Source of the DNA: Akkermansia muciniphila
GTDB lineage: Bacteria; Verrucomicrobiota; Verrucomicrobiia; Verrucomicrobiales; Akkermansiaceae
Assembly (NCBI GenBank): GCA_945901795.1
Contig: CAMDLP010000018.1
Coordinates: 1-52,663, forward strand
Length of the DNA stretch: 52,663 nt
Direction of reading: 5' to 3'
Shown: positions 1 to 52,663 of the stretch, in pieces
How the letters are laid out: every line of letters starts with the position of its first letter
How positions within the stretch are numbered: the stretch's first letter is position 1
The notes under the pieces: generated by a model
What the model saw: only the letters and a program-made list of their open reading frames with translations
The model's database searches: none
What the model was told of the DNA's origin: nothing
Program-made: the position numbers and the translations under genes

Positions 1-60
1 AAATTTTATGTTTTGGACAAGTTTAAGCCATCGAGAGCTTCAACGCATCCTTCGGAAGAC

Positions 61-855
61 ATGAAAAACTTGTGGATCACAACCGGAATTGCCAGCGCGA
101 CCCTGATCGGGTCCGCCGCCGCAGCCCGCTTGTCGGAGCGCTTGTCGAACGTCCATGAGAGCTTCCTCGAAGACCGCCGCGCGGTCCTGCCATCGCTCAG
201 TGATCCGTTCGGCGTGCCGGCGGTGGCGCGGGTGGTGGCGGAGCAGTCGCGGGATTCGTTCCGGGCGGCTTCCTCATGGAAGCGCAACGTGATCGCCACG
301 GTGTTCTGGGTGGGCGAGCTGCCGACCGAGAACAACCCGACTCCCAACACGATGAGTGCGTGGGATCCGAACTGGCAGGCGAATTTCGGCGGTTATGACC
401 AGCCCGACCGCCGCGAAGGCTACCTTCCCGCGGGGTTCATCCCCACGCTCAACCCGTTTTACATCGCCCTGCCTTACAACGACGTCGCCAAAGGCGGCGT
501 CCACCGGCCCGAGGCGTCGGAGGTGATTCCCTGGTTCTGGGAGAGCTACCGCGGCGACGGGATTTCCGTCTGCAAAGGCCGCTGGGTCGCCATTCACCAC
601 GAAGGAAAAGTCTGCTTCGCCCAGTGGGAGGATGTCGGCCCGTTCGAGGTCGACCACTGGCAATACGTTTTCGGCAAGGAATCGCCACGCCCCAACCGCA
701 ATCAAGCGGCGGGCATCGATCTGAGCCCCGCCGTCCGCGATTTCCTGAAACTCCGCAGCGGAGCCACCGTCGAGTGGCGCTTCGCGGACGACCAGGAAGT
801 GCCGCGGGGTCCATGGAAAAACTGGTCCCGCGAGCCTGCCCTGCCGCAGCGCTGA
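61..855 (+). CDS. exported conserved protein of unknown function
   Basis: 264 residues. ATG at 61 is chosen because GGAAG lies just upstream (52-56) and because translation from it begins with a signal-peptide-like stretch (KNLWITTGIASATLIGSAAA). The C-terminal half is the conserved part: NPFYIALPYND, two cysteines (SVCKGRW and VCFAQW), then AQWEDVGPF, YVFG, a proline-rich loop, AGIDLSPAVRDFL and a final VPRGPW. From memory this motif order occurs in a widespread family of exported bacterial proteins of unknown role, and the small beta-rich C-terminus could be a double-psi barrel like RlpA; that fold is my inference. No catalytic assignment is possible. It stands alone, about 290 bp before the pseudopilin operon. 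Confidence 0.75.
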   Translation: MKNLWITTGIASATLIGSAAAARLSERLSNVHESFLEDRRAVLPSLSDPFGVPAVARVVAEQSRDSFRAASSWKRNVIATVFWVGELPTENNPTPNTMSAWDPNWQANFGGYDQPDRREGYLPAGFIPTLNPFYIALPYNDVAKGGVHRPEASEVIPWFWESYRGDGISVCKGRWVAIHHEGKVCFAQWEDVGPFEVDHWQYVFGKESPRPNRNQAAGIDLSPAVRDFLKLRSGATVEWRFADDQEVPRGPWKNWSREPALPQR

Positions 856-1142
856 AAAAATCACCCCGCCTGACAACTGCTGTTCAACACCTAACCCCGA
901 TCCACGCGACCTCACCCGTCGTTTGAACCGGAACCACACCACTCTTTCTGAGTCGCTACCGTCCCAGTAGCGCCTCAGGCGACCCGGATCGGGATTCTGT
1001 CCCGAATCGGCTGGGTTCATCGAGAATCTCTCGCTGACCCCAGCCCTTGCCCGATCCAGGCCGCTCGTCTCTCAAATGCTGTCCCGCTTTTGAGGTCCCA
1101 GACGGAAGGGTTTTTCCAGACACCCAACCCTTACAACCAACC
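856..1142 (+). other. 287-bp intergenic leader with several short hairpins
   Basis: No gene is visible here. Short inverted repeats occur in series: CGGGA/TCCCG around 990-1005, GCTGGG/CCCAGC enclosing CGAGA/TCTCG around 1009-1050, and CTCAAA/TTTGAG around 1073-1096. They precede a gene that has no Shine-Dalgarno sequence. A structured 5' leader or a terminator for the previous gene are both possible. I recognise no known riboswitch. Confidence 0.3.
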
Positions 1143-1989
1143 ATGAAAACCAGCCAACTGGCTGCCGTCTCGGCAGCCGCCATTATTGTGAGCACTCTTG
1201 CGTCTTCCCGTTGCCTTGCGGCAACCATCCCATCCGTCCCCGTGGGCGTGATGTCGGCGCATCCCACCGTCGTGCAGACCGGCACCAAGCCCACCCTGAC
1301 CTGGAATATTCTTTATCCCAGCAAAGTAAGCGACGTGGCGTTTATCAGTCCTCCGGGAACCATCACTGTCACCCAGAGAAACATTTTCGTATCGGTGCAG
1401 CCGATCGGAACCGGAGTCACCGCATGTGATTCCACTCAAGATAAAGCTTCGCTCTACACCGAGGCCCGGATGAGCGTGAACGGCGGTGCATACAAGCAGA
1501 TTTTTTACGGCATCCAGTCGGATGTGGAGCCTGCCTTCTCGCTTTATGTCAAGAAGGCCTGGGCGAACGACACCAGACTTCGGCGGTCGCTATGTGAAAA
1601 ACGGTGCGTGGAGTCCTTTTTACACCACGAAAAGCTCGAATCTCCAGGTGGTGACCTTGGTCAACGGAGCCACTCCTCCGACCACCTTCCCCCTCTACCA
1701 GTCGGCAGGCCTGCAGAATTATCTGAAGCCCTATCTGGATTCCACCGGCAAGGTGAGCATCGGGCCGATGAGCGTCATCATCCTGATGGAGTTGGGGCAA
1801 ACCAACCGGAACATGAACTGCTTCGACCTCCAGGACCAGGCGCTGCTGGTCACCTTCAGCAAGCGGCATCCCAACAACGGTCACGGCAACAACCTCGATG
1901 GCGTCGATGTGTCCAACCCCGGACAAGGCTCCGGCGGACCGAATGGCGCGGTCGATCTCTCCGGCGGCGTGGATGACGAAATCCGCTAA
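1143..1989 (+). pseudogene. exported protein of pseudopilin operon, frameshifted
   Basis: The reading frame opens at ATG 1143 with a clear signal peptide (MKTSQLAAVSAAAIIVST, cleavage near LAATIP). It runs to about codon 143 (KKAWAND), after which the original frame degenerates into Arg/Pro/His-rich shadow sequence. The adjacent +1 frame takes over at PDFGGRYVKNG and continues sensibly to TAA at 1987-1989. A one-base insertion (or two-base loss) between about 1566 and 1575 explains this. The joined product would be about 280 residues with a Ser/Thr/Gly-rich, probably beta-structured body. I do not recognise the family. It is the first gene of a run of exported proteins leading into prepilins, so a role in that surface system is likely. 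Mutation and sequencing error are equally possible. Confidence 0.65.
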
Positions 1990-2011
1990 ATTCCAAAGCC
2001 CTCTCACCCTT

Positions 2012-2548
2012 ATGAAATCCCTGATCGTCCTATCCCTGTTCGGCGCCTTGTCCGCCGCCACCGCCCGCGCCCGCGCCGAGATGCGCGATGCGGCGACCCA
2101 CGAGGAGCTCGCCCTGCAGTATCGCAAGATCTCGCAGGAAGACCCGACGCGCAAGCTGGCCGTCGCCAAGGGTCCCGATCCATCGACCGCTAATCCCATG
2201 AAAAGCCTGCTCGGCGACTCGGAGGTCCTGTGTTTCAACGGGATGGTGACCCTGGTGCCCAAGCGGGCGGTTTTGCAAATCCCCAAAAACATGGCGGAAC
2301 GGCTCAAGTATCAGCCCGGCGCGAAACTCCTGAGCTGGGCGGAATTCTACGCGCTCAACCGCGGCTGGATCACCACCGTGGAGGTTTCCCGGGTCCAGGC
2401 CGCGGGCAACAGCCCGATGGCCGAGGTGACCCAGAAGCAGATTTCAAAATCCGCCAACCTGATCGTCGCGACCTATCAATCCGGACCGATCTCGGTCCTG
2501 CCGCTCAAGATTCCCGTTGAAAACACCCCGAAAGCCCCACAATCATGA
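2012..2548 (+). CDS. small exported protein of pseudopilin operon
   Basis: 178 residues starting at ATG 2012, 22 bp after the previous gene and without a Shine-Dalgarno motif. The N-terminus is a signal peptide (MKSLIVLSLFGALSAATARARA). The mature part is mixed alpha/beta with no recognised domain. It contains a helical region (THEELALQYRKISQED) and a strand-rich region (EVLCFNGMVTLVPKRAVLQIP). Its stop overlaps the ATG of the following gene (ATGA at 2545-2548), so the two are probably translationally coupled. Family unknown to me; its place in the operon suggests a periplasmic accessory of the pseudopilin machine. Confidence 0.7.
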   Translation: MKSLIVLSLFGALSAATARARAEMRDAATHEELALQYRKISQEDPTRKLAVAKGPDPSTANPMKSLLGDSEVLCFNGMVTLVPKRAVLQIPKNMAERLKYQPGAKLLSWAEFYALNRGWITTVEVSRVQAAGNSPMAEVTQKQISKSANLIVATYQSGPISVLPLKIPVENTPKAPQS

Positions 2549-3582
2549 AAACTCTGCCACTCTACATCGCCTCTGCATTGCTCCTTTGCGGGGCGGCAGC
2601 CACGGCTCAAACCGTGACCTACGTCAACTACATCCGCCAGTTCCAGATGCCCGAAGGCATCACCTGGGATGCCTCAGATACCGTGGCGGACAACGGTTCG
2701 AAGCTCTCCGCCCTCGAGATCAATCCCGGCGGCGCGCGCTTCGAGCTGTGGACCATGAAATCCTCGTCGGCGACCGGTCTCACGGAATACCCGCTCGAAA
2801 GCTGTTACGTGGGAACCTACATTCCCATCGCGCAGGTGGAGATCCGCTCGCAAGATACTTCCTCCTCGATCGTGAGAACGCGGGCGGACCGCCCGTTCTA
2901 CGTCGATATCACCCTAGCCGGACTGCTCAACGGCGCGACCGACCCCGAGCCTTCCAAGAGCGTCAAGTTCCTCCGCCACGTGCAATCGTATGGCGTCGGA
3001 GGAACCGGGGTGGGGATCGACCGGAGCCAGGCCACGTTACTGAGCCAGTCGTCGATCACGACCAACGGCACTCAGACCCTGACCTACGCGCTCACCTCGA
3101 TTCCCGGAGCCAACCGCTCGAAGATCCGCGGAGAGGAGCGATTCTCGGTGTTCTCGCTCGAAGATTACCAATCCCCCGAGTCTCAAATCGCCTCCCAGTT
3201 CATTCAGGTCTGGCCGGTCGCCGACGGCTCGATCTCCGGCATTGCCAACAACCAGTCGATCAAGTTCACGCTGCCTGCGATGACTCTGGCCTACAACGAC
3301 CTGTATCCGTTTTCCACGACGTATGCCCAGGTTTACAAAGGCAATCCGGTGCTCGGAACGACCGGAGAAATCGTGCCGGGGTCCGCCTTGGTGATCAACG
3401 ATTCAATTCCCTCCAGCCGGGTGCTTTCCCTGACCAATTATGACAGCGTCTTCACCAGTGACGGCCGCTGGACGATGGAAATCGTCACGGTCACCCCGTT
3501 CGGAACCGATCGCCTGGCTTACGTGAGTTTCGACCTGGACCGCACCATCAACATGAACACCACCGTCACCACCATCGAGTGA
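2545..3582 (+). CDS. exported beta-rich protein of pseudopilin operon
   Basis: 345 residues. The start codon overlaps the upstream stop (ATGA). The signal peptide is MKTLPLYIASALLLCGAAATAQ, with likely cleavage after ATA. The mature chain is Ser/Thr/Asn-rich, low in lysine and full of alternating hydrophobic residues, which fits a beta-sandwich or fibrous surface protein; no catalytic motif is visible. Residues near the end (RTINMNTTVTTIE) are typical of a short terminal strand. It stops 2 bp before the convergent gene that ends at 3584. Function unknown; the inferred role is an exported partner or substrate of the prepilin-like proteins encoded downstream. Confidence 0.7.
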   Translation: MKTLPLYIASALLLCGAAATAQTVTYVNYIRQFQMPEGITWDASDTVADNGSKLSALEINPGGARFELWTMKSSSATGLTEYPLESCYVGTYIPIAQVEIRSQDTSSSIVRTRADRPFYVDITLAGLLNGATDPEPSKSVKFLRHVQSYGVGGTGVGIDRSQATLLSQSSITTNGTQTLTYALTSIPGANRSKIRGEERFSVFSLEDYQSPESQIASQFIQVWPVADGSISGIANNQSIKFTLPAMTLAYNDLYPFSTTYAQVYKGNPVLGTTGEIVPGSALVINDSIPSSRVLSLTNYDSVFTSDGRWTMEIVTVTPFGTDRLAYVSFDLDRTINMNTTVTTIE

Positions 3583-3583
3583 G

Positions 3584-4180
3584 TCACGGCGCTTTCAACG
3601 CCTTCAGCAACTCGTTCCTGAAGTTGTCATTCCGATAGATCAGGGAGAATCTCGCCTCCTTGGATTTCCGCAATAGATCCTCCACCTCGGTGAAAGCCAG
3701 CAGGAGGAACAAGCCCTTCACCGGCTCCCGATGAAACGATTGAGTCCGCGTCACGAACTGGTCCGCCACCTTCCTTTGCTGTTGGTTGGTCAGCAGCGCG
3801 CCGTGCTCGGTGGCGACTTGCTTGCGCAAGGCGTCGAACCGCGACTCCATCAGATCCGCGGAGGCCTCCGGATCGAAGTAGTGGACGGTCAGCTCGTAAA
3901 GCTTGCCGGTGAGGAAGCGCCCCTCCACGGCCGCCGCCTGGGTTTCGGGCAAAAACCCCTTTTTCGGCTCGATTTTCACCACCCGCATTGCGGGTTGATC
4001 TCCGGGCAGGGAAATGGTGATATCCAGCGAATGTCGAGTTGCCCAAGCAATCAGTTTTTCCGGAGAATCGCCCCAGCGCAGTCCGTAGGGCGGCTCCAGC
4101 ACAGCTTGCGCCATCGCCTGTCCGGCGGCCAGCCAGAGAATGCCGGTGCCGAATGCCCATCTGCGGAAACGCCTGCCCAT
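3584..4180 (-). CDS. exported protein of unknown function
   Basis: 198 residues read on the minus strand, from a CAT at 4178-4180. The N-terminus is a signal peptide with an Arg-rich n-region (MGRRFRRWAFGTGILWLAAG, cleavage near AMAQA). The mature part begins LEPPYGLRWGDSPEKLIAW. That resembles the opening of several small periplasmic proteins in which an amphipathic 'WGxSxxE' helix follows a strand, but I cannot name the family. It is the only gene opposing the surrounding pseudopilin operon and separates the exported-protein genes from the prepilin genes. Its start codon almost touches the start region of the downstream plus-strand prepilin, so both would need promoters in a very short interval. 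Confidence 0.65.
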   Translation of the reverse strand: MGRRFRRWAFGTGILWLAAGQAMAQAVLEPPYGLRWGDSPEKLIAWATRHSLDITISLPGDQPAMRVVKIEPKKGFLPETQAAAVEGRFLTGKLYELTVHYFDPEASADLMESRFDALRKQVATEHGALLTNQQQRKVADQFVTRTQSFHREPVKGLFLLLAFTEVEDLLRKSKEARFSLIYRNDNFRNELLKALKAP

Positions 4181-4198
4181 GGCGGGAGTTTTAGGAGT

Positions 4199-4681
4199 TT
4201 CCGCCCGCTCCGCAAGGCGCGATCACTCCGCAGCGGCTTTGTTTTGATCGAGGCGATGATGTCGCTCTCCGTTCTCACGGTGCTGGGGCTGGTCCTGCTC
4301 AAGCTTTCGCTCAACATCCTCTCGCCGCGCCAATGGATGCTCCGCCAAACGGTGACGGACGCCTACATGAGCTACGAGCGGTCTTACGCCGAGCGCATCC
4401 CCTTCGAAAACCTGCTGGCCAACGACTCGCCCTGGCCCGTCTATCCGGCGACTTCCACCACGGCGGTCGCGATCGGCCGTCTTCCCGGCGGCACCCCGCT
4501 CATCGGAACGGTGGTGCGGACCCGCATCCCTGACACGGGGAACTACCCGATCGATGGCGGCAGCGGCACCGTGGCGACCAACCCGGCGGCCATGAAAGTC
4601 TGGAAAGCCCAAAGCGTGCTAACTTACACCGTCGGCTCCAAGCCCTACTGGAAATCCCGAACCGTCCTGCGCTCCCAATGA
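4199..4681 (+). CDS. prepilin-like protein, start codon unclear
   Basis: The open frame gives a basic leader (RPLRKARSLRSG) followed by the prepilin motif GFVLIE and a hydrophobic helix (AMMSLSVLTVLGLVLLKLSL), then a globular part of about 130 residues. Gly at -1, Phe at +1 and Glu at +5 fit processing by a type IV prepilin peptidase. A perfect AGGAG lies at 4193-4197, but no ATG, GTG or TTG follows it in frame before the motif. The nearest in-frame candidate is TTG at 4106, inside the divergent gene; ATG 4179 is in another frame and would need one added base. The 5' coordinate given is therefore approximate. The stop overlaps the next ATG (ATGA at 4678-4681). Confidence 0.65.
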   Translation, partial: FRPLRKARSLRSGFVLIEAMMSLSVLTVLGLVLLKLSLNILSPRQWMLRQTVTDAYMSYERSYAERIPFENLLANDSPWPVYPATSTTAVAIGRLPGGTPLIGTVVRTRIPDTGNYPIDGGSGTVATNPAAMKVWKAQSVLTYTVGSKPYWKSRTVLRSQ

Positions 4682-5208
4682 AACCCCGTCTTTCACGCAT
4701 GCGCCGGGGCTTCACCCTGATCGAATTGTCGATCGCTATGATGCTGGGCATGGCGACCGGTGCGATGCTGCTCGCCTTGTTCAACCAGCAGCTCGCCTTC
4801 CTGAAACTCTACAAGTCCCAGAACTTCCTGACCGACCAGGCACCGATCATCAGCATGTATGTGAACCGCTTGGTGGGGAAAGCCGACCGCTTCCGGCTGC
4901 ATGACACGGTGGCGGACGCACTTTCCGGAGTCAACGCCCGCCTCACCGCCTCGCCGGTGGTGGTGCTGAACTTCCGGCAGCCGGACGGGGCGATGCGCGC
5001 GACCATTCTCTCGTTTGAAAACCGCGGCTCCGGCTACGCGCTCTATCATTACCTCGTCCCCGTCACCGGGGTGCTCGGCGAACCCCAATGGGCGGTTAGC
5101 AAGTCGCCGACAAACGTCACCTTCGCGATGATCAACGGGATTCTCCGAATGACCCTCAGCGGGCCTAACGGCGAGGAAATCACCTACTCAGGAACCATGC
5201 AGCAATGA
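4678..5208 (+). CDS. prepilin-like protein (minor pseudopilin)
   Basis: 176 residues. A short basic leader (MKPRLSRMRRG) is followed by FTLIELSIAMMLGMATGAML, the classic type IV pilin/pseudopilin N-terminus with Glu at +5. The signal after cleavage doubles as the membrane helix and assembly helix. The C-terminal part has a beta-rich pattern (SPVVVLNFRQPDGAMRATIL; LRMTLSGPNGEEITYSG), as in minor pseudopilins such as GspJ. It is coupled at both ends by ATGA overlaps (4678 and 5205). By family it should be inserted in the inner membrane and assembled into a pilus-like fibre; which fibre, and for what purpose, is not shown by the sequence. Confidence 0.8.
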   Translation: MKPRLSRMRRGFTLIELSIAMMLGMATGAMLLALFNQQLAFLKLYKSQNFLTDQAPIISMYVNRLVGKADRFRLHDTVADALSGVNARLTASPVVVLNFRQPDGAMRATILSFENRGSGYALYHYLVPVTGVLGEPQWAVSKSPTNVTFAMINGILRMTLSGPNGEEITYSGTMQQ

Positions 5209-7475
5209 AAACCTCTCCTTCACGCCGGCGGAAATCCGGCTATGTCTCGTTCCTCATGGTCCTCTCCACCGGGGCCATCCTCTCGCTGCTGAGCATCTAT
5301 GCCTACCGCAGCGCCATGGCCGCCCACGCGGTCACCTCCCAGGTCCAGCTGCGGGTCGATTACAGCGAGAAGGAGGAGGCCATCCTGCGCTCGATCGTCG
5401 CGATCACGCCGAACCGCGCGATCCGCGCGATGCAGTCGGGATCGGACGTGGCGGGAGTTAGAACGGCTCTGCGATGGAAGGGGATCTTCACCGAATCGCT
5501 CGACCTGGCCAACGCGAGGACGTCCATTTCCAGCAACCTCGTCACCTCGCTCAACCTCGGCGCCGCCATCAAGGGCAACTCCGGGGATTCCGCGCTCACC
5601 GCACCGGACCGGATCTTCAGCCAGATTGCTGGGGTGAATGACGGCCTCGACACCAGCTACGCCTCGGCGGGTATCAACCGCAGTCTCGGTGTCGGATTTC
5701 CCGTGCCGCTCACCACCACGGATGCGACCGTGATCGACCGGGACCGGTCCTATCCGATCATTTCCCGCGACAAACGCTATGGCTCCCTCGCCCAAACCGG
5801 CGTCGCGCTTCCGGTGACGACTTATCCGGATTTCAACCTTTTGAAATACCCGGAGATCAACTTCGGCTACGCCAAGCCGGGCGACTTGTTCGTCGCCAAA
5901 CGGAACTGGTGGGCCTTTGAGATGGATGTGGCCGACCACGACGACGACAAGACCGCGCTCGCCCACCGGCGGCGGCAGTTCGTGCTCTCGATTTATGAAA
6001 TCCCCTCGCAGTTGGCCATCTCCGCATCCTCCTTCATGTCCCTCGGCCAATACGCCTCGGGCAGCGCCTGGCAGAATGTCACCATCGACGGCGGCGTCTT
6101 CGCCGCAAAAGCCGAGGTGCTCGGCACCACCGCGATCAACGCGCTCGCAAGCCGACGGGGAATGACCTTGTCCAGCGGCACCACCGTCGGTGGACAAAGC
6201 TTCACGAACAGCCCATTCGCGCCCGGAGTCCGCGAGTCCTATCAGGTCACGTCGGGCGCTTTTTTCCCGGTGTCCCTCGCCTCCGAAAGCGGCCGTTCCG
6301 CCTTTGTCCCGATCAACCGCGGCAAGCTTTTTTTTGATCGGTTTGATGATACTGTTACCAATGGAGATGGGATTGGTGAAGAAGATGGCTCGCTGAGGTA
6401 TTCCAACAACGTTACCGAATCCAACGTATTGTCCACCACCAGCTGGAACAACTACTCCATTGGCGCGATGCAATGCGCGATGCAACTGGACATCACAGGG
6501 GTTGCGAGTTCCACCGATCCGACGCCGACGATGCTGCGGTTCTCATACTTTCAGACCAACGGCACCCGCGCCTCCGTGAACATCCCGCTCACCAATGCCA
6601 CCCAGACGACCCTGCCGGCCGGTTACGTCAAGGTCTGCGATGAAAACCAAAGCTACACCTTCGCGTCCCCGGTGGACGTGGCTTACGGAGTGAGCGGTGG
6701 TTTCACCTTCCGCCAGAACCTATCCGGGACGATCGCTTTTAATAACAATACCTTTGGCGACCCCAAGGTGGGAGCTTTCAAGGCCGGCTACTGGCGGCCG
6801 CGGGGTCCCACGGAAATCAAAACCCTCGCCAGCGGGCAGAGGTGCCTCACCGTCTATCCGGAGCGCATCCCCGTCTTGCTCGCGGCGATGAACGCCGCCA
6901 GTCCGGCGATCAACAACTCGCTGGTCGTCAACGTGGACTATTCCTCGAGCGGGCTCAACAACGCCGCCAAATACAAACCATACATTCCTTGCACCGACAC
7001 CGACTACGGCGTGATTCTCAGGGAGTGTGCGGGCGGCACGCTGTTCACCAAAGGCTTCTCGCTGGTCACCAACCTGCGGCTCTACATCGGCGACGATTTC
7101 AACACCACCGCGATGGCCGCGCCCTCCGGCTACATCCCGCCCGTCACGGCCGCCAACCCCACCGGCAGTTATTTCCCGCCATGCTCGTTGTTCTCCCCTG
7201 AGAAGCGCTACGGCGTCGATGTGAATCCCTTCGCGGTCGATCTCCGCGGCCAGGTCGGATCGCTCGCCAAGGTGGACAGGGTCAAAACCTCGAACAACCC
7301 GACCGCGGTGGTCCGCCCTCTGGATTCGAAAAATCTCAGCGGCATCGCCATCGATCCCAGCCAGATCACCGTCAACCTGAGCCCGATCACCCACCCGGCG
7401 CAACTCCCGCCGATCACGATGATGAACTGGCTGATCGTCCTCGAAGAGCGACGCAAGGAATTCGTCAGCTACTGA
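5205..7475 (+). CDS. large PilX/GspK-like pseudopilin-associated protein
   Basis: 756 residues, starting in an ATGA overlap. The N-terminus (MKTSPSRRRKSGYVSFLMVL, then STGAILSLLSIYAYRSAMAA) resembles a prepilin leader and helix. It has Tyr after the presumed cleavage glycine and no Glu at +5. GspK-type tip pseudopilins also lack that Glu and are also the largest of their set, so a tip-like role is a reasonable inference. The rest is a long Asn/Thr/Ser-rich extracytoplasmic region without recognised domains. Around 6325-6430 the sequence is noticeably more A+T-rich, including a run of eight T at 6329-6336. It may be a counterpart of the 'cassette protein A' family, but I cannot confirm this. 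It ends 3 bp from the convergent zinc-ribbon gene. Confidence 0.7.
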   Translation: MKTSPSRRRKSGYVSFLMVLSTGAILSLLSIYAYRSAMAAHAVTSQVQLRVDYSEKEEAILRSIVAITPNRAIRAMQSGSDVAGVRTALRWKGIFTESLDLANARTSISSNLVTSLNLGAAIKGNSGDSALTAPDRIFSQIAGVNDGLDTSYASAGINRSLGVGFPVPLTTTDATVIDRDRSYPIISRDKRYGSLAQTGVALPVTTYPDFNLLKYPEINFGYAKPGDLFVAKRNWWAFEMDVADHDDDKTALAHRRRQFVLSIYEIPSQLAISASSFMSLGQYASGSAWQNVTIDGGVFAAKAEVLGTTAINALASRRGMTLSSGTTVGGQSFTNSPFAPGVRESYQVTSGAFFPVSLASESGRSAFVPINRGKLFFDRFDDTVTNGDGIGEEDGSLRYSNNVTESNVLSTTSWNNYSIGAMQCAMQLDITGVASSTDPTPTMLRFSYFQTNGTRASVNIPLTNATQTTLPAGYVKVCDENQSYTFASPVDVAYGVSGGFTFRQNLSGTIAFNNNTFGDPKVGAFKAGYWRPRGPTEIKTLASGQRCLTVYPERIPVLLAAMNAASPAINNSLVVNVDYSSSGLNNAAKYKPYIPCTDTDYGVILRECAGGTLFTKGFSLVTNLRLYIGDDFNTTAMAAPSGYIPPVTAANPTGSYFPPCSLFSPEKRYGVDVNPFAVDLRGQVGSLAKVDRVKTSNNPTAVVRPLDSKNLSGIAIDPSQITVNLSPITHPAQLPPITMMNWLIVLEERRKEFVSY

Positions 7476-7478
7476 GCC

Positions 7479-8183
7479 TCACTCCTCGACGTAAAGAATC
7501 CGCCCGCAATCCTCGCACTGGGCGATTTCCTTGCCAGTCTGCACCTTCATCACCGTGGAGGCGATGAGCTTCATGTGGCAGCCCTCGCACTTGCCGTCGC
7601 GCAGTGGCGCGATCGCCAGACCGTCCTTGGTTTTCATGAGCCTGTTATAAAGCGGGATGACGCTCTCGGGCACGTTGGCCAGCAGCTTCTCGCGCTCGGC
7701 GAGGATTTCGAGGCGGTCCGCCTCCATCCGCGCGTGGCGCGTGGCGATCGAGGCGAGGTCTTCATCCACCAGCTTGCGGGTGTGGGCGAGCGCGGTTTCC
7801 GCCGCTTTCTGGGCGGCGCGCAGTCCATCCACCTCGTCCATCGCTTCGAGTTCGGTGGTTTCGAAAGCGTCCAGGTCCTTCTCGTAGCGCGTGATTTCAT
7901 GGCCGAGCGCCACGAACTCCTCGTTCTTGCGGGTTTCGAACTGCTGCAATTTCAGCCGCTTGATCGTCGTGCGCCGGGTCTCGGCATCGAGCTCGATTTT
8001 TTTCACCCGCAGCTCGCAGTCGAGCAGCGCGTGGTGGGCTTTCGCCACGGCGGCCTCGTCGCCCGCCAGTTTCGCCCTCGCCCGGGCCTCATCTTGGGGG
8101 AGTTTGGCCAGATCCTTGGCCAAGGCCAAAAGGCGGCGGTCACGGTCTTGGAGAATCAACAGCGCGCGAACTTCATCTTGCAT
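7479..8183 (-). CDS. coiled-coil protein with C4 zinc ribbon
   Basis: 234 residues. Almost the whole chain up to about 190 is a charged coiled coil, rich in Ala, Glu, Lys and Arg, that starts MQDEVRALLILQDRDRRLLA. It ends in a C4 zinc ribbon, CEGC with 20 residues to CEDC. This layout is that of the zf-RING_7 (DUF164/COG1579) family. These proteins are widespread and proposed to bind nucleic acid, but their molecular role is poorly defined. Length is normal for the family. It is transcribed divergently from the deaminase gene, with 46 bp between the two starts. Confidence 0.85.
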   Translation of the reverse strand: MQDEVRALLILQDRDRRLLALAKDLAKLPQDEARARAKLAGDEAAVAKAHHALLDCELRVKKIELDAETRRTTIKRLKLQQFETRKNEEFVALGHEITRYEKDLDAFETTELEAMDEVDGLRAAQKAAETALAHTRKLVDEDLASIATRHARMEADRLEILAEREKLLANVPESVIPLYNRLMKTKDGLAIAPLRDGKCEGCHMKLIASTVMKVQTGKEIAQCEDCGRILYVEE

Positions 8184-8229
8184 GCGCGTTGGGTAAACCG
8201 CCCGGCCCGCATCGGCAAGGATTACTAAG

Positions 8230-8700
8230 ATGCAGGTTGAAAACCCGCGCGCAGCGAATCATCTTCCGCCCATGTCCGCCAGCCGCCTGTCCATTCCCCA
8301 ATACGCCATGGCGCTCGCCCACGTCGCCAGCCTGCGCTCGGAGGATCCCTATCGAAAAGTCGGCGCCGCCGCATTGGACTTCGACAACCGCGTCATCGGC
8401 ACCGCCTATAACGGCCTCGCACCGGGCTATAATCCGCCGCCCGGATTCTGGGACGACCGCGAGGCTCGCCAGAAATTCATGCTCCACGCCGAGGTGAACC
8501 TGTGCAGCCTCTTCCGTCGCGGCGAGGCCAAGATCGTGGCCACCACCACCATGCCATGCACCGCCTGCATGCAGACGCTCTGCGCGTATGGCATCAAGGA
8601 AATCTACTACCGCGAGATTTACAAAGTCTCCGACGCCTCGGAAATCGCCGCGCTTTACAACGTGAAATTGGAGCAGGTCAGCGAGTTCCCGCTCGGCTAG
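8230..8700 (+). CDS. dCMP/cytidine deaminase family protein
   Basis: 156 residues with the zinc-dependent deaminase signature: HAE (LHAEVNLCSLF) supplies one ligand and the general base, and PCTAC (TTMPCTACMQTL) supplies the two cysteine ligands. Length and motif spacing fit the dCMP deaminase/ComEB-like branch, which makes dUMP for thymidylate synthesis, but substrate cannot be read from the sequence. Two starts are possible. ATG 8230 has AAGGA eight bases upstream; ATG 8272 gives MSASRLSIPQYAM, which looks like the conserved beginning, but has no Shine-Dalgarno. I list the longer form. It ends 5 bp before the convergent phosphoesterase. Confidence 0.8.
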   Translation: MQVENPRAANHLPPMSASRLSIPQYAMALAHVASLRSEDPYRKVGAAALDFDNRVIGTAYNGLAPGYNPPPGFWDDREARQKFMLHAEVNLCSLFRRGEAKIVATTTMPCTACMQTLCAYGIKEIYYREIYKVSDASEIAALYNVKLEQVSEFPLG

Positions 8701-8705
8701 GCGGG

Positions 8706-9428
8706 TCAGCGTCCTTCCTGAATCCGCTCCGCAAGCATCGGCGGCAGGCCGGCGGCGAGGATCTTCCGCTGGGTCTCGGCGATGTCATACTCGACGCGGC
8801 GGAGCACGACCATCTGGTGGTTGAGATCGTAGATCGCATAACAAGCCCGCCAATCGCCGTCGCGCGGTTGGCCGACGGAGCCGACGTTGATGAAATATTT
8901 CGCCCCGTCCTCGATGGCGACCGCGTCGGTAAAGACCTCCTGGACCTTGTCGGCCTTCATATACACCCGCGGCACGTGAGTGTGGCCGTGGAAGCAGACC
9001 TGGGTGAACTGATAGGAAAAGTTCGACATCGCGTCGAAGCGGTTGGTCACGTAGTTCCAGTTTGCCGGTTGGTCGAGCGTGCTGTGGACGACGGTGAAAT
9101 CGGACACTTGGCGGACCATCCGGAGCCGTGCCAGCCACTGGCGCTGCTCGGCGGTGAGTTGTTGGCGGGTCCATTCCAGCGCGGCCGCGGCCACCGGATT
9201 CATGCTCTCGAGCGAGTGGCTTCCGGAGGCGTCCTCGTCGTGATTGCCCTTCACCGTGGGGCAATCCATCGCCCGGACGATTTCGAGGCAGGCGGACGGG
9301 TCGGCGTTGTAGCCGACGATGTCGCCCATGCAGACGTATTCGGACACGCCTTGTTCCATGGCGTCTTTGAGGACGGCCTCGAGGGCTTCCAAATTGGCAT
9401 GAATGTCACCGAAGATAGCGATCCGCAT
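8706..9428 (-). CDS. metallophosphoesterase (calcineurin-like, YfcE/MJ0936 type)
   Basis: 240 residues with all metal-binding motifs of calcineurin-like phosphoesterases in order: GDIHAN (residues 7-12), MGDIVGY (34-40), KGNHDE, and HGHTH in the second half. These ligands build a di-metal centre that hydrolyses phosphomono- or diesters. The substrate is unknown; related enzymes cleave cyclic or bis-phosphodiesters in vitro. The protein is cytoplasmic, with no signal peptide. It follows the TPR gene on the same strand after 83 bp that contain a possible hairpin (CTGTCG at 9475 with CGACAG at 9491), so it may be a separate unit. Confidence 0.88.
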   Translation of the reverse strand: MRIAIFGDIHANLEALEAVLKDAMEQGVSEYVCMGDIVGYNADPSACLEIVRAMDCPTVKGNHDEDASGSHSLESMNPVAAAALEWTRQQLTAEQRQWLARLRMVRQVSDFTVVHSTLDQPANWNYVTNRFDAMSNFSYQFTQVCFHGHTHVPRVYMKADKVQEVFTDAVAIEDGAKYFINVGSVGQPRDGDWRACYAIYDLNHQMVVLRRVEYDIAETQRKILAAGLPPMLAERIQEGR

Positions 9429-9511
9429 GGGGTTGGTCGGGGAATGGGAGGGGAGTTTGCGAGCTGTGACCGGTCTGTCGAGACGAAACCCGACAGACGA
9501 AACCCGGCAGG

Positions 9512-10489
9512 CTATTTTTGGAACCCGTCGTCCGGTCCGGTGGGGCTTTGCAGGGGTTGTTTGAAAATGCTTTTGTCCTCGGGCACGGCCAGTGTTTTTT
9601 CGAGCGACTCCAGCGCGGCGGCGACTCCGTAAACCGGAAAGCGCTGGCGGGTCCGCTGCCAGTGGCTGGTGAGCGCTTCGTAGGCTTTTTCCGGGGTTCC
9701 GAACAACTCCAGCGCCCGCCGGGTGGTGTCCATCGACGGATTTTCGTGAGCTTCCAAAACCAGCAGCAGGATCAGCAGGGTGGGGGTGTGATTCTGGCGG
9801 GCGGCGTAAAGCGAGCGCGCCAAGGCGAGTGCTTCCTGCTCTTTTCCAGCCACGCGGGCCAGCGAATAGAACTCGGCGCGGCGCACATAGGGCAGCGCCT
9901 TGCCGGTATCGGCGGAGCGGCGGTAGGCGTCCGCCGCCGCCGCGAACGCTTCGTTAGAGTCGCGGAAGGCGGCGAGTTTGTTGGAGTCGGAGAGAAGGAA
10001 ACCGAGGTTGGCGAGGATGCTCCAGTCGGCGGGATTGTTGCGGATTCCACGTTCGAGGAACGCCCGGCCTCTGAGAATCGACGCCCGCCACGCCTCCCTC
10101 CGCCGCAGCGCGGGCAGTGTGGAATCATTCATGTAGTAGGACGCCGCGTTGTAGGCGGAGTGCCACGATCCGGTCTCCCAATAGTAGCGCGTCCGCGGTG
10201 CCAGATCGACGATGGTGTCATAAGTGTCCGCCACGTCGTCCCAGCGTTGTTCCTGGAAAAACGAAAAGGCCCGCAAGTTCAGGAAAGTCGCCACCAGCGT
10301 CCGCAGCCCGCCGAGCGCCACGGCCGAGCTGGTCTGGCCGATCTTGTCGCGCGTGCCGATCTCCATCGGCGGCGGCGTCAGTCCCGCCGCGCGAAGCTCC
10401 TTGGCCAGGCTGGCTTCGAACGGCAGGCGCGCCGCGCCGAAGATCAGCAGCGCGGCGCTTAGGATTCCGTTTCGTTGCCAGGCTTTCAC
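9512..10489 (-). CDS. membrane-anchored TPR-like protein
   Basis: 325 residues. One N-terminal hydrophobic segment (GILSAALLIFGAARL) probably anchors or exports the protein. The rest is alpha-helical with TPR-like pairs (WDDVADTYDTIVDLAPRTRY; NEAFAAAADAYRRSADTGKA) typical of protein-interaction solenoids. The start lies 4 bp after the stop of the ABC permease gene, so the three genes ATPase-permease-TPR form one transcription unit. A role as an accessory or regulator of that transporter is inferred from position only. I know of no named family. Confidence 0.7.
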   Translation of the reverse strand: MKAWQRNGILSAALLIFGAARLPFEASLAKELRAAGLTPPPMEIGTRDKIGQTSSAVALGGLRTLVATFLNLRAFSFFQEQRWDDVADTYDTIVDLAPRTRYYWETGSWHSAYNAASYYMNDSTLPALRRREAWRASILRGRAFLERGIRNNPADWSILANLGFLLSDSNKLAAFRDSNEAFAAAADAYRRSADTGKALPYVRRAEFYSLARVAGKEQEALALARSLYAARQNHTPTLLILLLVLEAHENPSMDTTRRALELFGTPEKAYEALTSHWQRTRQRFPVYGVAAALESLEKTLAVPEDKSIFKQPLQSPTGPDDGFQK

Positions 10490-10493
10490 GGTG

Positions 10494-11420
10494 TTAGAAC
10501 TCCTTTTCCGCGAAGATGAACCACGACGCGATGGTGAAAAACACGGCGTAATACACGCCGATCAACGTCAGTTTCCCGAGCACCAGCAGTGGCATCGCCT
10601 GGCCTTCGATCACCGCGTCGATCACGTTGAAGTTTTGAAAATCCGGCAGGACCAGCGAAAACACCAACGATGCGAGGCGGGCGAATGCCCCTTCACCGGC
10701 CTGGCCCGCCTGGAGATAGACGTCCCGTGCGTCCGCCTGGAAATGACCGATGAAATAAATCAGGAAGCTGATGATGGTGGTGAACAGCGTGCTCGTCGAA
10801 AACGTCGAGATCAGCAGCGCCAGCGATGCCATGACGGACGCCCGCAGGAACACCGCGAACACCGCACCTTGCAGCGACCAGCTCGGCCCTTGCGCCAGCG
10901 TTTCCACTCGCAGCGAGTCGATCGCATCCGGCGGCCAGCCCATCTCCGCCGCCATCGCCAGTTGTTGCTCCATCACCATCGAAGTGCGGATTTGCAACAC
11001 CGCCGTCATCAGCACGTCCATCAGGGCCAGCGAGACGAAAACCAGCAGCAGCACGCCGAGCAGCTTTCCTGCCAGATAGTCGATCCGCGGAACCGGCTTC
11101 GCCAGGATCGTGTAAAGCGTGCGGTCCTCCACATCCTTCGGCAGCAGCAGCGCGGTGGCGACGATGGAGAGCACCACCGAAAATAAGGTCATCGTCCCCA
11201 GCGACCAGCTCTTGATCGAGCGCAGCACGCTGACGCCCATCGATTCCGGGCCTTCGTGTTGCGGGAGGTCGAAGAAATTGCTGGCGATGGCGATCACCGC
11301 GAACACTGCGAGAAAATAGAACACCTTCATCCGCACCAGTTGGGTGAACGCGTGCAGCGCGATCACCAGAATCCGGCTCAAATGCGAACCTTGCGAAGTT
11401 GTGGCTGTCATGGTGCTCAT
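10494..11420 (-). CDS. ABC-2 type transporter permease
   Basis: 308 residues with about six hydrophobic segments, starting near residues 25-45 (VFYFLAVFAVIAIASNFF) and ending with ALPLLVLGKLTLIGVYYAV-like helices. Between them are the features of ABC-2 exporters: a cytoplasmic link (EDRTLYTILAKPVPRIDYLAGK) that contacts the ATPase, and an extracytoplasmic loop. I chose the ATG at 11420 because it overlaps the stop of the ATPase gene as ATGA. The open frame reaches further upstream only as antisense-like, Gly/Arg-rich sequence inside the ATPase gene. Substrate unknown; gliding-motility, antibiotic and polysaccharide exporters all use this fold. Confidence 0.85.
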   Translation of the reverse strand: MSTMTATTSQGSHLSRILVIALHAFTQLVRMKVFYFLAVFAVIAIASNFFDLPQHEGPESMGVSVLRSIKSWSLGTMTLFSVVLSIVATALLLPKDVEDRTLYTILAKPVPRIDYLAGKLLGVLLLVFVSLALMDVLMTAVLQIRTSMVMEQQLAMAAEMGWPPDAIDSLRVETLAQGPSWSLQGAVFAVFLRASVMASLALLISTFSTSTLFTTIISFLIYFIGHFQADARDVYLQAGQAGEGAFARLASLVFSLVLPDFQNFNVIDAVIEGQAMPLLVLGKLTLIGVYYAVFFTIASWFIFAEKEF

Positions 11421-12289
11421 CGTTCGTCCCCCTTGGTTTCGTGGAGGAAAATTCGTTCCAGCGTGGTGCGCGGCTTGCCGGTGCGGACCAGCGAGGCACC
11501 CGCCGAGCCGGCCACCAGCGCGGTGATTTGGGAAATCAGCTCCGAACTCGCGTCCTTCAGCACGATTTCCGTTTGATCCTCGATCGAGATCAAGTCCTCC
11601 AGCCGCCCTTCCTTCACCATCTTGCCTTTGCAAATGATCCCGACGTGGTCGCAAACCTCCTGCACCTGTTCCAGCAAGTGCGAACACAGAAAAACCGTGA
11701 TCCCGCGCTCGCGCAGCTTCAAAATCAAATCCCGGATCTGCCGTGATCCCACCGGATCGACGCCCGCCGTCGGCTCGTCCAGAATCACTAACCGCGGCTC
11801 CTGCACCAGCGCCTGCGCCAGTCCGATCCGTTGCAGCATCCCTTTCGAATAGCCGCCGATCCGCCGGTCGCGCGCGCCTTCCAGATCCACCAACGCGAGC
11901 AACTCGCTCACCCGTTCCTCCAGCGCCTTGCCCTTCAATCCGCAGAGTTTGCCGTAAAAACGCAAGGTTTCCGCACCGCTCAGGTGTTTGTAAAAATAAG
12001 GATTCTCCGGCAGGAAACCCACGTCGTTCCGCGAATCCACTTTCAGCGAGTCCTTGCCGAAAATCGCGCAGTGCCCCGCCGTCGGAGCCACCAAACCGAG
12101 CAAAGCCTTCATCGTCGTCGATTTCCCGGACCCGTTCGGCCCGATCAATCCGTAAACCTCGCCCGGCATGATCCGGATCGACACCCCGTCTACCGCCCGC
12201 AGCATTTGCTTGCGGAACGACGTCTTGAAGTCCTTCACGAGATCCTTGATTTCAACTGCAGGAGTGGTTTCAGCCATCGGCGAGGGCAT
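11417..12289 (-). CDS. ABC-2 type transporter ATP-binding protein
   Basis: 290 residues with a complete nucleotide-binding domain: Walker A GPNGSGKST, Q-loop region (GFLPENPYFYKHLS), signature (YSKGMLQRIGLAQAL, a variant of LSGGQ), Walker B LVILDEPTAGVDP and the H-loop (LCSHLLEQ). The YSKGM-type signature is usual in ABC-2 exporter ATPases such as those of the NatA/CcmA/BcrA group. A C-terminal extension of about 70 residues follows. It is the first gene of the minus-strand unit with the permease and TPR genes. ATG at 12277 (MAETTP) is an alternative start; neither start has a clear Shine-Dalgarno. Confidence 0.92.
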   Translation of the reverse strand: MPSPMAETTPAVEIKDLVKDFKTSFRKQMLRAVDGVSIRIMPGEVYGLIGPNGSGKSTTMKALLGLVAPTAGHCAIFGKDSLKVDSRNDVGFLPENPYFYKHLSGAETLRFYGKLCGLKGKALEERVSELLALVDLEGARDRRIGGYSKGMLQRIGLAQALVQEPRLVILDEPTAGVDPVGSRQIRDLILKLRERGITVFLCSHLLEQVQEVCDHVGIICKGKMVKEGRLEDLISIEDQTEIVLKDASSELISQITALVAGSAGASLVRTGKPRTTLERIFLHETKGDER

Positions 12290-12301
12290 ACTTGAACAGC
12301 C

Positions 12302-12332
12302 TTGCCGCGGGTGGCAACGGACATTTTATAAT
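12302..12332 (+). promoter_or_regulatory. possible sigma-70 promoter
   Basis: A perfect TATAAT is at 12327-12332, with TTGCCG at 12302-12307 (19-bp spacing). It would serve the trhO-rluA gene starting at 12466. The opposite strand of the same AT-rich patch (TATAAA) could equally serve the divergent ABC genes. No other AT-rich stretch stands out in this 176-bp gap. Confidence 0.35.
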
Positions 12333-12465
12333 ACTCTGATTAAAGGCCTGTCCCTTTGCAGCGCGCAGGGGAATGGGTGAAGCCCGGCGGCGCCTAAGGG
12401 TGGTGGCGGGAAAAATTCCGGTTTCTTCACTGGCATCGGGGTGGGCTTCGTGTTGTTTTGCCGGC

Positions 12466-14250
12466 GTGTCCGCCGTCACGAATATCTCCACTTACCGCTT
12501 TGCCGAGCTAACGGGGCTGAAGGAATTGCGCGAGAATCTCATCGCCGATTGCAAGGCCTGGGGGCTGAAAGGAACAATCCTGCTGAGCACGGAAGGCATC
12601 AACCTGTTCGTCGCCGGAGCCGCGGAATCCATGGACTTGCTGCTCGCGAAACTCCGCGGAATTCCCGGGCTCGAAGACCTCGAGCCCAAGATCAGCCTCA
12701 GCGACGACCAGCCGTTCAACCGGATGCTGGTGCGCTTGAAAAAGGAGATCATCTCCTTCGGCATGGAGAGCATCCGCCCGGCGAATTACACCTCGCCGAA
12801 GATCGCGTCGGCCGAATTGAAGCGCTGGCTCGACGAGGGGCGCCCGGTGACTTTGCTCGACACCCGTAACGACTATGAGGTGAAGCTCGGCACCTTCAAG
12901 GGGGCGATCATTCCTAACATCAACACCTTCCGCGAGTTCCCGGACGCGGTGCGGAAACTGCCGGAGGAGCTCAAGGACCAGCCGGTGGTGATGTTCTGTA
13001 CCGGCGGCATCCGCTGCGAAAAAGCCGGGCCGTTCATGGAGAACGAGGGCTTTAGAAATATCTACCAGCTCGACGGCGGTATCCTCAAGTATTTCGAAGA
13101 ATGCGGCGGCGACCATTACGACGGCGAGTGCTTCGTCTTCGACCAGCGGGTGGGCGTGGACCCCGGCCTGCGCGAGTCGGGCTACGCGGTTTGTTTCGCC
13201 TGCCAGGCTCCGCTCGACGCGGCGGACCAGGAGGACCCGCGGCACGTCGAGGGCGTGAGTTGCCCGCATTGTTTCATTAGCGAGCCCGAACGGATGGCGG
13301 AGCGAATCACGCAACTGCACCAGACGATTGCGCGGGTTTCAAATCCCTTGCCCGGCTCGGTCGCTCAGGAAAACCGCCGCCCGGTCAATATCCCGGCAGC
13401 TCTCGACGGGTGGACCTTGCTCGAAGCGCTGAGCGAACTTTTTCCGCAGGTTTCTCCAACAGAATGGGAGGCGCGTTGCGATGGCGGGCGCTTCGAAAAC
13501 TACGGCGGCAGCGTCCGTGGAAAAGACCACGTCGTGCGCGGTGGCGAGCGAGTCGTCCAAATCTTCCCGCCGGATGTCGAGCCGCCGGTGTCGGCGGCGA
13601 TCGAGGTGCTGCACGAGGACGAGGCGATCTTGGTAGTTAGAAAACCCGCGCCGCTGCCGATGCACGCGAGCGGCCGCTTCCATCGCAACACGCTCCAACA
13701 CATTTTGAATGAGGTTTACGCGCCGAAATACCCGCGCCCGGTGCACCGTCTGGACGCTAACACCACCGGCCTCGTCGTCTTCGCCCGCACCCGCCATTTC
13801 TGCCGCTTGCTCCAGCGCCAGTTCCTCGAAGGCGCGGTGGACAAGCGCTACCTCGTCCGCGCGCTCGGTCATCCGGCACAGGACGTGTTCTTTTCCGAAG
13901 CTCCGATTTCCTCCGAGCCCGACGTGATGGGCACCCGCGGCATCGGCGAGTTAGACGGCTTGCCCTCGCGCACCGATTTCCAAGTCATCGAGCGCTGCGA
14001 GGACGGCACCACCTTGATCGAGGCGAAACTGGGAACCGGCCGGACCAATCAAATCCGCGTCCATCTCTGGCAGCTCGGCCATCCTGTCGTCGGTGATCCT
14101 GCCTATCTGCCAGACCACCGCATCGGCGACACGCAGACGCTCGATCCCGAAGCTCCGCCGCTCCAACTCCACGCCTGGAAACTTTCGTTCCAGCATCCGC
14201 GGACGGGCGAGGGGATGTGCTTTGAGACGGCGCGCCCGGACTGGGCCTAG
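12466..14250 (+). CDS. fusion: tRNA uridine hydroxylase (TrhO) + RluA-type pseudouridine synthase
   Basis: 594 residues from GTG 12466, giving (V)[11 protein letters not shown], the typical UPF0176/TrhO beginning. Residues 1-275 are TrhO: an N-terminal ferredoxin-like part, then a rhodanese domain with the catalytic loop CTGGIRCEK (Cys178), then the cysteine-rich tail (CFAC, CPHC). TrhO makes 5-hydroxyuridine at position 34 of some tRNAs. After a linker, about residues 310-370 resemble an S4-like segment. The rest is an RluA-family synthase with HRLDANTTG (residues 427-435, catalytic Asp) and [15 protein letters not shown]. Both halves look intact. A single open frame without weak spots argues for a real fusion. 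The uridine made pseudouridine cannot be told. Confidence 0.88.
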
Positions 14251-14398
14251 TTCGGCCGGTTTGGAGGATTTTCAAAATATGCGGCCGGGTGGCGTAACCT
14301 GCGTCGGGTTTCTCGGATTGATGGGTGTCGGGAGGAAGATTCGCTCCCAGACCGAGAGGTCGGCCGGAGCCGGTCCCTAGCTCAAATCAATACCCACC

Positions 14399-14956
14399 AT
14401 GAACCCGCTCAAATGATCATCCCTCGTCAGCACACTGGCCGCCTCGTTGGTCCTCACTGCAGTCACCGCTGCGGCGGACAAACCGTTTTCAAAAATCGTG
14501 ACCTTCGGCGACAGTCTGTCGGACACGGGGAACGCCTTCCTTTACACCGGCGGATTTTACCCTGCCAACGACCTTTTCACCACGCTGACCTTCGGCGGAA
14601 ACATAGGCCTAACCATTCATCATGCGGTGCAAAACACCGCGCAGTCGTTCGCCGCGCTTGCCAGCCATGGTGCCCGGCACATTCTGGTGGCCAATCTGCC
14701 TGACCTCGGACTCACAGCATTGGGGCGATCGCTCGGGCCGGTTGGCAGCGCGCAGTTGTCTTATCTGACAGACGTTTATAATGCCGGGCTGGACCAGGCC
14801 TAGGATTCGCTGGATGCCGCGGGGATTCCGACGATCCGCCTCGATGCCGCCGGTCTGATCCGGGAAATCGCCGCCAATCCCGAAAAATTCGGCTTGGTGA
14901 ACGCCACTGAAGCAGCCCTTGATTCCGGCAACGATGCGGACGATTATCTCTTCTGG
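14399..14956 (+). pseudogene. SGNH/GDSL esterase remnant
   Basis: The ancestral start is probably ATG 14399 (MNPLK). Codon 6 is TGA (14414), after which the same frame gives a signal peptide (SSLVSTLAASLVLTAVTAAA) and the GDSL block FGDSLSDTGNAFLYTGG. The region that normally follows (substrate-binding block and GxxN) appears lost, because YPAND jumps to LFTTLTFGGN. A later conserved piece is kept (ARHILVANLPDLGLT). A TAG at 14801 interrupts it again, then LDAAGLIREIAANPEKFGLVN continues to DDYLFW. Two nonsense codons plus deletion mean it cannot make the intact enzyme. The living family is secreted lipase/esterase with a Ser-Asp-His triad. Confidence 0.8.
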
Positions 14957-15277
14957 AAGGCGCGGCGTACCGACCGCTACCTGCGCGCGGTGGAAACGAT
15001 CCAACGCCACGGCATCACCGTGAACGGCTGCTTCATTTTAGGACTCGACGGCGATGGACCTGATAGTTTCGAGCACGTCTTCCGCTTCGTCGAGGAGAGC
15101 GGGGTTTACGACGTGCAAATCACCTACCTCACGCCATTTCCCGGAACACCCTTGTGGAAACGGCTCACCGAGGAAGGAAGGCTGCTCTCCGCGGAAGCGA
15201 CCGAACGCTGCACGCTCTTTGATATCAATTTCCGCCCCACCGACATGAGTGTGGAAGAGATCTCGATTGGGTGGTGA
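14957..15277 (+). pseudogene. radical SAM protein fragment (C-terminal part)
   Basis: Directly after the esterase remnant, and in the same frame, the translation changes to KARRTDRYLRAVETIQRHGI, VNGCFILGLDGDGPDSFEHV and TYLTPFPGTPLWKRLTEEGR, ending ERCTLFDINFRPTDMSVEE. This is the second half of a B12-binding-domain radical SAM enzyme. The N-terminal B12 domain and the CxxxCxxC cluster motif are missing, and the end is cut by TGA at 15275. There is no start codon of its own. It must derive from a deletion or recombination joining two unrelated genes. Confidence 0.8.
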
Positions 15278-15290
15278 TGCAGGCTCTCGA

Positions 15291-15773
15291 TTAGGACTCG
15301 GGTTCTTCCGCGAGTTTTGGCGGGATGAGATAGAGGAGAGTGCCGCTGCGCGAGGGCGGATTGATAGCGAGGCAGGCAATGGCGCCTTTTTTGACATCGA
15401 TGCTGCCGCCGTTAGCTCCGAGAATCCACTGGATGAGTTGGGAGAAATCCGGCTCATGGCCGACGATGGCGACGCGGTTGAAGTCGTGGAAAGCGGCGAG
15501 TTCTTTGAGCGCGTTTTCCGGAGTCATGCCGCAGGCGAGCCAACCCTGGATGGTGGCGCCGGGGATTTCCGCAGTCTGGCAGAATTCCTCGGCGGTCTGG
15601 CGGGCGCGGACGAGCGGGCTGGTCAGGACAATGTCCGGAAGCATTCCGGCGGCTTTCAAAAGCTTGGCGGTGCGGCGTGCCTGCTTGCGGCCTTTTTCAA
15701 CGAGGGCCCGCGAGAAATCGCCGTCGGCATGGCGGTCTTCGGCTTTTCCGTGGCGGAGGAGGACGAGTTCCAT
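15291..15773 (-). CDS. sixA: SixA-type histidine phosphatase
   Basis: 160 residues from ATG 15773 (MELVLLRHGKAED). LRHGKAE carries the phospho-accepting His of the histidine-phosphatase superfamily. SPLVRARQTAE and VGHEPDFSQL are the other core motifs. The size is that of SixA, a small cytoplasmic phosphatase that removes phosphate from histidine on HPt domains or on phosphotransferase-system proteins. It lies 32 bp downstream of fabG on the same strand; a small direct repeat (GAAAACT twice) sits in the gap. The partner phosphoprotein is not identifiable here. Confidence 0.85.
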   Translation of the reverse strand: MELVLLRHGKAEDRHADGDFSRALVEKGRKQARRTAKLLKAAGMLPDIVLTSPLVRARQTAEEFCQTAEIPGATIQGWLACGMTPENALKELAAFHDFNRVAIVGHEPDFSQLIQWILGANGGSIDVKKGAIACLAINPPSRSGTLLYLIPPKLAEEPES

Positions 15774-15805
15774 TTTTGGGTAGAAGCTGAAAACTGAAAA
15801 CTGAA

Positions 15806-16552
15806 TCACATCGTCATCCCGCCATCGACGGCGATGACTTGGCCGGTGATGTAGCGCGCGGCCGGGCTGGCGAGGAAGGTGACGACCTCGGCGATGTCCT
15901 TGGTTTCGCCGAAGGTGGCGAGCGGGATCTTGGCGATGACCGCGTCCTTGACGGCTTGGGGTAGCTCGTCGGTCATGTCGGTGGTGATGAATCCGGGGGC
16001 GACGGCGTTGCAGGTGACGCTGCGTCCGGCGAGTTCGCGGGCGACGGCTTTGGTGAAGCCGATCAGGCCGGCCTTGCTGGCGGAGTAGTTGGTTTGGCCG
16101 GCGTTGCCGATGAGTCCGATGACCGAGGCGATGTTGATGATGCGCGGGTCCTCGGCTTTCATCAGGACGCGCATGAAGGCTTTGACGGTGTTGAACGCGC
16201 CTTTGAGATTGGTGTCGAGCACGGTGTCCCAGTCCTCTTCCTTCATTCGCATGAGCAGGCCGTCGCGGGTGACACCGGCGTTGTTAACGAGGATGTTCAC
16301 GGTGCCGAGCTCCTCGCCGATTTTCTTGGCGAGCTCCTGCACGGCGGCATGGTCGGCGACGTCCACGGCGTAGGCGGTGGCGGAGCCGGGGAAGGCGGCG
16401 TTGATTTCCTCGGCGGCTTTGCCGCAGCTCGAAGCACTGCGGCTGACGACGGCGACTTTGGCACCCTCGGCGGCGAGTGCGCGGGCGATTTCCTGACCGA
16501 TTCCGCGGCCACCTCCGGTGACAACGGCGACTTTATTGGCAAAGCGTGACAT
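15806..16552 (-). CDS. fabG: 3-oxoacyl-ACP reductase FabG
   Basis: 248 residues from ATG 16552 (MSRFANKVAVVTGGGRGIGQ). It is a classical short-chain dehydrogenase: cofactor motif TGGGRGIG, NNAG at about 90, catalytic Ser in NIASVIG, and Tyr/Lys in NYSASKAG. VDGGMTM closes the chain as in FabG. The expected reaction is NADPH-dependent reduction of 3-oxoacyl-ACP in fatty-acid elongation. The rest of the fab cluster is not adjacent, so a paralogous short-chain dehydrogenase cannot be excluded. The open frame upstream of 16552 is Arg/Pro-rich and unlikely to be translated. Confidence 0.88.
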   Translation of the reverse strand: MSRFANKVAVVTGGGRGIGQEIARALAAEGAKVAVVSRSASSCGKAAEEINAAFPGSATAYAVDVADHAAVQELAKKIGEELGTVNILVNNAGVTRDGLLMRMKEEDWDTVLDTNLKGAFNTVKAFMRVLMKAEDPRIINIASVIGLIGNAGQTNYSASKAGLIGFTKAVARELAGRSVTCNAVAPGFITTDMTDELPQAVKDAVIAKIPLATFGETKDIAEVVTFLASPAARYITGQVIAVDGGMTM

Positions 16553-16633
16553 GCCGGGAAGGTGGCGGCGGCGGCGGGCGACTGTCAATCCTCGGGGCTT
16601 GCGGGCTGGTGGGGGAGGTGATGCAGTGGGCGG

Positions 16634-17557
16634 ATGAATTGGAAATTTCAAAGCGTGGCGGTGGTCGGCTCGGGAGCCATCGGGCTGTATTACGGCGGGC
16701 GGCTGGCGGAGGCGGGGGGAGATGTTAGATTTCTAATGCGTTCGGATTTCGAGGCGATTTCACGGGGCGGATTGAAGGTGGAGAGCGTGCATGGAAATTT
16801 CGAGTTGCCGCGGGTGCAGGCCTTCCGGACGCCGGGGGAAATTGGGCCGGTGGATCTGGTGATCGTGGCGTGGAAGGCGACGGCGAACCATCTGCTCGCC
16901 TCGGTTTTGCCGCCGCTGTTGCATGCGGGGACGCAGGTGCTGACGCTTCAGAACGGCTTGGGAAATTGCGAGGCACTGGCGGAAATCGTCGGTCCGCAGC
17001 GGGTGCTCGGCGGGCTGTGCTTCGTCTGTATCAACCGGATTTCTCCCGGCTTGGTGAATCACTCGGCGGGCGGGAGGATGACGATCGGTGAATTTCTGCC
17101 CGATGGAGGCGGCCGCGTCGGCGAGCTGGAGCGGCGTTTCAAGTCGGCGAAGATCCAAGCGGTCGCCGTCGAAAACCTGGAGAAATCGCAGTGGGAGAAA
17201 CTCGTCTGGAACATCCCGTTCAACGGGCTTTCCGTGGCGGAAGGCGGGGTGACCACCGACGTTTTGCTCGCCACGCGGGACAAGGAAAACGAGCTGCGCG
17301 CGCTGATGGTCGAGGTGATCGCCGCCGCCCGCGCGCAGGGGCTGGACCTCAGCGACGAGCTCATCGACTTCAACATCGAGCGGACCCGGCCGATGGGACC
17401 TTACCGGACGTCGAGCATGATTGATTTCGTGACAGGCCGGGAAGTCGAGGTCGCGCCGATCTGGGAGGAGCCGCTGCGGCGGGCGCGGGCGGCGGGAGTG
17501 GAGATGCGGCGCACGGCGGAGCTGCTGCGGTGGATTCGCGAGCGGTTGGCGAAGTGA
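16634..17557 (+). CDS. panE: ketopantoate reductase family protein (PanE/ApbA)
   Basis: 307 residues. The N-terminal Rossmann domain has GSGAIGLYYGGRL. The middle part has VAWKATANH and LQNGLGN, and the C-terminal helical domain has EKLVWNIPFNGLS and GRPTEVD-like spacing (FVTGREVEVAPIWEEPL). These are hallmarks of 2-dehydropantoate 2-reductase, which reduces ketopantoate to pantoate for coenzyme A. Because the family contains paralogues with other 2-keto acids, panE is likely but not proven. It is the last monocistronic gene before the large coupled operon, with 136 bp between. Confidence 0.85.
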   Translation: MNWKFQSVAVVGSGAIGLYYGGRLAEAGGDVRFLMRSDFEAISRGGLKVESVHGNFELPRVQAFRTPGEIGPVDLVIVAWKATANHLLASVLPPLLHAGTQVLTLQNGLGNCEALAEIVGPQRVLGGLCFVCINRISPGLVNHSAGGRMTIGEFLPDGGGRVGELERRFKSAKIQAVAVENLEKSQWEKLVWNIPFNGLSVAEGGVTTDVLLATRDKENELRALMVEVIAAARAQGLDLSDELIDFNIERTRPMGPYRTSSMIDFVTGREVEVAPIWEEPLRRARAAGVEMRRTAELLRWIRERLAK

Positions 17558-17693
17558 TCTGGAGGGATTTTTCCCGCGAGACAAAGCCCCTTGTGGCGAC
17601 CGCTAAAGTCGGCGAGAATGCGCTGGAACTTCCCGGATTCATTTGGGAGCTTCCGTCATTCGTTGCTGGACCGGGCCGCCGGTCGTTTCCCAT

Positions 17694-20324
17694 ATGGCAT
17701 CATCATTCACTCCTCCCGGCTCCAAAGCCGTCATTCCTGAATCGCTCCGGCTTCAGCTGGACGACTTCCGGCGTCATCTGTGGCGGGTGAAAACCATGGA
17801 GGCCATCGCCGCCGGACTGATCGGGCTGCTGGTTTCGTTCCTGCTGGTTTACGGGCTCGACCGGATTTGGCAGACGCCGGGCTGGGTGCGCTTCGGGATT
17901 CTTGTCGCCGGTATTTCGTTATTCACGGTTTTCGCGCCGTATTGGCTGCACCGCTGGGTCTGGCGGCAGCGGCGGGAAACCCAGCTCGCCCGCTTGATTG
18001 CGCGGCGTTATCCGGGCCTTGGCGATCGTCTGCTAGGCGTCATCGAGCTTCAGGATCAGGAGGGAAATGAGGATACGCTTTCTCCGCGGCTGCGCGAGGC
18101 GGCGATGGAGGCTGTGGCCATCGAGGCGGGAAAGCGCAAGCTCGACGAAGCGCTGCCACCGCAGAGACACCGGCGCTGGGCCTTGGTCGCGCTCTGCCTC
18201 GCGGGGATTTCCGCGGCGGCCTTCACCCTGACCCCGCGCGCCGGTTTGAACGCCCTGCAACGCTGGTTGATGCCGCTTTCAAAAACCGAGCGCTACACGT
18301 TCACCCGGCTGGAAAACCCGCCGGTTTACCGGGCGGTGGCGTTCGGTGAGGCGTTCCAGATCACGCTGCAACTGGCGCGCGATTCCGAGCAGCGCCCGGC
18401 GAAATCCAGCGGTCGCTACGGCCTGCAATCCGCGGTGGAAGCCTCGTTGAGAAAAGACCGGTATGAGTTCATGTTCCCCGGCCAGCAGGACGCCGGCACC
18501 ATCGTTTTCCACGTGGGGGATCTCCGCCACGAGGTCCGGGTGGAGCCGGTGCAGCGCCCCGCCATGGAAGACGCTGCGGCGGTCGTCACCCTGCCGTCCT
18601 ATCTCGGCATTCCGGAAAAAAGGGCCAACCTCAACACCGGCGTTCTGAGCGCGGTCGAGGGTAGTAAAATCCGGATTTCCCTGACGACCACCCGCGCGCT
18701 CGCCACCGCCAGCTTCGGACCGACCCGTTCGCAGACCATCGAGGAGTCGAAGGAGCCTCTATTCGCATACGTCCCGCTAGGCGGGCCGCTTGAAATTTCC
18801 GGCCCGGTCGCCAGCACGCCGGTCATCGAAATCGGCGCGATTTCGTTCGAGATTCCGTTCGCATGGACCGATAAGCTCGGACTTGCGGGTGAGTCCGGCT
18901 ACCGCTTGCGGGTCGATGCGATCCGCGATGCGGCGCCGACCTGTTACTTGCAGGGGATCGACCGCCAGAAGGTGATGCTGCCCGAGGAGACGGTCGATTT
19001 CGAGGTGCTGGCCGAGGATGATTTCGGAGTGAAACAAACAGGGATCGAGTGGTCCGGCCAATTCACTCGGCCCACCAGCGAGGCACCGGCGAAGGGCGAG
19101 CTGAAACTCGGCGACGGCTCGCCGGAAGAGCGGCGGATCGCCAAGGCCGCGTCGTTCTCACCCGCCGCCTTCGGCATCGCGCCGCAGAAGATCACCCTCC
19201 GCGGCTACAGCGAGGATCATTTCCCCGGGCGTGGCCGCGTTTATTCCGAGCCGGTCATCCTTTACGTGCTGACCCGTGACGAGCACGCGCAGATGTTGAA
19301 GAGCAAATTTGATCGGACGATCACCGAGTTCGAGGATCTCGCCCGGCGCGAGTTGGAGCTGCTGGATGAAAACCAGCGGCTCGAACGCCTGAGCGGCGAG
19401 GAACTCCAGAAAGAGTCTAACGAAAAACGTCTCGAAGCCCAGGAACAAGCGGAAGCCGAGAGCGAGCGGCGGATGAAGGACCTCACCGAGCGGATGGAAA
19501 ATCTGATGAAGGACGCCGCCCGCAACGGCGACATCCAGAAGGAAACGCTCAAGAAAATGGCGGAGTCGCTTAAGTCGATGCAGGAACTTTCCCAACAGGA
19601 TTTGCCGAAGGTGAAGGACAAACTCGGCGACTCGCAGGAGCAGTCAAACACGCCGGAAAAGGCGCAAAAAGACGTGGCCAAGGCCGTGGAGGAACAGAAA
19701 AAAGCCGTCGAGAAAATGCAGCAAGCCATCGCCAAGGCGAACGACGCGAACCGCCAGTTTGAAGCGGGCACCTTCGTCAACCGCTTGAAAAAGGCCGCCG
19801 GCGAGCAAAACGGAATCGCTGGCACGCTCATCGATGCCTACGAGCGGATTCTCGGAGTCAAGGCCTCGAAACTCGATCCCTCCGACCTGCGCCGCCTGAA
19901 TGAATCGATCAGCCAGCAGGCGAAAACCGCTTCGGACGTGCGCTGGCTGCAGGAAGACCTCGGCAGTTATTTCGCCCGCACCAAGACGGATTCCTTCAAG
20001 CAGATCCTGGATGAAATGAAGTCGTCGCAGATCGACAGCGGCTTGGAGGAGATCCGCACGATTCTAGGCTCCAACCATTCCTTCATCGCCACCGAGCAGT
20101 CGAAAAAATGGGCTGACAAACTCACCAAATGGGCGAAGAAGCTCGAAGGTGATCAAGAAAAAGATGGCGGTGGCGGCGGCGGTGGTGGCGGCCAGAGCCC
20201 CGAGGACGAGGACTTCGAGTTCATGCTGCGGGTGATGAAACTCGTCCAACAGGAACAAGACCTGCGCGCCCAAACCCGCGCGCTCGAACAATTCCGCCGC
20301 GGCAACCCACCACCCGAATCATGA
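17694..20324 (+). CDS. DUF4175-like membrane and coiled-coil protein
   Basis: 876 residues from ATG 17694. Two transmembrane helices lie near residues 36-56 (AIAAGLIGLLVSFLLVYGL) and 66-86, and a third near 160-180 (ALVALCLAGISAAAF). A periplasmic beta-rich stretch of about 340 residues follows. From about 530 to 720 the chain is a highly charged coiled coil (QRLERLSGEELQKESNEKR), then more helices, a run of ten glycines at about 823-833 and a helical tail. The layout resembles DUF4175-type proteins found in alpha/delta-proteobacteria and PVC bacteria, usually near MoxR/VWA genes. None of those is seen here. Its last four bases overlap the next start (ATGA), making it the head of a six-gene coupled operon. 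Confidence 0.75.
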   Translation: MASSFTPPGSKAVIPESLRLQLDDFRRHLWRVKTMEAIAAGLIGLLVSFLLVYGLDRIWQTPGWVRFGILVAGISLFTVFAPYWLHRWVWRQRRETQLARLIARRYPGLGDRLLGVIELQDQEGNEDTLSPRLREAAMEAVAIEAGKRKLDEALPPQRHRRWALVALCLAGISAAAFTLTPRAGLNALQRWLMPLSKTERYTFTRLENPPVYRAVAFGEAFQITLQLARDSEQRPAKSSGRYGLQSAVEASLRKDRYEFMFPGQQDAGTIVFHVGDLRHEVRVEPVQRPAMEDAAAVVTLPSYLGIPEKRANLNTGVLSAVEGSKIRISLTTTRALATASFGPTRSQTIEESKEPLFAYVPLGGPLEISGPVASTPVIEIGAISFEIPFAWTDKLGLAGESGYRLRVDAIRDAAPTCYLQGIDRQKVMLPEETVDFEVLAEDDFGVKQTGIEWSGQFTRPTSEAPAKGELKLGDGSPEERRIAKAASFSPAAFGIAPQKITLRGYSEDHFPGRGRVYSEPVILYVLTRDEHAQMLKSKFDRTITEFEDLARRELELLDENQRLERLSGEELQKESNEKRLEAQEQAEAESERRMKDLTERMENLMKDAARNGDIQKETLKKMAESLKSMQELSQQDLPKVKDKLGDSQEQSNTPEKAQKDVAKAVEEQKKAVEKMQQAIAKANDANRQFEAGTFVNRLKKAAGEQNGIAGTLIDAYERILGVKASKLDPSDLRRLNESISQQAKTASDVRWLQEDLGSYFARTKTDSFKQILDEMKSSQIDSGLEEIRTILGSNHSFIATEQSKKWADKLTKWAKKLEGDQEKDGGGGGGGGGQSPEDEDFEFMLRVMKLVQQEQDLRAQTRALEQFRRGNPPPES

Positions 20325-20941
20325 ACCGCCTCATTCCAACCATCGGTATCCTGTTTCTTGTCCCGCTGGCCGTTTCCGCCGACGAGCAGGCGCAGGCCAA
20401 GCACCGCGAGGGCTCCAGCAAGGTGGCGGACCGGCAGGACGAGCTTTCCGCCGACGTCCAGCAGCTCGCCATCGAGCAAACCGTGCCGAAGGTCATCGAG
20501 CTGCTCAACGAAGTGGAAAAGATCATGGACGAGGCGACCGACCAGCTCGCGGAATCTAACACCGGCGGCACCACGCTTGCGGCGCAAACCGAGGTGATCG
20601 AAAAAATCCACGAGGCGGCCAAGGAGAAGCAGAAGCAGCAGGGCAGCGGCCAGTCCGGCAGCGCGATGATGGACATGATGGAGCGCATGATGGGCAAAAC
20701 TCCCGACGCCGATAAAGACGGCAAGGGTAAAGGAAAGGGTGACAAACCCGGCGCCAAGGGCGGCGAAGGCATGACCGGCTTGTCCGATGCTGCTAACGAA
20801 GCGGGCGGCGGCGAAACCGGCGGTAAAAGCGAGGCCCGCCGGGTGCCCAAAGCCAGCGGCGGCGCGGGACGCGTGCTGCCCGAGGAATTTAGCAAGGCGC
20901 TCGACGCCTACAACCGGGGAGCGGAGCAAAAGACCAAGTGA
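20321..20941 (+). CDS. small exported helical/low-complexity protein
   Basis: 206 residues. The signal peptide is MNRLIPTIGILFLVPLAVSA. The first 100 mature residues form an acidic helix pair (LLNEVEKIMDEATDQLAESN), followed by a Met-rich stretch (SAMMDMMERMMGK) and a Lys/Gly/Asp-rich disordered region. The end (VLPEEFSKALDAYNRGAEQK) is again helical and may be a docking motif. Both ends are coupled by overlaps (ATGA at 20321, GTGA at 20938). I do not recognise a family. It could be the partner of the coiled coil encoded just upstream, which is similarly charged. Confidence 0.75.
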   Translation: MNRLIPTIGILFLVPLAVSADEQAQAKHREGSSKVADRQDELSADVQQLAIEQTVPKVIELLNEVEKIMDEATDQLAESNTGGTTLAAQTEVIEKIHEAAKEKQKQQGSGQSGSAMMDMMERMMGKTPDADKDGKGKGKGDKPGAKGGEGMTGLSDAANEAGGGETGGKSEARRVPKASGGAGRVLPEEFSKALDAYNRGAEQKTK

Positions 20942-21951
20942 AAACCATGATGATGAATCACCTTTTCGTCAGAATGATCGCGTTGCTCGCGGTCTGCGGG
21001 CTTGCCTCGGTCGCACGCTCGCAGGATCTGCCGGTCCGCCAGGATGACTCTGTTCCGGCGCAGGCGGAATTGATCTACGAGCGGGGATTGCAATACCTGG
21101 CCAAATCCCAGAACGAAAAAGGCAGTTGGAATGACAGCGGCGGCAGCGAGCCGGGTGTCGTCGGCTTGTGTGTGGCGGCCTTTCTGGCCCACGGCGAGGA
21201 TCCTAACAACGGCCCTTATTCCAAGAACATCCGCGCGGGCGTTGACTTCATCCTTTCCCAACAGAATGAGAAGAACGGCTACATCGGCTCCAGCATGTAT
21301 AACCATGCGTTCGCCACCAAGGCCCTCGCGGAATCCTACGGAATGCTCGACAACCCGAAGATCGCCCCGGCGCTTGAGAAAGCGGTCGAGCTGATCGTCA
21401 GTTCGCAGAAAAAAAACCGCTTCGGGGCGTGGCGCTACACTCCGGAAAGCCGCGACGCGGACACCACGGTGACCGGCTGCCAGATGGTCACCCTGTTCGC
21501 CGCGCGCAACGCCGGCGTCGCGGTGCCTGACGAGGCGATCAAGAAGGGCCTCGCCTATCTCGCGTCCTGCCGCAGCCGGGACGGCGATTACGGCTACACC
21601 TCGGCCTCGGGCGGCAAGCCCACGCTGACAGCCATTGGCTTGCTCTGCCTTTCGCTGGCCAAGGAGCGGGATTCGAAAGGCTATCAGGCGAGTCTGGCCT
21701 ATCTGCAGAAGAATATCGATTACCGGGATCGCTTCTATCCGTTCTATTTCGAGTATTACATGTCGCAGGCGTTGTTTCACGCGGATGAGGCGACGTGGAA
21801 GGAATGGAACGTCCGCAACATCCGTTATCTATCCACCATCCAGTCGTCGGACGGGTCGCTCCCCGGAAACCAAGGGACATCTTTCAACACGGCCGGCGCG
21901 CTCCTGTCGCTGGCGCTGAACTACCGCTTCCTACCCATCTACGAAAAATGA
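20938..21951 (+). CDS. exported prenyltransferase/squalene-oxidase repeat (alpha-toroid) protein
   Basis: 337 residues if started at GTG 20938, which overlaps the upstream stop. ATGs at 20947-20953 are alternatives. A signal peptide follows (FVRMIALLAVCGLASVARS). The mature chain has repeated helical pairs with the turn motif typical of terpenoid-cyclase-like toroids: QNEKGSWND, QNEKNGYIG, KNRFGAWRY, RDGDYGYT, SSDGSLPG. The DxDD-type acid motif of true squalene-hopene cyclases is not seen, so it is probably not a cyclase. In planctomycetes and verrucomicrobia such exported toroids often sit with VWA/MoxR-type gene clusters. Here it links the coiled-coil genes to the three barrel/jelly-roll paralogues. 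Confidence 0.82.
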   Translation: MKTMMMNHLFVRMIALLAVCGLASVARSQDLPVRQDDSVPAQAELIYERGLQYLAKSQNEKGSWNDSGGSEPGVVGLCVAAFLAHGEDPNNGPYSKNIRAGVDFILSQQNEKNGYIGSSMYNHAFATKALAESYGMLDNPKIAPALEKAVELIVSSQKKNRFGAWRYTPESRDADTTVTGCQMVTLFAARNAGVAVPDEAIKKGLAYLASCRSRDGDYGYTSASGGKPTLTAIGLLCLSLAKERDSKGYQASLAYLQKNIDYRDRFYPFYFEYYMSQALFHADEATWKEWNVRNIRYLSTIQSSDGSLPGNQGTSFNTAGALLSLALNYRFLPIYEK

Positions 21952-23462
21952 TTCACAAACTCGCGATTTCCTGGATTTCCGGCGTGATGGTTCTGGCTGC
22001 CGCCGAATCACCCGACCTGGTGCGTTTCACCAACGGCGACCAGCTTCACGGCGCGTTCCAAGGTTTCAAGGAAGGAGCCCAAGCCATCTGGCAGAGCGAC
22101 GACGCCGCCGCACCCGTGGATTTCAAGACCGCGAAGATCCGCCATGTCGTCCTCCATGGCGGCAGGCCGTCGAAGTCCCTGACATCGCTTTCCCACGTCG
22201 CGCTGGTGAATGGCGACCGCGTGCCGGGGAAGATCACCGGCATGGACGACGAGGCGATCACTTTGGAAACGCTCTATGCCGGGTCGTTGCGGATTCCCCG
22301 CGACCAGGTGGAGATGTTCGCGCCGAGCCCGTTAGGCGGGCGGATTCATTATCACGGGCCCTTTGTTGAAGATGAATGGCAGATGGCGAACGCCTCCTTT
22401 CCGGACGGCATGCCGCCGGCCTCGGATGAAAAGGACGGCAAGGAAAAGGACCAACCCGGACGCTGGGCTTTTTCCGGCTCCGCCTGGTATTGGCCGGGCA
22501 AGTTTTCCGGCACCGCGCTGCTGCGCGAGAAGGCGATGCCGGACCGCTCGATCCTGCGCTTCGACCTGGCATGGAAAAACCGGCTTTCGATGGCGATCGG
22601 GTTTCATGCCGATTTCGCGAAGACCAAGCCGCTCGATCCGGCGGTCAAGGATCAGGGAGCGCAGCAGGCCCGCGCCCGGGGATTTTCTTCGGGCGACTCC
22701 ACTGTCTTTCCGATGCTGTTCGGTAACAGCTACGTGCTGCAGGTTGTCTCCACCCACCTGATGCTCTTCCGCACCAGCGTGGACGCGGACGGCGGCCCCG
22801 TCGTCGAGCGGGTGCAAATCAACGGCAACTCGATCCGGTTAGGCGACAGCGGCAAGGCGCAGATCGAAATCCGCAGCAACCGCCTGAGCGGGCAGATCTC
22901 GCTGTTCATCAATGACGAGTTCATCGTCAGTTGGAGCGAGGGCGGGACGACTCCGGAAGACCAGGCCCGATATGCCGGGAAGGGTGGCGGCTTCGGGTTT
23001 GTGGTGCAGAACGAGGATTCTCCGGTGAGGATTTCCGACGTCATGGTCGCGGAGTGGAACGGGATGCCGGACTCGGCGCGCAGTCTGCAGACGGACGAGC
23101 AGGACATCGTTCTGCTAGCCAACGGCACCGACCGTTTTTCTGGAAAGGTGGGATCCCTCAAGGACGGGAAAATCCACCTTCAGGGGAAATACGGCCAGTT
23201 TCTGTTTGAAATCGACGACATCGCCGAGATCCGTTTCGCCCGCGGCCGGCTGGCCAAGGAGACCGATCTGGCCTCGGATTCGCTGACCGTCCGGCTCAGT
23301 CCGCTCGGCCGGATTTCCGGTCGTCCTCTCGCGGGAAGCGCTTCCTCGATCCGGATCCTCAATCCGGTCTGCGGTGAAATGAACCTCAACCTGGAATCCG
23401 CAGTCATGCTGGATTTCAAACCATCCAACAACGTTATTGATGACTGGGACGCGGAATTCTAA
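21948..23462 (+). CDS. exported barrel-repeat/jelly-roll paralogue 1
   Basis: 504 residues, starting in an ATGA overlap, with a signal peptide (MIHKLAISWISGVMVLAAAE). Residues about 24-70 (VRFTNGDQLHGAFQGF) and 82-128 (VALVNGDRVPGKITGM) are two copies of a small beta pattern of the form 'xNGDxhxGxh'. HYHGPF then marks the start of a domain of about 240 residues with jelly-roll-like strands (QIEIRSNRLSGQISLFINDE; ISDVMVAEWNG). Two further barrel-like repeats follow at about 386-433 (LLANGTDRFSGKVGSL) and 445-495. The Sm/SH3-like and LamG/DUF1080-like folds are my inference. Its 3' end overlaps the next gene by 23 bp. Function unknown; probably periplasmic or surface-exposed. Confidence 0.75.
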   Translation: MIHKLAISWISGVMVLAAAESPDLVRFTNGDQLHGAFQGFKEGAQAIWQSDDAAAPVDFKTAKIRHVVLHGGRPSKSLTSLSHVALVNGDRVPGKITGMDDEAITLETLYAGSLRIPRDQVEMFAPSPLGGRIHYHGPFVEDEWQMANASFPDGMPPASDEKDGKEKDQPGRWAFSGSAWYWPGKFSGTALLREKAMPDRSILRFDLAWKNRLSMAIGFHADFAKTKPLDPAVKDQGAQQARARGFSSGDSTVFPMLFGNSYVLQVVSTHLMLFRTSVDADGGPVVERVQINGNSIRLGDSGKAQIEIRSNRLSGQISLFINDEFIVSWSEGGTTPEDQARYAGKGGGFGFVVQNEDSPVRISDVMVAEWNGMPDSARSLQTDEQDIVLLANGTDRFSGKVGSLKDGKIHLQGKYGQFLFEIDDIAEIRFARGRLAKETDLASDSLTVRLSPLGRISGRPLAGSASSIRILNPVCGEMNLNLESAVMLDFKPSNNVIDDWDAEF

Positions 23463-24795
23463 CTTCAGAACATGGCTTGGCCTCCTGATCGCCTGCGGTG
23501 CCCCCGGCGTGCTCCGCGCCGACAGCCTGGTCCTCGCGGATGACGCGCGCCTCACCGGCACGGTCCGCTCGATCAACGAGGCGGGCGTGGTCGAGTTGAC
23601 GACGGTGCTCTCCCCGGAGCCGGTGCTGCTCAAGGCTGATGCGGTCGAGAAGGTCGAATTCAGCGCACCGGCATCGGCGCCTGCCGCGGCGGGCACCTTG
23701 ATCGAACTGGCCAACGGCGATCTCCTTCCGGCGGCCATCGAGAGTCTGGATGACAAGAACCTCAACGTGGTCACGGCGGATGCGGGGCGCTTGCGCATTC
23801 CCCGAGCGGCTTTGAAAGCGCTGCAGGTCGGCGTGCGCGAACAGAAAGTCATCTATCGCGGCCCGAAGAATTCCGAGGAGTGGGGCGCGTATGCGGAGCA
23901 GGCGAAAATCTGGCAGTTTGCTAACAACGCGCTCACCGCCAACGGCCCGTCCCAGTCGGCCAGGGAGTTCGCGGCTCCGCTGCAGTTCGTCCTCAAGTTC
24001 AGCTTGAAGTGGCAGGCCAATCCGATGTTCAAGATCTACTTCGCGGATCCGCTGACGCCCAAGGTGGAACTGGTGGACCGCTATTTCATGCAATACGGCA
24101 GCGCGGGCCTGGAGATCAAACGTGAATCCAGCAAGGGCAAGCACTATCATACGGTGATCCAGTTGCCGCGCAGCCCGGATCAATTTCCCGCCAACGAGCT
24201 TGCGGTGGAAATCCGGGTGGATCGCAAGACCTCGCGGATTCACCTGCTTCTCAATGGCGAGCCCGAGGGTGCCGGAGTCGATCCGGCCGGCGCCGCGCCG
24301 CAGGGCAACGGAGTGGTCATCACGAGCAACGCGCCGTCCGGGTCCGTTCAGGAAATCCGCGGGATCGAGATTCTCGAGCTCGACAACGTCGGGACACGCC
24401 ATCGCTCCGAAGAGCGCGGCGACGCCAAGACTGATAGTTTGATCAGCCGCGACGAGGATCGCTGGGGCGGACGCTTGATCGGCATTCGCAAGGGGCCGGA
24501 AGGAGCGGTTTTTTCATTCAAGAGCGATTTTCAGGAGGAGCCGCTGGACCTTCCGGAGGCCGATGTTTCGACGGTGTTTTTCGCCAAGCCGGCGCAAACC
24601 GATGCTCCGGCGCCGGCCCATCAGTTCGCCCTGCGCCTCCGTGGTGAAGGTTCCCTCCGCGTGTCTTCCTGCGCGTTCTCCGCCGACGAGGTCACCGCGG
24701 TGCATCCGCTGCTCGGCCCGTTGAAGATCCGCCGGGTGGGGGTCTCCGGCCTGGAGCGTCTGGATTCCAAACCCGAAGTAAAATCAAAGGAATGA
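23440..24795 (+). CDS. exported barrel-repeat/jelly-roll paralogue 2
   Basis: 451 residues from ATG 23440 (TTG 23437 is also in frame), overlapping the previous gene. A signal-like segment (TWLGLLIACGAPGVLRADS) leads to the same order as its neighbours. Two barrel-like repeats lie at about 28-75 (LVLADDARLTGTVRSI) and 87-132 (IELANGDLLPAAIESL). Then comes VIYRGP, the jelly-roll-like region at about 145-330 with FKIYFADP, and two weaker repeats at about 331 and 393 (ALRLRGEGSLRVSSC). It is the most diverged of the three: the second NGD repeat has lost the usual glycine, and the jelly-roll is shorter. The stop overlaps the third paralogue (ATGA at 24792). Confidence 0.73.
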   Translation: MTGTRNSNFRTWLGLLIACGAPGVLRADSLVLADDARLTGTVRSINEAGVVELTTVLSPEPVLLKADAVEKVEFSAPASAPAAAGTLIELANGDLLPAAIESLDDKNLNVVTADAGRLRIPRAALKALQVGVREQKVIYRGPKNSEEWGAYAEQAKIWQFANNALTANGPSQSAREFAAPLQFVLKFSLKWQANPMFKIYFADPLTPKVELVDRYFMQYGSAGLEIKRESSKGKHYHTVIQLPRSPDQFPANELAVEIRVDRKTSRIHLLLNGEPEGAGVDPAGAAPQGNGVVITSNAPSGSVQEIRGIEILELDNVGTRHRSEERGDAKTDSLISRDEDRWGGRLIGIRKGPEGAVFSFKSDFQEEPLDLPEADVSTVFFAKPAQTDAPAPAHQFALRLRGEGSLRVSSCAFSADEVTAVHPLLGPLKIRRVGVSGLERLDSKPEVKSKE

Positions 24796-26186
24796 AACTC
24801 GTCCTGCCATCCGCGGTTTTCGCCGCCGCTTTGACGCTCGCTTCCACCGCCGACGAGGTGAAATCGACCGTGCGGTTTTCCAACAACGACCGGCTGTCCG
24901 GCAGCATGGAGTCGCTCTCGACCGAGCGCTTGGTCTGGAAATCCCCGATCCTGGAAAAGTCCACGCCGTTTTTTCTCAAGGATGTTCTTGATCTCACTCT
25001 GGCCGCCGAGCAGCCCGATTCCAAAGCGAGGCATGAGGCGTCTATCACCCTGACCCGCGGCGAGGTGATTCGCGGGCAGCTCGCAGCGGTGAGTGACGAG
25101 GTCGTCGAGCTGGACACCTGGTTTGCGGGGCGCATGAAATTCAACCGCCTGAACATCGCCGGGATCAAGATTTCCGAGCGGCCGGATTTCATCTATCGGG
25201 GGCCCACCGGCCTCGATGGCTGGAAGCAATCCGGCGACAAGCCCGCGTGGACTTTTCAGAATTCCCGCTTCCGCTCGGTGGCTGCCGGAAGCATCGCGAG
25301 AAACGTGGATTTGCCCGACGAGTGCGCGATTGCTTTCGATGCCGCTTGGCGTGGCTCGTTCGCTCTGAAGCTGGTATTCTTCTCGGATGATTTGGCGAGC
25401 GACCATCCCGCGAGCGGCTACGAACTGGCGATCCAGTCGCGCTCGGTGTATCTGCGGAGCTGCAAGACGCAGAAGTTTCTCGGTCACACGGCGAGCGCCG
25501 TGACGCTTCAGGAAAACGAAAAGGCGCACATCGAGGTGCGTGCCAGTTTGAAATCGGGTAAGATCTGCCTGTTTCTGGACGGTGAAATCATCGATGTCTG
25601 GACGGATCCCGACGTGGTCCGCAACGAGGTGGGGCGGGGGATTCATTTCATCACGCAGAACGAGTCGCCGGTGCAAATTTCCGGCATCGAGATCAGCGCG
25701 TGGGATGGCGAGGTGGACAAGCTTCCCAATCTCCAGGCCATGGGCGGATTTCGCCAGTTCGGAATCCAGGGTCTGATGGAAGAGGAGGACGAACCGGAGT
25801 CCGTGCCCGAGGAAAAGACGAACAAGCGGCGGGTGGAGTTGCGCAACGGTGACAGCATCGACGGCGAGGTCGTGTCCATCAGCGATGGCATGATCACCTT
25901 GAAGACTCCGTTCCGCGAGGTGAGGTTGCCGGTCGAGGCGCTCCGCTCGGTCGCCCTGAAACCGGCGGATTTGGAAACCTCCAAGCGCGAGAACGGCGAT
26001 GTCAGGGCATGGTTTTCCGACGGCTCGTGGATCGTCTTCCGGCTCGAAGGCGTGGGCGAGGGGACTCTGACCGGCTATAACCAGAGTTTCGGAACCGTGG
26101 TTTTCAAGATGGCGGCCTTCAATCGTATCGAGTTCAATATCTACGACCCGGAGTTCGAAGACCTCCGGATGGCGAGCGGTTGGTGA
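24792..26186 (+). CDS. exported barrel-repeat/jelly-roll paralogue 3
   Basis: 464 residues with signal peptide [20 protein letters not shown]. The repeats are at about 25-70 ([16 protein letters not shown]) and 82-128 ([16 protein letters not shown]). FIYRGP follows, then the jelly-roll-like region at about 140-325 ([39 protein letters not shown]). An acidic linker ([14 protein letters not shown]) comes next, then repeats at about 346-390 ([16 protein letters not shown]) and 404-455. The shared motifs ('(I/F)YRGP', 'NE/QNxSPVxISxIxxxxWxG') make common descent with the two upstream genes likely. It is the last gene of the coupled operon: a palindromic operator begins 10 bp after its stop. Confidence 0.75.
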
Positions 26187-26196
26187 ATTCCGGGGG

Positions 26197-26218
26197 GATT
26201 GTGAAAATTTTCACAATC
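26197..26218. promoter_or_regulatory. perfect 22-bp dyad upstream of nuoB, Rex- or CRP-like operator
   Basis: The inner 18 bases (26199-26216) read TTGTGAAAATTTTCACAA. That matches the Rex operator consensus TTGTGAA-N4-TTCACAA without mismatch, and also the CRP pattern TGTGA-N6-TCACA. The dyad extends perfectly by two more bases on each side. It ends 54 bp before the nuoB ATG. There is no T-tract and no loop, so a terminator is unlikely. Because NADH dehydrogenase genes are classical targets of the NADH-sensing repressor Rex, regulation of nuoBC by redox state is the simplest reading; which regulator this organism has is not visible. Confidence 0.6.
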
Positions 26219-26272
26219 AACTTGAGGGGACGCCGCAGCGCGGGCAAGGTCCAGCCAAGTCAGCAACGCACC

Positions 26273-26809
26273 ATGGTCAGCCCTTCTCCCAACACCGTCC
26301 ACACGGCCTACGATTCGAAAATCGAGGGCAACGTGATCATCACCCGCGTGGATGCCGCCATCAACTGGATGCGGAAGAACTCGCTGTGGCCGATGCCGAT
26401 GGGCCTCGCCTGCTGCGCGATCGAGTTGATGGCGACGGCGTCGAGCCGCTTCGACATTTCCCGCTTCGGGATGGAAGTGATGCGGTTTTCGCCCCGCCAG
26501 GCGGACGTTTTGATCGTTTCCGGGACGGTGACTTACAAGATGGCGTTGGCGGTGAAGCGGGTCTGGGACCAGATGCCGGAGCCGAAATGGTGCATCGCGA
26601 TGGGGGCCTGCGCCTCTTCCGGCGGGATGTATCGCAGCTACGCGGTGCTGCAGGGCATCGACAAGTTAATCCCGGTGGATGTCTATATTTCCGGCTGCCC
26701 GCCGCGGCCCGAGGCGTTGATCGAAGGGCTGATGAAGCTGCAAACGAAGATCGAGGGCGAGCATTCCACGATGGATCAAAAGAAGGCGTTGTTCGACGGG
26801 ATCGCCTGA
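26273..26809 (+). CDS. nuoB: NADH-quinone oxidoreductase subunit B
   Basis: 178 residues from ATG 26273. The four ligands of cluster N2 are present: Cys47 and Cys48 in GLACCAIEL, Cys113 in GACASSGG, and Cys142 in GCPPRPEAL. The subunit sits at the junction of the peripheral and membrane arms of complex I and passes electrons to quinone. Length is normal. nuoC follows after 23 bp, but nuoA is not upstream and nuoD is not downstream, so this is a partial nuo cluster. The dyad at 26197-26218 lies in its promoter region. Confidence 0.96.
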
Positions 26810-26832
26810 GTTTTTCACACCGAATTTACGAA

Positions 26833-27402
26833 ATGTCAGCAGCAGCCGATGTCACCCAGCTCCGCGATGCGTTCGGCGGAAAAGTCGTTGAAACCCTGGA
26901 ATTCCGCGGTGAACAAACCGTGCGCGTGGAGCTCGGCTCCTTGCACGACGTGCTCGCGAAATGCCGCAACGACCTCGGCTACGAGATGATTCTGGATATT
27001 TCCAGCGTCGATTATTTCGGCGAGGACCCGCGCTTCGAGATGGTTTATGAAATCGCCACGCTGGATGATTCCAAGCATCTGCGGATCAAGGCGAAGGTCG
27101 CGGAGGACGAGAAAGTGCCGTCGGCGACGGATCTTTGGTTAGGCGCGGACTGGCACGAGCGGGAGGTTTGGGACATGATGGGAATTCCGTTTTCCGGCCA
27201 CCCGAATTTGAAGCGCATCCTGATGTGGGAGGGCTATCCGTTTTTCCCGCTGCGGAAGGATTTCCCGCTCGCCGGCCGTCCCACGGACATGCCGGATGTG
27301 GCGTTCACCGGAGTGGCGCCGCTGGAAGGCGGGCCGTTCGTGACGAGCGCCGGCGGCGAGGACGTCGCCCGCCGCGAGCCGCGGGCGCAGGTGGTCGAGT
27401 GA
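26833..27402 (+). CDS. nuoC: NADH-quinone oxidoreductase subunit C
   Basis: 189 residues from ATG 26833. Conserved parts of the 30-kDa subunit are ISSVDYFGEDPRFEMVYEI, ADWHEREVWDMMGIPFSGHP, LKRILMWEGYPFFPLRKDF and the short tail. It belongs to the peripheral arm of complex I next to NuoB and NuoD. The frame is open far upstream through nuoB, but that part is out-of-frame shadow. It is a separate protein, not a NuoCD fusion, because it ends soon after LRKDFPLAGRP. A rhomboid gene follows after 23 bp. Confidence 0.93.
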   Translation: MSAAADVTQLRDAFGGKVVETLEFRGEQTVRVELGSLHDVLAKCRNDLGYEMILDISSVDYFGEDPRFEMVYEIATLDDSKHLRIKAKVAEDEKVPSATDLWLGADWHEREVWDMMGIPFSGHPNLKRILMWEGYPFFPLRKDFPLAGRPTDMPDVAFTGVAPLEGGPFVTSAGGEDVARREPRAQVVE

Positions 27403-27425
27403 TTTCTATCTAACCGTGCGCCGTC

Positions 27426-28187
27426 ATGACTTCGACTGGTACGCCGTTTTCCAATGTCGGGCGGAATCTTCGCCAGATCGGGAGCTCGCCGGTTTCCTGG
27501 GCGTGGGTGGCGGTGATTTTAGGAATCCAGGCGCTGGTGATGGCGGTGGGCGGACCGGACCGTCAACCGGCTTGGGGTTGGTTTCAAATGCTGGGCTTGA
27601 GTCGCGAGGGCTTTTTCTCAGGCAAGATCTGGCAGGTTTTTAGCTACGGTTTTTTGCACGGCAGTGGGTGGCATGCCGGGGTGAACGCGTTATTTGTGCT
27701 GCTGATTGGATCGAGGATCGAGCACGTGGCGGCGCGCGCTGCCATGTCGAAAGCCGTGATTTTCGGCGTCATCGGCGGCGGGATCGGTCATCTGGTTTTA
27801 GCGCCGGGCGGAAGCGGTGCTCCTTTGCTGGTTGGTCTATCAGGTGGTTGTCTGGGCTTGCTGCTCCTGCTAACCACGCTGTCCCCGCAGTCGCGGATGA
27901 TGCCGCTTCCGGTCTCGGGAAGAAGTCTCGGACTCGGAATCCTGTCGGCGGAGTTGATGCTAGCGTTGATCGATCCCGGTTTGGGGCTTCCCGGATTTTC
28001 AAAGCTGGGAGAAATTTTCGTTAGGCATGGGTTGGGGGCTTGGTTTCAAATCGGCCACGCCTGTCACTTCGGCGGCGGACTGGCGGGATGGATTTTCGGC
28101 CGCTGGTTGCTGCGTCCCCGCATCACACTGGGACGCCTCCGCCGCGACAGAGAGCGGCGAGAGGCGAGGGAGTCGCGGCGGATGTGA
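27426..28187 (+). CDS. rhomboid family intramembrane serine protease
   Basis: 253 residues with about six membrane segments. The catalytic dyad is visible: Ser139 in VGLSGGCLG (GxSG motif) and His214 in GHACHFGGGLAGW. The N-terminal HALF-like motif is GWHAGVNALF. These features define active rhomboids, which cut transmembrane helices of other proteins within the membrane. The tail is short and very basic (RLRRDRERREARESRRM). It may be cotranscribed with nuoBC (23-bp gap), although no functional link is evident. It converges with the lipoprotein gene 6 bp downstream. Confidence 0.88.
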   Translation: MTSTGTPFSNVGRNLRQIGSSPVSWAWVAVILGIQALVMAVGGPDRQPAWGWFQMLGLSREGFFSGKIWQVFSYGFLHGSGWHAGVNALFVLLIGSRIEHVAARAAMSKAVIFGVIGGGIGHLVLAPGGSGAPLLVGLSGGCLGLLLLLTTLSPQSRMMPLPVSGRSLGLGILSAELMLALIDPGLGLPGFSKLGEIFVRHGLGAWFQIGHACHFGGGLAGWIFGRWLLRPRITLGRLRRDRERREARESRRM

Positions 28188-28193
28188 TTCGGA

Positions 28194-29144
28194 TCAGAGC
28201 GGTGCCGGGGCGGTCGCTTCAGGCTTTTCCTTCCGGTTTCCCCGCGAGAACGACCGGTTTTGAGGACTGTTGCTAGGCTGCGCTTGCTCGCGGTTTACTC
28301 CCCGCGAGAACGACCGGCTCGGGCGCGGGTTGCTCCGCTGGTCGTCGGGTTGCGCCAAGGGCCGGATCTCCCTCTGCGCGGCGGGTTCCGGCTGTGAGCG
28401 GGTGTGGTTGTTATAGCGGTGATCCTGCGGCGCGCGGCGTGCCTCTTGTCTCGGTGCTGGCGCTGTTTCTGTCACCGGCGTGTTGTAGCCCGAGGGAAGG
28501 CGGGCGCTGTTTTCTTGGCGGGTGCGCGGGGCTTGATCGTTTTGATATCCCGACTCGCGGTTGCGGTCGTAGGAAGACGTGCCGTAAGGACGACGGTTGC
28601 CGCTGTGTGAGCGGGTGTTGTAATCCTGCCTGTCATATCCGCCTTGCGCCGGGCGCTGCTGTTGATAGCTGCCACCGTAGGACGGCTGTTGGCGGACTTG
28701 TCGCGCCCATTGATAGTCGGAACTGCGGTAAGCGGACTCGCGGTTGCGGTAGTTGACCACGGTCACGTTGGAGACGCGGCTCGGTGGGCGACAGTAGCCG
28801 CTTCCCGGACGCCAGCCGTAAGGATGCGGCACGCCGTAAACGACCGGCGGACGATAGCCGACCGGGTAGTAACCGTAAAGATACGGGTCATAGTAGGCCC
28901 GGCGGCGGTAGTCGTAATAACTATAACAAGTCGGGTCGTAGCCCCAGCGCGAGTCGCCCGTGCCGATAAGGACGGAGGTGGAAAACGAGCTGCCGCCGTA
29001 GCCGTAGCCCTGGCCGTAGCCGGAACTGTATGACCCGCCGACGGAGGTCGATGAGTAATAAGGATCGTAAGCGCAAGAGGTGAAACCCAAGGCGACCACA
29101 GCTCCCACTGCGGCACCGGCCAATCGACGAAGGTTTGTCTTCAT
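28194..29144 (-). CDS. Tyr/Gly/Arg-rich probable lipoprotein
   Basis: 316 residues. The N-terminus (MKTNLRRLAGAAVGAVVALG, then FTSCAYDPYY) looks like a lipoprotein signal with the lipobox TSC and Cys at about 24. The first half is full of Tyr, Gly and Ser (YSSGYGQGYGYGGSSF; YDYRRRAYYDPYLYGYYP). The second half is rich in Arg, Gln, Pro and Asn. Near the end RSFSRG occurs twice, encoded by two near-identical DNA stretches at about 28237-28258 and 28301-28320. Such composition suggests a disordered, perhaps cell-wall-binding or aggregating envelope protein. No family recognised. Confidence 0.7.
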   Translation of the reverse strand: MKTNLRRLAGAAVGAVVALGFTSCAYDPYYSSTSVGGSYSSGYGQGYGYGGSSFSTSVLIGTGDSRWGYDPTCYSYYDYRRRAYYDPYLYGYYPVGYRPPVVYGVPHPYGWRPGSGYCRPPSRVSNVTVVNYRNRESAYRSSDYQWARQVRQQPSYGGSYQQQRPAQGGYDRQDYNTRSHSGNRRPYGTSSYDRNRESGYQNDQAPRTRQENSARLPSGYNTPVTETAPAPRQEARRAPQDHRYNNHTRSQPEPAAQREIRPLAQPDDQRSNPRPSRSFSRGVNREQAQPSNSPQNRSFSRGNRKEKPEATAPAPL

Positions 29145-29265
29145 GCGCCTACGACAGCACAGCCCGGCGATCTATTCGAACGGATTTCACGGGAATTTTC
29201 CGCCTCGGCTTCCCGTGGGTTGACAGGACCGGGGTTTCTCCGGTTTCTTCGCCTGAGCGAGTTTT

Positions 29266-30285
29266 ATGGAACCTTCAAACGCACCGATTCTTGTCACCGG
29301 CGGAGCCGGATACATTGGTTCCCACACCGTCCGCCTGCTGGCGGGCCAAGGCCGGAAAATCGTGGTGCTCGACAATCTCGTTTTCGGCCACGACCAAGCC
29401 ATCATCGATCCGGAAGTGGAACTGGTGGTCGGCGAGGTCGGCGACCAGGAATTGGTGCGCGCGCTTTTCGCCAAGCACCAATTCGGCGCGGTGATTCATT
29501 TCGCCGCCTACGCCTACGTCGGCGAATCGGTGACCAATCCGCTGAAGTATTACCAGAACAACACCGCCGAGCCGATCAAGCTGCTGCAAGTGATGCAGGA
29601 ATCCGGCTGCAAGGTCTTCGTTTTCTCCTCCACCTGCGCCACTTACGGCGTGCCCGACAAGCTACCGATCACCGAGACCAATTCGCAAAAGCCGATCAAT
29701 CCCTACGGCATGAGCAAGCTGATGGTGGAGCACATCCTCGCCGACTGCGGCACCGCATGGGGCCTGCGCAGCGCCTGCCTGCGATATTTCAACGCCAGCG
29801 GCTGCTCGCCCGACGGCAAAATCGGCGAAGATCACAACCCGGAAACCCACCTCATCCCTCGCGTGATGATGGCGGTCACCGGCGAAATCGACCACCTCGA
29901 AGTCTTCGGCACCGACTACGACACGCCGGACGGCACCTGCATCCGCGACTACATCCACGTCGAGGACCTGGCCGACGCCCACGCCCGCGCGCTCGACCAC
30001 TTGGCGGCGGGAGGCGCATCGGTCCGCTGTAACTTGGGCACCGGAGTCGGAGTCTCCGTGAAGGAAATCATTTCCGCCGTCGAGGAAATCACCGGCAAGA
30101 CCGTCCCGGTCAAATACGGACCGCGCCGCGAGGGGGATCCGCCGTCTCTGGTCGCCGATCCGGCGCTGGCCAAAGAGCTGCTTGGCTGGGTCGCCAGCCG
30201 CAAGGATATCCGCGACATGGTCGGCCCCGCCTGGCTCTGGACCTCCGGCCCGCAGGGTGGCAGATACCCGGCGAACCAAAAATAA
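29266..30285 (+). CDS. galE: UDP-glucose 4-epimerase
   Basis: 339 residues. It is an extended short-chain dehydrogenase: NAD-binding TGGAGYIGSH at residues 10-19, catalytic Ser in FSSTCATYG, Tyr and Lys in NPYGMSK. GTDYDTPDGTCIRDYIHVED and NLGTGVGVSVKEI are hallmarks of GalE. It interconverts UDP-glucose and UDP-galactose, supplying sugars for envelope polysaccharide. The gene stands alone, between the lipoprotein gene (divergent, 121-bp gap) and the pseudopilin cassette. Confidence 0.93.
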   Translation: MEPSNAPILVTGGAGYIGSHTVRLLAGQGRKIVVLDNLVFGHDQAIIDPEVELVVGEVGDQELVRALFAKHQFGAVIHFAAYAYVGESVTNPLKYYQNNTAEPIKLLQVMQESGCKVFVFSSTCATYGVPDKLPITETNSQKPINPYGMSKLMVEHILADCGTAWGLRSACLRYFNASGCSPDGKIGEDHNPETHLIPRVMMAVTGEIDHLEVFGTDYDTPDGTCIRDYIHVEDLADAHARALDHLAAGGASVRCNLGTGVGVSVKEIISAVEEITGKTVPVKYGPRREGDPPSLVADPALAKELLGWVASRKDIRDMVGPAWLWTSGPQGGRYPANQK

Positions 30286-30301
30286 AGGTATCCGCGATGT
30301 A

Positions 30302-30330
30302 TTGACATTTCCACTTGCGACACCCAACAA
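30302..30330 (+). promoter_or_regulatory. possible -35 element before pseudopilin cassette
   Basis: TTGACA at 30302-30307 lies 65 bp before the first cassette start (30372). At the usual distance there is only a poor -10 (AACAAA or CAACAA). The upstream galE stop is 17 bp away. A weak or activator-dependent promoter for the D-B-C cassette is possible; the match may also be chance. Confidence 0.25.
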
Positions 30331-30371
30331 AGGCAGCCACTTTTCCCCAACCCCAACCCGAATACAAACCC

Positions 30372-31082
30372 ATGCACTCAGCTGATTTGAAAATTCATCC
30401 CCGGCGGCGCGGCCAAGCCTTCACTTTAATAGAAATGCTCGTCGTCATCGCCATCATGTCCATTCTGATGACCGCCGGAGCCATCGGCCTCGGCGGCATG
30501 GGTGGCAAGGGCGTGACCAGCGGGGTGGCTTCGGCCGAGTCGTTGTTTGACGAGGCGAGATCGATCGCTGTCGGCCAGCAGACCCGGGCACGGGTGATGG
30601 TCGCCAAGGATTTGACCAATAATTCCGCCGACAACCTCCGTCGTATCGTAGTCGCTTCCGAATCTCTCAAGGCGGACGGCACGCCCGATACCGATAATTG
30701 GATCCTCTCCAGCCGTGGCGTGGTGCTTCCGGATCAAACTTATTTCAGTCAGGAGTATAGCAAGAAGGATCAGAAGGCTGGGAGTGGCACGATCGATTCT
30801 TTCAGTCTGCCATCGACGGCCAAAGCCGCATATCAAGGATCCTATTACTATTATGAGTTCAACGCCGAAGGGATCTGCACGACTCCCGGGGCGGGTTTCG
30901 TCGTCGGTGCGGGAGCGCGGAAGATCAACGCTAGTGCGACCGACAAGCCCAAGGTCACCTCCGCCGGTAAGCGCGATTTCGGTGGCTTCGTGGTTTGGCG
31001 CAATGGCCGGACCTCGGTTTTCCGCAGCCCCACCCAGATCGCCAGCGGCATTCAGTCTCTTAACTCAGGTGCCCAATTTTAA
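30372..31082 (+). CDS. pseudopilin, Verru_Chthon cassette protein D-like
   Basis: 236 residues from ATG 30372. A basic leader (HPRRRGQA) precedes FTLIEMLVVIAIMSILMTAG, the prepilin helix; the residue before the cleavage site is Ala instead of Gly, which PVC pseudopilins often show. The following helix (ASAESLFDEARSIAVGQQTR) and the C-terminal part (DFGGFVVWRNGRTSVFRSP) fit what I remember of the cassette D family. It is the first gene of a three-gene cassette, 3 bp ahead of the next. By family it is an inner-membrane pseudopilin with a large C-terminal domain. The role of these cassettes is unknown. Confidence 0.78.
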   Translation: MHSADLKIHPRRRGQAFTLIEMLVVIAIMSILMTAGAIGLGGMGGKGVTSGVASAESLFDEARSIAVGQQTRARVMVAKDLTNNSADNLRRIVVASESLKADGTPDTDNWILSSRGVVLPDQTYFSQEYSKKDQKAGSGTIDSFSLPSTAKAAYQGSYYYYEFNAEGICTTPGAGFVVGAGARKINASATDKPKVTSAGKRDFGGFVVWRNGRTSVFRSPTQIASGIQSLNSGAQF

Positions 31083-31085
31083 TTC

Positions 31086-31799
31086 ATGAAACCCTCTTCC
31101 ATTTCCCGCCGCCACGGCTTCACTCTTCTCGAAACCGTCATCGCCATCGGCGTGCTCGCCGTGCTTCTCACCGGTTTCATGGTGGTGTTCGCCCCGGCCG
31201 CCGACGGCATCCGCAAGTCCATCAATGTCCAGCAGGCCGACCGCATGGCGTCCGCGCTGGAGCAGGAGCTGGTGACGCTGCGCAACAAGGATTTTCCGAC
31301 CGGATTTAACAAGGCTTTCGATTGGATTCAGAAGTCAAATGTAGCTGTGCCGACGGACGCGTTGCTGGTCTATCAATATCGGGGCAAGATTTCGAGCCTC
31401 CGGACGGATGATAATACGCCCACTCCGGAACCGTTGCTTAAAGATAAGCTGCCGGGGCAGGACTACGTGGTGGTCCCGATGGTAAGGCGCAAGAGCGATC
31501 CGAAACTTGCCGAAGATTTGGCGGCCGTGGAAGGTGCCGTCTATTTAGTGAAATGCACTCAGTTGATCTTCAGTGGAGGCCAGCTTATCGCAGGCACGGT
31601 TGGCGCGATCAAAGATCCGAAGGGCGGAGCCGTGACGGCTTCGGCTGAGGTTTACCCGGAGGCCGTCATCGCGTTCTCGGCTGAATTTCACATGCTGCCC
31701 GCCAAAACCGCCTCCTATATTTCCGGGTCCGCATTCACCACGAAGTTCGGCAACGTCAAAAACCCGGTCTTCACCCGCAATCTCGCCGTTCGTCGTTAA
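31086..31799 (+). CDS. pseudopilin, Verru_Chthon cassette protein B-like
   Basis: 237 residues. Leader MKPSSISRRHG, then FTLLETVIAIGVLAVLLTGF with Glu at +5. The next part (VFAPAADGIRKSINVQQADR, MASALEQELVTLR) is characteristic of the cassette B family as I recall it. The body is a mixed globular domain. The sequence around 31340-31450 is more A+T-rich than its neighbours. It is 21 bp before the cassette C gene. Confidence 0.8.
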   Translation: MKPSSISRRHGFTLLETVIAIGVLAVLLTGFMVVFAPAADGIRKSINVQQADRMASALEQELVTLRNKDFPTGFNKAFDWIQKSNVAVPTDALLVYQYRGKISSLRTDDNTPTPEPLLKDKLPGQDYVVVPMVRRKSDPKLAEDLAAVEGAVYLVKCTQLIFSGGQLIAGTVGAIKDPKGGAVTASAEVYPEAVIAFSAEFHMLPAKTASYISGSAFTTKFGNVKNPVFTRNLAVRR

Positions 31800-31820
31800 A
31801 AATCCCACCGAAACCCATTC

Positions 31821-32771
31821 ATGAACACTCAACGAACTTCCTCCACCAAACGCGGCTTCACCCTGATGGAGTTGATGGTGGCCATGGCCATCACCACCAT
31901 CATCGTGACGGTGCTGGTCTCTATCACCTCGATCGCGCTCGACACCTGGAACCGCAGTCGCTCGGAACTCCGCGCATCCCGCCAGGCGAAGTCGATGATC
32001 GATACGATGGCGCGCGATTTCGAAGCGCTGGTGACGCGTCGTGGCAATACAAATGAATGGCTCTCGGTCGTGACTGATAGCCCAGTTGGTAAGCTTGAAA
32101 GCACCAACGCTTCCAAGTTGATTTTCTTCACCGCTGCGACCGACCGATACAATGGAGAGCTGGCTGGGAAAGATCAAATAGCTGGTAATTCGGATGACCC
32201 TGCAGGTGGCGATGTATCGTGCGTGGCCTATGGACTGGAATACAAGGATCCGATCGGTTCGACGGGTTCGGGGTTTGAGACTTTCGTGCTGAATCGCTTG
32301 CTCGTGAATCCTGACGAGACCTTCAACAAGCTACTTGGAAAAACGGATTTAGTCGCCGAGTTGCCGAAGTGCACCGTGAAACTTGATGATCCCGCGAACT
32401 TCGTCTGTGAAAACATTTACCAGTTCACGATCACTTTTCATGTGCAGGTAAGCCAAACTTCAACCTCCACTCCTCCGGTAACCACCCTTGTCAACGTGCC
32501 GGTGAAGCTCGGGAAAACCAATGCCGGTCAGACGGTCAATTCATTCAAGATCAAAGGTACAGGGATCGAGAGCGGTTATGCGGGTGGCACGGTGACCCTT
32601 GATGAATTGAAGGGAGGTCGGATCACCGCGATGGAGGTTTCCGCGACTGTGATTTCGGACTTTGGAGTGGATCAGCTCAAAAGGCGAACGTTCTCTGGAA
32701 CGCAACAAGCGGAGTTCCTCGCGAAGAACTCCTACCAGTATACCAAGCTGGTCCAGATTCCGAGCATGTGA
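31821..32771 (+). CDS. pseudopilin, Verru_Chthon cassette protein C-like
   Basis: 316 residues. Leader MNTQRTSSTKRG, then FTLMELMVAMAITTIIVTVL. After the helix comes ALDTWNRSRSELRASRQAKS followed by MIDTMARDFEALVTRRGNTN, the segment I associate with the cassette C family and with GspJ-like proteins. The C-terminal region is beta-rich (YQFTITFHVQVSQTST). No Shine-Dalgarno precedes the ATG. The large cassette protein A that normally accompanies B, C and D is not downstream: an inverted-repeat element and a glycosyltransferase follow instead. Confidence 0.8.
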   Translation: MNTQRTSSTKRGFTLMELMVAMAITTIIVTVLVSITSIALDTWNRSRSELRASRQAKSMIDTMARDFEALVTRRGNTNEWLSVVTDSPVGKLESTNASKLIFFTAATDRYNGELAGKDQIAGNSDDPAGGDVSCVAYGLEYKDPIGSTGSGFETFVLNRLLVNPDETFNKLLGKTDLVAELPKCTVKLDDPANFVCENIYQFTITFHVQVSQTSTSTPPVTTLVNVPVKLGKTNAGQTVNSFKIKGTGIESGYAGGTVTLDELKGGRITAMEVSATVISDFGVDQLKRRTFSGTQQAEFLAKNSYQYTKLVQIPSM

Positions 32772-32804
32772 GGATGGGCGGTGTTCCACCGGATGGAAAT
32801 CCCG

Positions 32805-32944
32805 TGGACTGCGTGCAGCCCGCTGCCGCTTTGATGCCCGCAGCCTGCTGCGGCATGGATCGGCAAACTGTGAGCGAACGTAAATCCAACGCCCGCCAGC
32901 TGGCTGGCAACACCTGAAAGCGGCAGCGGGCTGCGCGCAGTCCA
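32805..32944. repeat. MITE/REP-like element with 28-bp imperfect inverted repeats
   Basis: The arms are 32805-32832 and 32917-32944 and match at 27 of 28 positions (one T/C difference). Within the 84-bp interior lie further short palindromes: CCGCAG/CTGCGG near 32838-32852 and GCCAGCTGGC near 32894. A run of eight C follows the right arm (32947-32954). The remaining intergenic sequence (32772-32804 and 32955-33023) shows nothing else. The size, arms and noncoding interior suit a nonautonomous mobile or RAYT-dependent element; a long bidirectional terminator is an alternative. Confidence 0.6.
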
Positions 32945-33023
32945 AGGCCCCCCCCGGCGGCGTTGACCGCTTGGGCCAAAACTCCCATTGCGCTCCGGGA
33001 TGGATTCTGTTTAGGATCCAAGG

Positions 33024-35303
33024 GTGATTTCTCGTGAAAGAGTCCTCTTGGATGAAGTCGCGCCGCCGGGGCGGATCGGCTTCGTGGGGGGCTTTGAACC
33101 CCGGCGCTGCGGGATCGCCACTTTCACGCATGACCTGTGCGAGGCGGTGGCGGAGGCGGTTCCGGAGGCGCGGTGTTTCGCCGGGGCGGTGAACGACAGG
33201 GTGGAAGGCTACACCTATCCGCCGCGGGTGCGCTTTGAAATTCTGGAGAGCGATCTGGATTCCTACCGCCGCGCGGCGGATTTCCTGAACTTCAACAACA
33301 CCGAGGTGCTCTGCGTGCAGCACGAGTTCGGCATCTATGGCGGGCCGGCGGGCAGCCATGTGCTGGCCTTGCTCAAGGAGGTGCGGATGCCGGTGGTGAC
33401 GACGCTGCACACGGTGTTGCAGCAGCCCGATCCCGCCCAGCGCAAGGTGATGGAGGATCTGGTGCGCCGTAGCGAGCGGTTGGTGGTGATGGCCCGCAAG
33501 GGCGCGGAAATCTTGCAGGAAACCTACGGCGTGCCCGCCGCGAAGGTGGATGTGATTCCGCATGGGATTCCCGACACTCCCTTCGCGGATCCGGATTTGC
33601 ACAAAGCCCGTTTCGGAGTGGAGGGGTGCAGGGTCTTGCTGACCTTCGGTCTGCTAGGGCCGGGGAAGGGGATCGAGCATGCCATCGGCGCGCTGCCGGA
33701 AATCGTCCGGCGACATCCGGATACGGTCTACCTGGTGCTGGGGGCGACTCATCCGCATCTGGTCGCCCGTGAAGGGGAAAGCTACCGGCTGAATCTGGAG
33801 CGGCTGGCGGAGAATCTCGGGGTCAGGGAGCACGTCGTTTTCTACAACCGCTTCGTGTCGGCCGAAGAGCTCGCCGAGTTCATCGGAGCGACGGATATCT
33901 ATCTGACGCCGTATCTCAACGAGGCGCAGATCACCTCCGGCACGCTGGCACACGTGTTCGGGGCCGGAAACGCGGTCGTCTCCACGCCGTATTGGCACGC
34001 GCGGGAATTGCTGGCGGACGGGCGGGGGATTCTGGTGCCGTTCCGCGATCCGCAGGCCATCGCCGTGGGCGTGTGCGCGTATCTGGACGATCCGGCACTG
34101 CTGGCGCGCACCCGTCAAGAGGCCTATCAACTCGGTCGGGAGACGATCTGGCCGGCGGTGGCGCGGCGTTATCTGGAGTCCTTCCGGCAGGCGCGCACGG
34201 ATCACAAGCTCGCGCCGCGCACCACGGTCGGCGGCTGGAAGCTCGGCCGCCGTTCGTATGATTTGCCGCCGCTGCGGCTCGACCACATCATGCGAATGAG
34301 TGATGGCACCGGAATTTTCCAGCACGCCACCTTCACCGTCCCTAACTTCCACGAGGGCTACTGCACCGATGACAACGCGCGGGCGTTCATCCTTTGTAAT
34401 CTGTTGGACGAGCCCGCTTGTCTCGATCATCTGGCGACAAGCTACCTCGCCTTTCTCGCGGCGGCGCTGGACCATGAGACCGGACGCTTCCGGAATTTCA
34501 TGAGCCACGGGCGGCAGTGGCTCGCAGGCCCGGGCAGCCAGGACAGCCACGGCCGTGCGTTGTGGGCGCTGGGTGTCGGTGCGGGACGCTCGCACAACGA
34601 GGGCCACCGGCGCCTGTGCGCGCAACTGTTTGATCGCGGCCTGGCGGTGGTGGAATCATTCACCGCGCCGCGGGCGTGGGCGTTCTCGCTGTTGGGCATT
34701 CATGATTTTTTGCGGAGCGACGCGGACGATACCAAGGCGAATGCGGCAGGCGAGGTGTTGACCGAAAAGCTGGTGACGCTGTGGCAAAACTGCGCCACCG
34801 AGGTCTGGCCGTGGTTCGAGACCTGCGTGACATACGATAATGCGCGGCTTTCCCAAGCACTGATTCTCAGCGGCAGGGCGGATGCGTTGGGAATCGGCCT
34901 TAAGTCGCTGCGTTGGCTCATCTCGATGCAAACCACACAGGCCGGTCATTTCCGCCCGATCGGCAGTAACGGATTTCATGAGAAAGACGGCGCCCGCGCC
35001 GACTTCGACCAGCAACCGGTGGAATCCAACGCCATGGTGTCCGCGTGCCTGGAAGCGTTCCGCGTCACACAGGATCCGTTTTGGTCGGTCGAGGCGAAGC
35101 GCGCCTTCGAGTGGTTCCTGGGCCGCAATGACCTGGGACTGCCGCTTTACGACTACACCACCGGCGGCTGCGGCGACGGGCTGCATCATGACCGGGTCAA
35201 TGCGAACCAAGGCGCGGAGTCGTCTCTCGCCTTTCATCTATCACTTGCTGAAATGAAGCACGTCGAACCGATTCCCTCACCCCCCACCAGATCCACCCTA
35301 TGA
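33024..35303 (+). CDS. GT4-type glycosyltransferase with C-terminal alpha-toroid domain
   Basis: 759 residues from GTG 33024. Residues about 15-395 form a GT-B fold glycosyltransferase. The acceptor domain has GGFEPRRCGIATFTHDL and QHEFGIYGG. The donor domain has LLTFGLLGPGKGIEHAI (about residue 204) and the EX7E-like region PYLNEAQITSGTLAHVFGAG. Family 4 retaining transferases use nucleotide sugars such as GDP-mannose. From about 410 an all-helical region begins, with HEGYCTDDNARAFI and the helix pairs of an (alpha/alpha)6 toroid. The stop overlaps the GH130 start (ATGA). The pairing suggests synthesis and phosphorolysis of one mannose-containing glycan, which is inference. Confidence 0.85.
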   Translation: MISRERVLLDEVAPPGRIGFVGGFEPRRCGIATFTHDLCEAVAEAVPEARCFAGAVNDRVEGYTYPPRVRFEILESDLDSYRRAADFLNFNNTEVLCVQHEFGIYGGPAGSHVLALLKEVRMPVVTTLHTVLQQPDPAQRKVMEDLVRRSERLVVMARKGAEILQETYGVPAAKVDVIPHGIPDTPFADPDLHKARFGVEGCRVLLTFGLLGPGKGIEHAIGALPEIVRRHPDTVYLVLGATHPHLVAREGESYRLNLERLAENLGVREHVVFYNRFVSAEELAEFIGATDIYLTPYLNEAQITSGTLAHVFGAGNAVVSTPYWHARELLADGRGILVPFRDPQAIAVGVCAYLDDPALLARTRQEAYQLGRETIWPAVARRYLESFRQARTDHKLAPRTTVGGWKLGRRSYDLPPLRLDHIMRMSDGTGIFQHATFTVPNFHEGYCTDDNARAFILCNLLDEPACLDHLATSYLAFLAAALDHETGRFRNFMSHGRQWLAGPGSQDSHGRALWALGVGAGRSHNEGHRRLCAQLFDRGLAVVESFTAPRAWAFSLLGIHDFLRSDADDTKANAAGEVLTEKLVTLWQNCATEVWPWFETCVTYDNARLSQALILSGRADALGIGLKSLRWLISMQTTQAGHFRPIGSNGFHEKDGARADFDQQPVESNAMVSACLEAFRVTQDPFWSVEAKRAFEWFLGRNDLGLPLYDYTTGGCGDGLHHDRVNANQGAESSLAFHLSLAEMKHVEPIPSPPTRSTL

Positions 35304-36763
35304 ACTCCATCCATTTGTGCCGCCACGACATCATGATGCTCCCGGAAAGCACGCGGGTGCTGATCCGTCCGTTTATCCCGTCGAGTGAGGAACGCGTCAC
35401 CGCGATCATCGGCCGCGCGTTGGCCCTGACGGAGGATGAGGTGGTGCGGAAATTGCAAGACGTCCATCACGAGTTCGACTCGCGGCATTATGATATCGAA
35501 GCCTTGCTGTGGAAGCATTATCTGAAAGTGCAGTCCCAAATCTTCACGCAGCGCGAGCTTTCCCGCGCACGCAAACTTTTGATAGGTGCGTATTTCTCTG
35601 GCGAATACTCGCTGGAGTCCGCCGCCTTGTTCAACCCTTCCATCGTGCCTCATCCGGATCAAAGCGATCTGCCGGAAGGGGCGCTGCGTTTTGTCATGAG
35701 CCTGCGGGCGACGGGCGAGGGGCATATCTCTTCCATCGAGTTCCGCTCCGGAGTGATTTCGCCAGACGGCCATATCAGCCTCGATCCGATCTCCCGCTTC
35801 GTGACGCTGCCCGAAATCGTCCCCAATCCCAGCTATCGGAAAAAGAGTTTCATCCACAAGTTTCACGAAATGGGATTCTATAACGATTATGCCAACGCGG
35901 TCATGGAGCCGCTGGCGAACGAGTTCACCCGCAGCGATTTGAACAAGAGCGTGGGCACTGTCCGCCATGAGAACCAGCCGGGCACGGTCGATCTCCAGCG
36001 CACGCTGGAATGCATCCAGTGGCTGGCCGATTCGAATTATGAAATGCGCTTCTGTTCCAAGCTCGGCATGAGCGAGCGGATCATTTTTCCGGTTTCCTCC
36101 AACGAGAGCAATGGCATCGAAGACGCGCGCTTCGTCCGCTTCACCGAAGACGACGGCTCTATCATGTATTACGCCACCTATACCGCGTATAACGGCCGCA
36201 CGATTCTTCCGCAGTTCATCGAGACGCAGGATTTCCTGCACTTCCGCGTGCTAACGCTTAACGGCGGCGCGGTGCAGAACAAGGGCATGGCGCTCTTCCC
36301 GAGACGCATCGATGGTCGCTACGCGATGCTGTCGCGGCAGGATGACGAGAATCTCTTCATCATGTTTTCCGACAATCCCCACTTTTGGAATGACGCGCAA
36401 ATCCTGATGCGTCCCGCCGAAGCCTGGGAATCGGTGAAAGTCGGCAACTGTGGCTCGCCCATCGAAACCGAGGCCGGTTGGCTGGTCATCACCCACGGCG
36501 TCGGACCGATGCGCAAGTATTGCATCGGCGCGGCCCTGCTCGACCTCCACGATCCCACGAAGCTGATAGGGCGGCTTCGCGAACCTCTTCTCTCGGCGGA
36601 GGGCAACGAGCGCGAAGGCTACGTGCCCAACGTGGTCTATAGCTGCGGCTCGCTGCTGCACGACGGGAAAATCATCCTGCCATACGCCATGAGCGACATC
36701 GCCACGGCCATCGTGAGCGTTTCCCTGAATGAAATCCTCGCGGCCTTGACGGCGGGGAAATAG
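35300..36763 (+). CDS. GH130 family glycosidase/phosphorylase
   Basis: 487 residues, coupled to the glycosyltransferase by an ATGA overlap. GIEDARFVRF is the GH130 motif with the catalytic Asp. The blades of a five-bladed propeller are suggested by repeated patterns (MYYATYTAYNG, MFSDNPHFWNDAQIL, TEAGWLVITHGVGPMRKYCI, LPYAMSDIATAIVSV). GH130 enzymes phosphorolyse or hydrolyse beta-mannosides such as beta-1,2-mannobiose or mannosyl-glucose. An N-terminal extension of about 120 helical residues is longer than in the smallest members. It ends 4 bp from the convergent cfa gene. Confidence 0.85.
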   Translation: MNSIHLCRHDIMMLPESTRVLIRPFIPSSEERVTAIIGRALALTEDEVVRKLQDVHHEFDSRHYDIEALLWKHYLKVQSQIFTQRELSRARKLLIGAYFSGEYSLESAALFNPSIVPHPDQSDLPEGALRFVMSLRATGEGHISSIEFRSGVISPDGHISLDPISRFVTLPEIVPNPSYRKKSFIHKFHEMGFYNDYANAVMEPLANEFTRSDLNKSVGTVRHENQPGTVDLQRTLECIQWLADSNYEMRFCSKLGMSERIIFPVSSNESNGIEDARFVRFTEDDGSIMYYATYTAYNGRTILPQFIETQDFLHFRVLTLNGGAVQNKGMALFPRRIDGRYAMLSRQDDENLFIMFSDNPHFWNDAQILMRPAEAWESVKVGNCGSPIETEAGWLVITHGVGPMRKYCIGAALLDLHDPTKLIGRLREPLLSAEGNEREGYVPNVVYSCGSLLHDGKIILPYAMSDIATAIVSVSLNEILAALTAGK

Positions 36764-36767
36764 GATT

Positions 36768-37928
36768 CTATCCGATCCGCGGACAGCCGCCCTGGATGCC
36801 TTGTTTCGAGAGCGTCCACTGCCAGAGCTGCAGGTCGCGCGCGCGGAAGGCTCCGGCGCAGGAGAGCAGGTAATAGCGCCACCGCCGGTGGAAGCGCTCG
36901 CCCAGCGCATCCGCGAAGCGCGACCAGGCGGCCTCGAAATTCGCGTGCCACGCCATGAGGGTTTTGTCGTAGTCCGCCCCGAAGTTGTGAAGATCCTCGG
37001 TGACCAGCAGCCCGTCCATGGCGTCGCTGATGTGACTGATGGCGGGGATCTCGCCATTGGGGAAAATATACTTTTCGATCCATGGGTCGGTGATGCCGCC
37101 ACGTTCGTTCTTGCCGATCGTCTGAAGGAGAAAAACGCCGTCATCCGCCAGACAGCTCCGGACCACCCGCATGAAGGTCCGGTAATTCTTCTTCCCGACA
37201 TGTTCGAACATGCCGATGCTGGCGATCGCGTCGAATTTTCCGTCGATCTCGCGGTAGTCCTGCAAGCGGAACTCAAGCCGCGGATCGGGGTGGCGTTGCC
37301 GGGCGAACGCGGCTTGCTCTTTTGAAACGGTGACGCCGACGCATTCCACGCCGTGGTTTTCGGCCGCGTAAGCCATGAATCCGCCCCAGCCGCAGCCGAT
37401 GTCGAGCACCCGCATGCCGGGCTGGAGACGCAGCTTCTGGCAGATCAACTCCAGCTTGGCCTCCTGCGCCTGGTCCAGCGTGTCCGCGCTTTTCCAGTAG
37501 CCGCAGGTGTAAGCCATGCTCGGGCCGAGCATGGATTGATAGAAATCATTGCCAAGATCGTAGTGTCGCTCGCCGACCTGCCAGGCGCGCTTGGGGTTCT
37601 GGCGGTTGAAGACGCGCTCGCGCAGCACGGGAAGAAGCAGGCTCAGCGGTTTCACCTCCCGATCCAGCTTCGCCCGCAGGATGTGGGCGAAGAAATCGTC
37701 GAGCTGGTCCGCATCCCAGTCGCCGTCCATGTAGGATTCACCCAAGCCGAGGCTGCCGCGCGAGACGACCCGCTCCAGCACGTCCGGCGCATGAAGTTGG
37801 ATGTCCCAGGGGCGGGACCCATTGAGTTGGATGTCGGCCCTGGCTAACAATTTGCCGACCTTTCCGCGGAGGGATGACATACCCGCGGTGGAGGCTAAAT
37901 CGGGCAGCAATGTGATGGTATGGCTCAT
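36768..37928 (-). CDS. cfa: cyclopropane-fatty-acyl-phospholipid synthase
   Basis: 386 residues from ATG 37928 (MSHTITLLPDLAS). The N-terminal lipid-binding part has GLGESYMDGDW and HYDLGNDFYQSMLGPSMAYT. The methyltransferase core has the SAM motif VLDIGCGWGGF, SKEQAAFARQR and IASIGMFEHVG, and the end carries WHANFEAAW. These are the typical Cfa signatures. The enzyme adds a methylene group from SAM to unsaturated acyl chains of membrane phospholipids, often on entry into stationary phase or under acid stress. It converges on the GH130 gene. The 127-bp gap to the next minus-strand gene upstream contains no clear motif. Confidence 0.94.
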   Translation of the reverse strand: MSHTITLLPDLASTAGMSSLRGKVGKLLARADIQLNGSRPWDIQLHAPDVLERVVSRGSLGLGESYMDGDWDADQLDDFFAHILRAKLDREVKPLSLLLPVLRERVFNRQNPKRAWQVGERHYDLGNDFYQSMLGPSMAYTCGYWKSADTLDQAQEAKLELICQKLRLQPGMRVLDIGCGWGGFMAYAAENHGVECVGVTVSKEQAAFARQRHPDPRLEFRLQDYREIDGKFDAIASIGMFEHVGKKNYRTFMRVVRSCLADDGVFLLQTIGKNERGGITDPWIEKYIFPNGEIPAISHISDAMDGLLVTEDLHNFGADYDKTLMAWHANFEAAWSRFADALGERFHRRWRYYLLSCAGAFRARDLQLWQWTLSKQGIQGGCPRIG

Positions 37929-38055
37929 GGCTCTCCACCCCAGGCAGGGTGGATGGGGGGAAATCACTAGCCGTGGACAATCGCATGGATGGTCGCCTTT
38001 TTCAAGAACTCATTGGAATATCACCGGGGCTTCCATCCGGGCCCGAGGCGCCGGA

Positions 38056-41000
38056 CTATTCCAGCGGGTGTTCCTTGAGCAGTTCTTCGGCGATGTAGAA
38101 GCCCTGGCGCGACTTGGTGGCCTCGCGGACGCGGGTGACTTCGGCCGCTTGGACGGCGGTGGCCTTGTTGCCGAAATTGTTGCGCACATAAGTGAGCACT
38201 GCGGCGACCTCGTCATCCTTGAGCATGCCGCCGAAGGGGGTCATCGGGACCAAGCCGTTGTATTTTTTCCCGTTCAGCTCGAAGGGACCCATCAGGCCAT
38301 GGAGCGTGAGCTTGATGAGCCGCTCCGGATCGCCGCCGATCCAGTTGCTGTTAGCCAGCGGCGGGAAGGCCGGGTCGAGGCCCTTGCCGTCCGGCATGTG
38401 GCAGGTGGCGCAGTGGGCGTCGCGGAAATAGATTTCATGACCGGCGACGAATTGTTCCTTCGCGGGACCGGTCAGGTGGGCGGGGACGGGTGGCAGGGGA
38501 TGTTTGTCCTCGGCGATTTCCTGAATGCCTTCGAGGCGGGTCTTGGCGGTGGTGGCGGCGTTTTGATTCCAGACGTCGAGGGGTTGGCTGGAGGCGAGAG
38601 ACACGACTTTCTTGCCGGCCGCGTTGTCCAGCCATGACCCGGCGATGATCGCTTCGAGGCGCACGCGGCCGTGGGGGTCTGCGGCGGCTTTGTCGAGCAG
38701 CGCGGCGTGTTCGGCGACGGCGTGGGTGTTGTAGCGGAGGACCCGCACGGCGGCGGCGCGGACGCGGAAATCCTTGGCTTCGAGAAGCTGGCGGAGCAGC
38801 GGCTCATCGACCTTGTTGAGACCCCAGGTGGTCCAGAGCGCTTCGAGTTGGTGGTGCTCGAGCCGCGGGTCTTTGGGGTCGAGCTTGGCGACCCAGCTCT
38901 TGAGCGCGGGCAGGACTTCCGCGGCCGGGTGGGCGCGGAGTTCCCGGCGGCTGCGGTAGCGCGTGCGGTATTCGGGCAGCTTGAGGTTTTCTAATAAATT
39001 AGTGACCGGTGCCTTCTCGACCTGCGCCGGCGTAACGAGCGGGCGCGACGGATAGGTAATCCGATAGACCCGGCCGTGGACATGGTCGCGCAGGGGGTCG
39101 CGCGCGTTGTGCTGCATGTGGCCGATGAGGGTGTTGTGCCAGTCGATGACATAGAGCGAGCCGTCCGGCGCGAACTCGATGTCCACGGGGCGGAAGTTGC
39201 CGTCGGCGGACTTCAGCAGGTCCTGGCGGAATTCGGTTTTATAACCGGTGCCGTCATCGACGATGGAATGCTGCTTGATGCCGAGGAATCCGATGTTGTT
39301 GCAGAGCAGCATGTCGCCCTGGACCTCATCGGGGAAATGGCGTGAGGAGACGAACTCGAGGCCGGAGGTGGGACGCACGGCGTTGCCCTTGGGCGCTAGG
39401 TCGGGGGAGGAGGGCGCCGCTTTGCCGTAGGTCGGCTTGACGGAGCCGGGGAGCATCCAGTTGATGTCGGGGCCGGAGGTGTGGAGGAAAAAGTCCTGGC
39501 CCCAGTCGTCGAAGGCGATGCCCCAGGGATTCGGGATGTTGAGTTGGGCGGTGCGCTCGAGCTGGCCGCGCTGCGGGCTGTAGCGGAAGAAGCCGCCGTT
39601 CATGCCGCGGACCGGGCCGTAGGCGGATTCCACGTTCGAGTGGAGGAACACACCTTCGCCCATCAGAAACGCGCCGGACGGATCAGCGCAGAAGGCGCTG
39701 ATGGCGTGGTGGGTGTCATGGGTGTCGAAGCCGCTTAACACGATTTCACGGGAGTCGGCGCGGTCGTCGCCATCGATGTCGCGGAGCAGGACGAGGTTGG
39801 GCGCCTGGGAGACATAGACGCCTTCCGGAGCGAATTCGAAACCGATCGGTAGGTGGAGCTTGTCGGCGAAGACGGTTTCCCTGTCGGCGCGGCCGTCGTT
39901 GTTGGTGTCCTCGTAAATGAGGATCTTGTCGTTAGGGAGTGGGTCGCCGGGGCGGTAGGCCGGGTAGGTGGGCATGGTGGCGACCCACAGGCGGCCGCGG
40001 TCGTCGAAGGAAAGCTGCATCGGGTTGGCGAGGTTGGGGAATTCCTTTTCCGAGGCAAACAGTTTCACCTTGTAGCCTTCCGGGACGGTCAGGGATTTTT
40101 CCGCCTCATCGCCGTAGAGGTAGGTCTCGCCGCCGTTTTTCTTGCTGGGAGCGTAGTTGCTGGCGACGGGTGGCAAGGGATGGGTTTTTGAATCGTCGAC
40201 GCTGAGGTTGGTGGTTTTGCCGGAGGCAACGGCGTGGATGAGCTTGTCGCGCAGGACCATCATCTCGCGGGTCTTCTGGACCTCGTCCGGGTAGTTCTGG
40301 GGGCCGAAGGGATTGTAGCGCCCGCCGTGGCTGTGGACGCCGTTGGTGATGTGATAGTCATGCTGCCAGAACCAGTTTTTCTGTTTGACCGCGGCGAGGA
40401 CCTTGGCCGGATCGGCTTTAGAGAGAGGCTCTTGTTTGCCGTAAACGCCGGTGGCGAGCAGTCCGGCGAGCTGCTGATAGCAGGCTTCGTTAGGAATGAA
40501 CCCGCTGGTGGTGAACGGGCCGTCGGCCTTGGTGAAGAGTTCCCGGGTCGGATTGAAGAGGTCGATGAATGTCAGCGAGTGCTTCTTGGCCACGCGCTCC
40601 ATCGCGGCGGTGTAGAGCTTGAGGTTGGCGTTTTCCTTGGAGCCATCGGGCAGATCGCGGCTTTTTGAGAGGTCTTCGTAGGCGATGGGGGAGACGAGCA
40701 CCAGGCGCGGTGCGGCGGTGCCGTTGTAGGCTTTGCTCAAGGTGTGGACGACGAAGGCGTCGAGCTCCGCCTCATAGTTCGCCACGCCCGCCGGTCCGTC
40801 GAAGGATTCGTTATAACCGAAAAAGGCGACGATGGTGTCGGCCTTGAGGTGGGTGAGCCATTGGTCGGGTGTTGAGAAAAACCCATTGCCGCTGTGGGGG
40901 GAGTTTTGCGGTCGGAACTTTTCCGCGCCGGGGAAGGACCACTGTGATTTGCGGGCCGGGTGGGGACGGAAGCCCGGCGTGTCGCCGGGACGTCCCATGT

Positions 41001-42267
41001 TGCGGATCACGAGCTGTTTGTCAGGATAGTGGAGATGGAACTCCGTCTCCAGCCGGCTGTAATAGACATCGCGTTCCGCAAGTCCGTTGCCGATGAACAC
41101 GAGGTTTTCCCCCGTGGCCGGCTGGGCGACGGCCTGGGGGCGGGCTATTGTGGCGGCTGCTGGCTCGGCGTGCGGGGCGTGGCGCTCGGGGTCAGAGTTT
41201 TTTTTTGAGGTGTCCTCGGTTTCAGTCTTTGGCTGCTTGCCGGGAAGTCCGGTGGCGGGGCTCTTGCCGAGTCCGTAGTCGGCGGGCTTGAGATTGAGGT
41301 TCTTGTAGTAGTCCTTTGCTCCGATGGCACTGTAGTCGGTTGGCTTGAATGGATCGATGTAGTCCACATCCGCTTTCTCCGGGACTTTCAAACCGGTGAG
41401 ATGGAGCGAGGCATTGACCATCAGGCGGCGGAGGTTTTCATCGGCGAAGTCGGTGCTGGAGCCGAGCGTCGTGCAAAAGGCCTTGCCCTTGGTTGTGCCG
41501 TTAGGGGTGGTGTATTCGCGGAGCCACGCAAGCGGCATCATCGGGTTGTTTTTCGGGCCTTCCAGGTTCTTCGATGCCGGGTCGAGTGTCTCGGTGACCG
41601 CGCCGCGGAGCAGGATGGTCGCGGCTTTCTGGTCGAGGTTCTTAATGCCGTAAACGTCGGTGGTGGCGAAAATCTCGCCGACGCCCTTGAGGATCTCGTG
41701 TTTGGCATTGGCGGATTCGATCACGCCGCGCGTGCCTTCCACTTTGTGCTCGCCGTGGTGGTTGACCCATTTTTCGCCGAGAATGTTGATGCCGAAATCC
41801 GCCCACTTGAAATCGCCGGTTTTGGCCGGCCCGTTGAAGGCGTGGGTGGCGGTGCGGAAGCCGATGACGGGCTTGCCGGCATTCAGATAGGTGGCGAAGC
41901 GGGCGATCTGCTCATCCGGCAACTGGCGGAAACGGGTGCCGATGATCATCAGGTCGGCGGAGTCGAGCGTCTCGGTGCCGGGAATGTTTTTCTGGAAATT
42001 CGGATCGACGTAGCCGCCGTCCGGGTTGATGGGGAAGAGCACGACGCAGTCGAAGCCGTATTTCTGGCTGAGGATCTTGGCGAGCATCGGGCAGGATTCC
42101 TCGCTGCGGTATTCCTCGTCGCCGGCAACGAGGACGATTTTCTTGCCGTTGGAGGTTCCTGCCTTGGCGGGAAGGCTCAGCCACTCGGCGGCGCTGCCGG
42201 ACGCGCTGCCGAGGATAAGGGCGGCGAGTGACGCGATAAGAGGTTTGGAATGGGCGGTTTTGATCAT
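38056..42267 (-). CDS. giant secreted ThuA-SGNH-PVC dehydrogenase propeller-cytochrome c protein
   Basis: 1,403 residues from ATG 42267, with a signal peptide (PLIASLAALILGSASGSAAE). In order it has a ThuA-like domain (about 40-290; IVLVAGDEEYRSEESCPMLA, PVIGFRTATHAF), a Lys/Glu/Pro-rich linker, and an SGNH-like hydrolase (about 385-620; NMGRPGD, FFGYNES). Then comes the PVC-type membrane-bound dehydrogenase propeller (about 712-1070; GRLWVATMPTYPAY, DIEFAPDGSLYVIDWHN), followed by HEAT-like helices (to about 1230). A C-terminal class I cytochrome c carries CATCH at 1286-1290, with a Met (GLVPMTP) as probable sixth ligand. It is probably periplasmic or cell-surface. It may oxidise sugars or sugar derivatives and pass electrons to its own haem, but the substrate is unknown. 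Confidence 0.88.
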   Translation of the reverse strand: MIKTAHSKPLIASLAALILGSASGSAAEWLSLPAKAGTSNGKKIVLVAGDEEYRSEESCPMLAKILSQKYGFDCVVLFPINPDGGYVDPNFQKNIPGTETLDSADLMIIGTRFRQLPDEQIARFATYLNAGKPVIGFRTATHAFNGPAKTGDFKWADFGINILGEKWVNHHGEHKVEGTRGVIESANAKHEILKGVGEIFATTDVYGIKNLDQKAATILLRGAVTETLDPASKNLEGPKNNPMMPLAWLREYTTPNGTTKGKAFCTTLGSSTDFADENLRRLMVNASLHLTGLKVPEKADVDYIDPFKPTDYSAIGAKDYYKNLNLKPADYGLGKSPATGLPGKQPKTETEDTSKKNSDPERHAPHAEPAAATIARPQAVAQPATGENLVFIGNGLAERDVYYSRLETEFHLHYPDKQLVIRNMGRPGDTPGFRPHPARKSQWSFPGAEKFRPQNSPHSGNGFFSTPDQWLTHLKADTIVAFFGYNESFDGPAGVANYEAELDAFVVHTLSKAYNGTAAPRLVLVSPIAYEDLSKSRDLPDGSKENANLKLYTAAMERVAKKHSLTFIDLFNPTRELFTKADGPFTTSGFIPNEACYQQLAGLLATGVYGKQEPLSKADPAKVLAAVKQKNWFWQHDYHITNGVHSHGGRYNPFGPQNYPDEVQKTREMMVLRDKLIHAVASGKTTNLSVDDSKTHPLPPVASNYAPSKKNGGETYLYGDEAEKSLTVPEGYKVKLFASEKEFPNLANPMQLSFDDRGRLWVATMPTYPAYRPGDPLPNDKILIYEDTNNDGRADRETVFADKLHLPIGFEFAPEGVYVSQAPNLVLLRDIDGDDRADSREIVLSGFDTHDTHHAISAFCADPSGAFLMGEGVFLHSNVESAYGPVRGMNGGFFRYSPQRGQLERTAQLNIPNPWGIAFDDWGQDFFLHTSGPDINWMLPGSVKPTYGKAAPSSPDLAPKGNAVRPTSGLEFVSSRHFPDEVQGDMLLCNNIGFLGIKQHSIVDDGTGYKTEFRQDLLKSADGNFRPVDIEFAPDGSLYVIDWHNTLIGHMQHNARDPLRDHVHGRVYRITYPSRPLVTPAQVEKAPVTNLLENLKLPEYRTRYRSRRELRAHPAAEVLPALKSWVAKLDPKDPRLEHHQLEALWTTWGLNKVDEPLLRQLLEAKDFRVRAAAVRVLRYNTHAVAEHAALLDKAAADPHGRVRLEAIIAGSWLDNAAGKKVVSLASSQPLDVWNQNAATTAKTRLEGIQEIAEDKHPLPPVPAHLTGPAKEQFVAGHEIYFRDAHCATCHMPDGKGLDPAFPPLANSNWIGGDPERLIKLTLHGLMGPFELNGKKYNGLVPMTPFGGMLKDDEVAAVLTYVRNNFGNKATAVQAAEVTRVREATKSRQGFYIAEELLKEHPLE

Positions 42268-42331
42268 AAGACTGCACCGGATACGCGGACCACGGCTGAG
42301 TCTTTCGCCGGTTTCACGTGAAAAATCTGGA

Positions 42332-42967
42332 TCACGGTGAAAGCCGCTCGATTTCCCACGCGCCGTCATCGCGGCGGTAAAGGATGCGGTCGTGCAGGCG
42401 GGCGGGGCCGCCCTGCCAGAACTCGATCATTTGCGGCACCACTCGGTAGCCGCCCCAAAACGAGGGCAGCGGGATCTCGCCGTGGCTGAATTTTTCCTTA
42501 AGTTCCGCCAGTTTCTGCATCAGGAATTTCCGCGAGGTGATGACTTCGCTCTGGTTGGAAACCCACGCGCCGATCTGCGATTCGCGCGGGCGGGAGGCGA
42601 AATATTTCAGCGACTCGGCGGTGCTGATTTTCTCCACCGTGCCCTGGATGATCACCTGCCGCTCCAGCGTGATCCACGGGAAAAGCAGGCTCACGCGCGG
42701 GTTTTGCGCCATTTGTTGCGCCTTGCGGCTGCCGTAGTTGGTGAAGAACACGAAGCCGTCCTGGTCGTAATATTTAAGCAGCACGGTGCGCTGATAGGGC
42801 ATGCCGGTCTCGTCTACGGTGGCGAGCGTCATCGCGTTCGGCTCGTGCAGGCCGAGCTCGGTGGCCTGAGCGAACCACTCGGAGAACTGCGCCACCGGGT
42901 CGGCGTGCATCTCCTCACGCTTCAAGCCACGGTCGGAATATTCTTTGCGGAAATCGGCGAGATCCAT
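42332..42967 (-). CDS. pdxH: pyridoxamine 5'-phosphate oxidase
   Basis: 211 residues from ATG 42967 ([20 protein letters not shown]). Conserved segments are [39 protein letters not shown], the FMN-binding [31 protein letters not shown] and the C-terminal [12 protein letters not shown]. The enzyme uses FMN and oxygen to make pyridoxal 5'-phosphate from the pyridoxamine or pyridoxine phosphates. Its start lies 46 bp inside the end of the tatD gene, so the two are cotranscribed. The frame upstream of 42967 belongs to tatD shadow. Confidence 0.95.
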
Positions 42968-43797
42968 GGCGGAGTCGTAACCGCGCGGCCCGCTCCGTGC
43001 AAGGATGAGAAGTCGAAACCGAAGCAGCGCCGCGCGTTCAAGCAGGTGATCTCCGCAAGCGTCTCCGGCACCATTTCGAGCGCGGCGGCGAGGGCGTGGC
43101 CGATGGCGGGTAAATTCGCCGGGTGGTTGCGGTTTTCCGGCAGGGGATGGGTGATGATTTCCGCTGGCAGGAGCATGTCGGGCGCGTCGGTTTCCAGCAG
43201 GATGCGGTCGGGCGGGAGTTGGCGGAAGACGTCGAGCACGGCGGATTTCCGCGGATGGAGGAAGTGGCCGGAAAAGGAGAAGAACGCGCCGAGCGGGATC
43301 AGGCGACGGGCGGTCTCGATGGAGCCGCCGAACGAGTGCATGAGGAATCTCGATGGCGGCGGTGCTTCTGAAAAAGCGTCGAACAGCGCGCCCCAGGCCT
43401 TGAGGCAATGGATGGTGAGCGGGCGATCCAGCTCGCGGGCGAGGCGGAGATGGTCGATGAACACCGGGCGCTGGATTTCAAGCGGCGGATTGGAAATCCA
43501 CGAGTCCAGCCCGCATTCGCCGATGGAGGCTTGCGGGTGTTTTTCCAACAACGAGGCGAGTCGGTCCTGCCAACCGGAGCCAGCGGTGTGGGCGTGCCAC
43601 GGATGGATGCCGAAGGCGGGCAACACGAAACCGGGTTCGGCATCCGCGAGGTTTTCCACTGCCTGCCAGTCCGCCTCGTAGGTGGCGTTGACCACGCAGC
43701 GGGCGACGCCGGAGGATTTCATCGCGGCGATGACCGGCACGGGATCTCCGAGGCGCGGGTCCTGGAGATGGTTGTGGGAGTCGGTCCAGCGGAACAT
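42922..43797 (-). CDS. TatD family metal-dependent hydrolase
   Basis: 291 residues. Metal and catalytic motifs of the TatD amidohydrolase fold are DSHNHLQD (residues 6-13), [22 protein letters not shown] and LETDAPDML. Members act as 3'-5' DNA exonucleases or on D-aminoacyl bonds; the family name does not fix the substrate. The second half is a standard TIM-barrel end with FDFSSLH. It begins 10 bp after the LolA-like gene and overlaps pdxH by 46 bp, giving a three-gene minus-strand unit. Cytoplasmic. Confidence 0.9.
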
Positions 43798-43807
43798 GAA
43801 GCGTGTT

Positions 43808-44527
43808 CTAACGAATGCCGCGCGGCCCGACTTTCTTCGGGCTGTCGAAGGTGACGTCGGTGATAGAAACGCGGCGTCCGTCGTTCGCGGGGTCGCAGGT
43901 GGCGACTTGCATCTTGCGCAGCGTCCAGACGTTGTCGGCGACTTTCATGATGTCTTCGACTTGGAATTCCTTCACCAGTCCACCGTTTTTGTCGTGGCCC
44001 CGGATGCGCATGAACGCGCCGAACTTGGTGTGAATCCATACGTAAACGACTTCGTAGCGGCCGGACGAGCCCTTGGGTTTGTCGATCCGGAGTTTATAAC
44101 AGGACTGCCCGCCGACGTCTTCGGTGGCTTCGAGTTTGGGATCGGGCCAGTAGAAGAAGCGCAGCGCGAGGTCCTCGTAGGTGAGGTCGGTGCCGGCGAT
44201 GGGCTGGACGATCTTCTCGGCGGGGAAGGCGGTGGTCTTGCCGTTGGTGATTTCAAACAGGTTGAAGGCTTCGTCGCCGATGCGCATGTGGAAGATCCGC
44301 CACGGGCCCTTGTTTTCGGAGAACTGGAACTGGATGTCCTTGCCCTTGAGGAAGAGCGTGATGGGGTTGTTGATGTTGCCTTGGCGGAGGTTGCCGCTGA
44401 GGCCTTCGTCGAGCTGAGTGAGCGTGGCGGAGATGCGGGCGCCTTCAAGAATCTGCTTGGCGCTGGGCTGCTCGGCTTGCGCGCTTGAGATCAGGGCGAT
44501 GGCCAAGGTGATTGATTTAAAATTCAT
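43808..44527 (-). CDS. LolA-like outer membrane lipoprotein-sorting protein
   Basis: 239 residues with signal peptide MNFKSITLAIALISSAQAEQ. The body shows the half-barrel pattern of the LolA/'outer membrane lipoprotein-sorting' family: ITLFLKGKDIQFQFSENKGP, YEDLALRFFYWPDPKLEATE, SCYKLRIDKPKGSSGRYEVV and VWIHTKFGAFMRIRG. Such proteins carry lipids or lipoproteins across the periplasm. Many PVC members are exported proteins with uncertain cargo, so lolA itself is not assigned. It is the first gene of the unit with tatD and pdxH. Confidence 0.78.
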   Translation of the reverse strand: MNFKSITLAIALISSAQAEQPSAKQILEGARISATLTQLDEGLSGNLRQGNINNPITLFLKGKDIQFQFSENKGPWRIFHMRIGDEAFNLFEITNGKTTAFPAEKIVQPIAGTDLTYEDLALRFFYWPDPKLEATEDVGGQSCYKLRIDKPKGSSGRYEVVYVWIHTKFGAFMRIRGHDKNGGLVKEFQVEDIMKVADNVWTLRKMQVATCDPANDGRRVSITDVTFDSPKKVGPRGIR

Positions 44528-44692
44528 GGGCGGAGGATGGAGGAATCGCCGAGTTCGACAAGCTTTGCGGTGGATTCCTTCAAAAAAGCGCCGCGGCGGA
44601 CGGTTAATTTTTAAAATCGGATTTTTTGGGGCTTGATGATCCGGGGTCGGGTGAATTGGATGGCGGCAACGCGTGAGTCGTTGCCATCCCCT

Positions 44693-45685
44693 ATGAGTCT
44701 TCGCAAGCAGCTATCAGACATCCTCCCGACCCTACTTCCGGGAAACCCCGCCGATTCGATCAAGGGCACCGAGTTGATCCGGCTGACACGCTTGCAACTC
44801 ACCGGCAACTACTCCGACGCCTCGCTGCGCTATCATTTCTCGATCATGTCATGCGATCCGGCCTCGCCGATCGCGAAGGTGGAAAAGGGCCAGGGCTACT
44901 ATCGCCGGAGCGCGCCGCTGCCGGCGCTTTCCGGGGCGCAGGAGTTGTTGGCGCTGACTCAGGGAAGACTCGACGACCTAACGACCGCGGACCAAGACAT
45001 GGTGGACGGCGCGATGATGCGGATCCGCAAGTTCCGCGCGGTGGTGACGCGCTATTTTGAAATCAACGGCCGCTTTCCTTTCGCGTTCCGGCAGGCCTTC
45101 GGCAAGGAATCGCCGATCAGCAACCTGTGGAAATTTCCCGAGCTGGTGCTCGTCGATTGGGAAACCGGCGGCACGGCGGACGAGGAGATGACGCTGGATG
45201 AAACGATGCTTTCCTTCAAGCAGCGGCTGGGGATTCCACCGTTCCGGCTGCACGCGGCGCGCCTGCGCATCCAGCCTTCGCTGCAAACCTACCGCGAGGA
45301 TTTCTTCCAAACACTGGCGGTCTCGATGTGGGCGCAGGGCGGCGAGCTGGTTTACGCGGCCCCGATCGAGGACGAGGCGCTGGCCGATAGTCTGCGCCGT
45401 TTGAGCGCGGCTTTCGGAGTGGGCGTGACGTCGTTCGGCTTGACGGCGGAGGATCTCGACGAGCTCCCGCGGCCGGCGAACATTCTCAACGCCCACCCCC
45501 GCGAAACCGAGGCGATCATGGCGAAACTCGACATCAACCGGATCGCTGCGCCCAAGTCCCGGCCGCATCTCGACTGGGCGGCGCTCAGCTCGATGCGCAA
45601 CGAGTCCGAGGAAGCCGAGAAGCTCGTGCTGTGGCTCACCCGCTGCATCGACGGCCGGCGCGCGGAGGCTTTCAAAGACGACTGA
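44693..45685 (+). CDS. uncharacterised protein, HTH plus nuclease-like fold suggested
   Basis: 330 residues from ATG 44693 (MSLRKQLSDILPTLLPGNPA); no Shine-Dalgarno. Residues about 20-75 look like a winged helix (GTELIRLTRLQLTGNYSDAS, followed by YHFSIMSCDPASPIAKVEKG). Later parts (FPFAFRQAFGKESPISNLWK, then FPELVLVDWE, and LRRLSAAFGVGVTSFGLTAE) recall COG2958/HrgA-type proteins, where an HTH is joined to a PD-(D/E)XK-like domain. I cannot verify the catalytic residues, so this is a weak suggestion. It converges with the small membrane-protein gene 6 bp downstream. There is no obvious restriction-modification neighbour. Confidence 0.6.
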   Translation: MSLRKQLSDILPTLLPGNPADSIKGTELIRLTRLQLTGNYSDASLRYHFSIMSCDPASPIAKVEKGQGYYRRSAPLPALSGAQELLALTQGRLDDLTTADQDMVDGAMMRIRKFRAVVTRYFEINGRFPFAFRQAFGKESPISNLWKFPELVLVDWETGGTADEEMTLDETMLSFKQRLGIPPFRLHAARLRIQPSLQTYREDFFQTLAVSMWAQGGELVYAAPIEDEALADSLRRLSAAFGVGVTSFGLTAEDLDELPRPANILNAHPRETEAIMAKLDINRIAAPKSRPHLDWAALSSMRNESEEAEKLVLWLTRCIDGRRAEAFKDD

Positions 45686-45691
45686 TCCCGC

Positions 45692-45859
45692 TCAACGGAA
45701 GAGCGCCCGGATGATGCCGCGCAGGATGCTGAAAATCACGAACAGCGCCCCGAGGACCAGCCCGACGGTGAGCAGCAGCACGACCGCCACCGCGCCTAGC
45801 AGCACCCACAGCGGCCACCAGCGGCTGTCGAGTTTGAGGGCGCGGCCCTGCCAGTTCAT
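45692..45859 (-). CDS. small membrane protein, N-terminus cut by G-tract frameshift
   Basis: 55 residues from ATG 45859: NWQGRALKLDSRWWPLW, one long hydrophobic stretch (VLLGAVAVVLLLTVGLVLGA) and a basic end (LRGIIRALFR). It is therefore a single- or double-pass membrane protein. Upstream of this ATG the same frame continues convincingly (IEVEVVEID, then KFETLEGAPRRQPWQ). That extension stops at a TGA beside a run of eight G at 45960-45967, while an ATG in another frame lies at 45971. With seven G, an unbroken frame from 45971 would add about 37 residues (MTPPPQSIEVEVVEID). Whether the tract is a sequencing error or a real switch cannot be told. Confidence 0.5.
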   Translation of the reverse strand: MNWQGRALKLDSRWWPLWVLLGAVAVVLLLTVGLVLGALFVIFSILRGIIRALFR

Positions 45860-46123
45860 CTGCCAAGGTTGACGGCGCGGCGCGCCCTCCAGGGTTTCAA
45901 ATTTCGGGGGCGGCGCGGCTCCATCGATCTCGACGACTTCGACTTCGATGGATTGGGGAGGGGGGGGTCATGGCGGGAATGGCGACGACTTGAAATTTCA
46001 CCGCAAAGCGGCGGGAAGCAACGCGAATGGTGCGGATTGGAAAAAATCTCCGGATTTCGAAGGTCGCTGACTTTTCATTGTTCGTTCTGGTCGTGAATGC
46101 ATTGCGAGATGTAAGTTTCGGCC

Positions 46124-47170
46124 ATGGACGCCTTGATTCACCATCTTGAAGAAAAACAGGAACTCAGTTTGCGGGAGGTGGAGGTGGCCACCGCGCTCTT
46201 GCTCGATCCCGCCGTGCCGGACGCGAAAAAGGCGCGGCTGCTAGAGGCTCTGGCGCTCAAAGGCGAGACCCCGGACGAGATCGCCGGCTTCGTCGAGGCC
46301 TTCCTCGAACACGCCGTCGATCCGCATCTCAGCTTGATCGAGCTCGAGGGCCCCACCCTGGACGTCTGCGGCACCGGCGGCGACCAGCTCGATTTGTTCA
46401 ACGTCTCCACCACTGCGATGTTCGTCGCCGCCGCGGCCGGAGCGGTGGTCGTGAAGCACGGCAACCGCGGGATCACCTCGAAGAGCGGCGGCGCGGACGT
46501 GCTCGAAGCGCTGGGCGTGCGCATTGATTTGCCGGCCGACGAGTTCCGGACCTGCGTCGAGAAGGCCGGGCTCGGCTTCATGTTCGCGCCGCTCTATCAT
46601 CCTGCGTTCAAGTCGGTCGCAGCAGTGCGGAAATCGCTCGCGGCCAAGGGCGTGAAGACGATTTTCAACCTGATAGGGCCGCTGCTCAACCCCGCCCGCC
46701 CGCAATGCCAGCTCGTCGGGGTTTTCAACCGCGACCTCTGCCCGGCGTTTTCGGAAATCCTCCAGCGCCTCGGCCGCGAGAGCGCGTGGGTCGTCCACGG
46801 CACCACCGGCGACGGCCGCTCGGTGGATGAAGTCAGCCTGATGGGCTCGACGCGGATTTGTAAGTCCGGGCTATTCCAAGATCAGGAAGACGGGGAAGTT
46901 AGGCCGCGCGATTTCGGGCTGAAGCACTGCGAGGTGGAAGATCTCCAAGGCGGCGATGCCCAAGTGAACGCCGCGATCCTCGAAGCCATCCTCGCCGGCC
47001 GCGAAACTGGGCCGAAGCGCGACATGGTGCTCATGAACGCCGGGGCCGCGCTGGCTTGCGCCGGACTCGCCGACAACATGGGCGACGGCATCGGGATCGC
47101 CCGCGAAATGATCTCAAGCGGTGCCGCGCAGGAACGTCTCCGGCTGCTGCAAAAGGCCTCGCAAGTCTGA
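46124..47170 (+). CDS. trpD: anthranilate phosphoribosyltransferase
   Basis: 348 residues. The PRPP-binding motif is DVCGTGGDQLDLFNVST (residues about 77-93). KHGNRGITSKSGGADVLEAL and FNLIGPLLNPARP are the other family signatures. The enzyme transfers phosphoribose to anthranilate in tryptophan biosynthesis. Length is standard and the N-terminal helical domain is present. No Shine-Dalgarno is visible before ATG 46124. Other trp genes are not adjacent; malQ follows after only 12 bp, so the two are probably cotranscribed. Confidence 0.95.
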   Translation: MDALIHHLEEKQELSLREVEVATALLLDPAVPDAKKARLLEALALKGETPDEIAGFVEAFLEHAVDPHLSLIELEGPTLDVCGTGGDQLDLFNVSTTAMFVAAAAGAVVVKHGNRGITSKSGGADVLEALGVRIDLPADEFRTCVEKAGLGFMFAPLYHPAFKSVAAVRKSLAAKGVKTIFNLIGPLLNPARPQCQLVGVFNRDLCPAFSEILQRLGRESAWVVHGTTGDGRSVDEVSLMGSTRICKSGLFQDQEDGEVRPRDFGLKHCEVEDLQGGDAQVNAAILEAILAGRETGPKRDMVLMNAGAALACAGLADNMGDGIGIAREMISSGAAQERLRLLQKASQV

Positions 47171-47182
47171 TACCCGTCACCC

Positions 47183-49873
47183 ATGAACATCGTTTTCCGC
47201 CTGAATTACCACACCGTTCCCGGTCAGTCGCTTTGGTTGAAATACTCGGCCGTGCTGGATGAAAAGGGCGTCCGTTTCGACCAAGTCGTGCCGCTGCACT
47301 GGATTAACGACCAGCAATGGGAAGTGCGCGTGGAAGTCCACGGGGCGGGCCGTTTCCTGTTGGAATACGACTATCAGCTCCGCCGGTCCTCCAACGGCGT
47401 GAAGCTCGACGAGTGGCACGGCCCGCGGACCGCCGAGGTGGACCTCGCCGCGCATGACGCCCTGCTGCTGTTGGATTCATGGTGCTCGGCCGGCACGGTG
47501 GACTACGCGTTCGAGACCAACGCGGTTCTCGCGGTGCAGCCCGCCCGCAGGCCGTTTGCAGAACTCGAAACCCCGGAGAACGCCAACCATTCGTTCCAGC
47601 TGCGGATGGCGGCAGTGCCGGCCGGACAGGTGCCTTGCCTGATTGGAAGTGTCGATGAGATCGGCGGCTGGGGCTGGCACTCCGCGATCCCGCTGGTGGA
47701 AACGGCACCCAACGTCTGGCGGAAAAATCTCTATCTGCCCGTGGACTGGCACATCGAATACAAATACGGCCTGTTCGATCCCGCCCTGCAATGCGTCGTG
47801 AGCCTGGAGCTCGGCGAAAACCGGATCCTGCCATCCCGCCTCATCGGCACCCCCCAATGGACGAAGGTGAGCGATGAATGCTACCGCCGCGACCTCGACG
47901 GACTCTTCCGCGGCGCGGGCGTGGCGGTGCCGGTGTTCTCGCTGCGCGGCGCGAAAAGCCTCGGCGTCGGCGAGTTCGCGGACCTCAAACCGCTGGCAGA
48001 TTGGGCGAAGGGCGTGGGTCTCAAGTTGATCCAAATCCTGCCGATCAACGACACCACCTCGTCGCACGACTGGAGGGATTCCTACCCGTATTCGGCGATC
48101 AGTGTGTTCGCGCTGCACCCACTCTATCTGCGGATCGACGATTTGAAATACGCGATGCCTGCCGCCTTCAAGAAGGAACTCGGCGCGGCGCGGGACCAGC
48201 TTAACCCGCTCGCACAGGTCGATTACGAGGCTGTGATGCAGGTGAAAACCCAGCTCACCCGCCAGATCTTCGCCAAGCACCGCGCGGCGATCCTAGCCGG
48301 TGCTGCCTTCAAGGAGTTTTTGAAAACCAACGGCGAGTGGGCGATTCCCTACGCCGTCTTCTGCGTGATGCGCGACCACTACGGCAGCGCCGATTTCAGC
48401 CGCTGGGAAGAGTGGGCGGTATTCGACCGGGAGCGGGTGCGCGCGTTGATCGACCCAGCCCGACCGGAGTGGCCGGAGATCGCCTATCATCTCTGGCTGC
48501 AATACGAACTCGACCAGCAGCTCACCGATGCGGTGCGCCATTTGCACGATCACGGACTCGCGCTCAAGGGCGATCTGCCGATCGGCATCGACCGCCATTC
48601 GGTGGACGCGTGGTCCGCTCCGCACTTGTTCAAGATGGACGCGCAGGCCGGCGCGCCGCCGGATGCCTTCGCCGTGAAAGGCCAGAACTGGGGCTTCCCG
48701 ACTTATAACTGGGAGGTCATGCAAAGGGATGACTACGCCTGGTGGCGCTCCCGCTTCGCACGGCTCGGCCGCTATTTCGACGCCTATCGCATCGACCACA
48801 TCCTCGGCTTCTTCCGGATCTGGCAGGTGCCGTTTGACCACGTCGAGGGCATCATGGGCCACTTCGATCCGGCCGTGCCGATCCACATCGACGAGATCCG
48901 CGAGCGGGGGATCGACTTCGACTACAGCCGCTTTTGCCGCCCTTACATCCGCGAGCATTTCCTGTGGGAGCGCTTCGGCGACGGCGCGGAGTATGTGAAA
49001 AGCCGCTACCTCAACGATTGCGGCGACGGCTTTTTTCAACTGCGCGAGCAGGTCTCCACCCAGCGGCGGATCGTCGATTACTTCGCGGACGACCCGTCCG
49101 ACGACTGGATCCAGGGCGGCTTGCTGGACTGCGCGAGCGACGTGCTGTTCTTCGAGGTCCCCGACTCGAACGGCACGCTGTTTCACCCGCGCTGCTCGAT
49201 GCAGACGACTTTTTCCTATCGGGAGCTGGATGCCGACGACCGCTCGCGCGTCGAAGATCTCTACAACGACTATTTCTATCAGCGGCAGGAGGATTTCTGG
49301 CAGGCCCGCGGCTACGAGAAACTGCCCGCGATGCGGAGGGCCAGCCCGATGCTGCTTTGCGGCGAGGACCTCGGCATGGTTCCCGCCTGCGTGCCGGCAG
49401 TGCTCAAGGACCTCGGCATCCTCTCGTTGGAAATCCAGCGCATGCCGAAGACCCACGAGACCGAGTTTTTCAACCCGCAGGACTCGCCCTACATGAGCGT
49501 TGTTAGCCCATCCACCCACGACATGTCGACGCTGCGCGCATGGTGGCGGGAGGATTTCCAAGTGACTTCGAGATTCGCCTGGCAGTCGTTCGGCATCGCC
49601 TTCCCGGATTCCGAGCTCTCGGGAGAACTCGCCAGCCGGATCCTCTGGCAGCACCTGCAATCCCCGGCGATGTGGGCGGTCTTCCCGCTGCAGGACCTGC
49701 TCGCCATCGACGAATCGATCCGCCATCCGGACCCCGACGCCGAGCGGATCAACGTCCCGGCGATCATGCCGTTCTACTGGCGCTACCGGATGCACCTCGG
49801 ACTCGACGAGCTCGCCACCGCCAAGGACCTCAACCGCAACCTCCGCCGCCTGATCCACGCCGCCGGCCGCTGA
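47183..49873 (+). CDS. malQ: 4-alpha-glucanotransferase with N-terminal starch-binding domains (DPE2-like)
   Basis: 896 residues. About the first 230 form two beta domains like CBM20 (IVFRLNYHTVPGQSLWLKYS; IGSVDEIGGWGWHSAIPLVE). The GH77 catalytic part then starts at about 245 (AVPVFSLRGAKSLGVGEFAD). Active-site motifs are YFDAYRIDHILGFFRIW (nucleophile Asp), LCGEDLGMVP (acid/base Glu) and SPSTHDMSTLRAWW. The large insertion in the GH77 domain and the paired N-terminal domains are features of plant DPE2 and related bacterial enzymes, which transfer glucose between maltose and glycogen-like polymers. Cytoplasmic; downstream of trpD by 12 bp. Confidence 0.93.
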   Translation: MNIVFRLNYHTVPGQSLWLKYSAVLDEKGVRFDQVVPLHWINDQQWEVRVEVHGAGRFLLEYDYQLRRSSNGVKLDEWHGPRTAEVDLAAHDALLLLDSWCSAGTVDYAFETNAVLAVQPARRPFAELETPENANHSFQLRMAAVPAGQVPCLIGSVDEIGGWGWHSAIPLVETAPNVWRKNLYLPVDWHIEYKYGLFDPALQCVVSLELGENRILPSRLIGTPQWTKVSDECYRRDLDGLFRGAGVAVPVFSLRGAKSLGVGEFADLKPLADWAKGVGLKLIQILPINDTTSSHDWRDSYPYSAISVFALHPLYLRIDDLKYAMPAAFKKELGAARDQLNPLAQVDYEAVMQVKTQLTRQIFAKHRAAILAGAAFKEFLKTNGEWAIPYAVFCVMRDHYGSADFSRWEEWAVFDRERVRALIDPARPEWPEIAYHLWLQYELDQQLTDAVRHLHDHGLALKGDLPIGIDRHSVDAWSAPHLFKMDAQAGAPPDAFAVKGQNWGFPTYNWEVMQRDDYAWWRSRFARLGRYFDAYRIDHILGFFRIWQVPFDHVEGIMGHFDPAVPIHIDEIRERGIDFDYSRFCRPYIREHFLWERFGDGAEYVKSRYLNDCGDGFFQLREQVSTQRRIVDYFADDPSDDWIQGGLLDCASDVLFFEVPDSNGTLFHPRCSMQTTFSYRELDADDRSRVEDLYNDYFYQRQEDFWQARGYEKLPAMRRASPMLLCGEDLGMVPACVPAVLKDLGILSLEIQRMPKTHETEFFNPQDSPYMSVVSPSTHDMSTLRAWWREDFQVTSRFAWQSFGIAFPDSELSGELASRILWQHLQSPAMWAVFPLQDLLAIDESIRHPDPDAERINVPAIMPFYWRYRMHLGLDELATAKDLNRNLRRLIHAAGR

Positions 49874-49902
49874 GGCGGGATTTCCAACAGGACGCCACGC
49901 CC

Positions 49903-49966
49903 CCAAGTGGCTGCGGCGTCTCGCCGCAGACCGTCCAAGGAGCGTCTCGCTCCGAGTCTTCCCCGG
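49903..49966. repeat. dispersed repeat R1, copy 1 (twin hairpins)
   Basis: This short copy consists of two hairpins. CTGCGGCG-TCT-CGCCGCAG lies at 49911-49929 and GGAGCG-TCT-CGCTCC at 49939-49953. Both have the same core, GCGTCTCGC. Longer copies of the element are at 50775-50870 and 52342-52435. It begins 30 bp after the malQ stop. Confidence 0.8.
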
Positions 49967-49969
49967 TGT

Positions 49970-50050
49970 GGGACTGCTCCGACATGTCGGAGCTTCTCAC
50001 GGGCCGACATGTCGGCCAGTGAGAAAGCGGGGTCGTGCCCCCGCACTTCA
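49970..50050. repeat. dispersed repeat R2, copy 1 (two 16-bp palindromes)
   Basis: Two perfect palindromes, CTCCGACATGTCGGAG (49977-49992) and GGCCGACATGTCGGCC (50002-50017), share the core CCGACATGTCGG. They are followed by a G-rich stretch (AGCGGGGTCGTGCCC). The second copy is at 51047-51127. The rest of the gap to 50123 holds a short sequence (50073-50089) that recurs at 52480-52496, plus a tandem CCTATTCCCCTCCG-like stretch. Confidence 0.8.
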
Positions 50051-50123
50051 GCACACCCGCTTCTCTTCCCATCGATGTTGGGCGTTCGAGGTTCGCTATT
50101 CCCCTCCGCCTATTCCCCTCCGC

Positions 50124-50465
50124 CTATGCCACTTCGATGATCTCATCCAGTTGCACGATCAGTTCCCGGCTTCGTAAATCCAACACGTCCCAGAGGATTT
50201 CCGCGTCGATTCCATCGTAGCCGTGGATCAACCAATTCCTCATACTGATGATCTGCCTCCATGGCACTTCCGGCCAGGCCTCTCTCAGCTCCTCAGGTAA
50301 TCGAGTCGCCGCCTCTCCGATCAATTCCGCCACCCTTTCCGCATGACGGCGAAAACCCAGATCGTCATCCAGCGCCGCCCGACTGCCAGTCGCCGCGAGT
50401 TCGAAGGCTTCCACCGCGAACGAGCGCATTTGCCGCAGCGTCGCCAGTGGATCACGCCTCGCCAT
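50124..50465 (-). CDS. hepT: HepT-type toxin (DUF86, HEPN ribonuclease)
   Basis: 113 residues, all helical. RNWLIHGY matches the HEPN catalytic motif R-x4-H-x-Y in full, and [13 protein letters not shown] is the typical DUF86 helix. In the described MntA-HepT systems the toxin is an RNase that the partner silences by adding AMP to the motif tyrosine. That pathway is family knowledge, not shown here. It overlaps the mntA-like gene by 14 bp and lies downstream of it. The active motif is intact, so it is probably a functional toxin. Confidence 0.88.
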
Positions 50466-50766
50466 ACAGCAATCTAGCCTCCGGCAAAACTTTCGCCAAA
50501 TGCCGACCTAGCATCGCCGGGGTGTTCAAGTCCACCTTGCGGCCGAAGAGCTCCGACAATTCCTCTGCAATCCGGAAATGCTCCAAGCCCGGATGTCTTC
50601 CCGGTTCATATTCCACCAACAAATCCACATCGCTCCGCTGCGGATCAAAGTCGCCCCGGACCGCCGATCCAAACAAGCGCAGCCGCGAAATCGCGTGGGC
50701 TTGGCAATAAGCCCTGAGACTTCCTGAGGAAGGGATAACCGCAGCGTTCATGCTGGAGGCTGGCAC
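50452..50766 (-). CDS. mntA: MntA-type nucleotidyltransferase antitoxin
   Basis: 104 residues (99 if started at ATG 50751). It is a minimal nucleotidyltransferase with [20 protein letters not shown]: the GS pair and the DxD metal ligands are present, with one residue more than the usual ten between them. [20 protein letters not shown] and [10 protein letters not shown] complete the fold. By family it is the antitoxin of an MntA-HepT module, using ATP to AMPylate HepT. It overlaps the toxin gene, antitoxin first, as expected. Its start lies 9 bp before repeat R1 copy 2. Confidence 0.87.
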
Positions 50767-50774
50767 GTTTTCCC

Positions 50775-50870
50775 CACCCGATCAACCCGCGAATAAAACC
50801 CCGCCCAAGTGGCTGCGGCGTCTCGCCGCAGACCGTCCCAAGGAGCGTCTCGCTCCGAGTCATCCCCCGG
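50775..50870. repeat. dispersed repeat R1, copy 2 (long form)
   Basis: A 96-bp copy that starts CACCCGATCAACCCGCGAAT and includes both TCT-loop hairpins (50812-50830 and 50841-50855). It is nearly identical to 52342-52435. The mntA-like start (50766) is just outside. A spurious minus-strand frame across it gives RDAPWDGLRRD, also seen at the other copy. Confidence 0.85.
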
Positions 50871-51046
50871 TAGGGCGGATCCGGCCCGGTCCGACCTGAC
50901 TCCCCGCGAGGGCGGAAACGCCCATGCTTCGCGCCTGGGGCTTTCCATCTCCGGACGCCGGTCGAAAGAGAATCAAACCGCAGATTAACACAGATAGCCA
51001 AAGAATGGTGCATGGATGATCCGTTTGAGGCCATCCCGGTGGGTGG

Positions 51047-51127
51047 GGGACTGCTCCGACAGGTCGGAGCTTTCTCACTGGCCGACATGTCGGCCAGTGA
51101 AAAGCGGGGTCATGCCCTGCACTCAGG
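51047..51127. repeat. dispersed repeat R2, copy 2
   Basis: The first palindrome has one change (CTCCGACAGGTCGGAG, 51054-51069). The second (GGCCGACATGTCGGCC, 51080-51095) is perfect and identical to copy 1. The flank CGGGGTCATGCCC also matches copy 1 with one difference. Confidence 0.8.
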
Positions 51128-51141
51128 CATCGTCCGCTCAT

Positions 51142-51203
51142 GCGGTCGGATTGACGATGGGTGAACTCCGATTGTTGATTTCTGATCGGATATCGAAAAG
51201 CCG
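51142..51203. repeat. dispersed repeat R3, copy 1
   Basis: A 62-bp stretch that aligns without gaps to 52529-52590. Key parts are GGATTGACGAT, GAACTCCGATTGTTGATTT and TGATCGGATA. No inverted repeat is obvious. The two copies flank the RhuM gene in the same orientation. Confidence 0.75.
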
Positions 51204-51291
51204 TGCCGCCTGCGAATTGATGACCGGCTCCTCAACGGGGGCGTGGATCAGAAGTACCGTTTGGACGGGGTCGGGAGGAACGCGTGGCATG

Positions 51292-52317
51292 TCATGGCTT
51301 TGGCTTTTGTTCGATTTTCCCCAGCTTCTCGATGGCTTCGGCGAGGTGCTTGTCCACCTCGCTGGGTTGCTGGTCGAGCAGGTTCCGATACACTTTATAC
51401 TCGATTTCCGTCTTCTGGCGGGCTTGTTCGGCGGAGATCTGTCCCGCGTGGGTCAGGACCTCGTGGTCGCTCAGACGCAGGAAATCATCGAGTTTGGAAA
51501 TCCAGTCCTCCATCCGCATCGCTTCCCGGCGCTTCGCCCGGAGTTCGGCGAATTCCAGGTAGGCGGTCACGATTCGATTCAACATCTCCAACTCCACCTC
51601 GTTGAGGTAGTTCTTGCCGATGGTCACCTCGGACTTCCGTGGCGTGGAACCTTGGAAGGACATCACTCCCATGTTGGGTTTCCGGGAATCCACCCGGTTG
51701 AAAATCACTTCCGCAGCCGTCTGGCCGTGTGCCGCCCAGTGCATTTTGTTCTGGATGGTGGCGAAGAATTTTTCAGAGGTTTCGGTCTTGGGATCGTAGT
51801 CGATGCTGGTGGCGTAAATATCGCAAACCTTCCGCCAGAAAACCTTTTCCGAGGAACGAATGTCCCGGATCCGTTCCAGCACCCGTTCAAAATAGACTGA
51901 CTGGTCCGGATTCTTCATCCGCTCGTCATCCATGATGAATCCCTGGGTGAGAAATTCCCGGAGCTGGGTGGATGCCCACTGGCGGAATTGCGTCCCACGC
52001 GGCGACCGGACGCGGAAACCCACCGCCAGGATGGCGTCCAAATTGTAGTGTTTCACGCCGCGACGCACCGTCCGGTTCCCTTCCTGTCGAACTTGTAAGT
52101 ATTCCTTACAAGTTGCCGCTTCGGCGATCTCTCCGTCTTCGTAGAGGGATTTAAGGTGCAGGGTGATGTTCTGGGGACTGGTGTCGAAAAGCTCCGCCAT
52201 CAGCGCCTGGCTCAGCCAAAGCGTCTCATCCTCCAAGCGGCACTCCACCCGGCTGCGCCCGTCCTCCGTCTGGTAAAGCAGGAATTCGCCGGAGGGTTCT
52301 GGAAGCTCGTCAGGCAT
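51292..52317 (-). CDS. RhuM family protein
   Basis: 341 residues. The chain (FLLYQTEDGRSRVECRLEDE, then TLWLSQALMAELFDTSPQNI, KEYLQVRQEGNRTVRRGVKH, YNLDAILAVGFRVRSPRGTQ and FRQWASTQLREFLTQGFIMD) is the full RhuM signature; the second half is helical. WLSQALMAELF with SPQNITLHLKSLYEDGE looks like a helix-turn-helix, so DNA binding is plausible. RhuM was named from a Salmonella pathogenicity island, and its relatives often lie in type I restriction or other mobile loci; biochemical function is unknown. No hsd genes are in view. It is bracketed by copies of R3 and lies between R1 copies. Confidence 0.9.
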   Translation of the reverse strand: MPDELPEPSGEFLLYQTEDGRSRVECRLEDETLWLSQALMAELFDTSPQNITLHLKSLYEDGEIAEAATCKEYLQVRQEGNRTVRRGVKHYNLDAILAVGFRVRSPRGTQFRQWASTQLREFLTQGFIMDDERMKNPDQSVYFERVLERIRDIRSSEKVFWRKVCDIYATSIDYDPKTETSEKFFATIQNKMHWAAHGQTAAEVIFNRVDSRKPNMGVMSFQGSTPRKSEVTIGKNYLNEVELEMLNRIVTAYLEFAELRAKRREAMRMEDWISKLDDFLRLSDHEVLTHAGQISAEQARQKTEIEYKVYRNLLDQQPSEVDKHLAEAIEKLGKIEQKPKP

Positions 52318-52341
52318 GGAGCCAGCCTGTCACGCCCCTTT

Positions 52342-52435
52342 CACCCGATCAACCCGCGAATGAAACCCCGCCCAAGTGGCTGCGCCGTCTCGCCGCAGGC
52401 CGTCCCAAGGAGCGTCTCGCTCCGAGTCATCCCCG
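52342..52435. repeat. dispersed repeat R1, copy 3 (long form)
   Basis: Starts CACCCGATCAACCCGCGAAT like copy 2 and differs from it at only a few positions. The first hairpin has a C for G change that weakens the stem (CTGCGCCG-TCT-CGCCGCAG); the second is perfect. It begins 25 bp upstream of the RhuM start codon. Confidence 0.85.
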
Positions 52436-52528
52436 ACTATCGGCCAACCCGCCGCAGGCGAACTCTCCACTTCAACGCTCGATGTTGGGCGTTCGATGTT
52501 CGATGTTCCCTCGCCGCCGTCCCCCCAG

Positions 52529-52590
52529 GCGGTTGGATTGACGATTGATGAACTCCGATTGTTGATTTTTGATCGGATACTGGAAAGCCG
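52529..52590. repeat. dispersed repeat R3, copy 2
   Basis: 62 bp, ungapped match to 51142-51203 with a few differences. The sequence between R1 copy 3 and this repeat (52436-52528) shows only the phrase CGATGTTGGGCGTTCGA (52480-52496), shared with 50073-50089; no gene is seen from 52318 to the window end. Confidence 0.75.
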
Positions 52591-52603
52591 CTCCGTCACT
52601 TCA

Positions 52604-52663
52604 AAAATCCAAAATCCAAAATCCACATTCGTCATTCGTCATTCGTCATTCGTCATTCGTCAT
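52604..52663. repeat. two adjoining tandem heptamer arrays
   Basis: AAAATCC is repeated three times (52604-52624). After one base CATTCGT is repeated five times (52626-52660), and the array continues with CAT to the window edge, so its full length is unknown. There are no spacers, which excludes CRISPR. Confidence 0.9.

Follow-up and report, generated by a model that had tools for sequence, protein, structure and literature searches.

The window, a 52,663-nucleotide stretch of an Akkermansia muciniphila genome, carries a block of six genes on the forward strand (g1 to g6), with a panE-like gene upstream and nuoB downstream (Table 1). All junctions of the block overlap, with ATGA at 20321, 21948 and 24792, GTGA at 20938 and a 23-bp overlap at 23440, which confirms the four 4-bp overlaps and the single longer one reported in the first-pass annotation.

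Table 1. Coordinates of the block, of the separate MoxR locus in the same genome and of the regions of the modeled proteins
Feature	Location	Strand	Description
panE-like gene	16634-17557		neighbor of the block
g1	17694-20324	+	876 aa
g2	20321-20941	+	206 aa
g3	20938-21951	+	337 aa, GTG start
g4	21948-23462	+	504 aa
g5	23440-24795	+	451 aa
g6	24792-26186	+	464 aa
MoxR (L111, G000:C35)	5809-6831		window genome, another contig
DUF58 (L111)	7071-7961		window genome, another contig
BatA (L111)	8680-10659		window genome, another contig
VWA/GATase (L111)	11433-13646		window genome, another contig
g1 hydrophobic segments	19-mers from residues 37, 67, 162		sequence
g1 membrane helices	within residues ~34-58, 63-92, 159-180		model
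g1 Ig-like beta-sandwich region	residues 205-525		model
g1 long helical part	residues 528-870		model; low-confidence poly-Gly linker ~822-842
g6 small barrels	residues 25-69, 81-129, ~347-388, 403-447		model
g6 ConA-like jelly roll	residues 133-303		model

Gene order was compared across 80 named g3 loci, 51 of which have enough flanking sequence (more than 3.5 kb upstream and more than 5.2 kb downstream); as these loci were gathered via g3, they are uninformative on genomes that do not carry it. The g1 and g2 genes lie directly upstream of g3 in 44 of the 51 loci and are absent from this position in seven (L201, L210, L222, L230, L232, L233 and L234). Downstream of g3 we found three paralogues in 47 loci, two paralogues in two loci, and four and one paralogues in one locus each. 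Two genomes of genus g11 have the block split between different contigs, with g1 and g2 on one and g3 with three paralogues on the other (G051, L071/L072; G033, L073/L074). These counts support the earlier proposal of one conserved system composed of a membrane anchor and exported parts. Scattered orthologues that fail to co-occur, or paralogues standing mostly alone, were not the pattern found within Verrucomicrobiota.

The overlaps are also recurrent. Among the gene pairs of the named loci, the 4-bp overlap is present in 46/67 for g1/g2, 32/71 for g2/g3, 49/71 for g3 and the first paralogue (P1), and 52/61 for P2/P3. For P1/P2 it is present in 9/67, and in another 50 pairs the downstream frame has no interruption where it passes the stop, which would fit a longer overlap. 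As a control, in 40 loci with mechanical gene calls, 4-bp overlaps were commoner within the block (57 of 143 junctions) than at same-strand flanking junctions (13 of 156). The nuoB gene was rejected as a part of the system, being in view in just two of the 80 named loci (L156 and L158), many of which are cut short; it also lies near the cluster in L144.

The product of g1 has three hydrophobic segments, and each of the other five proteins has a single one close to its N-terminus. In the predicted structure of g1 (pLDDT 83.2, pTM 0.55), the membrane helices are followed by Ig-like domains and then by long helices, as would suit an anchor in the inner membrane. Fold matches with Z scores up to 9.3 fall mostly in the Ig-like region (residues 202-527) and hardly cover the helical part. 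Membership of g1 in the DUF4175 family (PF13779) was considered and rejected, given a score of 13.4 bits under a cut-off of 27.3 and 0/24 members matching at E<=0.01; g1 is DUF4175-like by position only. In NCBIfam, no g1 match came near any curated cut-off, and at most one of 24 g1 members matched any one family at E<=0.01. The g2 gene encodes an exported charged protein, separate here and with its own N-terminal hydrophobic stretch, whose counterpart in other families is a C-terminal region of g1: in 16/16 loci examined outside the family of the window genome, a single open reading frame of some 1,026-1,336 aa spans g1 and g2. The same fusion is present in L084, L085 and L099; L100 has two separate genes.

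The g3 product is an exported single alpha-alpha toroid, which matches the C-terminal domain of squalene-hopene cyclase (PF13243) with 41.7 bits, above the cut-off of 26.1, and has lanosterol synthase and squalene-hopene cyclases among its sequence matches. Its C-terminus, LP[IV]YE[KR], is present in 24/24 aligned rows. The catalytic motif of squalene-hopene cyclase is DXDD, and this motif was found in none of the 24 aligned rows; the nearest stretch in the toroid sequences, taken by themselves, is mostly DADT.

The three remaining genes encode divergent paralogues (g5 and g4 are 17% and 22% identical to g6, respectively), whose profiles each find the others. In the predicted structure of g6 (pLDDT 84.8, pTM 0.71), four small barrels of five strands each surround a ConA-like jelly roll. 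The jelly roll matches 1oq1_B with a Z score of 18.7 (rmsd 2.4 over 172 residues), and its structural matches include CBM66 and L-type lectins. Profile comparisons by hhalign suggest that barrels 1 to 3 are homologous (probabilities of 96.6 for D1-D2, 95.5 for D1-D3 and 97.1 for D2-D3), with a weaker case for barrel 4 (67.9 with D1, 8.3 with D2 and 4.6 with D3); as to an Sm/SH3-like nature of the barrels, the Hfq-like match was weak (E 0.18). By sequence relationship, g4 and g5 probably have the same architecture. Foldseek matches of g6 were set aside as a clue to function, since the ranking by E-value brings together ConA-domain proteins whose functions are unrelated, many with a whole-chain rmsd of ~20, and they were used for reading the fold only. 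In two loci from another family of the order, two paralogue units stand in tandem within one protein of ~1050 aa (residues 132-543 and 544-1003 in L098, 49-418 and 451-870 in L099). Together with the fusion of g1 and g2 elsewhere, such tandem units lend indirect support to the hetero-oligomer that the first-pass annotation had imagined for the paralogues.

That annotation also remarked that the gene set has no ATPase or VWA gene, which is true of this stretch and false for the genome, where a MoxR-half lies on another contig (L111). Its four genes encode MoxR, DUF58, BatA and VWA/GATase1-like proteins and adjoin genes recognised as rpsD and rpsM (Pfam matching for these two covered the rpsD copy of L211). 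Pfam matches above cut-off are AAA_3 for MoxR (210.4 bits), DUF58 (156.3) and BatA (74); the BatA protein scored 17.1 bits against VWA_2, under the cut-off of 27. The next protein scored 16.4 bits against GATase1_like, under the cut-off of 27, and has no Pfam VWA match; its label derives from relatives (VWA at 29.1 bits in L094, against a cut-off of 23.8) and from profile matches to VWA structures.

Outside the family of the window genome, the two halves are commonly joined. From 28 carrier genomes we fetched 16 loci (L137-L152), and in 13 of them (L137, L139, L141, L142 and L144-L152) the order is MoxR, DUF58, BatA, VWA/GATase and g1(g2), with the toroid in view in 13/13 and the paralogues in 12/13 (no paralogue match in L152). 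Setting the block apart from MoxR/VWA clusters therefore finds no support, as elsewhere it constitutes their downstream part. Of the exceptions, L140 has only BatA and VWA/GATase upstream, and neither MoxR nor DUF58 turned up in the ~3 kb beyond them; L138 and L143 yielded none of the four upstream genes. The complete order, MoxR-half then g1-half, is also present in G154 (L291). Altogether, g1 lies within 6 kb of VWA/GATase on the same strand in 19 of the 28 outside carriers, and on a different contig in nine, some of which are perhaps mere contig breaks.

Within the family, g1 adjoins VWA/GATase in 0/23 genomes, compared with 2/3 in family f4 and 17/25 in the others; the corresponding values for g1 and g3 are 22/23, 2/3 and 21/25. 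In 11 of the 23 family genomes both genes share a contig, where the linear distance between them ranges from 18 kb to 2.3 Mb, and in 12 they are on different contigs. The MoxR-half itself is contiguous in 10/10 family loci outside genus g3 (L111, L247-L250, L254-L257 and L260), six of them beside rpsM/rpsD. L211 has the MoxR genes and the g1-paralogue block on either side of rpsM-rpsD, an arrangement between the joined and separate forms. In genus g3 the system is in three pieces, namely MoxR-DUF58 (L273, L274), BatA-VWA/GATase (L251-L253, L259, L292) and g1-g2-g3 with two paralogues (L081-L083, L246).

Phylogenetic trees covered 38 MoxR proteins and 37 of the VWA/GATase type. In the first, the g1-linked proteins, with L111 inside, fall on one side of a branch supported at 98/99; the other MoxRs form no single group, and several long branches are of unsure placement. 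In the VWA/GATase tree, a branch supported at 100/100 separates the g1-linked proteins from the others, with L111 inside and L136 outside. L136 belongs to a second cluster in the window genome, in which a toroid accompanies a long protein resembling g1; L136 has no MoxR and is therefore absent from the MoxR tree. The trees place the MoxR-half of the window genome with the intact clusters, not with its own paralogous second cluster.

Orthologues of g1, the toroid and VWA/GATase were identified in an identical set of 51 of the 288 phylum genomes, representing ten families; the remaining 237 genomes have none of the three. The score limits, chosen after the gaps had been seen and with few first-look candidates scored per genome, were set at natural gaps: at least 329 bits for g1 (next 163), 322 for the toroid (next 252) and 708 for VWA/GATase (next 370). 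Under loose limits the numbers rise to 58, 131 and 75 genomes, respectively, the extras being weaker, paralogue-level matches. As the genomes are related, the 51 do not represent 51 independent events. Among 117 family genomes, both g1 and VWA/GATase are present in 103, g1 only in one, VWA/GATase only in four and neither in nine (Fisher p 8e-10, ignoring relatedness), the g1 match of G091 and the VWA/GATase match of G020 being treated as paralogues. The nine genomes without either belong to genera g1 (one), g3 (four), g4 (one), g5 (two) and g6 (one), which suggests several losses, although completeness is just 69% for the genus-g4 genome and 85% for the genus-g6 genome. A cognate MoxR (71% identical) is present in 3/3 genus-g3 genomes with g1, and 3/3 without g1 have MoxRs of only 40-46% identity. 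Joint inheritance of the two halves thus persists where they have ceased to be neighbors, and the view that they belong to one system is well supported.

The block probably supplies the exported half, on the downstream side, of an envelope system of the type MoxR-DUF58-BatA-VWA/GATase1-like-(DUF4175-like). It could instead be a stand-alone complex of six envelope proteins without an ATPase, next to which MoxR genes elsewhere are incidental. The separation of g1 from VWA/GATase throughout the family would agree with this, as would the presence of MoxR-type genes in view in just one of the 80 named g3 loci (L211) and, in G124 (L258, from another family of the order), their absence from the 20 kb that precede g1. 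However, the adjacency in outside carriers, the shared set of 51 genomes and the co-absence of g1 and the cognate MoxR speak against it; co-occurrence disfavors a stand-alone complex, which we regard as unlikely. The above-cut-off PF13243 match and the cyclase relatives of g3 could also point to an enzyme of terpene-cyclase type, in which case the block would produce or alter a membrane lipid. We find this highly improbable, as the protein has one toroid only and a hydrophobic segment near its N-terminus, DXDD is missing from all aligned rows, and MoxR/VWA genes lie upstream in intact clusters.

The ConA-like fold of the middle domain of g6 raises the further idea that the paralogues bind external polysaccharide and serve capture of nutrient glycans rather than envelope upkeep. 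A common fold, however, proves no ligand, clustering of flanking genes in 40 loci (cluster functions unassigned) gave no neighbor family of more than eight members, and the block co-occurs with the VWA/GATase protein, so that glycan capture has a rather slim chance of being the answer. Similarly slim is the chance that this is a Bat-type stress system proper, serving aerotolerance. The BatA N-terminal domain in the cognate half fits such a system, and Bat regions are described in the accessible text of PMC5700661 as conserved and of no definite function; on the other hand, a toroid or ConA-like parts are not named among Bat genes in the accessible portions of the literature examined. The block is best read as the periplasmic arm of a machine for envelope maintenance that MoxR would drive and whose genes now occupy two or three separate loci, with a biochemical role that we infer.

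Several known systems invite comparison. Alphaproteobacteria have MoxR-DUF58-DUF4159-DUF4175 clusters, which resemble the intact clusters in having a membrane-anchored DUF4175-type protein after MoxR/DUF58/VWA-type genes; in contrast, g1 is under the DUF4175 cut-off, and we know of no toroid or paralogues in the alphaproteobacterial clusters. The Mxa gene set serves methanol dehydrogenase activation, and the likeness is that a MoxR machine there works on a client in the periplasm, as is proposed here. A role of MoxR in this activation, a chaperone-like nature of MoxR proteins, and the importance of Rhizobium RL3499 for membrane integrity and cell morphology are described in the accessible text of PMC3893208, the latter two similarly in that of PMC5700661; the RL3499 phenotype comes from a distant operon. 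According to the same portions of these papers, the MoxR-DUF58-BatA/VWA operons (Bat of Bacteroides and spirochaetes, RL3499-RL3502/cmd of Rhizobium) have in common with the present system AAA_3 MoxR, DUF58, the BatA N-terminal domain and a predicted envelope location, whereas the system here adds g1/g2, the toroid and the ConA/barrel paralogues and is broken into two or three loci in the family of the window genome. The vWA-MoxR ternary systems also hold MoxR and vWA, and are presented in the accessible part of PMC7159879 as conflict systems with effectors; in contrast, the genes here recur across whole families and include exported parts. Searches of the open literature returned nothing linking DUF4175 with MoxR or Verrucomicrobia with DUF4175, only diet and antibiotic work for Akkermansia muciniphila with MoxR, and only a methylotroph pangenome for combinations of at least three of DUF4175, DUF58, DUF4159, glutamine amidotransferase, MoxR and Verrucomicrobi. 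Within the phylum, Verrucomicrobium spinosum is a laboratory strain for which PMC12283558 reports targeted mutagenesis.

For the mechanism, we propose that the MoxR AAA+ ring and DUF58 would act from the cytoplasmic side, via the membrane-bound VWA proteins, on g1. Its periplasmic Ig-like domains and long helices, together with g2, may transmit motion, or may serve as a scaffold for the toroid and for the paralogues in a joint hetero-assembly, and the three ConA-like/small-barrel proteins may contact envelope glycan or glycoprotein. In the manner of a chaperone, the system would probably assemble or maintain some component of the envelope. We infer all four elements of this scheme, i.e. MoxR action on the arm, paralogue co-assembly, glycan binding and envelope upkeep.

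More tentatively, and with the odds somewhat against it, many Verrucomicrobiota families may possess a trans-envelope machine of a kind not yet described, in which MoxR, as the cytoplasmic AAA+ motor, moves a helical arm anchored in the membrane, this arm organizes a periplasmic toroid and a glycan-reading ConA/small-barrel hetero-oligomer, and selection keeps this unit despite repeated gene scattering. MoxR/VWA operons are described in the accessible text of the papers cited above as chaperone-like, with unclear or indefinite roles, and the presence of g1, the toroid and VWA/GATase in the same 51 of 288 genomes now ties a fixed set of exported partners to one such machine.

The genome of the window also carries a paralogous second cluster (L136), arranged in the order BatA-VWA/GATase-g1-like-toroid, in which the protein resembling g1, the membrane anchor of the six-gene block, has 1479 aa. 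A profile search of this cluster returned no matches to the profiles built on the three exported paralogues of the block (g4-g6). Two more MoxR-DUF58 clusters of a different type are present in the same genome (L110 on contig C3 and L113 on C7), and each is adjoined by weak VWA-profile matches.

Features of the window outside the block, and the second cluster
Feature	Location	Remarks
ORF	window 12373-14250	625 aa; presumably resembles a fusion protein that combines a TrhO-type rhodanese portion with an RluA-type pseudouridine synthase portion
nuoB and nuoC-type genes	window 26180-27402	immediately downstream of the block
Three successive pilin/pseudopilin-like genes	window 30315-32771	prokaryotic N-terminal methylation motifs
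L136 cluster	contig C46, 9112-19163	

Among the named relatives, nuoB was visible in only 2 of 80 loci. One member of the window's family (G115) has an intact second MoxR-DUF58-BatA-VWA/GATase cluster (contig C172, L101 and L094), where a trypsin/PDZ (HtrA-like) gene precedes g1; this intact cluster was possibly acquired from outside.
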